This document shows, piece by piece, positions 1 through 36,004 of a DNA stretch of 36,004 nucleotides. The notes below the pieces were generated by a model, which was given only the letters and a program-made list of their open reading frames with translations, had not been told where the DNA came from and did not search any database. Numbering within the stretch: the stretch's first letter is position 1; each line of letters begins with the position of its first letter. The translations under genes were made by a program, and so were the position numbers. Source of the stretch: Chloroflexota bacterium (lineage in GTDB: Bacteria > Chloroflexota > Limnocylindria > Limnocylindrales > CSP1-4); NCBI GenBank assembly GCA_003171255.1, contig PMYK01000030.1:1-36004 (forward strand), given 5' to 3'.

Positions 1-1
1 C

Positions 2-29
2 GTGCGCCGTGCGCCGTGCGCCGCGCGCC
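2..29. repeat. heptanucleotide tandem repeat
   Basis: Three exact copies of GTGCGCC (2-8, 9-15, 16-22) and a fourth with one change (GCGCGCC, 23-29). It lies just outside the 3' end of uvrA and is cut by the window edge, so the full array length is unknown. No coding role is apparent. Confidence 0.7.
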
Positions 30-41
30 GTGCCGCTGAGC

Positions 42-57
42 CTGCGCCGGGGCGCAG
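42..57 (-). terminator. hairpin just downstream of uvrA
   Basis: CTGCGCC (42-48) and GGCGCAG (51-57) form a compact GC-rich hairpin four bases beyond the uvrA stop codon. There is no T-run after it on the minus strand, so it could end transcription weakly or only protect the mRNA 3' end. Confidence 0.35.
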
Positions 58-61
58 CCGA

Positions 62-3000
62 CTACTCCGCCGGCCGAACCCTCCCGGCGGCCGCCGCCCG
101 CTTGTCCGGTGCCACGATCTCGATGGCCACCGGCGCCGGGGCGTGGTGAAGGTGCCCGGTGGACTCGGCGAACGTGACCGACGAGAGCGGCACGAGCGGC
201 TCTCCGCGCAGGACGCGGGCCAGGTACTCGCCGGTCGACGAGCCCGACACCTTCGCGACCTGCTCGGGCGTACCCTCGGCGATGACGTAGCCGCCGCGAT
301 CGCCGCCCTCCGGGCCGAGATCCACGATCCAGTCCGCGGTCTTGACCACGTCGAGGTTGTGCTCGATGACGATCACCGTGTTGCCCGTGTCCACGAGCCG
401 GTGCAGGACCTGGAGCAGCTTCTCCACGTCCGCCATGTGCAGGCCCGTGGTGGGCTCGTCGAGGACGTAGACAGTGCGACCCGTGGCCCGCTTCGACAGC
501 TCCGTGGCGAGCTTGACGCGCTGTGCCTCCCCGCCGGAGAGCGTCGTGGCCGGCTGGCCGAGATGGACGTAGCCGAGGCCCACGTCGAAGAGCGTCCGCA
601 GCTTGGCCCGCACACTCGGCACCGGGGCGAAGAACTCGAGGGCCTCCTCGATTGTCATCTCGAGCACGTCGGCGATCGATCGACCTTTGTAGTGGATCTC
701 CAGGGCCTCGCGGTTGTAGCGCTTGCCCTTGCAGACCTCGCACGGAACGTAGACGTCCGGCAGGAACTGCATCTCGATCTTGAGGATGCCGTCGCCCTTG
801 CAATGCTCGCAGCGGCCGCCCTTGACGTTGAAGCTGAAACGGCCGGGCTTGTAGCCACGCACCCGGGCCTCCTGCGTGCCGGCGAATAGCTCCCGGATCG
901 GGGCGAACAGACCCGTGTAAGTAGCAGGATTGGACCGCGGCGTCCGCCCTATCGGACTCTGGTCGATGTCGATGACCTTGTCGATCGCGCTGAGGCCCTC
1001 CAGCGCGTCATGGGCGCCGGGCTTGTCGCGGGCACCGTTGAGCTCGTGCGCGAGAGCCCGGTACAGGATGTCCGAGACGAGCGTGCTCTTGCCCGAGCCC
1101 GAGACCCCCGTCACGGCCACGAACCGGCCCAGGGGGAAGGCCACGTCCAGGTTCTTGAGGTTGTGCTCGCGGGCGCCGCGGACCACGAGCGAGAGGCCGC
1201 TGCCGGCTCGACGTGTGGCCGGAATCGCGATCTGCAGCTCACCGCGCAGATAGGCCCCAGTGATGGAGCGTGGCTCGGCCAGGACTGCCTCGAGCGGCCC
1301 CGAGGCGATGATCTCGCCGCCGTGCTCCCCCGCCCCGGGTCCGATGTCGATGACCCAGTCGGCCGTGCGGATCGTCTCCTCGTCGTGCTCGACGACCAGG
1401 ACCGTGTTGCCGAGGTCGCGCAGCCGCGTGAGCGTGGCGATCAGCTTGGCGTTGTCGCGCTGGTGCAACCCGATCGACGGCTCGTCGAGGATGTACAGCA
1501 CGCCCATCAGGCTCGACCCGATCTGCGTCGCCAGTCGGATGCGCTGGGCCTCGCCGCCGGACAGCGTCTGGCTGGTTCGATCGAGGGTGAGGTAGTCGAG
1601 CCCGACGTCGAGCAGGAATCCGAGCCTCGACGAAATCTCCTTGAGGAGCTGTCGGGCGATCGTGTTCTCGCGTTCGGTCAGCCGCTCCGGCAGAACGCCG
1701 ACGAATTCGCAGGCGGCCGTGATTGACAGCGTCGAGACGTCCCAGATGTTCCGACCATCGACGGTGACGGCGAGGATCTCCGGCTTGAGCCGCTTGCCCT
1801 CGCATTCCGGGCAAGGCCGGGCGACCATGTAGCGCTCCAGCTCGGACTTGACGAACTCCGACTCGGTCTCGCGGAAGCGGCGCTCGAGGTTGGGCACGAT
1901 GCCCTCGAACGTGGCGCCGTAGGTGTTCTCGCCGCGTTCGTGGCGGTAGCCGATGACGACCCGCTCGGCCCGTCCCGAGAACAGGATGTAGTCCAGCGCC
2001 TCGGGCGGGAGGTCCTTGATGGGGGCGTTGTAGTCCCAGCCGTGCTCTCGGCATACGGCTTCGATGATCTTGCCGTGCCAGGAGTTCTCCATCGGCATGC
2101 GAGCCCAGGGTACGAGAGCGCCGCCGGCCAGCGACAGGTTCTTGAACGGAACCACACGCTCCGGGTCGATCTCGAGGCGGCTGCCGATGCCGGTGCAGCT
2201 CGGGCAGGCGCCGTGGGGCGAGTTGAAGCTGAAGCTGCGCGGCTCGAGCTCGTCCACGGTGGTGCCGTCGTATGGGCAGCTATAGCGCTCGCTGTAGCGG
2301 CGTTCATCGAACTCCGGCGCCTCGCCGTCGCGCGGAGCCGGGGCGATCAGGACGACGCCCTCGCCGAGTCGCAACGCCGTCTCGACCGAGTCAGCAAGCC
2401 GCGCGGACTCGGGCCGGGCGGTGTCGACATTCGCTCCGTCGGTGTCTGGCATGGTCGCCGTCGCCTCGGATGCGCCGGCCGGTTCGGTCGTCTCAGGCGC
2501 GGTCGCCGCACCTTCGCCGGCTTCACCGTGCCGGACCACGAACCGGTCGACGATGACCTCGATCGTGTGGCGCTTGTACTTGTCGAGCCCGCGCGTCTCC
2601 GAGAGGTCCATCTGCTCGCCGTCGACTCGAACGCGCGCGAAGCCCTGACGGCGGATCTGGTCGAAGACGCGGTCGCCTTCCGTCTTGCGGTCCTTGATGA
2701 CCGGGCCGAGGACCATGAGCCGCGTCCCCTCGGGCAGCTCGTAGATCTGGTCGACGATCTGCTGCACGCTCTGGCGCTCGATCTCGCGGCCGCACGTGGG
2801 GCAGTGCGGATGGCCGATGCGCGCGAACAGCAACCGCAGGTGGTCGTAGATCTCGGTGACCGTGCCCACGGTCGACCGCGGGTTGCGGCTGGCGCCCTTC
2901 TGGTCGATCGAGATGGCCGGGCTCAGCCCATCGATCTGGTCGACGTCCGGCTTCTGCATCTCGCCCAGGAACTGGCGGGCGTACGCCGACAGGCTCTCGA

Positions 3001-3166
3001 CATAGCGTCGCTGCCCCTCGGCATAGATCGTGTCGAACGCGAGGCTGCTCTTCCCCGACCCGGAAAGCCCCGTGATGACCACCAGCCGATCGCGCGGCAT
3101 GGCTACGCTTACATTCTTGAGGTTGTGTTCGCGTGCTCCGCGAACGACGAGCTGTTCCTGCGGCAT
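62..3166 (-). CDS. uvrA: excinuclease ABC subunit A (UvrA)
   Basis: UvrA is the damage-recognition ATPase of nucleotide excision repair; a UvrA dimer loads UvrB onto damaged DNA. The 1034-residue product has two ABC modules. The first Walker A is GLSGSGKSS at residues 33-41, the second is GVSGSGKST, and both signature motifs (LSGGEAQR) and Walker B/DEP motifs are present. The C-terminal zinc module (CEHCKGDG to CEVCKGKR) is intact. In the first zinc module the usual C-x2-C pair reads CPYD, so one ligand is missing; a similar change occurs in actinobacterial UvrA as far as I recall. The protein is longer than the usual ~940-970 residues because of a Pro/Glu/Ala/Thr-rich insert at about residues 216-274 and an extended C-terminus. 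The ATG start lies 8 bases after a good -10 hexamer and has no Shine-Dalgarno sequence, so the mRNA may be leaderless. An SOS-like box lies upstream. Confidence 0.97.
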
Positions 3167-3174
3167 AGGCCGCT

Positions 3175-3210
3175 ATTGTAGGCCAACCCGCCGAAACAGA
3201 ACAGACGTTC
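3175..3210 (-). promoter_or_regulatory. uvrA promoter with LexA-like SOS box
   Basis: On the minus strand a -10 hexamer TACAAT (3175-3180) is preceded by 17 bases and then the palindrome GAACGTCTGTTC (3199-3210 on the plus strand as GAACAGACGTTC). GAAC-N4-GTTC is the known LexA operator core of Bacillus and actinobacteria. The box occupies the -35 position, as expected for a repressor site. The rest of the 294-base gap up to the carbonic anhydrase gene shows nothing I can name. Confidence 0.65.
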
Positions 3211-3460
3211 GCGCAACTCCCCGGTCATCGGGCGGCGTCAGGCGCGACGAGCCCCGCGCCTGGGCCGGTCGGGCGCGACGTCTCGTATATGCGTGGGACG
3301 ACTCTTGTCCACTCAAGGACACGTTCGGATCCTCCGGCCGACCTCGGGTCGGGCTATGCCACGAGGGGAAACGGCGGTCCAGCCGACGAACCGGAAGGGA
3401 TTCCAGGCGCAGGATTAGATAGCAGTCACCCCGTGCCTAGATGTGAGGGACCGCGCCATC

Positions 3461-4108
3461 TCAGCTACCGAGATCGGGCTGGTCGAGGAATTCGACCTCG
3501 CCGGTCTCGACGTGGTAGATCGCCCCGACGACGGCCAGCTCGCCCGCATCCACGCGGCGGCGGATCGGCATCGACCAGGTCAGCAGTTGCTCGATCGTGC
3601 GCCGGACGTTCGTCCGGACCGCGTCGGTCCACGGATCGGTCGACGAGCCGCTGGCCCAGCCGAGGTGAGACCGGATCGAAGCCAGCAACGACATGAGATG
3701 CACCGAGCCTGCGTAGTCGGGAGGCGGCTCGGCGCCTGGAGGCAGCGGGCTCATGGCGGCTGCGATCCCGCCGCACTGGGTATGGCCCAGAACGACAAGG
3801 AGCGGGCAACCCCACCGGGCGAGGGCGTATTCGATCGTGCCGATCTCTTCGTTGCCCGCGACGTTGGACGCCACGCGGATGACGAACAGCCGGCCCACGG
3901 ACTCGTCGAACACGATCTCGGGCGGAACGCGGCTGTCGGAACAGCCGAGGATGACCGCGAAGGGGTCGGCAGTAGCGAGCGACGCGGCGGCGGCGTCCGG
4001 GTCGGGCGCCTGTTCGATAGCATCAAGAAACCGCCCGTTGCCGGCGCGGAGCAACTGGAGCGACGCCTCCGAGACGAGGGCTGTTCCCTCTGAGTTCGAT
4101 CCGCTCAA
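3461..4108 (-). CDS. beta-class carbonic anhydrase
   Basis: The predicted 215-residue enzyme interconverts CO2 and bicarbonate in the cytoplasm. The beta-class zinc signature is complete: C56-x-D58-x-R60 (CSDSR) and H109-x2-C112 (GHTQCGG). Asp58 and Arg60 form the catalytic dyad that gates zinc access in this class. Length is normal for the family. The start is TTG at 4106-4108, with GGAGG eight bases upstream; no ATG or GTG start fits better. It follows an endonuclease remnant by 13 bases, so it may be read with upstream transcription. It supplies bicarbonate generally and has no clear functional tie to its neighbours. Confidence 0.93.
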   Translation of the reverse strand: MSGSNSEGTALVSEASLQLLRAGNGRFLDAIEQAPDPDAAAASLATADPFAVILGCSDSRVPPEIVFDESVGRLFVIRVASNVAGNEEIGTIEYALARWGCPLLVVLGHTQCGGIAAAMSPLPPGAEPPPDYAGSVHLMSLLASIRSHLGWASGSSTDPWTDAVRTNVRRTIEQLLTWSMPIRRRVDAGELAVVGAIYHVETGEVEFLDQPDLGS

Positions 4109-4121
4109 TCCTCTGCCCTCC

Positions 4122-4427
4122 TCATCCTGTGCACCTCAGGATGCCCGCAGGAAACGATCGTATCGTTCCGCGGTACGAGTACCGCAGATACGGCCCTTCC
4201 ATCTTGTCGGGGTAGGGTCCACCCGGGATGGTCGTGATCGACAGCGGCAAGTCGCAGACTCGCGGCTTGAATATGCCCTGCGGGCCCAGAAGTGGAACGC
4301 GCTGGCCTTCGAACGCGAAACCCTGCTCGAGAGCCGCACGCGATAGGACGTCGCCGTGCAGTTCGACCTGCTTGCTCGGCCAGTCAAACGCGGCCAGCCG
4401 TACTGCTAGATCCCCCTGCCCTGCCAT
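4122..4427 (-). pseudogene. truncated HNH-type endonuclease, N-terminal part only
   Basis: The 101 residues resemble the N-terminal recognition region of bacterial proteins annotated as putative HNH restriction endonucleases. In these, a block like GQRVPLLGPQGIFKPRVCDLP followed by PLSITTIPGGPY and then Y-x-YRGT precedes a longer domain and a C-terminal HNH motif. Here the match stops right after YSYRGT, and about 14 unrelated residues lead to a stop. No HNH motif is found in any frame before the carbonic anhydrase start. I read it as a decayed remnant, with the C-terminal two thirds deleted. A short functional protein cannot be excluded. The family assignment is from memory of the motif, not a search. 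Confidence 0.6.
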
Positions 4428-4449
4428 CGCACGAGCATACGCCCGCCGA

Positions 4450-7400
4450 CTACGCCCGCAGCGCCTCGCGCGGCACGCGGACGATCAGGCGCACGATCGA
4501 GCCGTCGCGAGCGAAGACCGACTCGCTCGCCGAAAGGGACAACTCGGCTTCGGTGATCAGCTCGCTTGGCCGGGACGGTCGATCGACGACGACTGACGCC
4601 CGGTCGGACAGCTCGTAGCAGATCGGAGTCCCGCAGTAGGTGAAGGCGAGGCTGCCGGCCGGCAGATCCCACGACCGATCCTGGCCGCCCACGTCGACAT
4701 AGTCGAACCGGTACGGCGCGGCCTCGAACTCGGAGCGGTGCAGGAGCCTTGGCGCGAACCGCAGCTTGCCGGCTCGAACCTGAACGCCCAACTCGCCCCA
4801 GCGAGCCAGAACCTCTTCCTTGACGGCGCCCGTCATGCCCGGCTGCTGCGCGCCGCGGTGTCGCGGCGTGTGCGAGTACGGATCGCACGGGAACGCGCCC
4901 TGGACCTCGGCCGACTTGCGGAAGCCAAGGCCGTCGCGGACGTCGTCATAGGCTTCGGCCAGAGCCGCCGCGGCCTTCTCGTCGACCTGACCGGCCTCCG
5001 GGTCGATGGCCGCTTCGTAGCACTCCTGAACGGACAGCAGCAGCTTGGAGACCATATGCCAGTAGATGCTGCCGAGGCCCTCGAACATGAAGAACGTTCG
5101 GCTTCGACCGGTGAACTCGCGGTGGTGGAAGAGCCGCTCCCAGAGGGCCAGTGTGGCCTCGCGGGTCGGCCCCTCGACCTTCATCGAATCGAGCCGGCCG
5201 GCCAGATCGATGGCGTTCTTCAGGTCGGCCTGGAAGTGCCACTCGGCGTGGCTGTCGCGGACGAAGATTCGCGGGTCGTCGAGCGGCGGCTGGGTGGTGA
5301 TCGTGTTCCGGCTCAGGAACGACGGCAGATCCATGTCCGGGTAAAGCAGATAGCTGTGCTGGTCGGCCCGATACAGGTCGCCTACGCGAAGCGCACGCAG
5401 GACGGCCAGCTCCTCGTCGGGCGTCAGCAGCCCAGCACCGAGGACGGCGGCCTGGCCCTCGAGCATCTCGTACAGATGGTTGACGTGAGCCCGCTTGCCT
5501 TGGACGTGGAGCAGGTTGTAGCCGTGATACAGGCCGTCGCTGCGGCGGTTCACCTTGATGGCTCGGTCCAGGACCGGCAGGGCGCGGCCCACGAAGTCGC
5601 GCAGTGCGGTCATCGACACTGCCCGCCGGGTCCGCAACCCATCGGCGTAGACCGCGACACGATGCTCCTCGCCGGCTCGACCGGCCGCCACGAGGAACTC
5701 GTAGCGCGCGGCGTCGTCGAAAGTCTCGGGCGCGGCGCCGTAGATCGCCGTCAGCCGCTCCAGCAGGGCGGCGACCGGCTCGGACAGCTCGACGTTCTCC
5801 GAGCCCGCGAACAGCTCCTCGCAGAAGCGCAGGTAGCGCCGCGCGTGGTAGACCGTCACCATCGACAGTCCCCAGCCCACCAGGGCGTTGTTTGCGTCAT
5901 TCCATTCGGGGCGCTGGGTGTTCAGCCACGTTCCGCCATCGGGGACGAAGTTGGTCAGCTTGACCAGCAGCGGCACCAGCAGCTTCTCGGCGAGCGACAC
6001 GAGCAGGACGTCGCCCTTTGAGTCGGTAATGAGCTTGCCGTCCGCCCCAACTTCGGCCGCCGCAGCCATGAGCTTGCCGTGCGCCGGACGGTCGAAGGCG
6101 ATCGTGCTGTGCGGCTCGGCCAGCATGGCGTCCAGTCCGGCGATCCGGTAGGGCACGTTGGCGTAGGCGTACTCGCGCCTGTTGAGCCACGACGAGAGCA
6201 CTCCCGGGTGAAGCCGCTCCTCGATCTCGAGCAGCCGCAACAGATAGATGATCTGGTGGTCGCCCCAGTAGCCGGAATGACTCCACGGATCGGTCGGATC
6301 GGGCACTTCCCAGTCGACGCCGCCCTGGCGGCTGATCCGGTAGGGGTTGTAGCCGTCGGCGGTCGACGAGTTCAGGAAGACCGCGACCATCTGCTCGAGG
6401 TAGTCCGGGAAGCTCTGCGCGAGCGTCTCCCAGTTCTGGAAGATGTCACGCCAGTTGCCCTGATAGCCGTAGATCGGCTCGCCGTTCTCGCCGCGGAGAT
6501 GGATGGAGAAGTGGTTCCAGGGCCGGCTCGGATCGCCATGGCGCCGGCTATACATCAGCGGCAGGTAGGTGCCGCAAACCCGCTTGAGCTGGGGATCGCC
6601 GTTGGCGTCCACGGCGGCACGGAGCGTCTCGAGGGACATCTTCTCCGGCAATGCTGCCAGCCAGCTCTCGACCCGGGCGTGCAGCCGGGTGTTCTGGGCC
6701 TTCAAGAAGGTGTCGAGATCCCGGCGCGGGAAGCTGTAGGAATCGCGGAAGGTGCCACCGCGCATGCAGTTGAAGAGCACGCTCCCGAAATGGTGGACGG
6801 TGGCGGCTTCGTCGGCCGTCTCCTGCAGGCCATCGGCGGCGGCGATCAGCTTGCGCACGCCGTCGCGATCGGCCGCAATGGCGGCCCGAAGCTCGCGTTC
6901 GAGGAGGTCGGGGCTGGCAAGTCGATCGCGCAGCTTGATGAGCTGGGCGTGGTCGAGGGCGGTGTCGGCGACGGTGAACCACTCATGGCTCGCACCTTCG
7001 GCGAGTTCGACGCGGTCGGCCGCGAGGTACGACCCGTATTCCCCTCGGATCTCGGTCTCGAACGGAATCTCATCGCCCGCCCCGAACGCCGCGACGCGCC
7101 GATCCGACAGGCAGACCCGAGGATGACCATGACCGACCGACCAGGCGCAGGTCGCCCGGAGCGACTCGTAGGGTAGGGGCCGATCCGCCAACGCCGCGTT
7201 CATCGTGTAGATCGCGAGCGGGACGTCGGGTAGGACCTCGTGGCGCATGTAGCCAACGGCCAGATAGCTGATGCTCGAGTACGCCTCCTGGCCAACGCCG
7301 GCCGGCAGGAGCATCCGCAAGCCGTCGAGATAGTCCACCTGCACCGACCCCGAGCCGATGTTTTCGAGCACGGCATGCCGTACGAGGCCGAACTCCGCGC

Positions 7401-7830
7401 ACGTGCTCAGGCTCCAGGTGAACCGCAGGCCCAGTTCGTCGTTGACTTCCTCGAAGATCACGTTCGTACCGAGGACGTGCTTATAGAGGTTGCGGGTGAT
7501 CGACGGCGCATGGGTTTCCATGCGCCACGGTTCCCAGAGCGTCGGGCCCGAACCGCCACGGCTGACGCGGAACGTGCTGAACGAACCGGCTCCATCGGGA
7601 TGGCTGAGCAACTTGTCGACGGTCTCGTACGGGAACATGGCGCCATCGGGATCTACGCGACCTGCGGTGAAAGGCGAGTTGCTGCCGACGAAGAGCCAGG
7701 CGTCGCTGTCGCTGACGATGGTCATGAAGAACGGCTCGAGTCGGTCGACGTCGCGGATGCACGCGTACCGCTGCCCCGCCAGGGTGACGAACTCGTGCCG
7801 GGCCGGTGCCTGCGCGTGCCTCTGAGCCAA
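4450..7830 (-). CDS. large alpha-toroid carbohydrate-active enzyme candidate
   Basis: This 1126-residue protein has no signal peptide and is probably cytoplasmic. The N-terminal ~330 residues are beta-rich and aromatic (for example a GSNSPFTAGR stretch and LWEPWRMET), like the beta-sandwich that precedes the catalytic (alpha/alpha)6 barrel in GH94, GH36/63 and related enzymes. The central part is helical with conserved-looking acidic/aromatic patches: NWRDIFQNWE, STADGYNPYRI, DWEVPDP and GYWGDHQIIYLL (E508 and D524 by this start). I cannot assign a CAZy family. The frame is open to 8031, but upstream codons overlap the GH116 gene. I chose TTG at 7828-7830 because GAGG lies 8 bases before it; the start is uncertain. 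It is the last sugar gene, 71 bases after the GH116 gene, so hydrolysis or phosphorolysis of the same substrate is likely. Confidence 0.75.
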   Translation of the reverse strand: MAQRHAQAPARHEFVTLAGQRYACIRDVDRLEPFFMTIVSDSDAWLFVGSNSPFTAGRVDPDGAMFPYETVDKLLSHPDGAGSFSTFRVSRGGSGPTLWEPWRMETHAPSITRNLYKHVLGTNVIFEEVNDELGLRFTWSLSTCAEFGLVRHAVLENIGSGSVQVDYLDGLRMLLPAGVGQEAYSSISYLAVGYMRHEVLPDVPLAIYTMNAALADRPLPYESLRATCAWSVGHGHPRVCLSDRRVAAFGAGDEIPFETEIRGEYGSYLAADRVELAEGASHEWFTVADTALDHAQLIKLRDRLASPDLLERELRAAIAADRDGVRKLIAAADGLQETADEAATVHHFGSVLFNCMRGGTFRDSYSFPRRDLDTFLKAQNTRLHARVESWLAALPEKMSLETLRAAVDANGDPQLKRVCGTYLPLMYSRRHGDPSRPWNHFSIHLRGENGEPIYGYQGNWRDIFQNWETLAQSFPDYLEQMVAVFLNSSTADGYNPYRISRQGGVDWEVPDPTDPWSHSGYWGDHQIIYLLRLLEIEERLHPGVLSSWLNRREYAYANVPYRIAGLDAMLAEPHSTIAFDRPAHGKLMAAAAEVGADGKLITDSKGDVLLVSLAEKLLVPLLVKLTNFVPDGGTWLNTQRPEWNDANNALVGWGLSMVTVYHARRYLRFCEELFAGSENVELSEPVAALLERLTAIYGAAPETFDDAARYEFLVAAGRAGEEHRVAVYADGLRTRRAVSMTALRDFVGRALPVLDRAIKVNRRSDGLYHGYNLLHVQGKRAHVNHLYEMLEGQAAVLGAGLLTPDEELAVLRALRVGDLYRADQHSYLLYPDMDLPSFLSRNTITTQPPLDDPRIFVRDSHAEWHFQADLKNAIDLAGRLDSMKVEGPTREATLALWERLFHHREFTGRSRTFFMFEGLGSIYWHMVSKLLLSVQECYEAAIDPEAGQVDEKAAAALAEAYDDVRDGLGFRKSAEVQGAFPCDPYSHTPRHRGAQQPGMTGAVKEEVLARWGELGVQVRAGKLRFAPRLLHRSEFEAAPYRFDYVDVGGQDRSWDLPAGSLAFTYCGTPICYELSDRASVVVDRPSRPSELITEAELSLSASESVFARDGSIVRLIVRVPREALRA

Positions 7831-7901
7831 GACTTCTACCTCACGCTCTCGGTTGTCGGGCGTACCAGTGGCCGCCGAGGGGCGGCGGTCGTCAGCGGTC
7901 G

Positions 7902-10325
7902 CTAGGTGGCCGTCCTGCTGGCCCCCTGCTGACGAAGCGCATGTTCGATTGCCCAGATCGCCAGCGGCCGCAGGTACATCGCCGCTCGATAGTTGCCGTT
8001 TTGCAGGTACGCTTCCGGCGTCCGGAACCACAGGCCTCGGCCATAGGTTACGGCGAATGCGCCGTGGGCGGTACGCCAGCCTTCATCGACCAGGCCGCGA
8101 CCGATCATGAAGGCCGCCAGTCCATATGTAGTCCCGATCCAGCTTTCGGCCGACTGTTCGGACGACTGGTCGATCGAGCCGTCCGGGCACATCCCGTTGA
8201 CCGCGCCCATGTCGCCGCCGCCGAACCCTAGAACGTTCATTTCGTAGACCGTCCGCAGGGCCGTCAGCACGCGCTCAGGCGCAACGAGATCGCCGAGGCC
8301 GGTCGCGTCCGCGTACCACTGGCCGGCCAGCTGATCAGCCATGACGGAATCCGACGATGCCTCGCCGCTGGTGTCATAGCGGTAGCATCGGCCGTTCCAG
8401 AGCTTCTCCTCGAACGCCACGCTGCCGCGCTCGTGGATCTTTCGGAAACGGGCCACGGCCGCGGCGTCCCCGACGATCTCTCCCAACCGGATCGTGGCGC
8501 GGAGGGCGGCCAGCCAGAGCGCGCCGCTGTAGGCGCTCGGTCCGAGCATGTTCCATGCGTCGTAGGTTTGGTCGGGCTGCCCGTCGTGCTCGGGCAGCCC
8601 GTCGCCGTCCCTGTCGAATCGACCGAGGTAGTCCATCGCCTGCACGACGGCCGGCCACGTCTCGCGCGCGAGGAGTGGCGCCGGCGCCAGAAGCACGTCA
8701 CGCCAGACCTGGAGGACGAACTTGCTGTTCAGGTCCTTCCAGATGTTGATGTCACGCCAGTGGTAGATGTTGGGCCGCAGGAAGGGATCCCCGTGGGGCC
8801 CGCCGAGGTCATGCGGCATCGCACCGCGCACCTTCCACGGGGCCTTTGTGTCCTTCCATCCGGTCTGGACAATCTCTGGGTCGTCCAGATCGACAGTCGC
8901 CGCGAAGTCCCGGGCGACGCCAATCTCCAGCTCTGGCCACAGCAAAAGAAGTGCCCACGAAGCGTAGAAGTTGACGTCGAGGGTGTTGTAGCAGGCGTAG
9001 TCGTAGCACTCGAGGACGGCGAAGTGGCCCAGCGCGTCGTCGGCGGCGCCGGGCTCTCCTGGCGCGGCTGGCTCTCCTGGCGCGGCTGGCGCGGCGGGCG
9101 CCGGAAGGACCGCGCTTCTCCGCGCCGGGTCCTCCATGTTGAACGGCTCGCCTTCGGTCCAGACCGTGCCGCCGTCCACGAGGTAGTACAGCTCGTTGAT
9201 CAGCGCGCTCTTGTACCAGTCGGGTCGAGTGGCATCGGCGAGGATCGGCCCCTGCCAGGCGTCGATCGCCGCGGACCAGTCCTCGCGCTTCGCCAGGGCC
9301 TCGGCACCGATGGCCCAGGCATTCATCCCGCCATGGCCGAAGAACCGCGTATAGCGCTTGTACCAGCACGTCCCGGAGCCGAACTCGACGACGGGCAAAT
9401 CCCAGACGAGGGCGAACGAAACGCGCCTCGTCTCGCCAGGGGCGAGCTCGACCGTAACGGCAATGGCCGCCCCGATGGCTTCGCCCGGTAGGCTGGGCCG
9501 GCCGTCGACCACGTTGTCAAGCTTGCCGTCGGCCGCAAAGTCCGCCCACACATCCGACCCGTCAGCGGCCAGGAAGCGATCGCAGGTCGTCACCTGGACG
9601 CCCGGCTCCTCGCTCGCCATCAGGGCAAGACTGCCGTTCCAGGGCGCATCGGGCAGATCGGAGGGCCCCTGGAGCACGACCCCGGTCAGGCCGTCCATTC
9701 GCACCGAAGCGTTTCGATGCCCGCCCCGCTTGTCCTGCTGCCGATCGCGACCGATGTCGTTCAGCCAGCTGAACATCAGTCCAACCGTCACCGCATCCGC
9801 GCTCGGGTTCTCGATCTCCCACTCGAAGATGCCCACTGGGTAGCTGCTCTCCCGGTGGTTGCCGGGAATGACCGGGCTGAACTGTCGCTGCAACAGCCGC
9901 ACGGGAAGCTCAGACCAGTCGTACTCGAACCACGCATACGGGAATAGACCGTGGTACGTGCCGGCGCCGGCCGGCAGGTCCCAGTTCCAGCTCCGCAGCG
10001 CCTCGGGCCGCGTGGTCGAGAGAACGTGGGCGGACTTGGCCCCGCCCCTGGCCACGAACACCGAGAACTGGTCGGCCGGGATGGTCTCGAAGCGGTGTCG
10101 TCCAACGTCGAGGTGCCATCGGGCGAAGTCCCCGCGATGGGTTCGCCCGATGCTCCCCGCTCCCATGCCGCCGAGCGGCACGCCACCCCACGGGCCGTCA
10201 TCGACGAGCGGCGTGAAGCCGCCCGACACGGCCCTTTCGGGGCCGTCGTAAGGGACCCCGATCGGCCGCCGCCACGCCTGGGAAGCCGGGCGCGGCAGTG
10301 CCTCAGGGTCCCTTGTCAACGTCAT
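7902..10325 (-). CDS. GH116 family beta-glycosidase (GBA2-like)
   Basis: The 807-residue protein matches the bile-acid/non-lysosomal glucosylceramidase family GH116, whose members hydrolyse beta-glucosides or beta-xylosides with retention. An N-terminal beta-sandwich (start of domain GGVPLGGMGAGSIGR) precedes an (alpha/alpha)6 barrel. The nucleophile motif is ECYDYACYNTLDV, with Glu439; the acid/base motif is PDQTYDAW, with Asp589. These sit almost where Glu441 and Asp593 sit in the characterised Thermoanaerobacterium enzyme. ESWIGTTYGLA near the C-terminus is also typical. There is no signal peptide, so it should act on imported substrate. A Pro/Ala-rich linker made of an 18-base duplication lies just before the nucleophile. 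The ATG is 6 bases after the second malG, with only a weak ribosome site, so translation is probably coupled. Substrate unknown: beta-glucoside or beta-xyloside. Confidence 0.9.
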   Translation of the reverse strand: MTLTRDPEALPRPASQAWRRPIGVPYDGPERAVSGGFTPLVDDGPWGGVPLGGMGAGSIGRTHRGDFARWHLDVGRHRFETIPADQFSVFVARGGAKSAHVLSTTRPEALRSWNWDLPAGAGTYHGLFPYAWFEYDWSELPVRLLQRQFSPVIPGNHRESSYPVGIFEWEIENPSADAVTVGLMFSWLNDIGRDRQQDKRGGHRNASVRMDGLTGVVLQGPSDLPDAPWNGSLALMASEEPGVQVTTCDRFLAADGSDVWADFAADGKLDNVVDGRPSLPGEAIGAAIAVTVELAPGETRRVSFALVWDLPVVEFGSGTCWYKRYTRFFGHGGMNAWAIGAEALAKREDWSAAIDAWQGPILADATRPDWYKSALINELYYLVDGGTVWTEGEPFNMEDPARRSAVLPAPAAPAAPGEPAAPGEPGAADDALGHFAVLECYDYACYNTLDVNFYASWALLLLWPELEIGVARDFAATVDLDDPEIVQTGWKDTKAPWKVRGAMPHDLGGPHGDPFLRPNIYHWRDINIWKDLNSKFVLQVWRDVLLAPAPLLARETWPAVVQAMDYLGRFDRDGDGLPEHDGQPDQTYDAWNMLGPSAYSGALWLAALRATIRLGEIVGDAAAVARFRKIHERGSVAFEEKLWNGRCYRYDTSGEASSDSVMADQLAGQWYADATGLGDLVAPERVLTALRTVYEMNVLGFGGGDMGAVNGMCPDGSIDQSSEQSAESWIGTTYGLAAFMIGRGLVDEGWRTAHGAFAVTYGRGLWFRTPEAYLQNGNYRAAMYLRPLAIWAIEHALRQQGASRTAT
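9052..9087. repeat. 18-bp in-frame tandem duplication in GH116 gene
   Basis: Two exact copies of an 18-base unit (9052-9069 and 9070-9087), followed by a partial third. It codes for a Pro-Gly-Glu-Pro-Ala-Ala type linker inserted ahead of the catalytic nucleophile segment. Confidence 0.85.
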
Positions 10326-10331
10326 AGGTGG

Positions 10332-11486
10332 CTACTTCTCGACGCCGGAGATGACCACGCCTCGCATGAACACTCGCTGGGCTACGAAGAAGACGGCCAC
10401 GGGCAGGATCATCGCCATCAGCGAACCCGCCTGGGTCAGAGTGCCGTTGTTCGCGTTGCCGTAGGTGGCGCTGAAAGCCTGCAGGCCGACCGTCATGGTG
10501 GCGAGTTCGGGATGGGCGCTCAGATACACCAGCGGCCCAAAGAAATCGTTCCACGTGAAGAAGAAGTGGAACAGCGAGACGGCGATGATGGCCGGCCAGG
10601 CCTGGGGCACGATGACCGACCACAGGATCCGCAGCGGGTTCGCGCCGTCGAGTTGAGCGGCCTCGTCCAACTCGCGTGGCAGGGTCAGGAAGTACTGCCT
10701 CAAGAGGAAGACGTTGTAGGCGTTTGCAAAGTACGCCGGCACTATCAGTGGTAACCACGTCCCGGTCCAGCCCATGGCCCTGAAGGCGATGTACTGCGGG
10801 ATCAGGAGGACCTGGAACGGCAGCATGATGGTCATGATCAGGATCATGAACATGCCGTTCTTGTACGGGATCCTGAATCTCGCGAAGCCGAACGCGACTA
10901 TCACAGCCGAGCCGACCGCGCCGATCGTTCCGACAATGGCGACGATCAGTGTGTTCCGCAACAGCATCGGGAAGTCGAGGACTTTCAGGACGTCGACGAA
11001 GTTGTCCCACTTCGGGGCCAGAGACCACACCGAACTGAGGCCCCGCCAATTGCCCTGCCACATCACCTCATTCCCGGTCTTAGGGTCGATGAACGTGCTC
11101 TGGACCCGTCCGGGCTTCTCAAGGGCCAGGTTCTCGACAGTCCCATCGGTCATCGGGACCTGATACAGGATGTACGTCGTGCCGTCGGGAGCCGTGTACT
11201 TCTCTGGCGCGGCCGGCCACAGCGGTGCGTTGATCGCGACGATCTGCGTACTGTCCTTGAACGACGTGAGGACCATGTAGAGCAGCGGCAGCAGGAAGAT
11301 CAACGCCATCGAGGCGGTGAACATCGTCAGGCCGAGCTTGGAAGCACCGAACTTGACCGTGCGTGCGCGAGTCGACCTCTTCTTGTATGCCCTCTTGGGG
11401 GCAGCGGTCGTACCGTCGCCAGTGATCTCGAAAAGCTGCTTGGCGGGGCCCTCAATCGCGGGGTCCGGCGCCATGTTGTCGGTCAT
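10332..11486 (-). CDS. sugar ABC transporter permease, MalG type (copy 1)
   Basis: This is the inner-membrane permease of a CUT1 sugar importer (384 residues). About six membrane helices are visible, and the EAA loop that docks the ATPase reads EAAQLDGANPLRILWSVIVP. Between helix 1 and helix 2 lies an extra ~85-residue extracytoplasmic loop (PLWPAAPEKYTAPDG to WDNF), which makes the protein longer than the usual ~280 residues. It is closely similar to copy 2 (11806-12894), with long identical stretches in protein and DNA. The start is ATG at 11484-11486, with GGAGG six bases upstream; an upstream in-frame ATG at 11516 has no such site. The start overlaps the TGA of a decayed malF stub, exactly as copy 2 overlaps the intact malF. 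Its N-terminus is about 22 residues longer and more polar than copy 2. Confidence 0.93.
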   Translation of the reverse strand: MTDNMAPDPAIEGPAKQLFEITGDGTTAAPKRAYKKRSTRARTVKFGASKLGLTMFTASMALIFLLPLLYMVLTSFKDSTQIVAINAPLWPAAPEKYTAPDGTTYILYQVPMTDGTVENLALEKPGRVQSTFIDPKTGNEVMWQGNWRGLSSVWSLAPKWDNFVDVLKVLDFPMLLRNTLIVAIVGTIGAVGSAVIVAFGFARFRIPYKNGMFMILIMTIMLPFQVLLIPQYIAFRAMGWTGTWLPLIVPAYFANAYNVFLLRQYFLTLPRELDEAAQLDGANPLRILWSVIVPQAWPAIIAVSLFHFFFTWNDFFGPLVYLSAHPELATMTVGLQAFSATYGNANNGTLTQAGSLMAMILPVAVFFVAQRVFMRGVVISGVEK

Positions 11487-11634
11487 CGGACACCTCCGGC
11501 GAGAAGCAAGCAGCATTCCGACCTGCGGGAGAACACGGGTTCGGACATCACGACGGCGAACATCATGAGCCGGGCGAGCGCCGAGGCATTACCCATCTTG
11601 GTGTTGGCCCAGCCTTCCTTGTGTACGGATTCGT
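11483..11634 (-). pseudogene. decayed 3' stub of a duplicated malF-type permease
   Basis: The last 45 codons of this open stretch align without gaps to the last 45 residues of the intact malF (12891-13856). Shared blocks include KEGW, MG-x-ASALA, LMM and the terminal AGG-x-R. About half the residues still match; hydrophobic residues have been replaced by Arg, Glu, Ser and Cys, which ruins the last membrane helix. The GGAGGT ribosome site and the ATGA stop/start overlap with the next gene are retained. Similarity fades upstream of about 11634. It is the footprint of a tandem duplication of the malF end plus malG. Confidence 0.8.
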
Positions 11635-11756
11635 GACGTCGCCGCGCTGAGCGCCGGATGCCACCGGCACCCAACCGACGAGCGGCGGGTTGACAGCTGC
11701 CTGGCCCGTTCGGGACCGTCGCACGGAAGACCTGCGGGCCGCCCCCAAGCACAAGA

Positions 11757-11787
11757 ACAAGGACCCGAGAGGATCTCGGGTCCTTGT
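11757..11787 (-). terminator. strong hairpin between the two malG copies
   Basis: A perfect 14-base-pair inverted repeat (11757-11770 with 11774-11787) has a 3-base loop. Read on the minus strand it follows the stop of malG copy 2 by about 20 bases and is trailed by TTCTTGTGCTT, a broken T-rich tail. It could end most transcripts before the second malG copy and the two enzyme genes, or be leaky and set their dosage. Confidence 0.7.
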
Positions 11788-11805
11788 CATTCGATCATGG
11801 ACTAG

Positions 11806-12894
11806 CTACTTCTCCACGCCAGAGATGACCACGCCTCGCATGAACACCCGTTGTGCGACGAAGAAGATCATCACCGGTACGATCAAGGCGAACAGCGAGG
11901 CCGCCTGAGTCAAGTACCCACTACCAGAACTGGCATACGTGGCGCTGAAGGCCTGGAGGCCAACCGTCATCGTCGCCAGTTCAGGATGCGAGTTCAAGTA
12001 GATAAGAGGAGCGAAGAAGTCGTTCCACGAGAAGAAGAAGTGGAACAACGACACAGCGATGATGGCCGGCCAGGCCTGCGGCACGATCACCGACCACAGG
12101 ATCCGAAGCGGGCTTGCGCCATCAAGCTGGGCGGCCTCGTCCAACTCCCTCGGCAGAGTCAGGAAGTACTGCCTCAACAGGAACACGTTGTAAGCGTTGG
12201 CAAAGAAGACCGGCACTATCAGTGGTAACCACGTGCCCGTCCAGCCAACCGCCCTGAAAGCGATGTACTGCGGGATCAGGAGGACCTGGAACGGCAGCAT
12301 GATCGTCATGATCAGGACAAGGAACAGGCCATCCTTGCCCGGGATCCTGAACCTGGCGAACCCGAAGGCGACGATCGTGGCCGAACTCACCGCACCGATC
12401 GTTCCGATGACGGAAACGATCAGCGTGTTTCTCAACAGCAATGGGAAGTTGAGGACGTCCAGCACCGTCGTAAAGTTGTCCCACTTGATAGAGAACGACC
12501 ATACGGAGCTAAGGGCGCGCCAGTTGCCCTGCCACGTGACCTCAGTGCCGTCCTTGGGGTTGATGAACGTGCTCTGGACCCGTCCGGGCTTCTCGAGCGC
12601 GAGATCCTGGACGGTTCCATCAGTCATCGTGACCTGATATACCGTGTACACTTGGCCATCGCCGGCCGTGTACTGCTCGGGCGTGGCCGGCCACAATGGC
12701 GCGTTGAGCGCCGTGATCTGATTGTTGTCCTTGACCGACGTCAGGATCATGTAGCCGAGCGGCAGGAGGAAGATCATCGCCATCGAGGCGGTGAACAACG
12801 TCACTCCGAGCTTGGAAATGCCGAACCTGACGGTGCGTGCGCGGGTAGACCGCTTCTTGGCAACGCTCGGCAGCGGCATTGCGGTGCCGGTCAT
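11806..12894 (-). CDS. sugar ABC transporter permease, MalG type (copy 2)
   Basis: A 362-residue CUT1 permease that pairs with the MalF protein encoded just upstream. The EAA loop reads EAAQLDGASPLRILWSVIVP, and the final residues RGVVISGVEK are the same as in copy 1. It carries the same enlarged extracytoplasmic loop after the first membrane helix. The ATG (12892-12894) overlaps the malF stop by four bases (ATGA) and has GGAGG a few bases before it, inside the malF 3' end; this is classic translational coupling. Intact coupling to the intact malF suggests this is the ancestral partner and the downstream copy the duplicate, though the order could be reversed by later conversion. Confidence 0.95.
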   Translation of the reverse strand: MTGTAMPLPSVAKKRSTRARTVRFGISKLGVTLFTASMAMIFLLPLGYMILTSVKDNNQITALNAPLWPATPEQYTAGDGQVYTVYQVTMTDGTVQDLALEKPGRVQSTFINPKDGTEVTWQGNWRALSSVWSFSIKWDNFTTVLDVLNFPLLLRNTLIVSVIGTIGAVSSATIVAFGFARFRIPGKDGLFLVLIMTIMLPFQVLLIPQYIAFRAVGWTGTWLPLIVPVFFANAYNVFLLRQYFLTLPRELDEAAQLDGASPLRILWSVIVPQAWPAIIAVSLFHFFFSWNDFFAPLIYLNSHPELATMTVGLQAFSATYASSGSGYLTQAASLFALIVPVMIFFVAQRVFMRGVVISGVEK

Positions 12895-13856
12895 CGCTCA
12901 CCTCCGGCGTAGAAGACCCAGCGAGCCGACGTTCGGAACAGAACCAGTGCTGCGACCACGACGATGACCATCATCAGCCAGGCCAGGGCGGAGGCGTAAC
13001 CCATGTTGTTGTAGGTCCAGCCTTCCTTGTACAGGTTCATGTTGTAGAAGAACGTCGAGCCGCCGGGGTTCCCTCGCCCAAGCGGGTCGATGACGTAGGC
13101 CTGGGTGAAGTACTGCGAGACGCCGATGATGCTGATCAGGATGTTGTAAAAGAGGACCGGCGAGATCATCGGCAACGTCACGTGGCGGAATCGAGCCCAG
13201 GCGCCACCGCCGTCGACTTTGACAGCTTCGTACAGCTCGGTGGGCACTCCCTGCAGGCCGGCCAGGAAGATGAGCATCATGTTCCCGACGCCCCAGATAC
13301 CAAGGAGTACCAAGCCCTGCAGGGCCCAAGCGGGGTCAGAGAACCAGTCCGGCGAGGGCAGCCCTAGGCCGTGAAGGATCTGCGCCAGCCAGCCGGTGCT
13401 GCCGTTGAGGAAGCCCTGCCACACGATCGTGCTGGCTACGAGCGGGATCTGCACCGGCATGAAGAACAGCGTCCGGAAGACAGGTTTGCCCGCGAGAAGC
13501 TTCTGGTTCAGCAGAAGTGCCAGGCCCAGAGCCAGGCAGATCAGCAACGGCACGGACATCAGCGCGAACCTGGCCGTGACGCCAAGCGAACTGCCAACGG
13601 CCCCGTTGTTCAACAGTTCCGACCACATTCGGGCGTAGTTGTCGAGCCCGATGAACTTGATACTTTCCGGGTGAATGATATTGAAGTTCGTGAATGAAAG
13701 CGCCAGCGAGGCAACGATCGGCAGCGCGGTGAACACCACCAGGCCGAAGAGCCACGGCGACAGGAACGCGAGGCCCCATAGCGTCTCGCGACGAGCAAGG
13801 CTCATCTTTCTCTGCGGGGGCGCGTGAACCGATTCCTTGTCTTCGACGATCACCAT
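12891..13856 (-). CDS. sugar ABC transporter permease, MalF type
   Basis: A 321-residue CUT1 permease subunit. An N-terminal cytoplasmic segment is followed by six predicted membrane helices (first: GLAFLSPWLFGLVVFTALPI). The EAA loop reads EAVKVDGGGAWARFRHVTLP. Length is normal. The ATG at 13854-13856 is preceded by GGAG with a 7-base gap. It lies 91 bases after the binding-protein gene, across a strong hairpin, and overlaps malG copy 2 by four bases. With the binding protein it forms the import complex. No ATPase subunit is in the window, as is common for CUT1 systems that share an MsmK/UgpC-type ATPase. Confidence 0.95.
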   Translation of the reverse strand: MVIVEDKESVHAPPQRKMSLARRETLWGLAFLSPWLFGLVVFTALPIVASLALSFTNFNIIHPESIKFIGLDNYARMWSELLNNGAVGSSLGVTARFALMSVPLLICLALGLALLLNQKLLAGKPVFRTLFFMPVQIPLVASTIVWQGFLNGSTGWLAQILHGLGLPSPDWFSDPAWALQGLVLLGIWGVGNMMLIFLAGLQGVPTELYEAVKVDGGGAWARFRHVTLPMISPVLFYNILISIIGVSQYFTQAYVIDPLGRGNPGGSTFFYNMNLYKEGWTYNNMGYASALAWLMMVIVVVAALVLFRTSARWVFYAGGER

Positions 13857-13884
13857 CGATCCGCTCCGAAATCGCCTTGAATGG

Positions 13885-13917
13885 CTCGGGCGGCCGGCAC
13901 GTTGTCGGCCGCCCGAG
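13885..13917 (-). promoter_or_regulatory. intercistronic hairpin between binding protein and malF
   Basis: A 12-base-pair perfect stem (13885-13896 with 13906-13917) with a 9-base loop. It lacks a T-tract. Hairpins in this position in malE-malF type operons lower permease expression relative to the abundant binding protein by stabilising the upstream mRNA, which is the likely role here. Confidence 0.55.
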
Positions 13918-13947
13918 GTTTACCCACAAACTGGGCTGAGAGTCTGG

Positions 13948-15492
13948 CTAGCTGCCGGCCGCGAAGTCAGCCTGCAGAGCCGTGGTCACGTCCGAGAAGA
14001 CCTTGGTCATATCAAGACCCTGGGTCGTGGCGAGGGTCGAGAAGACCTTGCCGTAATCGTCCATGGCCTTGATGTAGTTCGGCATCTCAGCCTCGTGGTT
14101 CGGGCTCTCGGCATAGCCTTCCATGTCGAGGGCGACTTGCCAGTTGACCACGTTGCCGGGGAACTGCTTGGCGAACGTCGGGTCGACGACCGTCTTGAAG
14201 TACCCAAGCTGGTCGCCAATGGCCGGAGTGCCGCCGTAAAGCGCCATCAGGTCGAGGCGGGTGACGATGTAGGCCTGAACCTCGAACGCGCGCTGGGCAA
14301 CGGCCGAGTTCTTGTCGATGGTGAAGGTGTCGATGTTGATCGGGGCAGTGGTCTTGCCGGCCGCGTTGGCGGGCATGACGGCGATGTCCCACTTCTTGAA
14401 GGCGCCGGGCTTGGTGGCGTCAGCCGACATGCAGCAGATGTACCACTGGAACATGTGGCCCATCGCAGCATGGCCGGAGGAGAGCACGTTGCCCTTGGCC
14501 AGCAGATCCGAGTTGCGCTCGGTGTCGTTGGCGATGAAGTGGTCTTTCCAGATGCCGTTGTAGTACCAGGTCCAAGCGGTCTTCCAGTCATCCGGGAACT
14601 GAGCGGTCTTCTTGTCCGCAGCAACGAACGAGCCGCTGCCGAACGCGGAGGCCATGCGGCGGCCTTCGGTCCACTGGAACTCGAAGCCGAACTGCACCTG
14701 ATTGGCCGGATCGAAACCAGCCTGGGTCGCGTCCTTGCCGTTCTTGTCAACGGACAGGAGCATGGCGATGTTGCGGACGGTGTCCCAGGTCCAAGCGACC
14801 TTGGAACCATCAGGCATCGTGTACTGGTCCCCAACCTTCTGCGGGGGGTACTTCAGGCCGGCCTCGTCGAAGAGGTCCTTGTCGAAGAAGATGTAGGACG
14901 GGTACACCGCGTACGGGATGCCGAGCAGTGCGCCAGTCTGGCCATCCTTCATGGTGTCGACCAGGCTCTGCGGATACTTGGTCATGTCGTATCCGGCCTT
15001 GGCGATAAGCGGGGTCATGTCAATGAACTCACCGGCGAAGCCGGCGCGTCCCTTGATGCCGACCGGGCCGATCAGGTCAGGGGCGTTGTTCGACGCGATT
15101 TCCGTCTTGAGGATGTCAGTCGCGGTGTTGTTCTGGACGATCTCGAGCGAAAGGACGATCGGCATGACGCCGTCAGTTCGCTTGTCCTGCAGCGCGTTGA
15201 AGTCGCTGACGACTGTCTGCTGCAGAGTGATCTGCGCCGGGTTGGTGCCCGAGCCGAGGCCAACGAACCAGCGGACGAGGATGTGATCCTTGCCGCCGAT
15301 GCTGACGATCTGGCCGGACTTGCCGGCCGGAGTGCCGACGACGAGCGGCGTCGGTGTTGCCACCGCGGTAGACGCCACCGGTCCGGTGGACGCAACCGGG
15401 GCTGTCGTAGCGGTCGAGCCGGAGCATGCGCTGACTGCCAGCACGGCTACCGACGCGAGAGCTGCGATCTGCGAAAAACCTCTCCTACCCAT
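13948..15492 (-). CDS. extracellular sugar-binding lipoprotein (ABC importer)
   Basis: A 514-residue solute-binding protein of the CUT1 importer. The N-terminus is a lipoprotein signal: RR, a hydrophobic stretch, then a lipobox ending VSA-C with Cys23 as the lipidation site. A Thr/Ala/Pro-rich tether to about residue 55 follows. The mature part has the aromatic and Asp/Gly-rich pattern of large type-1 sugar binders (for example WTWDTVRNIA and FQWTEGRRMASAFGSG). I chose the ATG at 15490-15492 because it starts right at the signal peptide and has GGGAG upstream; the frame stays open to 15564, but those codons read as leader DNA. It lies between the LacI-type regulator and the permeases, so it captures the substrate for the two cytoplasmic enzymes at the end of the locus. 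Confidence 0.93.
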   Translation of the reverse strand: MGRRGFSQIAALASVAVLAVSACSGSTATTAPVASTGPVASTAVATPTPLVVGTPAGKSGQIVSIGGKDHILVRWFVGLGSGTNPAQITLQQTVVSDFNALQDKRTDGVMPIVLSLEIVQNNTATDILKTEIASNNAPDLIGPVGIKGRAGFAGEFIDMTPLIAKAGYDMTKYPQSLVDTMKDGQTGALLGIPYAVYPSYIFFDKDLFDEAGLKYPPQKVGDQYTMPDGSKVAWTWDTVRNIAMLLSVDKNGKDATQAGFDPANQVQFGFEFQWTEGRRMASAFGSGSFVAADKKTAQFPDDWKTAWTWYYNGIWKDHFIANDTERNSDLLAKGNVLSSGHAAMGHMFQWYICCMSADATKPGAFKKWDIAVMPANAAGKTTAPINIDTFTIDKNSAVAQRAFEVQAYIVTRLDLMALYGGTPAIGDQLGYFKTVVDPTFAKQFPGNVVNWQVALDMEGYAESPNHEAEMPNYIKAMDDYGKVFSTLATTQGLDMTKVFSDVTTALQADFAAGS

Positions 15493-15536
15493 TAGGCTCC
15501 CTTTCCTATCCCCTTGGTAACGCAATCCGTGACTCC

Positions 15537-15548
15537 TGAAACGTTCGA
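15537..15548. promoter_or_regulatory. possible LacI-type operator
   Basis: TGAAACGTTCGA has the AACGTT core with a central CG typical of LacI/CcpA-family operators. It sits in the 92-base gap between the regulator and the binding-protein gene. Symmetry outside the core is poor and no clear -35/-10 pair was found, so this is a weak candidate. Confidence 0.3.
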
Positions 15549-15584
15549 AAAGCGCGCGCCGCACGATTGGCCGCGCTCCGTCGC

Positions 15585-16616
15585 TCAGTTCTTCCCTGTC
15601 TGCGGCCCTCCACTCGACTGCCTGACTATGAGTTCGGTTTCCAGGACGACACGGCGGAGCACGTGGTCCCGCGCATCGACCGTCTGGAGCAGGACGCTGA
15701 CGAGTTCGCGACCCATCACTTCCATCGACTGGTGCACGCTCGAGAGAGCGGGCTGAGTCGACAGGGCGATGATCGAGTCGTCGAAGCCGACGACCGCAAC
15801 GTCCTCGGGCACTCTCCTTCCGGCCGCGTACAGCGCCGAAAGCGCTCCCGCAGCCATCAGGTCCGATGCGGCGAATACCGCATCGATGTCCGGGCAGCGC
15901 TGGAGGAGGACTTCCATGGAGCGCTGACCACCCTCGCGGGTGAATTCGCCACTCTCTTCGAGGTCCGCATCCGGCGTCCGCCCGGCGGCCCGTAGCGCGT
16001 CGTGATAGCCCAACCGGCGCGTAACGCCGGCCGGCATATCCAGCGGACCGGTGATCGTGGCGATCCTGGTCCGCCCCTGCTCGATAAGGTGCTTCACGGC
16101 GGCAAAGGCACCGCCGTGGTTGTCGTTGTCGACGTAGCTGACCCGAGTGCCGCGAGGCGGCTCGCCGCCCACGACCACCGGGACGCCATTCGACTGGAGG
16201 TATTCCGGGAGGCCGTCATCGCCGTGCAACGAGAACAGGATCACGCCCTCGACGTGGCCACCGGTCAGGTAGCGCGCGGCGCGGCGTTCCTCCTCTGGAG
16301 ACTGTGAGATGACGAGAACTAGCTGCATTTGGCGCGCGGCCAAGCCGGCGCTTATGCCACGCAGGACCTCCGCGAAGAACGGGTCACCGAAGATGCGCCC
16401 GGTCGGCTCGGCAATCACGACACCGATCGAGTCAACTCGGCGGGTGACGAGGCTGCGAGATATCCGGTTGGGCACGTAACCGAGCTGGGCAACCGCCCGC
16501 TCGACGGACTCCCGGGCTTCGACCCTGACCGAGGGGCTCCCGTTCACGACCCGTGACGCGGTCGCGCGTGAGACGCCGGCAGCTCGTGCAACTTCCTCGA
16601 GCGTCGGGATACTCAC
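15585..16616 (-). CDS. LacI-family transcriptional regulator
   Basis: A 343-residue regulator with an N-terminal LacI helix-turn-helix (PTLEEVARAAGVSRATASRV) and hinge (LGYVPNRISRSL), followed by a periplasmic-binding-protein-like sugar sensor domain. The end of the sensor has the usual AVVGFDD motif. The start is GTG at 16614-16616, with GGAGG ten bases upstream; the frame is open to 16688, but the upstream codons precede the HTH without family resemblance. It is the first gene of the sugar locus and most likely represses the binding-protein/permease/enzyme genes until the sugar is imported. The inducer is unknown. Confidence 0.93.
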   Translation of the reverse strand: MSIPTLEEVARAAGVSRATASRVVNGSPSVRVEARESVERAVAQLGYVPNRISRSLVTRRVDSIGVVIAEPTGRIFGDPFFAEVLRGISAGLAARQMQLVLVISQSPEEERRAARYLTGGHVEGVILFSLHGDDGLPEYLQSNGVPVVVGGEPPRGTRVSYVDNDNHGGAFAAVKHLIEQGRTRIATITGPLDMPAGVTRRLGYHDALRAAGRTPDADLEESGEFTREGGQRSMEVLLQRCPDIDAVFAASDLMAAGALSALYAAGRRVPEDVAVVGFDDSIIALSTQPALSSVHQSMEVMGRELVSVLLQTVDARDHVLRRVVLETELIVRQSSGGPQTGKN

Positions 16617-16699
16617 TGAGAACGCACCTCCTGCTGGTCGCTTCAGGGTGCAGACAAGCCATGCCCGACGGCCAGGGGCCGCCCGCATGCTAGGGTCCT

Positions 16700-16912
16700 C
16701 CAGCGGCTCCGTTGGGCACGCATGCCGCTGGTAATTCTCCCTCGGTCCGACTCCTCAATCGGCCCGACTGGTCTTCTGACTCTTCAATACTGGTTGACGG
16801 TCGGTCCCAACGTGATCCCGCGAGGTCTAGAGTCGTGGACCGTTCAGAGAGCGTTCACGCCGGACACGGGGACAATACCACTCCCGTCAAGCGGGCGCTC
16901 CCGCTTTTTGTT
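16700..16912 (+). ncRNA. candidate small RNA or azlC leader ending in a terminator
   Basis: A structured stretch with two inverted repeats ends in a plus-strand Rho-independent terminator, but no plus-strand protein gene lies upstream of it. It could be an independent small RNA or an attenuated leader of azlCD, which starts 222 bases further on. The 5' end is a guess, and no known RNA family was recognised. Confidence 0.3.
16889..16912 (+). terminator. orphan intrinsic terminator (plus strand)
   Basis: AAGCGGG (16889-16895), loop CGCT, CCCGCTT (16900-16906), then a T-run continuing TTTGTTG. A 7-base-pair stem plus T-run is a textbook intrinsic terminator for plus-strand transcription. The reverse orientation has no T-run. 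Confidence 0.7.
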
Positions 16913-17133
16913 GTGGAGCCCGACCTTCTGGGGCGCTTTCCACCTGATCTGACGGGTGGGTACGCAGGCAGAATGAACTATGCGGGAGGGTAGTGGCCGG
17001 TACTACCTGAATGGAAGGGCTGTCGTCCGCTCGGGCCTTGTCGCCGGAACCCGTCGGCGCCGTCGCCGCACGCGTCGGCGGTCGGGTCGACTACGATCCC
17101 TCGACCTGAGACATCCTGGGGGAACCGCCGACG

Positions 17134-17925
17134 ATGCACGAGACCAAGCCCGACACGACTGTCGGGGCTCCAGCGCATGAGCTTGTTCAGGAGTCGCGCA
17201 AGCAGCTGATGCGGGACGCCCTGGCGATCGCGGCATATGCCCTGCCCGTGGGTCTCGTTTACGGCCTGCTGACCCTGCAAGCGCATTTCTCACTCATCGA
17301 AGTCGTGGTCTCATGCGTTGTAGTCCTCGCCGGAGGAGCTCAATTCGCTGCCGCCGGGCTCGTCAAGGACAAGGCTCCATGGGCGGCGATCGCCGGAGTG
17401 ACGCTCCTGGTCAACGCCCGCCACCTGCTGTACTCGGCCGCGATCGCGCCCTACACGGCCGAGCGTTCATGGCGCGAGCGGGCGGTGATGGCTCACTTCC
17501 TGACCGATGAGACATTCGCGCTCTCCTTGGCCCACTTCCGTCGGATCGGGCGGTTCGATGCCCGCGGCTACTGGCTGGGCGCGCTCGTGATCCTCATTCC
17601 GTGGACGCTTGGGTCGGCCGTGGGCTACCTGGCCGCCGGCGCAGTGGACACGACCCGCCTCGGGCTCGACGTGGCCTTCCCGGCCGCGATGGCCGGGCTG
17701 TCGCTCGGGATGGTCTCCGGCCGGCGGGACGTTGCAGCCGCTGCCGGGGCGGTCGTTGTCGCAGTTCCCGTCGGTCTCGCGGCCGGCGCCTCGATCGGTC
17801 TCGTGGCCGGGGCGGTGATTGGGCCGCTGATCGGGCTGGCCGTGCCCGAGCGACGCGGTCAGCCGGCCGCTTCAGCGGAGACAAAAGACGCCACCGAGCG
17901 TGCCGCCGAAGAGGGCCTCCCGTGA
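17134..17925 (+). CDS. azlC: AzlC-family branched-chain amino acid exporter, large subunit
   Basis: A 263-residue inner-membrane protein of the AzlC/YgaZ family, which exports branched-chain amino acids together with AzlD. Family features seen: the DALAIAAYALPVGLVYGLL first helix, GGAQFAAAGL, the NARHLLYSAAIAPY block and FLTDETFAL. The C-terminal ~35 residues are polar and cytoplasmic. The ATG at 17134 has GGGGGA about ten bases upstream. The last codons overlap the azlD start (GTGA), so the two subunits are translated together. An orphan terminator 220 bases upstream may attenuate its transcript. Confidence 0.93.
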   Translation: MHETKPDTTVGAPAHELVQESRKQLMRDALAIAAYALPVGLVYGLLTLQAHFSLIEVVVSCVVVLAGGAQFAAAGLVKDKAPWAAIAGVTLLVNARHLLYSAAIAPYTAERSWRERAVMAHFLTDETFALSLAHFRRIGRFDARGYWLGALVILIPWTLGSAVGYLAAGAVDTTRLGLDVAFPAAMAGLSLGMVSGRRDVAAAAGAVVVAVPVGLAAGASIGLVAGAVIGPLIGLAVPERRGQPAASAETKDATERAAEEGLP

Positions 17926-18281
17926 TCGCCGGAGATCCCGGTCAGAACCTGGGCCTGACCCTCGGGTTGATCCCGCTGGTGCTCCTTATGTGGTTGTGCA
18001 CCTACCCGTCGAGAGCCCTGCCGATGCTTGCGCCGGGGATTGAGCACCTCCCACGGTGGGCGGTGGCATATCTGCGATTGGCTGGTCCGGCGGCACTAGC
18101 AGCCCTGGCGGCCGTGAACTGCCTGCTGACGTCGGATTCCCCGCCACGCCTCCTAATCGGCATCGAGCCGATCGCGGTCGGGCTGTGCGTCGTCGTGGTC
18201 GCGCGCACACGGCAGCTCTTCCCGGCGGTTGCTTCCGCGGTCGTCCTGGTGGCGGTCGCTCGGGCGTTCGGCGCGGCCTAA
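17922..18281 (+). CDS. azlD: AzlD-family branched-chain amino acid exporter, small subunit
   Basis: A 119-residue partner of AzlC with four hydrophobic segments. The family hallmark is the cytosolic TYPSRALPML block after helix 1, followed by PRWAVAYLRLAGPAALAALA. The start is GTG at 17922, with GAGG seven bases before it, overlapping the azlC stop as GTGA. Length matches AzlD proteins (about 105-115). Confidence 0.9.
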   Translation: MIAGDPGQNLGLTLGLIPLVLLMWLCTYPSRALPMLAPGIEHLPRWAVAYLRLAGPAALAALAAVNCLLTSDSPPRLLIGIEPIAVGLCVVVVARTRQLFPAVASAVVLVAVARAFGAA

Positions 18282-18285
18282 CCGG

Positions 18286-19641
18286 CTATATGCCCGGCTT
18301 CGGCTTCTCCACGATCAGCAGAGTCGCCGATTCGGGCGGCAGCGTGATGCTCCCAGACACAAACGGGCCTGTTCCGATCTGAACGGCCGTGTGAGCTTTG
18401 TCGAAGAGCCACGTTTCAGCGGACGAGCCCGCCCAACCGATGACTGTGATTGGCTTCGTCTGAGGCGTCGACGCCAGGTTGACGATCATGAGCGCGAGCG
18501 TGCCGTCAGATCGCTTGGAAGCGTAGATGCTCACCAGCGGATCGTCCGAGACGGCTCGAACCAGCTCCGTCCCGAAATGCTGGTACATGACGTAGTCGTA
18601 GTAGATCGGGTTGACGGCGCTGGTGCCGACGATGCCGTACTGGCTCGCCAGGGCGAATTGGTCGACCATGTCGACCTTCTGGTCGATCAGCCGGCCGAGC
18701 ACGTCCGCGAACCAGATCGCGTTCATGTGCGAGTCCATCGACCAGTCGGTGCCGGCGTTGGCGACCCAGCTCGAGTTGATCTCGGTGACCGCGATCGGAA
18801 GGTCCTTGCCCGTCTGCTCCTTGATCAGGGAGCGGAGGGCCGGAATGATCTGCTTCCACTCCGTGCCGCCGACGCGCAGGTCGTCAACCGTGATGGGGGT
18901 CTGCGTGTCCTTGGGCAGCGGATACCTATGAATGGACACGATGTCGACCAGGTCGCCATTCGCCTTGAGGAACGACGCCAGCCACGCGACCCGGGCCTTC
19001 ATGTACGTGTCGCTGGGATTGGCGGTGAACTGACTCACGTCGGGACCGATCAGCTTGATCGCCGGGTCGACAGCACGCATCGCCTGCGCAAACTCCCGCC
19101 AGTCGGTGTTGTAGGTGTCCACGTTGTAGCCCGGGATGTCACCGTTGGCGTAGAGATCCGCCTCGTTGCCGATGCCCCAGTACTTGACGGCGTAGCCCAT
19201 GGTCACGTTCACGTACTTGACGAGATCGGCCGCCTTGGCCGAGGTGCTGCCCTTCAGTCGGACGACGATGCGCGGCTCGGCGCCGAGCGTCCGACAATAG
19301 GCGATGAACTGATCGACCTGGTAGGTCTGGAGGTCGTACTGGTCGCCCCAGTTGCCGCCTGGGAAGGTGAGCGTGGTCAACTTCGCCGCTTCGACCTGGG
19401 GCTGGAGCTCCAGCCGCACGGCCAGCCACGGGCCGTCATTGCTGCCGTAGACCAGTGGGCTGATCGGGCCCCGGTCCGCGCCTGCGTCCACGAAGAGCCC
19501 CGCCGTCGGCGTCGGGGCGGCGGTGGGACCGGGCAGCGGTGTGGAAGCGGGCGTCACGGTCGAGCCGCCGCAACCGGCCACGAGAGCCACGATCGCGACT
19601 GAAGCGGCCGCACCGCGCCATATTCGGGGTCCACCGGACAT
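18286..19641 (-). CDS. secreted lipoprotein glycoside hydrolase, GH51-like (clan GH-A)
   Basis: A 451-residue surface lipoprotein: a hydrophobic signal and a lipobox ending VAG-C (Cys24), then a Thr/Pro linker and a (beta/alpha)8-type hydrolase. Clan GH-A features are the early PLVYGSN strand, the FPGGN-x4-Y block, the acid/base motif WGIGNE (Glu160), and the nucleophile strand AVTEINSSW (Glu287). The spacing and the FPGGN and AADLVKYVN blocks resemble GH51 arabinofuranosidases and endoglucanases; GH39/GH44 are alternatives. A small C-terminal beta-domain follows (ALMIVNLASTPQTKPITV). The ATG at 19639-19641 has GGAG six bases upstream; an in-frame ATG at 19653 is possible. It ends 4 bases from azlD (convergent) and diverges from the MFS gene. 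It may release sugar outside the cell. Confidence 0.82.
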   Translation of the reverse strand: MSGGPRIWRGAAASVAIVALVAGCGGSTVTPASTPLPGPTAAPTPTAGLFVDAGADRGPISPLVYGSNDGPWLAVRLELQPQVEAAKLTTLTFPGGNWGDQYDLQTYQVDQFIAYCRTLGAEPRIVVRLKGSTSAKAADLVKYVNVTMGYAVKYWGIGNEADLYANGDIPGYNVDTYNTDWREFAQAMRAVDPAIKLIGPDVSQFTANPSDTYMKARVAWLASFLKANGDLVDIVSIHRYPLPKDTQTPITVDDLRVGGTEWKQIIPALRSLIKEQTGKDLPIAVTEINSSWVANAGTDWSMDSHMNAIWFADVLGRLIDQKVDMVDQFALASQYGIVGTSAVNPIYYDYVMYQHFGTELVRAVSDDPLVSIYASKRSDGTLALMIVNLASTPQTKPITVIGWAGSSAETWLFDKAHTAVQIGTGPFVSGSITLPPESATLLIVEKPKPGI

Positions 19642-19730
19642 CTCACGCTCCATATTTCCCAGGTTCGACTCGAGTTGGCTTCCGAACGAACAGTCAAGCG
19701 CGATCGGCCCATCTCGCGGATCATCTCACG

Positions 19731-20921
19731 ATGATCCCGACTCCCACATCGATCGTCCAGCCACGGCTGCGTCTGCGCGCTGCTGCGGTCGCGGCCGCGT
19801 TCCTGCTCAACGGCATCTCATTTGGCGCCTGGGCGGCGCGCATCCCGGCCGTCCAAGCCCAGACTCACCTCGACGAGACGGCCCTCGGCTTCGCGCTGCT
19901 CGGGACCGGCGTCGGGGCCGTGCTGACGATGACGCTCGGGGGTTGGCTGGGTGGGCGCTTCGGCACCCACATCGTCACGCCGGTGACGATGCTCGGCTGC
20001 GGGGCGATGATGCCCCTGATCGGCGTGTCGTGGAACTTCGCCAGCCTGTTCGTGGCCCTGTTCATCTTCGGCATCTGGCAGGGCACGATGGACGTGTGTA
20101 TGAACGCCAACGGCCTGGCGGTCGAGCGGGCAGGCGCGGGGCCGATCATGTCGCGACTCCACGCCACCTGGAGCATCGGCTCGTTCTCAGGCGCGCTGAT
20201 CAGCGCCGAGGTGGCCGCGCTCGGGATCCCGGTATTGCCCGAGTTCGCGGTACTCGGCGCCGTTCTGGCGGCAGGCGGGGTCGTGCTCTTCTGGGCGATG
20301 CTGCCCGATCGACACGCCGAGGGGGGCGGTGGCGGACTAAGGCTGCCGACCGGCCGGCTGGCCTTGCTCGGCACGCTCGCCATGGTGGGGCTGCTGGCGG
20401 AGGGTTCGGCCTCGGATTGGGCGGGCGTCTACCTGCACCGCAGCCTGCTGGCAAGCGAGGGGGTGGCCGCGCTGGCCGTGGCCACATTCGCGGGGGCAAT
20501 GGCGGTGGCTAGGCTGGCCGGCGACAAGCTCACCATCCTGCTGGGCCAGGGGCTCCTGGTGAGCGGCGGCGCCACCCTGTCTGCGGTCGGGCTGGGCCTC
20601 GCCCTCGCTGTGCCGGTGCCGGAGGTCGCGATCGTGGGTTTCGGGCTGATGGGTTTCGGGCTGGCCGCGGTGGTGCCGACGCTATTCCGGGCCGCGGGGT
20701 CGCAGCCCGGCATTCCCTCATCCGTGGGCATCGCCGCCGTGAGCACGATGGGCTACGCCGGCGGGCTGCTCGGCCCGCCGATAATCGGCACGGTCGCCCA
20801 CGCAGCGAGCCTGCGCGGAGCGCTGCTGCTCGTGCTGGTGATGTTGGCGATACTGGCCATCACCGGACGCGGTGCGCTCGCCCCGGCGGCGCAACACGCC
20901 GAACCCGCCGGCACCCAGTAG
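19731..20921 (+). CDS. MFS transporter
   Basis: A 396-residue major facilitator with about twelve membrane helices. The N-terminal LNGISFGAWAARIPAVQ block, the GGWLGGRFGTH loop between helices 2 and 3, and NANGLAVERAGAGPIMSRLHATWSIG resemble the YbjJ-like/fucose-permease-like MFS branch, whose substrates are mostly unknown. The frame is open from 19539, but I place the start at ATG 19731, right before the first helix; the ribosome site is weak. It is divergent from the GH51-like lipoprotein with an 89-base gap, so the two may share control, and the carrier could take up the sugar released there. That link is inference. Confidence 0.88.
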   Translation: MIPTPTSIVQPRLRLRAAAVAAAFLLNGISFGAWAARIPAVQAQTHLDETALGFALLGTGVGAVLTMTLGGWLGGRFGTHIVTPVTMLGCGAMMPLIGVSWNFASLFVALFIFGIWQGTMDVCMNANGLAVERAGAGPIMSRLHATWSIGSFSGALISAEVAALGIPVLPEFAVLGAVLAAGGVVLFWAMLPDRHAEGGGGGLRLPTGRLALLGTLAMVGLLAEGSASDWAGVYLHRSLLASEGVAALAVATFAGAMAVARLAGDKLTILLGQGLLVSGGATLSAVGLGLALAVPVPEVAIVGFGLMGFGLAAVVPTLFRAAGSQPGIPSSVGIAAVSTMGYAGGLLGPPIIGTVAHAASLRGALLLVLVMLAILAITGRGALAPAAQHAEPAGTQ

Positions 20922-20952
20922 GTCTGGCCGGCTCTGGGGCAGATGCCTCGGT

Positions 20953-21453
20953 CTACCCCTGGCCAGCCTGCTCGGCCCGACGATCCATCCAGTAGCTCCA
21001 GACGTCCAGGTCGGGTATCTCGAAGCCTCCAGCCGAGAGCACCGTGCAGATCTGAGTCCGGTGGTCGTTGCCGTGGTGTAGCGCCTGCGCGACGAGCAGA
21101 TTGGTGGCGTGCGGCAATACCGGGCGCTCGTGCCGGGCCGGGAGCGTGACGTCCACTTCGCCAATTCGCGCCAACAGGATCCGCCACCGAACGGCCTGGT
21201 CGCGCAGCTGGTCGGCCAGTTCGTCGAGCGGTCTGGTGGGGTCCGGGCCGGTCCGGGGAGGCGGCAGCATGCACTCGAGGTAGCTCAGATACCGGCCATC
21301 GGCATCCAGAAGGTGCGAGAGAGTGGCCAGGACCTCGCCGTAGACACCGGGGGCGCTGGCTGTGAGGGCCGCGTCGGACAGCCCACCTAGATGCCGAATG
21401 AGCCGTTCCGTGGCCCAGGTGTGGTGCTGGAACGCCTCGCTCAACGGATCCAT
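20953..21453 (-). CDS. DinB-family metal-binding four-helix protein
   Basis: A 166-residue DinB/YfiT-like protein. The fold is a four-helix bundle with a His-rich metal site; the expected ligands are visible as His47 (LSHLLDAD) and His127/His131 (HHGNDHRTQI). Members include thiol-dependent transferases and many proteins of unknown role. The name reflects damage-inducible homologues, not DNA polymerase IV. The ATG at 21451-21453 has GGAGG five bases upstream. It is 55 bases downstream of uvrB in the same orientation and could be co-transcribed with it, which would bring it under the same SOS-like promoter. Confidence 0.88.
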   Translation of the reverse strand: MDPLSEAFQHHTWATERLIRHLGGLSDAALTASAPGVYGEVLATLSHLLDADGRYLSYLECMLPPPRTGPDPTRPLDELADQLRDQAVRWRILLARIGEVDVTLPARHERPVLPHATNLLVAQALHHGNDHRTQICTVLSAGGFEIPDLDVWSYWMDRRAEQAGQG

Positions 21454-21508
21454 CTCGCCCTCCCTTGCGTCTGGCCTGGCTTCGGCCGCCCGAATCGGCC
21501 GCGACCCG

Positions 21509-23938
21509 CTACTTTCGGCGCCGCCGGCCGGGGGGCCGGCTTCCCGTCCGCTTGATCACGTTCGGGGTGACGGTATGGTCCCACGTCGGCCGGTCCAGCC
21601 ACTTGGCCGACCAGCCGTCGTCCTCGTGCTCGTCCCGAATGCCGGGCAGCCAGTCCGATGCCGTTGCCGCGGCCGCCAGATCGTCCCCACCTGGCTCTTC
21701 GCCGGCGGGCAGCACCCGGACCTCGGTGACTTCGAGCTCGGGACCTTCGCGCTCCCCGCCCGAGCCGCCGGCCACTCCCCTGCCCCGTCGTGACGCGCCC
21801 TGCGCGGCCTGCCGGATCGGCTTGATGGTTCGGCCGGCTCGAGCCGGGGCCTGGAAGGCTCCCCCGACGGCCGCAGCACCCGTGCCTCCGCCGCCGGCCT
21901 TCGCCGCTCGTTCGGCCGCCCGGGCCACCGCGGCGGAAGCGTCCTCGTCGAGGACCCGCAATCGAATCTCCTGGATCTCGTCCCGCAAGGCCGCGGCGCG
22001 CTCGAACTCAAGATCGCGAGCGGCCTGGCGCATCTCCGCCTCCATCTGACCGACGAGCTTCTCGACCTGGCCCTTGGCCATCTCCGTGAACGCGCGCTCC
22101 TGTCCCGGGGCCGTGGCGTAGGTCCCGTGAGCCTCCGCAACCGCGCGCAGTCGATCGTTGATGTCGCGGATGCCCTTGACGATCGTCACCGGCTCGATGC
22201 CGTGATCCTGGTTGTAGCGCTCCTGGATCGCCCGCCGCCGATTGGTCTCGCCGATCGCGATCTTCATCGAGTCGGTCATTCTGTCGGCGTACATCACCAC
22301 TTCGCCGCCGATGTTCCGGGCCGCCCGGCCGATCATCTGGACGAGCGACCAGGCGCTCCGCAGGAATCCCTCCTTGTCGGCGTCCAGGATGGCGACGAGG
22401 GTGACCTCCGGGAGATCGATCCCCTCGCGCAACAGGTTGATGCCGACGATCACGTCGTATATGCCGAGCCGAAGATCCCGAAGTATCTGGACCCGTTCGA
22501 GGGTGTCGACCTCGGAATGGAGGTACTGCACCTTGACTCCGAGCTCATGCAGATAGTCGGCCAGATCCTCGGCCATCTTCTTTGTGAGCGTCGTGACAAT
22601 CGAACGTTCACCGCGTTCGACTCGGCCTCGTATGAGTTCGAGCAGATCGTCGATCTGACCTTCGGTCGGCTTGACAGTTATGCGTGGATCGACGACGCCA
22701 GTGGGACGTATGAGTTGTTCGACGATTTGCTGACTTCGTTCCAGTTCATACGGTCCGGGCGTTGCGCTCATGTACACGACTTGATTGATGCTGGCTTCGA
22801 ACTCATCGAATGTCAGCGGGCGATTGTCGAGCGCTGAAGGTAGTCTGAACCCGAAGTCGACCAGGATCTCTTTTCTGGTTCGGTCGTTCTTGTACATGCC
22901 GACCACCTGAGGGATCGACATGTGGCTCTCGTCTACCACGAGCAACCAGTCCGGCGGGAAGTAGTCGAGCAGGGTCCACGGCCGGCTGCCGGCTTCGCGT
23001 CCGGAGAGGTGGCGCGAGTAGTTCTCGATGCCGGTGCAGTAGCCGAGCTCGCGCATCATCTCGAGGTCGAAGGTCGTGCGTTGCCGAAGCCTGGCGCCCT
23101 CGAGGTCGCGACCCTGAGCCTCGAGCTCGCCGACCCTGACCTCCATCTCCTCGTCGATGGCCTTGACTGCGGCCATCAGCTTGTCTTTCGGGGTGACGTA
23201 GTGGGTGGCCGGGTAGACGTTGACGTCCTTGCGCTCCGCCAGCAGCTCGCCCGTGAGCGGGTCCAGCTCGGTGATGCGCTCCACCTCGTCGCCGAAGAAC
23301 TCCACGCGAACGAGGCGATCCTCCGCGGCCGGGATCAACTCCAGGGTGTCGCCCCGAACGCGGAAGCGGGCCCGCGACAGGGACTGGTCGTTGCGCTGGT
23401 ACTGGAGATCAACGAGGTGGCGCAGCACGGCGTCGCGGCGATACTGCCCGCCGACTCGAAGCCGCAGGATCGTGGCCCCGTAGTCGACCGGGGCGCCGAG
23501 GCCGTAGATGCAGCTCACGCTGGCGACGATGATCACGTCGCGCCGCTCGAAGAGAGCCTTTGTGGCCGCATGGCGGAGCTTGTCGATCTCGTCGTTGCGG
23601 CTCGAGTCCTTCTCTATGTACGTATCGCTGCGGGGCAGGTACGCCTCGGGCTGGTAGTAGTCGAAGTAGCTGACGAAGTACTCGACGGCATTGTCCGGAA
23701 AGAACTCCCGGAACTCCGCGTACAGCTGGGCGGCGAGCGTCTTGTTATGAGCCAGGACCAGGGTCGGCTTCTGGTGCCGCTCAATGGTCCAGGCGATGCT
23801 GGCCGTCTTGCCCGTACCGGTGGCGCCGAGCAGGGTCTGATGGCGCAGGCCCCTGGCAAGGCCTTCGCTCAGTTGCTCGATCGCGCGAGGCTGGTCGCCG
23901 GTGGGCTTGAAGTCGGCAACGAGCCGGAAGTCGGGCAC
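21509..23938 (-). CDS. uvrB: excinuclease ABC subunit B (UvrB)
   Basis: UvrB is the helicase-like subunit that verifies damage and recruits UvrC. Walker A is GATGTGKT near residue 40; the DNA-clamping beta-hairpin with [16 protein letters not shown] and the [15 protein letters not shown] block follow. The helicase C-terminal motifs and QMIGRAARN are complete, and a UVR domain lies at about residues 619-658. At 809 residues it is some 140 longer than usual. The extra tail after the UVR domain is Gly/Ala-rich, then ends in an ordered-looking acidic/aromatic block ([15 protein letters not shown] to KRTGSRP) and Arg-rich end. The start is GTG at 23936-23938, with GAGG five bases upstream. An SOS-like promoter lies upstream. 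Confidence 0.97.
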
Positions 23939-23965
23939 TTCAACCTCTCGTCAGCGGAAGACGTC

Positions 23966-24001
23966 AGTATATCGCTGCGCGGTGTAATAGCACAGACGTT
24001 C
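23966..24001 (-). promoter_or_regulatory. uvrB promoter with LexA-like SOS box
   Basis: On the minus strand the -10 hexamer TATACT (23966-23971) is preceded by exactly 17 bases and then GAACGTCTGTGC (23990-24001), one base away from the uvrA box GAACGTCTGTTC. Box, spacing and -10 position are the same as in front of uvrA, so both genes are probably under one repressor. Confidence 0.6.
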
Positions 24002-24285
24002 TAACAGCGAGGCTCGCGACGCGCGCCGGACGGCGCCGAAGCGGCGGCGTATCTGCGCCCGCGCGCGGAGTTGACTACCAGGCGAAGGCGATCACGAACG
24101 GCGACTTCCCAGATGCGCTGCTGGCCTGAACGACGACGCCGTACAGATACAGCGTGTCCCTTCTTGCCCATTCTGTCGGCCAGCCGACCGATGCGCTCCA
24201 GCCGGCCCACCCTCTGCGCTCTGCGCAACGAGCCCGCCGCAAGGGCCTGAACCGGCCGACGAGCGTCGGTTCGGGGCGGGGAGGC
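24002..24285. other. intergenic stretch between uvrB promoter and coaE
   Basis: Several frames are open here because of the high GC content, including a 75-codon minus-strand frame (24001-24228), but none has a ribosome site or recognisable similarity. A small GC hairpin with arms CCGAC/GTCGG lies near 24250, just after coaE, and could act in its termination. Nothing else is recognised. Confidence 0.5.
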
Positions 24286-24954
24286 CTAGCCTTGGCGGTT
24301 CAGCAGATCCTCGAGCGCGGCCGCGACGGCGCGTTCCACGGTGACGCGGTCGCCATCGGTGTTGATCGTGCGGGTGGCGGCTGCGCGCCAGGACGCGAGC
24401 GAGGCGGCCTGGGCGGCGATCCGCTGGCGGGCGTCCGACTCGTCCATGCCTCGGCCGATGAGACGGCCGAGCTGGGCCGCCTGGCTGCAGACGACAAGCC
24501 AGACCTCGTCGCACCACGGCGCATGGCCGGCTTCGACAAGCTTGATCGCCTCGATGACGATGACCGTCGGACGGCGGGCGTCGGCGGCTCGAATGGCCTC
24601 GCGTTCCAGACGTGCGACGGCGGGATGGACGATCGACTCGAGCTCGGCCAGGCGGGCGGGATCGCCGAAGACGAGGCGGCCCAGGGCGGCGCGGTCCAAG
24701 GAGCCGTCGGGGCGGCGGTACTCCCCGCCGAATCGGGCATGGATGGATTCGGTGACCGGCGCCCCCGGCGCCATCACGTCGCGAGTCAGCCGATCGGCGT
24801 CGATGATGGCGGCGCCGCGTTCGGCGAGCCAGCCGGCCACGGTCGACTTGCCGCAGCCGATCGGGCCGATCAGACCGACTACCGGCGCCTGCGTCCCGAG
24901 TGATCCGCGCCGTGGCTCTCCGGTTCGGCGGCGCGCCGGCTCACGATCCGTCAC
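24286..24954 (-). CDS. coaE: dephospho-CoA kinase
   Basis: CoaE phosphorylates the 3'-OH of the ribose of dephospho-CoA, the last step of coenzyme A synthesis. The 222-residue product has the P-loop GPIGCGKS at residues 30-37, the IIDADRLTRDVMAPG block that binds substrate, FGDPARLAELESIVHP, and the lid region. The frame is open far upstream, inside the ABC-F gene, but the start is GTG at 24952-24954, overlapping the ABC-F stop as GTGA. The extra ~23 polar N-terminal residues before the P-loop strand are slightly unusual. It is the third gene of a coupled run: mutM, ABC-F, coaE. mutM-coaE neighbourhood is common in Gram-positive bacteria. Confidence 0.95.
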   Translation of the reverse strand: MTDREPARRRTGEPRRGSLGTQAPVVGLIGPIGCGKSTVAGWLAERGAAIIDADRLTRDVMAPGAPVTESIHARFGGEYRRPDGSLDRAALGRLVFGDPARLAELESIVHPAVARLEREAIRAADARRPTVIVIEAIKLVEAGHAPWCDEVWLVVCSQAAQLGRLIGRGMDESDARQRIAAQAASLASWRAAATRTINTDGDRVTVERAVAAALEDLLNRQG

Positions 24955-27137
24955 GGGGCCGCCTCCTCCATTTCGAGCCACGACTCCTCGGCAGCGGCGA
25001 GCGCCTCGTCCACCGTCGCAAGATCGCCGCTGACGCGACGCAGCTCCACGAAGTTGCCGTGTACGCCGGGGTCGAGCAACGCTGACTCCAGTCGATGCTT
25101 GCGGGCGTTCAGGACGGCGAGTTCCTCCTCGATCTGGGCCTTGCGGCGACGGTAGGCGTCCTTCGACAGCTTCTCTGGCCTGGGGCGCGTCGAGACGGAG
25201 CCGGTGGAAACGGCCAAACCGGCGGATCGGGCCTGGTCGGCCGGGCCGGAGACGGCGAAGTGGGCAGAGTCGGCCGACACGGAGCCGTCGGAAGCATCTC
25301 TGGTGGCGGGGGCGCCGAGTCGGCCTCCACGACCGCTGCTCCCCGGTGAAGAAGCCACGGCACGCTTCGTTCGCGCCGCGGCTTTGGGACTCGAAGTCCC
25401 GACCGCGCCCCCCGGCCGACGCGCGCCCGTCTCCCGCGACTGTCCGCCATGAAGCCGCACCGCCTCCCTTTCGGCGGCAGCCCTCACCGTCCAGCCGTCC
25501 GCCACTGCCGCCCGCCAGGCGCGATAGCCGCCGTCGAACGGCACGGCCAGGCCGTCGTCGACGACCCACAGCGAATTGCAGACCTTCTCGAGAAGCCGGC
25601 GGTCGTGGCTGACGACCAGGAGCGTGGCGTCCGTGGTGGCCATGAACGCCTCGAGGGCTTCACGGGCGGGGATGTCGAGGTGGTTCGTCGGTTCGTCGAG
25701 GAGGAGCAGGTTGGCCGGCAGCAGGAAGAGCAGCGCCAACTCGAGGCGTGAGCGCTCGCCGCCGGAAAGGGCGGTGACTTCCTTGAATACGTCGTCGCCG
25801 CGAAACAGGAAGCGGGCCAGGTGGCTCCGCGCCGCCGCGGCGGTGAGTGGCATCTCGTCGAGCAGCGCGTCGAGGACCGTGGCGCCGGGGATCGGCGCGT
25901 CGCGAAGCTGGGCCAAGTAGCTGAGCTGGACGTTGCGGCCGATGTCGAGCGCGCCATCGAGCGGCGGCAGGTCGCCGCCGATCGTTCGCAGCAGCGTCGT
26001 CTTGCCGGCGCCGTTCGGGCCCACGATGCCGATGCGATCGCCGCGGCGCAGCTCCAGCCACGGAACGCGGGCGACCGCGGTCTGGCTCGAGGCCGCGGTC
26101 GGGGCCGCGGTCGGGGCCGCGGTCGGGGCCAGATACCCCACGACCAATCCCTCGGCCCGGACCACCGATTCGTACGATCGAGCGGGCGCTCCGCCCGCCA
26201 GGGCTTCGGTCGGCAGCTTGAGCCGGGCGTCGGACCGGCGCTTCTCGAGCGGCTGCAGGGCCTCGAGTCGGGCTTCGTGCTCGTGCATCTTCGAGTACTT
26301 GCGCTGGTGGCGATACAGCTGCACGAGTTCGCGCTCGCGGGTGATCTGCCCGGCGCGGTCCTCGGCGTCCTCGTCGGCGCGAATATCGCGCTCCTCGCGC
26401 TGGCGGGCATAGGCGGCGTAGCCGCCACGGAACGGCGTCAAACGTCGATCTCGCAGCTCCCAAACCCGAGTCACCGTCGCGTCGAGGAAAGCCCGGTCAT
26501 GCGAAGCCACGATCAGGCTGCCGTGGCGTCTGCCGAGGTGCTCCTCGAGCCACTCGAGCGCACCCAGGTCGAGGTGGTTCGTGGGCTCGTCGAGGAGGAG
26601 CAGCTCGGGGTCGGACAGCAGCAGACGGGCCAGCGCCGCGCGGGTCTGCTCACCGCCGGAGAGATTCGTTGGCGAGCGATCCCAGTCGGCGCGCTCGAAG
26701 CCCAGCCCGGAGAGCGCCTCCTCGACGCGCTGATCGAGCGAGTAGCCGTCCTTCACCGCGAACTCGTGCTGGAGACTCTCGTATTCGGGCTCGGTGACAC
26801 GACCCTCATGCTCGATCTGCCGAAGCGTTCGCTCCAGCTCCTCGAGCCGCCGGGCGCCCGACCGTACCGCCAGCCGCAAGCTCGGCGACTCGATGAAGGC
26901 GGAATCGACGTGCGCCTCCTGCGAAAGCATCGCGATGCTCAGCGCCCGTTTTCGATGGACCGCACCCTCATCCGGCTCGTCGACGCCGGCCACGAGCCGC
27001 AGCAGAGTCGTCTTGCCGGCGCCGTTGGGGCCGACGAGGCCGATTCGATCGCCGGCCGCGATGGCCGCATCGACGTGGTCGAGGATGACGAAGTCGCCTA
27101 CTTCGCGGTGAACGCCTTGGAGTCGAACGATGGACAT
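24951..27137 (-). CDS. ABC-F family ATPase (Uup-like)
   Basis: ABC-F proteins have no membrane domain and act on ribosomes or on DNA-linked structures. The 728-residue protein has two nucleotide-binding domains. Walker A is GPNGAGKTT at 36-44 and again in the second half. The signatures are NLSGGEQ and ALSGGER, and the Walker B blocks are LLLLDEPTNHLD. A charged helical inter-domain linker (REERDIRADEDAEDRAGQI onward) follows the first domain. A ~95-residue Ser/Gly/Ala-rich segment at about residues 556-652 separates the second domain from a C-terminal coiled coil (KLSKDAYRRRKAQIEEELAVL), as in Uup. A 12-base repeat encodes APT-type repeats before the second domain. The ATG shares one base with the mutM stop (TGATG), and the end overlaps coaE, so all three are coupled. 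Confidence 0.92.
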   Translation of the reverse strand: MSIVRLQGVHREVGDFVILDHVDAAIAAGDRIGLVGPNGAGKTTLLRLVAGVDEPDEGAVHRKRALSIAMLSQEAHVDSAFIESPSLRLAVRSGARRLEELERTLRQIEHEGRVTEPEYESLQHEFAVKDGYSLDQRVEEALSGLGFERADWDRSPTNLSGGEQTRAALARLLLSDPELLLLDEPTNHLDLGALEWLEEHLGRRHGSLIVASHDRAFLDATVTRVWELRDRRLTPFRGGYAAYARQREERDIRADEDAEDRAGQITRERELVQLYRHQRKYSKMHEHEARLEALQPLEKRRSDARLKLPTEALAGGAPARSYESVVRAEGLVVGYLAPTAAPTAAPTAASSQTAVARVPWLELRRGDRIGIVGPNGAGKTTLLRTIGGDLPPLDGALDIGRNVQLSYLAQLRDAPIPGATVLDALLDEMPLTAAAARSHLARFLFRGDDVFKEVTALSGGERSRLELALLFLLPANLLLLDEPTNHLDIPAREALEAFMATTDATLLVVSHDRRLLEKVCNSLWVVDDGLAVPFDGGYRAWRAAVADGWTVRAAAEREAVRLHGGQSRETGARRPGGAVGTSSPKAAARTKRAVASSPGSSGRGGRLGAPATRDASDGSVSADSAHFAVSGPADQARSAGLAVSTGSVSTRPRPEKLSKDAYRRRKAQIEEELAVLNARKHRLESALLDPGVHGNFVELRRVSGDLATVDEALAAAEESWLEMEEAAP
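26091..26130. repeat. 12-bp in-frame tandem repeat in ABC-F gene
   Basis: The unit GGCCGCGGTCGG occurs three times plus four bases. It codes for an Ala-Pro-Thr-Ala repeat just before the second nucleotide-binding domain. The copies are exact, which suggests recent slippage. Confidence 0.85.
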
Positions 27138-28306
27138 CAGGCCGGCCCTCCCGCACGAGCTATGGCCCGCCTCGTCGCGGCTGCCTTGCGGGCGGCCGAC
27201 GTTCGGCGCTCCCGCTCAGCGGCATGTGCGGTGGCGCGTTCGCCGGCGCGCGCCTCTTCCCCTGAGGTCCGGCCGAGCACGCCCTCGCCGGACAGCTCGG
27301 TCCAGCGGGGTCCGCGGCTTTTTGGCTCGACCACCCGGACCGGCGCCCTCGCGGCGCGCTCGAGCAGCTGCGCCGCGGCAGACCGCTGGTCCGCCGGCAG
27401 TCGCTGGCACCACGAGCAGAAATGCGTCGCTCGGCCGCCGACGACGATCCGCTTGATCGGCCGGCCGCAGCGATCGCACGGTTCGCCGGCCCGCTGGTAG
27501 ACCTGGAGGTGCTCCTGCATCGAGCCGTCGCCTTCAGGCGCCGTGTAGTCGTCGACCGAACTGCCGCGCCGTTCGACGGCCTCGGTCAGAACCGCGCGTA
27601 AGGCCGCGTGGAGTCGACGCGCGTCGTCCGGCTTAAGGGTGTGGGCTTCGCGCAGCGGGTGGAGCCGCGCCCGCCAGAGAGATTCGTCGGCGTAGATGTT
27701 GCCCACCCCGGCGAGGAATTCCTGGTTCATCAGCAGCGTCTTGAGGCGGCCGCGACGGCGAGAAAGCAGCTCCGCAAAGCGCCTCCACGTAAGGTCATCT
27801 GCGAGCGGCTCGGCACCGGTCGCGAGAACGCCCACGGCCTCGCCTTCGATCGGCAGCCCGGTGGCGACGTCTCGGCGGTACAGCCCGATACGGCCGAACT
27901 TGCGAATGTCGCGGAACCGCAGCTCTCGAGCGTCCGACAGCGCCAGCACGGCGTGGACATGGCGATCCTGCCCGGTGCCGGCCGGCACGACGAAGAGCTG
28001 ACCTGTCATCTTGAGGTGGATCGTGAGAACGGCCGGTTCGGGGTCGGGCGGGGCCCCGGCCGGTCCGGGGTCGGGCGCGGCCCGGCGGTCGCCGAATCGA
28101 TCGCTCGGCCCGAGCCAGACCAGGAGCTGCTTGCCGCGTCGGCCCACACCTTCGATCTGGCGCCCTGCCACGGCCCGCACAAATTCGTCGGCGTCGTGGC
28201 TGCGGAGAGTCGGCGGCCAGTTGGAACTGGCGCCCACGATGCGCGCGCCCGTCACCAGGCGGCGCAGATCGCCGGCGATCGTCTCGACTTCGGGCAGTTC
28301 GGGCAT
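27137..28306 (-). CDS. mutM: formamidopyrimidine-DNA glycosylase (MutM/Fpg)
   Basis: Fpg removes 8-oxoguanine and ring-opened purines by a glycosylase/AP-lyase reaction in base excision repair. The mature N-terminus PELPEVET with catalytic Pro2/Glu3 is present, as is the conserved Lys in GKQLLVWL. NQEFLAGVGNIYADE marks the helix-two-turn-helix, and the zinc finger is C-x2-C-x16-C-x2-C near residues 277-297. The 389 residues exceed the usual ~270-290. One insert at about residues 66-96 (Pro/Asp/Ala-rich) comes from a 27-base tandem duplication, and an ~85-residue Arg/Ala/Glu-rich tail follows the zinc finger. The start is fixed at ATG 28304-28306 by the obligatory N-terminal Pro; the open frame to 28468 is not used. 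No good ribosome site is visible. Confidence 0.95.
   Translation of the reverse strand: MPELPEVETIAGDLRRLVTGARIVGASSNWPPTLRSHDADEFVRAVAGRQIEGVGRRGKQLLVWLGPSDRFGDRRAAPDPGPAGAPPDPEPAVLTIHLKMTGQLFVVPAGTGQDRHVHAVLALSDARELRFRDIRKFGRIGLYRRDVATGLPIEGEAVGVLATGAEPLADDLTWRRFAELLSRRRGRLKTLLMNQEFLAGVGNIYADESLWRARLHPLREAHTLKPDDARRLHAALRAVLTEAVERRGSSVDDYTAPEGDGSMQEHLQVYQRAGEPCDRCGRPIKRIVVGGRATHFCSWCQRLPADQRSAAAQLLERAARAPVRVVEPKSRGPRWTELSGEGVLGRTSGEEARAGERATAHAAERERRTSAARKAAATRRAIARAGGPA
28031..28077. repeat. 27-bp period duplication in mutM insert
   Basis: Two 20-base copies (28031-28050 and 28058-28077) differ at one base and are offset by 27 bases, that is nine codons. They encode the repeated PDP-rich insert in the N-terminal domain of Fpg. 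Confidence 0.8.
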
Positions 28307-28391
28307 ACCTAGAGGGTAACGGGGCGGCGGTTGTGATGCGTCGGGCGGCTGAGCCCGCCTGCCGATGAGCCGAGCGGGCACCTGAGGGCGC

Positions 28392-29336
28392 CTACTCCTG
28401 AGCCAGCGCCGGCGCCACTTGCTGCTGAAGCTCGAGGCAGACCTGCCGGGCCAACTCGACGAACGCAACCTGTCCCGGCGAGCGGTATCGATCGCGGTGC
28501 CAGGCGAGGGTCAGCACCCGAGGCGGAACCTCCGTTGGGATTACCGCGCATTTGGGGTCGGTCTCGTCCACCGTCAGGCGCGGCACCAGGGCCACGCCGA
28601 TTCCAGCCACCACCAGCGCCTGTACGGTGGTGTTGTCATCGGACCGGAAGACCCATTGTGGATTGCCGCCAGAGGCGCGCAGGTAGTCCTCGGCCGCGCC
28701 GGTGCTCCGACAGTGGCGGAAGCCGATGAGCGGCAGATTTGCGATCTCAGCCGCGGTAGCCGGCCGGTCCAACTCCGTCAGCGGCGACGTGGCGGGCACG
28801 ACCAGGACGTACGGGTCGCGGAATAGCTCGACTGCCTCGAAGGGTCCGTCCGATAACGGGTAGACGGCGAACGAGAGATCCAGCTCGCCCGACTCGACGA
28901 GGTGCAGCAGACCATCGTCGCTGTTGGTCTCCGTGAGATGGACTTCGACGTTGGGCCAGAGCTTTGGGAAGATACCCAGGGTCTGAGGCAGCACCCGAGC
29001 CCCAACGCTCTGGTACGTGCCGACGCGGAGACGACCGGTCGCCCCTTCGGAGAAGGCCTGTATGTCGGCCCTCGCCGCCTGCATCCGAGCCACGATGGCA
29101 TCTGCGTGACGAAGCAGCAGCACACCCGCCTCGGTGACCGCGACGGTCCGCCGGCCGCGCGACCGCTCGAGCAGTCGAACGCCCAGTATCGACTCGAGCG
29201 CAGCCACGTGCTGGCTCACCGCTGACTGTGTGTAGTCGAGCGATATCGCCGCTTCGTGGAAGGAACCGGTTTCCGCGACGGCTCGGAAGCTCAACAGATG
29301 CCTGAATTCGAGGTCCGCCAAATGATCAGCAGTCAT
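28392..29336 (-). CDS. LysR-family transcriptional regulator
   Basis: A 314-residue LysR-type regulator. The N-terminal winged helix-turn-helix reads FRHLLSFRAVAETGSFHEAA to SAVSQHVAALE, followed by the linker helix and a two-lobed effector domain (GRLRVGTYQSVGARVLP onward). Length is normal. The ATG at 29334-29336 has no clear Shine-Dalgarno sequence. LysR proteins usually control the divergent neighbour; here that neighbour is a 34-codon membrane peptide, and the AT-richer gap holds a T-N11-A inverted repeat that also lies within the likely promoter spacer of lysR itself, suggesting autorepression. Effector unknown. Confidence 0.95.
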   Translation of the reverse strand: MTADHLADLEFRHLLSFRAVAETGSFHEAAISLDYTQSAVSQHVAALESILGVRLLERSRGRRTVAVTEAGVLLLRHADAIVARMQAARADIQAFSEGATGRLRVGTYQSVGARVLPQTLGIFPKLWPNVEVHLTETNSDDGLLHLVESGELDLSFAVYPLSDGPFEAVELFRDPYVLVVPATSPLTELDRPATAAEIANLPLIGFRHCRSTGAAEDYLRASGGNPQWVFRSDDNTTVQALVVAGIGVALVPRLTVDETDPKCAVIPTEVPPRVLTLAWHRDRYRSPGQVAFVELARQVCLELQQQVAPALAQE

Positions 29337-29358
29337 GATTACTAACTAAACAATGTCG

Positions 29359-29375
29359 ACTTGCTCTAATCAAGT
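29359..29375. promoter_or_regulatory. LysR-type binding site (T-N11-A inverted repeat)
   Basis: ACTTG-N7-CAAGT is a perfect inverted repeat containing the T-N11-A LysR motif. It lies midway in the 59-base gap between lysR and the divergent small gene. A TCTAAT hexamer (29365-29370) inside it could be the -10 of the small gene, with no good -35, as expected for an activated promoter. On the other strand TTGTCA precedes the site and fits the lysR -35. Confidence 0.6.
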
Positions 29376-29395
29376 GACAAACCTACCGTATTGGC

Positions 29396-29500
29396 ATGGA
29401 CATCATCACAGTCGCATTGCTGGTTCTGGTCTTCGTCGTCCTGTCTTCCGTGTTCGGTGACGACTCGCTTCCGTCCGACCACCGCACGCGCACCTGGTAG
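29396..29500 (+). CDS. 34-residue single-pass membrane peptide, divergent from lysR
   Basis: The ORF starts at ATG 29396 and ends at TAG 29498-29500. The product begins MDIITVALLVLVFVVLSSVFG, one membrane-spanning stretch of about 18 hydrophobic residues, and ends in a short polar tail DDSLPSDHRTRTW. No strong ribosome site is seen. Support comes from the divergent LysR gene with a palindromic site between them and from the clean hydrophobic/polar design. The family is not recognised. It could be a regulatory small membrane protein or a chance ORF. A weak hairpin (GGCCC/GGGCC, 29523-29536) separates it from the convergent polA. Confidence 0.5.
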   Translation: MDIITVALLVLVFVVLSSVFGDDSLPSDHRTRTW

Positions 29501-29548
29501 GCGTCTCGACAAATCGCCCGGCGGCCCTGTCGGGCCCCGCGATCGCCC

Positions 29549-32521
29549 TTATCCTGCCGCGACCTCGGCCGGGGCCTCGCCCAGCTCCGCGAGCACCTCG
29601 TCCTCGCGTGTGAGCGGCCGCATCGACTCCCAATCGTCGCCGACCTTTACGTCGACGGTCAGCGGGACATCGAGCTTTAGCGCCCCCTCCATCGTCTCGC
29701 GGAGGATGGCCGCCGTGGCGTCGACCTCCCCGCGCGGCACCTCGAGCACGAGCTCGTCGTGGACCTGGAGCAGCAACCGCGCCTTGAGGCCGGCCGCTAC
29801 CAGCCGCCCCGGCAGCCGGATCATGGCGATCTTGATGATGTCCGCGGCCGTGCCCTGAATCGGCATGTTGATTGCCATCCGCTCACCGGCGCCGCGCAGT
29901 GCGGGATTGGACATGCGCAGCTCCGGGATGAAGCGCCGCCGTCCGAGCAGGGTCGAGACCCAGCCCTGCTGCCGTGCTAGCTCCTTGATGTGGAGCATGT
30001 AGTAGCTGATGCCGCTGTATGTGGCGAAGTAGTTGTCGATGAACGCCTTCGCCTCGGCTCGTGAGATGCCGGCTCGCGACGACAGACCGAAGTCGCTCAT
30101 GCCGTAGGCGAGGCCGAAGTTGACCATCTTGGCCATCGACCGCTCGTCGTGGTCGATGTCTTCGGGGGCCTTGTGCAGGACGCGAGCGGCAGTCTCGCGG
30201 TGGATGTCGGCGCCTCGGGCGAAGGCATCGCGCAGGTGCTCGTCACCCGAGACATGGGCCAGGATGCGTAGCTCGATCTGCGAGTAGTCCGCCGCCAGCA
30301 GCGTCACGTCCGGTCCGCCGGCCACGAAGGCCCGGCGGATTCGCCGGCCAAGGGCCGACCGGATCGGGATGTTCTGGAGGTTCGGATCGGAGGACGAGAG
30401 CCGGCCGGTTGCGGCGACGGCCTGGTGGAAGGTGGTGTGCAGCCGACCGTCGCGGCTCGAAACCAGTAACGGCAGGGCTTCAATGTAAGTCGAGCGGAGC
30501 TTCGAGTAGAGCCGCCAGTCGAGCAGCTTGCCGATCATCGGATGCGCGGGCTTGAGCTCCTCGAGGACGGAGGCGTCGGTCGAGTAGCCGGTCTTGGTCC
30601 GCTTGCCCTTTGGCAGGTTCAGTTCGTAGAAGAGGATCTGTTCGAGCTGCTTGGGCGAGCCGAGGTTGAAGTCGTGGCCCACGTCGAGGTAGATCTCCGA
30701 CTCCAGTCGGGCCATCTCGCCCCCGAACTCCGTGTCGAGAAGTGCGAGTGCCCCACTGTCGATGGCAACGCCGGCAACTTCCATTTCGGCCAGGACTGGG
30801 ATCAGCGGCAGCTCGACCTCGCGGAAGAGGCTGTCCAGGCCCGAGTCCGCGAGCGCCTTCGAGAGCGGCTCGCGGACGGCCAGCGTGGCCAGGGCGTCGA
30901 GGCCGATCCTGACCGCGGGGGGCACATCGCCCGCCGGCGGCAGTGTCACGTCCAGCCGCTCGTGGGCGACGTCGGCGATGGTCTGGGACCGCAGCGAGGC
31001 GTTGAGGAGATACGCGGCGATCTGAGTGTCGAAGGCTACGGGTAGCGGCTTCTCGGCTCCGCCGGCGATGTTCGCCACCATGAGTGGCTTGGCCTCGTGC
31101 CCGACGACCTGCGCCCCCGACTTCAGCAGGATGTCACCGAGCCAGCCAACCGCCTCGTGACCCTCGGCCACGAGCACGCGGCCGTCACCGCAGGCGAGCG
31201 CGAGCGCCTGAGGCATGCCCCGCATCGGGCGTGGATCGTCCATGAGGAGCGCGGCGCCGACCTCGCCACCGTCCGCCAGCCAGGCTGCGGCCTCGGCGGC
31301 ATCCTCAGGCGTGGCCTCGAACCGGTCCAGGAGCGTCGGGTCTGCCACGGCCGCCCGGAGAGCCGCTGCCAGGTCCACGGGTCCGGCGGTGCCGCCTCCG
31401 ACTCGAGTCCGTGAGGCCACAGGCGACGGACCGGCCGTTGGGCCCGCGGCGCCCAACCCGGTCGAGCCGAAGTCCATGCTGAGTTGCAGCCCCTCGCCCT
31501 GGCCGATGAGTGAGCGGCCGAAGCCGACCCGGCGGCTTCCGCCGTCCTGGCCGGCTTCGCGGCGCGGGGCACGTGGCGCCTCGCCGGCGACCCGGGCGGC
31601 GGGCACGCTACCGGCCACGGAACGAAGCGCCTCGGCGGCGTCCACGGCCGACTCACCGGTGAGTGGCGGCAGCCTGTCGATAAGCGTTCGGAACTCGAAC
31701 TCGCGGAAGAGGCGCACCACCTCGGCCCGATCGTAGTCGGAGAGTCGGGCGGCGTCGAGATCCAGCGTGATCGGCAGATCGCAAACGATTCGGCTCAGCT
31801 TGCGGCTCGCAAAGACCTGCTCGCGGGCCTCGACGAGCTTGTCGCGCAGCTTGTCTGGCTTGACCTCGGCGAGCCTGCCGTAGATCCCCTCGATCGACCC
31901 GAACTCGCCGACGAGCTTCGCCGCGGTCTTCTCCCCCACTCCCGGGATGCCGGGGATGTTGTCGGTCGGATCGCCCTTCAGGGCCTTGTAGTCGATCATC
32001 TGGTTCGGCCGAAGCTCGAACCGCTCCCAGATCCTGGCCGGGTCATAGTAGACGGTCGAGTCCACGCCCTGGCGCGTCGTCATCAGCCGCGTGTGCTCGG
32101 TCACGATCTGGAGCATGTCCATATCGCCCGTCACGACCGTCGTGTCGATGCCGCGGGCGTCCATGTCGCGAGTTATCGTGCCGATGACGTCGTCCGCCTC
32201 GTAGCCGGCCATCTCGTAGACGGGGATGCGCAGCGCCGCGACAACTTCCCGAACCTTGGGGAACTGCGAGCGCAGATCGTCCGGCATCGGCGCGCGGGTG
32301 GCTTTGTAGTCGGCGAACTGCTCGTGCCGGAAAGTCGGGCCCGGCAGATCGAAGCAGGCGGCCACGTATTCGGGCTGCAGGTCCTGGATTCCGCGCAGGA
32401 GGATGCTGCAGAAGCCGAAGACGGCGTTGACCAGCTCGCCCTTGCTGGTGGTCAGCGGCGGCAGGGCGTGGTAGCCACGGTAGATGAGGCCGTTGCTGTC
32501 GAGCAGCATCAGACGGGTCAT
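29549..32521 (-). CDS. polA: DNA polymerase I
   Basis: PolA fills repair gaps and removes RNA primers. In the 990-residue product, a 5'-nuclease domain covers residues 1 to ~290 (LMLLDSNGLIYRGYHA; GDPTDNIPGIPGVGEKTA). A ~80-residue Gly/Ala/Arg-rich linker follows, then a 3'-5' exonuclease-like domain, then the polymerase domain. Polymerase motif A is DYSQIELRIL near residue 746, motif B is MAKMVNFGLAYG and motif C is QVHDELVLEVP near 921. The exonuclease domain lacks the D-x-E of motif I (GAALLMDDPRP in its place), so proofreading is probably lost, as in Taq and Bacillus enzymes. The ATG at 32519-32521 has GAGG five bases upstream and begins at the conserved N-terminus; the frame is open to 32572. 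No SOS-like box was seen upstream. Confidence 0.97.
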   Translation of the reverse strand: MTRLMLLDSNGLIYRGYHALPPLTTSKGELVNAVFGFCSILLRGIQDLQPEYVAACFDLPGPTFRHEQFADYKATRAPMPDDLRSQFPKVREVVAALRIPVYEMAGYEADDVIGTITRDMDARGIDTTVVTGDMDMLQIVTEHTRLMTTRQGVDSTVYYDPARIWERFELRPNQMIDYKALKGDPTDNIPGIPGVGEKTAAKLVGEFGSIEGIYGRLAEVKPDKLRDKLVEAREQVFASRKLSRIVCDLPITLDLDAARLSDYDRAEVVRLFREFEFRTLIDRLPPLTGESAVDAAEALRSVAGSVPAARVAGEAPRAPRREAGQDGGSRRVGFGRSLIGQGEGLQLSMDFGSTGLGAAGPTAGPSPVASRTRVGGGTAGPVDLAAALRAAVADPTLLDRFEATPEDAAEAAAWLADGGEVGAALLMDDPRPMRGMPQALALACGDGRVLVAEGHEAVGWLGDILLKSGAQVVGHEAKPLMVANIAGGAEKPLPVAFDTQIAAYLLNASLRSQTIADVAHERLDVTLPPAGDVPPAVRIGLDALATLAVREPLSKALADSGLDSLFREVELPLIPVLAEMEVAGVAIDSGALALLDTEFGGEMARLESEIYLDVGHDFNLGSPKQLEQILFYELNLPKGKRTKTGYSTDASVLEELKPAHPMIGKLLDWRLYSKLRSTYIEALPLLVSSRDGRLHTTFHQAVAATGRLSSSDPNLQNIPIRSALGRRIRRAFVAGGPDVTLLAADYSQIELRILAHVSGDEHLRDAFARGADIHRETAARVLHKAPEDIDHDERSMAKMVNFGLAYGMSDFGLSSRAGISRAEAKAFIDNYFATYSGISYYMLHIKELARQQGWVSTLLGRRRFIPELRMSNPALRGAGERMAINMPIQGTAADIIKIAMIRLPGRLVAAGLKARLLLQVHDELVLEVPRGEVDATAAILRETMEGALKLDVPLTVDVKVGDDWESMRPLTREDEVLAELGEAPAEVAAG

Positions 32522-32743
32522 GCGGGCCTCGGTCGGTACGGCGCCGGCGATCGACAGCGGCCGGCCGAACAAGTTTACCCGGGGCGGGCGTAGGACCGGC
32601 CCAGCCCGCCCGTCAGTACGAGCGGGTCACGCCACCGAGCTCTGGCCAGGAAGACCAGGATCGGCGTGGTGAACAGAATCGAGCAGCCGGCCCAATCAGG
32701 CCGGGTCGCGGAATCAGGCTACCGGCATTCCCAGTCCGATGGG

Positions 32744-33469
32744 TCACCCGTCCCGAGCACGCCGCCGAAGCCATTGCGGCAGCATCGCTATCGCCAGACC
32801 GATCGCGAACAGCGTGGCGAACCCCACGAGCCACGCCAGACGCGGGTCGAGGCTGCCCTCCAGGGTCGTACCGGGAAGCGAGGCCCCCTGCCCGCCCGCG
32901 TCGCCGGCGCCATCTGCCGTGACCGTCCCGGGCGTGGCTTGCTTGGTCTCGCCGGACGCGACGACCGCGGCCGGGATGGCTTGACTGGCAGAAGCCGGGC
33001 TTGCGACGGTCACGCCGATTGCTCCCTGCGCACCGAAGTTCGGGGCGTTGCTCGCCGCGAGGCGCTCCGGAGCGCTGTTGAGCGAGGTCAGGCTGACGTT
33101 CGTGGTCTGTCCGAGGAGCGAGGCGGCACTCGTCAGCATCAGACCCGCGAGACCGAGCGCGGCAAGCGAACCGCCTAACGATCGACGCAAGCCGAGCCCG
33201 AAGATCGCCTTCCAGGCACGTCGCTTGCTTCGCAATCGCGCCGCATCCTCCTCGGTCAGCGTGAAATCGCGCGGCCGCGCCGGAACCGGCATTGCGGCGG
33301 AAGCCTCCGAGATTGCCTCCAGGTCGGCGAAGAGATCGGCGCAGTCCGCGCAATCGGCCATGAGTTCGATGGCGTGGGCGCGCTCGGAGTCGTCGACATC
33401 GCCGCCGTAGAAGCGGACGATGAGCATCTCATCATGACTCGGATGGCTGGCGCTGGTGGTTCTGTCCAT
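32744..33469 (-). CDS. anti-sigma factor, membrane-anchored
   Basis: A 241-residue protein encoded 18 bases after an ECF sigma gene. The N-terminal cytoplasmic domain resembles a zinc-type anti-sigma domain: RAHAIELMADCADCADLF gives the C-x2-C pair, but the His expected four positions before the first Cys is Leu, so zinc binding may be altered. Two hydrophobic helices follow (SLAALGLAGLMLTSAASLL and LAWLVGFATLFAIGLAIAML), separated by ~100 Ser/Ala/Thr-rich residues that would lie outside the membrane if both helices span. The ATG at 33467-33469 has GAGG six bases upstream; an adjacent GTG at 33472 is possible. It should hold the sigma factor inactive until an envelope signal arrives. Confidence 0.8.
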   Translation of the reverse strand: MDRTTSASHPSHDEMLIVRFYGGDVDDSERAHAIELMADCADCADLFADLEAISEASAAMPVPARPRDFTLTEEDAARLRSKRRAWKAIFGLGLRRSLGGSLAALGLAGLMLTSAASLLGQTTNVSLTSLNSAPERLAASNAPNFGAQGAIGVTVASPASASQAIPAAVVASGETKQATPGTVTADGAGDAGGQGASLPGTTLEGSLDPRLAWLVGFATLFAIGLAIAMLPQWLRRRARDG

Positions 33470-33487
33470 CACGATCCTCAGACGATC

Positions 33488-34234
33488 TCAACCACGGAAC
33501 AGTTCCCGATCCGCAGCCAGTGCCCCTCGCAGAGTGAGACGACCGCGGTGGATGCGCGACTTCACCGTCCCGACCGCCACGTGCATGATCTCGGCGATCT
33601 CGGCGTAGCCATAGCCCTCGACGTCGAAGAGCACGATGCAACTGCGCTGCTCTACTGGCAGCCGATGCAGCGCGCGGGCGAGGACCTTCGAGCGCTCAGC
33701 CGCCAGGGCTTTCGACTCGGGCTCCACCTCCGTCTCGGCCGGTGGTTGCCAGCTGTCGTCCTCGTATTCCGGGTATGGCTGGCTCGGTCGCCGGCGACGG
33801 GCCCGCTGGATGTCCATTGCCGCGTTGACTGCGATCCGCCCCAGCCAGCTCCGCACACTCCCGCCGCGAAACGACGCGAGGTTCCGGTAGGCGTTGAAGA
33901 AGGCCTCCTGGACAGCGTCGGCTGCCTGGTCGCGGTCCGGGACCAGGCGATACACCAGTGCGAAGAGATGGTCCTGGTGCCGCACCACCAGCTGGTTGAA
34001 CGCCTCCAGACGACCCCCCAGGGCCTCCTCGACAAGGGCGTCGTCGACCGCCTGGCCGGCGGCGTCGCCAGGCCGCGGGCCTCCAGATGCCGCATCGGCA
34101 GGAAGTCCATTCTTCCCGCTCGCGTCGGTCACGACTTGCCCGTCAACCACTCTCTCGTCCACGAACGATTCGCCTGGTGGCGGCGCGCGGATCGGCCGCG
34201 GCGGCGCGAGGATAGCACGGGCTCGGGCCACCAT
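33488..34234 (-). CDS. ECF RNA polymerase sigma factor
   Basis: An extracytoplasmic-function sigma factor of about 248 residues. Region 2 runs from EAFNQLVVRHQDHLFALVYR through DAVQEAFFNAYRNLASFRG to SWLGRIAVNAAMD; region 4 has LPVEQRSCIVLFDVEGYGYAEIAE and VGTVKSRIHRGR. It has an unusual ~75-residue polar N-terminal extension if the ATG at 34232-34234 is used. The open frame extends to 34330 but would run through the tRNA on the other strand. A later GTG start could give a typical ~190-residue protein. It is cotranscribed with the anti-sigma gene. ECF factors usually activate their own promoter; I found no clear -35/-10 pair. Confidence 0.9.
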   Translation of the reverse strand: MVARARAILAPPRPIRAPPPGESFVDERVVDGQVVTDASGKNGLPADAASGGPRPGDAAGQAVDDALVEEALGGRLEAFNQLVVRHQDHLFALVYRLVPDRDQAADAVQEAFFNAYRNLASFRGGSVRSWLGRIAVNAAMDIQRARRRRPSQPYPEYEDDSWQPPAETEVEPESKALAAERSKVLARALHRLPVEQRSCIVLFDVEGYGYAEIAEIMHVAVGTVKSRIHRGRLTLRGALAADRELFRG

Positions 34235-34271
34235 CGGACCCCGCACGCTGTACCATGCCCGCCGGACCGTT

Positions 34272-34358
34272 GCCGACGTGGCGGAACTGGCATACGCGCT
34301 CGACTCAAAATCGAGTGGCCGTGAGGTCATGCGGGTTCAACTCCCGCCGTCGGCACCA
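34272..34358 (+). tRNA. tRNA-Leu (anticodon CAA)
   Basis: The acceptor stem GCCGACG (34272-34278) pairs with CGTCGGC (34348-34354), followed by discriminator A and an encoded CCA. The anticodon arm is CTCGA-CTCAAAA-TCGAG, giving anticodon CAA (reads UUG). A long variable arm follows, as required for class II tRNA-Leu, and the T arm is GCGGG-TTCAACT-CCCGC. All arms pair. It is the only plus-strand gene in this right-hand block and lies between sigma factor and LCP genes, both on the minus strand. Confidence 0.95.
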
Positions 34359-34411
34359 CTCCCACTGGGACGGAGCAGCGATGGAGCCTGCGGCCGAGCC
34401 GCCGCCCACGC

Positions 34412-36004
34412 CTAGCAGCCGAAGCCGCCCCCTCCGCCACCGCCGCCGCTGCTGCCGGCGCTCGGGCTGGCAACCGGCACGGTATCGAGCGAATGCGCCG
34501 CGATGTCCTTGGCCTTGGCCCACGACGTCGTGCTGATGTACGTGACGCCGGGATTGCCAAGGGTCGTCGGGTCGAGGTTGATGCTCTTGACGTTACCGCC
34601 AACGATGCGCTGCGCCATGCCCGCCCACTTCGAGATGTCAGTGAGAGGCAGGTCGGTCTTGAACATCTCCATGTCCTTGATCAGCGACGTGACGCGCGGC
34701 AGCAGCGAGCAAGGCTGGAGCGAGCTCCGGAGGGACTTGAGGACGAGCTGCTGGCGCAGGCTGCGGTCGTAGTCGGTGGTGTAGATGCGAGTTCGGGCAT
34801 AGGCGAGAGCCCACTGGCCATCCATATGCTGCAGGCCGGGCAGGATGGTGAAGGCGATGTCCGTGCCGGTGGCGGTAGTACCGCCGCTCCAGGTGATGGA
34901 CTGTTTGCCCCCGGACTGTGCCGCGTCGGCCTTCATGCGATCGATCACATCGGCCGTGTCCGGCGGAACGATGTAGCCGTCGTGGGGCGGGCTCACCGAG
35001 CAGACGCGGAACTTCGACTCCCAGGTCCCGGCCGGTCCGCAGGGATTGTCGTAGACCTTGGTCGGCACGTTGATGTCGATGCCACCCAGGTCGTTGATGA
35101 GTGTCACCAGGCCCGAGATGTTGATCAGCACGTAGCCGTCGATCGTGAGGCCGGTCAGCGCCGAGACCGCTTCTTTCGTCGCTTCCGCGGCTCGCGGGAT
35201 GGCCATCGGATCGTTGGCCTGACCGGCCGTCGAGTCCTGATAGAAGGGGAAGTTGTTGACCGCAGACACGCCCGTCACGACGCCCCAGCCCGCCTCGCCG
35301 GCGAGCCAGTTGAGCATATACGGCCAGGTGTAGGCCGGGCAGCCGTTGACACTGGTGGCGTAGTGCTGGGCGATCGACTGCGGCAGCGGCACGCACATAG
35401 TGTTCCTCGGGATGCTGATCAGGGCGGCCCGTCCGGAGGCGATGTCCACGTGGAGCAAGATCATCGTGTCGGGTCGCAAGCCTTGGGAGCGGCTGCCGGG
35501 CTCGTAGTCGACGCCCAGGAGCAGCACGTTGAACTGGCCGTCGGCGGCCCAGTTCTGCGATTGATCAGTCGTCGGGAAGGTGGGCAGCTCCGACAGATTG
35601 AGCGTACCAAGAGGCCCGATCGTGGGCGTGGCGGAAGGGCTGCCGACTGCGATTTCACCCGAGCCGTTCGGATCCACGACTACGTTGCCGGGGTCGCTGG
35701 TGTCGAGCGTGACCGTCTGGCCGGGCGCGAAGGTGGGACCGCACATTGCCGTTGGGTCCAGGCACTGGACGCCGCCCTGCCAGGTCATGTCGAGGCTGGC
35801 GACGCCGGCGTGGACGAGGACGGTCCCGGAGACGATAACCGTGATGGCGAGCGCGGCGCCCCACTTCGGCGTGGTGGACATCGAGGCAGCCCGACGGCGC
35901 CTTCCCGGCTCGACGGGTTGCGTTCGAGCGAGCAAGTACGAATCCGCGACCGCCCACAGGTGATACACGAGGGCAACCAGGTCGAGGATCAGCAGGCTCG
36001 TGAG
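34412..36004 (-). CDS. LytR-CpsA-Psr (LCP) family protein, 5' end outside window
   Basis: LCP proteins transfer lipid-linked anionic glycopolymers to peptidoglycan at the outer face of the membrane. The LCP core is clear: FNVLLLGVDYEPGSRSQGLRPDT, ISIPRNTM, and YARTRIYTTDYDRSLRQQ, with the conserved Arg residues that bind the pyrophosphate lipid. The frame is open through the right edge: codons 35969-36004 read as a hydrophobic helix (LLILDLVALVYHLWAVADSYLLA), so membrane segments and the start lie beyond 36004. GTG at 35968 is therefore probably internal. Another helix (ALAITVIVSGTVLVHAGVA) precedes the outer domain. The protein ends in a Ser/Gly-rich tail with eight consecutive Gly and a C-terminal FGC. 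Confidence 0.92.
   Translation of the reverse strand, partial: LTSLLILDLVALVYHLWAVADSYLLARTQPVEPGRRRRAASMSTTPKWGAALAITVIVSGTVLVHAGVASLDMTWQGGVQCLDPTAMCGPTFAPGQTVTLDTSDPGNVVVDPNGSGEIAVGSPSATPTIGPLGTLNLSELPTFPTTDQSQNWAADGQFNVLLLGVDYEPGSRSQGLRPDTMILLHVDIASGRAALISIPRNTMCVPLPQSIAQHYATSVNGCPAYTWPYMLNWLAGEAGWGVVTGVSAVNNFPFYQDSTAGQANDPMAIPRAAEATKEAVSALTGLTIDGYVLINISGLVTLINDLGGIDINVPTKVYDNPCGPAGTWESKFRVCSVSPPHDGYIVPPDTADVIDRMKADAAQSGGKQSITWSGGTTATGTDIAFTILPGLQHMDGQWALAYARTRIYTTDYDRSLRQQLVLKSLRSSLQPCSLLPRVTSLIKDMEMFKTDLPLTDISKWAGMAQRIVGGNVKSINLDPTTLGNPGVTYISTTSWAKAKDIAAHSLDTVPVASPSAGSSGGGGGGGGFGC

Follow-up and report, generated by a model that had tools for sequence, protein, structure and literature searches.

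Operator-like sites upstream of uvrA and uvrB

We asked whether the two similar sequences that precede the excision repair genes uvrA and uvrB on a contig from an uncultured Chloroflexota bacterium could be operators of the SOS repressor LexA, and which other genes of the same genome and its relatives might share them. The window, i.e. the whole 36,004-nt stretch of DNA analysed here, contains the following features relevant to this question, with both operators given as predictions.

62-3166, minus strand: uvrA, excinuclease subunit A, ATG start (NCBIfam NF001503, 1501 bits)
3175-3180, minus strand: uvrA -10 hexamer TACAAT, 17 bases after the 13-mer box and 8 bases before the ATG
3198-3210, minus strand: predicted LexA-type operator (SOS box) of uvrA, GAACGTCTGTTCT (from sequence and 14/14 genus loci)
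21509-23938, minus strand: uvrB, excinuclease subunit B, GTG start (NCBIfam NF003673, 1037 bits)
23966-23971, minus strand: uvrB -10 hexamer TATACT, 17 bases after the 13-mer box and 27 bases before the GTG
23989-24001, minus strand: predicted LexA-type operator of uvrB with an imperfect right half-site, GAACGTCTGTGCT (from sequence; boxed in 14/15 genus loci)
27137-28468: mutM (Pfam)
29549-32572: polA (Pfam)

The preliminary description had assigned to the two genes similar boxes followed by -10 hexamers at the same 17-base spacing, with 13-mers differing at a single base, and all of this was borne out when the minus-strand sequence was read again. The exact GAACN4GTTC 12-mer at uvrA occupies positions 3199-3210. 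The uvrA -10 hexamer lies only 8 bases before the ATG, and the mRNA is therefore predicted to be leaderless or nearly so. It had also been claimed that polA and mutM lack the box, and indeed neither is preceded by an exact GAACN4GTTC, of which contig C6 has only two, at 3199-3210 and 11531-11542. The latter, followed 15 bases later by an ABC permease ORF (10332-11516, minus strand), is probably there by chance. Elsewhere in the window, an NCBIfam search identified a 1,3-beta-D-glucan phosphorylase of family GH149 (4450-8031, minus strand).

Conservation among relatives

The sites were compared with those in 18 genomes of the same genus and in 12 streamlined order-mates of 1.0-1.2 Mb. Footprint counts for the genus include only loci holding the gene start, at identity limits of 85% for uvrA and lexA, 80% for uvrB, 75% for ruvB and 70% for a small gene described below; these limits exclude the order-mates, which are given separately. 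The box precedes uvrA in 14 of 14 genus loci and uvrB in 14 of 15, and the lone unboxed uvrB locus (L149) has a seemingly disrupted sequence immediately before the match. The distance from box to -10 is constant in all 14 uvrA and all 14 boxed uvrB promoters, despite a mean pairwise identity of 56% and 49%, respectively, in the intervening spacers. The hexamer itself reads TACAAT in 13 and TATAAT in one of the 14 uvrA promoters, and TATACT in 13 and TATAAT in one of the 14 boxed uvrB promoters. The right half-site is GTTC at all 14 uvrA loci, while at uvrB it is GTGC in 11 and GTTC in three; two further uvrB-like promoters, obtained in a scan for the layout, carry GTGC (G008) and GTTC (G004). 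Conservation of the imperfect half-site suggests a lower affinity of LexA for the uvrB operator.

Among named sequences, uvrA is closest to homologues in a Candidatus Limnocylindrales MAG, at 78% identity, and in Chloroflexi MAGs. Eighteen of the 80 homologue loci, all from named contigs, were inspected. A box, or a box with one mismatch, is in place in six Chloroflexota loci (L046, L047, L048, L049, L051 and L053), with a spacing to the -10, as read from the sequence, of 17 bases in five and 11 bases in L053; it is absent from L052. In eleven more distant loci, a box is found 99 bases upstream in L069 and 93 bases upstream in L101, with none near the start in the others.

LexA and other boxed units

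The genome from which the window was taken (2.56 Mb in 55 contigs) yielded a single match to a LexA DNA-binding query. This protein, encoded at C3:26441-27100, contains the LexA_DNA_bind (PF01726, 72.1 bits) and Peptidase_S24 (PF00717, 112.1 bits) domains, and could be aligned with solved LexA chains across the Ala-Gly cleavage bond, the serine of GDSM and the lysine of VTLK; we take the aligned Ser and Lys to be its catalytic residues. The same operator is found in its own promoter (C3:27121-27132), and the lexA box is present in 16 of 16 genus loci, in every one with TTGAC 5′ of the box. In view of these domains, the aligned residues and the operator in the lexA promoter, LexA as repressor is the simplest account, and we put at about 0.92 the probability that the uvrA and uvrB sites are LexA operators within an ordinary SOS response of the Bacillus type.

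A box also lies upstream of ruvB, at C19:120816-120827 in the window's own genome and in 18 of 18 genus loci. On one strand of that genome, ruvB is succeeded by tgt, a short ORF and recA (C19:123405-124469), which has no box of its own directly upstream. The ruvB-tgt-recA arrangement is contiguous in nine of nine genomes, i.e. this one and all eight relatives examined, and in the eight relatives the box at ruvB is the single one, with no second box within the cluster. Apparently, recA is reached via ruvB-tgt from the ruvB operator, presumably by operon transcription.

The nine boxed loci of imuA type that were inspected all begin proteins of one family. In genome G006, the boxed unit starts with a RecA-fold protein, continues with an IMS-family protein and then a DNA polymerase III alpha protein, and is by domain content imuA-imuB-dnaE2. 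The imuA of the window's own genome is interrupted just past its start by the end of contig C55, and its first residues match those of G011. No exact box was found upstream of dinB (pol IV) in the own genome, and both a box of recA's own and a box at dinB were rejected, as neither was seen there; judging from gene content, the mutagenesis arm of the predicted regulon is imuA-imuB-dnaE2, not dinB.

The preliminary description had predicted the operator of this lineage and a small SOS regulon. The former is upheld by the same operator at lexA of the same genome and at ruvB, together with genus-wide conservation, and the latter can be filled with uvrA, uvrB, lexA, ruvB-tgt-recA, imuA-imuB-dnaE2 and a small DUF6504-like gene as predicted members. 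The genome-wide check it suggested, for boxes at lexA, recA and dinB, finds one at lexA but none at dinB, and at recA only in the sense that the upstream ruvB is boxed.

Two other sites in this genome (designated G000) deserve separate mention. Some 200 bases ahead of ftsZ, an exact GAACN4GTTC (L165, G000:C34:44986-44997) forms part of a longer palindrome. It recurs in three relatives and raises a possible link of SOS to cell division; we treat ftsZ as a lead only and not as an SOS target, because the three relatives with the upstream site were found by matching the pattern. At G000:C34:79200-79232 (L167), the start of an ORF resembling a DNA-binding regulator has two GAACN4GTTC sites 21 bases apart.

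Two promoter designs

The boxed promoters follow two designs. In all 16 lexA and all 19 small-gene promoters, the best match to the TTGACA -35 consensus (spacers of 15-19 bases) is 6/6, and the lexA promoter takes the form TTGACA-N17-TANNCT with the box within the spacer; at the small gene, TTGAC is likewise followed by the box, and the imuA promoters are similar. The pattern TTGAC-N1..7-GAACN4GTTC gave 44 matches in 19 genomes and one for the reversed control. The 37 genus matches were assigned by reading to lexA (10), the small gene (12), imuA-type genes (10) and others (5). The same pattern occurs with identical letters at G000:C50:23844-23864, inside a called ORF, and at G011:C47:20135-20155.

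At 14 uvrA, 14 uvrB and 18 ruvB promoters, the best -35 match is 2-3 of 6, which is no better than in composition-matched random sequence, while the -10 hexamers are near consensus (TACAAT, TATACT and mostly TATGAT, respectively). Counted from the 12-mer, the box is 18 bases from the -10 at uvrA and uvrB and 7 bases at ruvB. The operator thus lies within the spacer where the promoter is -35-rich, and ahead of the -10 where it is -35-poor. The shared SOS layout originally proposed from uvrA and uvrB exists at both genes, but it is one of two designs in the genus and not a general one; similarly, the box does occupy the position of the -35, although there is no recognisable -35 for it to cover.

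A small boxed gene

The small gene codes for 89 residues (C3:35064-35330 in the own genome; L262:1501-1767) and has two tandem boxes ahead of it in all 20 genus loci. Of 301 Chloroflexota genomes sampled, 30 were found to contain it, all of the same class. The DUF6504 profile (PF20114) weakly matched three of 19 members, with a best E of 0.083, and did not match the protein of the own genome; no match to it was found among solved structures. Further loci of the class, from several genera, mostly have two exact boxes; L391 has one, and in L400 the promoter-design box adjoins the assumed start, with no second box after it. Between the second box and the ATG, only TGCC, mostly as GTGCC, is common to all 16 leaders that were picked from 33 listed ones, representing several genera, to remove near-duplicates. 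A conserved hairpin in the leader was considered and rejected, as RNAalifold predicts no pair on these 16 leaders.

Among the streamlined order-mates, the box is kept at lexA in 8 of 8 loci (with a weak ninth match, L231, excluded) and both boxes are kept at the small gene in 10 of 10. No box or near-box was seen upstream of uvrB (12/12), uvrA (9/9 loci with start) or ruvB (11/11) in these genomes, in which start codons are less certain. The persistence of the double-boxed small gene behind TTGACA where uvrA, uvrB and ruvB are unboxed suggests that its product could be a core SOS effector of Limnocylindria. A wider reading that combines this role with two SOS promoter designs in the genus and with the uvrB half-site as a conserved affinity setting has, in our judgement, an even chance of being right.

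Alternative explanations

Could two GAACN4GTKC matches simply happen to precede two repair genes? Counts by themselves leave room for such a coincidence. Loose matches (up to three mismatches) show no excess in the window, with 9 observed and 14.7 expected, and this statistic was discarded as support. Exact cores are common in the own genome, with 37 sites and 28 for the reversed pattern, a mild excess barely above the control; 28 of the 37 lie within ORFs called by a crude gene caller, and six of the nine outside belong to lexA (1), uvrA (1), ruvB (1), the imuA start (1) and the small gene (2), the inexact uvrB box being absent from this set. The layout pattern GAACN4GTKC-N17..19-TANNNT has two matches in the own genome, precisely uvrA and uvrB, although its reversed control, at about one match per genome, gives one there, and over 12 genus genomes the figures are 32 and 14. 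The signal at uvrA and uvrB stems from position and conservation and not from counting alone: the same box stands at the same distance in nearly every genus locus of both genes, and the same core recurs at lexA and ruvB, so that chance is already contradicted by the footprints and is scarcely credible.

Two regulatory alternatives accept the conservation and differ as to what it means. Mycobacteria use a PafBC-like regulator for some repair genes, and a LexA-independent damage activator of this kind (WYL family) might act at uvrA and uvrB with the box as its site; a fixed distance from box to -10 without a recognisable -35 is what an activator site would be expected to show. The PafBC-type motif, TTGTCRGTG-N8-TANNNT, is nevertheless found in none of the 28 uvrA and uvrB promoters, the box core is identical to that inside the lexA promoter, where the repressor position is clear, and the ruvB box lies at another distance, all of which makes an activator quite improbable. 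Somewhat less improbable, though still unlikely, is a LexA operator doubling as a promoter element, in which the right half would serve as a degenerate -35 and the change of GTTC to GTGC would trade affinity for promoter strength. It would fit the conservation of GTGC in 11 of 14 uvrB promoters, 13 of 14 of which score 3/6 against TTGACA, with GTGCTA at a 16-base spacer in three examples; such a score, however, is reached by 40% of random sequence of this composition, and uvrA, with GTTC throughout, scores 2 in 10 of 14.

Proposed mechanism and comparison with known SOS systems

From the arrangement of sites we infer binding and repression by LexA, induction upon damage, operon transcription and a role for GTGC, for an SOS response that would operate as follows. 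In undamaged cells, a LexA dimer would occupy GAACN4GTTC 17 bases upstream of the uvrA and uvrB -10 hexamers, covering the place where sigma region 4 would contact the promoter and keeping RNA polymerase off; the repressed promoters would rely on a strong -10 without a recognisable -35. Upon DNA damage, RecA filaments would bring about LexA self-cleavage, and uvrA and uvrB would go up together with lexA, ruvB-tgt-recA, imuA-imuB-dnaE2 and the small DUF6504-like gene. At uvrB, the GTGC half-site, through lower affinity for LexA, may result in a higher basal level or in earlier induction.

In the genus 12-mer, the core letters of which are fixed by pattern-based site selection, position 5 is a purine and position 8 a pyrimidine, as in the Bacillus box. 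The system resembles those of Bacillus subtilis and Staphylococcus aureus in the GAACN4GTTC core and in targeting lexA, uvr and ruv genes, and differs from them in that recA is apparently reached via ruvB-tgt and not from an operator of its own, uvrA and uvrB each form a separate unit with a box, the uvrB half-site is GTGC, and a small DUF6504-like gene is a target. The LexA regulon of actinobacteria (mycobacteria) includes imuA'-imuB-dnaE2, and the likeness extends to the same core and to a LexA-type box before the imuA-imuB-dnaE2 cassette; here, in contrast, the host belongs to Chloroflexota, ImuA has a RecA fold, the promoter is of the TTGAC-box type and the DUF6504-like gene forms a unit by itself. 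In E. coli, LexA operators overlap core promoter elements of uvrA and uvrB, as do the sites described here, whereas the operator sequence differs, being here of the GAACN4GTTC type.

CGAACN4GTTCG is given as the LexA box of B. subtilis and S. aureus, and TACTG(TA)5CAGTA as the E. coli operator, in PMC9578287, and LexA motifs are described as varying widely in PMC8565304. The RegPrecise 3.0 paper reports a Chloroflexi collection of five genomes and counts over 25 groups with LexA (PMC3840689), so that this resource may include a LexA regulog from other Chloroflexi. A search of the literature on LexA in Chloroflexota, on the SOS response under Limnocylindr- and on DUF6504, with the RegPrecise Chloroflexi collection outside its scope, found no LexA operator description for the class. 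The box as such is the known Bacillus/Staphylococcus type, and its predicted use is extended here to a lineage for which this search found no published description.

For the biology of this uncultured class of Chloroflexota, these sites provide a predicted operator and a candidate gene list for the DNA damage response, and would add the class to the range of the Bacillus-type LexA box. The small DUF6504-like protein, as the putative target at which LexA-type operators are most persistently retained, may be the freshest lead.

Follow-up and report, generated by a model that had tools for sequence, protein, structure and literature searches.

A predicted GH149 beta-1,3-glucan phosphorylase next to a GH116 beta-glucosidase in a sugar-uptake operon of a Chloroflexota bacterium

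Results

Operon organization

The window, that is, the whole 36,004-nt stretch of Chloroflexota DNA analyzed here, carries on its minus strand an operon in the order LacI, solute-binding protein, MalF-type permease, MalG-type permease, second MalG-type permease, GH116 and GH149. The LacI-family regulator at its head (15585–16688, minus strand; PF00356, PF13377) is followed by a 538-aa sugar-binding lipoprotein of solute-binding protein family 1 (13948–15564, minus strand). Pfam search of this lipoprotein gave no match. It was assigned from weak PDB matches to sugar-binding proteins and from its relative L041:2845-4401, which is 42% identical and matches PF01547 (SBP_bac_1).

The MalF-type sugar ABC permease (12891–13856, minus strand; PF00528, best NCBIfam model MalF) precedes two MalG-type sugar ABC permeases (11806–12894 and 10332–11516, both minus strand and PF00528). 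The tandem MalG-type proteins are 81% identical over 350 aa. They look like a duplication within the genus, since two copies are also found in the same-genus genomes G011 and G017 and one in G009. In both copies a long loop follows the first membrane helix.

The next gene encodes an 807-aa GH116 beta-glucosidase (7902–10325, minus strand). The protein has the catalytic and N-terminal Pfam domains of the family (PF04685, 1e-137; PF12215, 3e-98) and matches the TxGH116 structures (such as PDB 5BVU) with an E value of 1e-218. Its E439 and D589 align with TxGH116 positions 152 residues apart, which is the spacing of the nucleophile E441 and the acid/base D593 (PMC10167657); the nucleophile Glu and the acid/base Asp are thus both in place. 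The operon is completed by the gene studied here (4450–7830, minus strand), which the initial annotation had correctly placed at the end of a sugar import operon next to GH116.

Two small observations were made at the flanks. A 101-aa ORF between GH149 and carbonic anhydrase (4122–4427, minus strand) has no Pfam match and may be a gene remnant. Near the operon, with an AzlC-like gene between, lies a weak GH39/GH79-like protein (18286–19653; 30 bits to PF01229), possibly a further glycosidase.

Reading frame of the 1126-aa protein

The frame on the minus strand is open from 8031 to 4450, and its outermost GTG would give 1193 aa. Read from a TTG at 7830, the protein has exactly 1126 aa, the length first annotated. 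We regard this TTG as the likelier start codon because GAGG stands 8 nt upstream, because the gene then stays clear of the GH116 stop at 7902, and because the match to GH149 sets in within 10–15 residues. The GTG at 8031 is disfavored, since a start there would precede any homology and overlap GH116. Since 34 relatives from many phyla align with the 1126-aa protein over its whole length at 40–79% identity, it is a conserved protein, and a chance or non-coding frame is ruled out. The four sequence blocks quoted earlier are all present, namely NWRDIFQNWE (459–468), STADGYNPYRI (489–499), DWEVPDP (506–512) and GYWGDHQ (520–526).

Family assignment by sequence and fold

The initial annotation could name no CAZy family for the protein and considered a new family of glycosidase or phosphorylase. 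It proposed an HMM search and a structure comparison as checks, and a full-length match to a characterized CAZy family as evidence against novelty. The HMM search was divided in its outcome. No Pfam model matches the 1126-aa protein, which may be the reason that it seemed orphaned. The NCBIfam model NF058639, a curated equivalog for GH149 1,3-beta-D-glucan phosphorylase with a cut-off of 1150 bits, matches with 1304.9 bits and is covered from position 5 to 1133 of 1134. When PDB was searched with phmmer, the GH149 structure 6HQ6 (Pro_7066) was matched over residues 13–1120 (E value 1.1e-268, 897 bits). GH161 structures gave a weak match, with an E value of about 1e-8.

The AlphaFold model of the protein (pLDDT 88.6, pTM 0.91) superposes on GH149 structure 6HQ8 over the full chain, with a TM score of 0.95 at 2.7 Å and 39% identity over 1146 columns. 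TM scores were 0.69 for GH161, about 0.3 for GH63 and 0.21 for GH116. GH94 structures, among them laminaribiose phosphorylase at 0.58, reached 0.58 or lower with identities of about 12% or lower, and so GH94 is not the closest match. We took the GH149 fold to consist of an N-terminal beta-sandwich, a helical linker, an (alpha/alpha)6 core, a C-terminal jelly roll and GH149-specific inserts; the model has this fold, in the order beta, helix, beta. The helical toroid behind a beta-rich N-terminal domain, and the resemblance to GH94 phosphorylases, had been read correctly. The matches in NCBIfam, PDB and fold rule out a new CAZy family, and the fold scores rule out a hydrolase of GH63, GH116 or GH94 type. 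By its sequence and predicted structure, the protein is an ordinary member of the already described family GH149 and a predicted phosphorylase. GH149 thus supplies the full-length match that had been named as evidence against a new family.

Active site and surface glucan site

For Pro_7066, the structure paper (PMC6771811) gives the active-site residues as R470/D471, W651-N652-D653, E951 and H959. We mapped them by alignment, after correcting for the 19 residues by which a tag shifts the numbering of the PDB chain, and found every one of them in the 1126-aa protein. R461-D462 (6445–6450, minus strand) corresponds to R470/D471, the RD motif of the donor (sugar 1-phosphate) site. W643-N644-D645 (5896–5904, minus strand) forms the WND catalytic loop, in which D645 is the predicted catalytic acid equivalent to D653. 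E917 (5080–5082, minus strand) is a predicted donor-site contact equivalent to E951, and H925 (5056–5058, minus strand) is predicted to recognize phosphate as does H959 (PMC6771811 for all roles). All 44 aligned GH149 rows have the same amino acid at each of these positions. The protein had been described as lacking a known catalytic signature, and this does not hold: the quoted NWRD contains the RD sugar-phosphate motif, and E-WND at 642–645 contains the catalytic aspartate of clan GH-Q.

The surface glucan site of Pro_7066 is different. Its residues Y841, Y993, E994, E838, K831 and R1062 correspond here to H825, D962, D963, A822, R815 and H1031, and so both stacking tyrosines (Y841, Y993) are replaced. 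We did not count this loss against GH149 membership because conservation of this site drops in bacterial members of GH149 that are more distant (PMC6771811).

Related loci and distribution

The order LacI, solute-binding protein, permeases, GH116 and GH149 is found again in two genomes of the same genus, G011 and G017, each of which has both MalG copies. In G011 the GH149 copy (L099 near 6925) is apparently short of about 43 residues, which we attribute to an assembly gap, as two N stand at the junction. G009, also of this genus, has the same arrangement with its single MalG copy, LacI not being in view, and in G003 the GH116-GH149 pair stands at the start of a contig. G004 and G013 have GH149 with no GH116 detected; both of these same-genus genomes are only 69% complete. 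In another genus of the same family (G021), the locus contains a solute-binding protein, permeases, LacI, GH116, GH16 and GH149, with GH16 standing between GH116 and GH149. More distant Chloroflexota loci have a solute-binding protein with two permeases and two GH16 and two GH3 genes adjoining GH149 (L028), or a solute-binding protein with permeases and one adjoining GH3 (L041). Breakdown of beta-1,3-glucan usually involves GH16 and GH3 (PMC5827456), and these sister loci therefore support a beta-1,3-glucan pathway.

Of 61 relatives, 11 have a detectable GH149, and among 400 Chloroflexota genomes 13 have one above the NF058639 cut-off. The tree puts the protein in a deep clade (SH-aLRT 100) shared by members of its own family, Armatimonadota and Akkermansiaceae. 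The other Chloroflexota GH149 proteins have a different position, for the most part close to Actinomycetales and Trueperaceae. All rows from Bacteroidota, to which Pro_7066 is reportedly nearest, also stand outside this clade. On NF058639 the protein lies in a lower range of scores (about 1245–1308 bits) than the other Chloroflexota proteins (about 1480–1564 bits). Because of this separation from the Bacteroidota rows and the lower family-model scores, the acceptor preference of the clade may differ. We found no characterized member of the clade in this analysis.

Gene content of the source genome

The source genome (2.56-Mb assembly, 91% complete) was checked family by family. It has two GH16 matches, and by eye both frames begin with lipoprotein-like leaders. 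There are also three GH3, four phosphohexomutase-type, one MalK-type ATPase and four GH94-type matches. A GH94-type match (L119, G000:C35:2944-4218) lies within an open frame of 2888 aa, which is as long as a cyclic beta-1,2-glucan synthase-like protein.

Discussion

Family membership, a complete active site, the fold and a conserved operon are established for this locus. Judged from sequence and model, the 1126-aa protein is very probably a GH149 beta-1,3-glucan phosphorylase in a LacI-controlled operon for laminari-oligosaccharide uptake. A phosphorylase acting alongside GH116 was one of the options first put forward, and it agrees with the predicted GH149 assignment.

Pro_7066 (6HQ6/6HQ8) resembles the protein in full-length sequence and fold, RD motif, WND loop, donor glutamate and phosphate histidine. 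It differs in its 39% identity, in its surface glucan site and in its host, a likely flavobacterium rather than a member of Chloroflexota. GH161 PapP and GH94 laminaribiose phosphorylase share the clan GH-Q fold and the catalytic plan, but their match in sequence and fold is much weaker and their chain-length preference in the literature is different.

In the Type I GH149 clusters of Proteobacteria, an ABC transporter, a LacI or AraC regulator and the phosphorylase are found together (PMC5827456). Transporter, LacI and GH149 also stand together here. The Type I cassette (COG0747/0601/1173) brings ATPases of its own, whereas the transporter of the present locus is of MalF/MalG type and has no dedicated ATPase, and GH116 is an addition; the locus is a variant of Type I with a MalFG-type transporter and GH116. 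In the literature searched we found no pairing of GH116 with GH149, the single paper returned for the two, on a beetle gut, being unrelated, and TxGH116 is not described there together with GH149. Nor did that literature yield a paper on Limnocylindr- with laminarin.

Could the clade have kept the GH149 fold and phosphorylase chemistry while its substrate (linkage, chain length or acceptor) shifted together with the GH116 partner? The deep separate position of the clade, its lower scores and the unconserved surface site are consistent with such a shift, as is a GH116 partner in place of the GH3 of L028 and L041, given that TxGH116 cleaves cellobiose as well. The donor and catalytic residues are identical, however, and the clade is set apart by only seven substitutions in columns that are conserved elsewhere, with no large indel of its own. 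The GH16 gene beside GH116-GH149 in G021 also points to beta-1,3-glucan. We consider a shifted substrate unlikely. We would give slightly more weight, though still little, to a related proposal, in which an uncharacterized deep GH149 clade (a Chloroflexota family, Armatimonadota, Akkermansiaceae) has a shifted acceptor or linkage preference and is paired with a GH116 glucosidase in an undescribed type of laminarin-scavenging operon. Membership in GH94 or GH161 instead of GH149 would fit the common clan fold and the weak GH161 sequence match, but TM scores of 0.69 (GH161) and 0.58 or less (GH94) against 0.95 make it highly implausible. A new hydrolytic glycosidase family acting with GH116, for which the lack of a Pfam match could be cited, is just as hard to credit given the full-length GH149 match in sequence, fold and active site and a fold much nearer to GH149 than to GH116 or GH63.

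With the GH149 phosphorylase reading, a full route of import and phosphorolysis can be drawn, and we infer each of its steps beyond the family assignment. The oligosaccharides would be made outside the cell by a GH16 laminarinase whose gene lies elsewhere in the genome. The binding protein and permeases would import them, powered by the MalK-type ATPase encoded elsewhere. The likely job of GH149, predicted from its sequence and model, is cytosolic phosphorolysis of the imported laminari-oligosaccharides to glucose 1-phosphate. By the family activity, it would use inorganic phosphate to remove the non-reducing-end glucose, the products being alpha-glucose 1-phosphate and a chain shortened by one unit; this reaction has reportedly been shown for two family members. 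Phosphoglucomutase would then feed the glucose 1-phosphate into glycolysis. By analogy with TxGH116, the GH116 neighbor probably hydrolyzes the short remainder left by GH149 to glucose, or it may act on the same oligomers. It is a plausible partner for laminaribiose and short remnants because TxGH116 cleaves laminaribiose with an efficiency near that on cellobiose (113 and 178 per mM per s, respectively; PMC10167657).

The locus opens no new enzyme family, and GH116 is a slightly unusual partner enzyme. The founding papers on GH149 list Bacteroidetes, Proteobacteria and Euglenophyceae, and the present host lies outside Proteobacteria, Bacteroidetes and Euglena, where the family was first described. 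The finding places a predicted phosphorylase of laminarin-type oligosaccharides, accompanied by an ABC transporter and a GH116 enzyme as its partner, in uncultured Chloroflexota.
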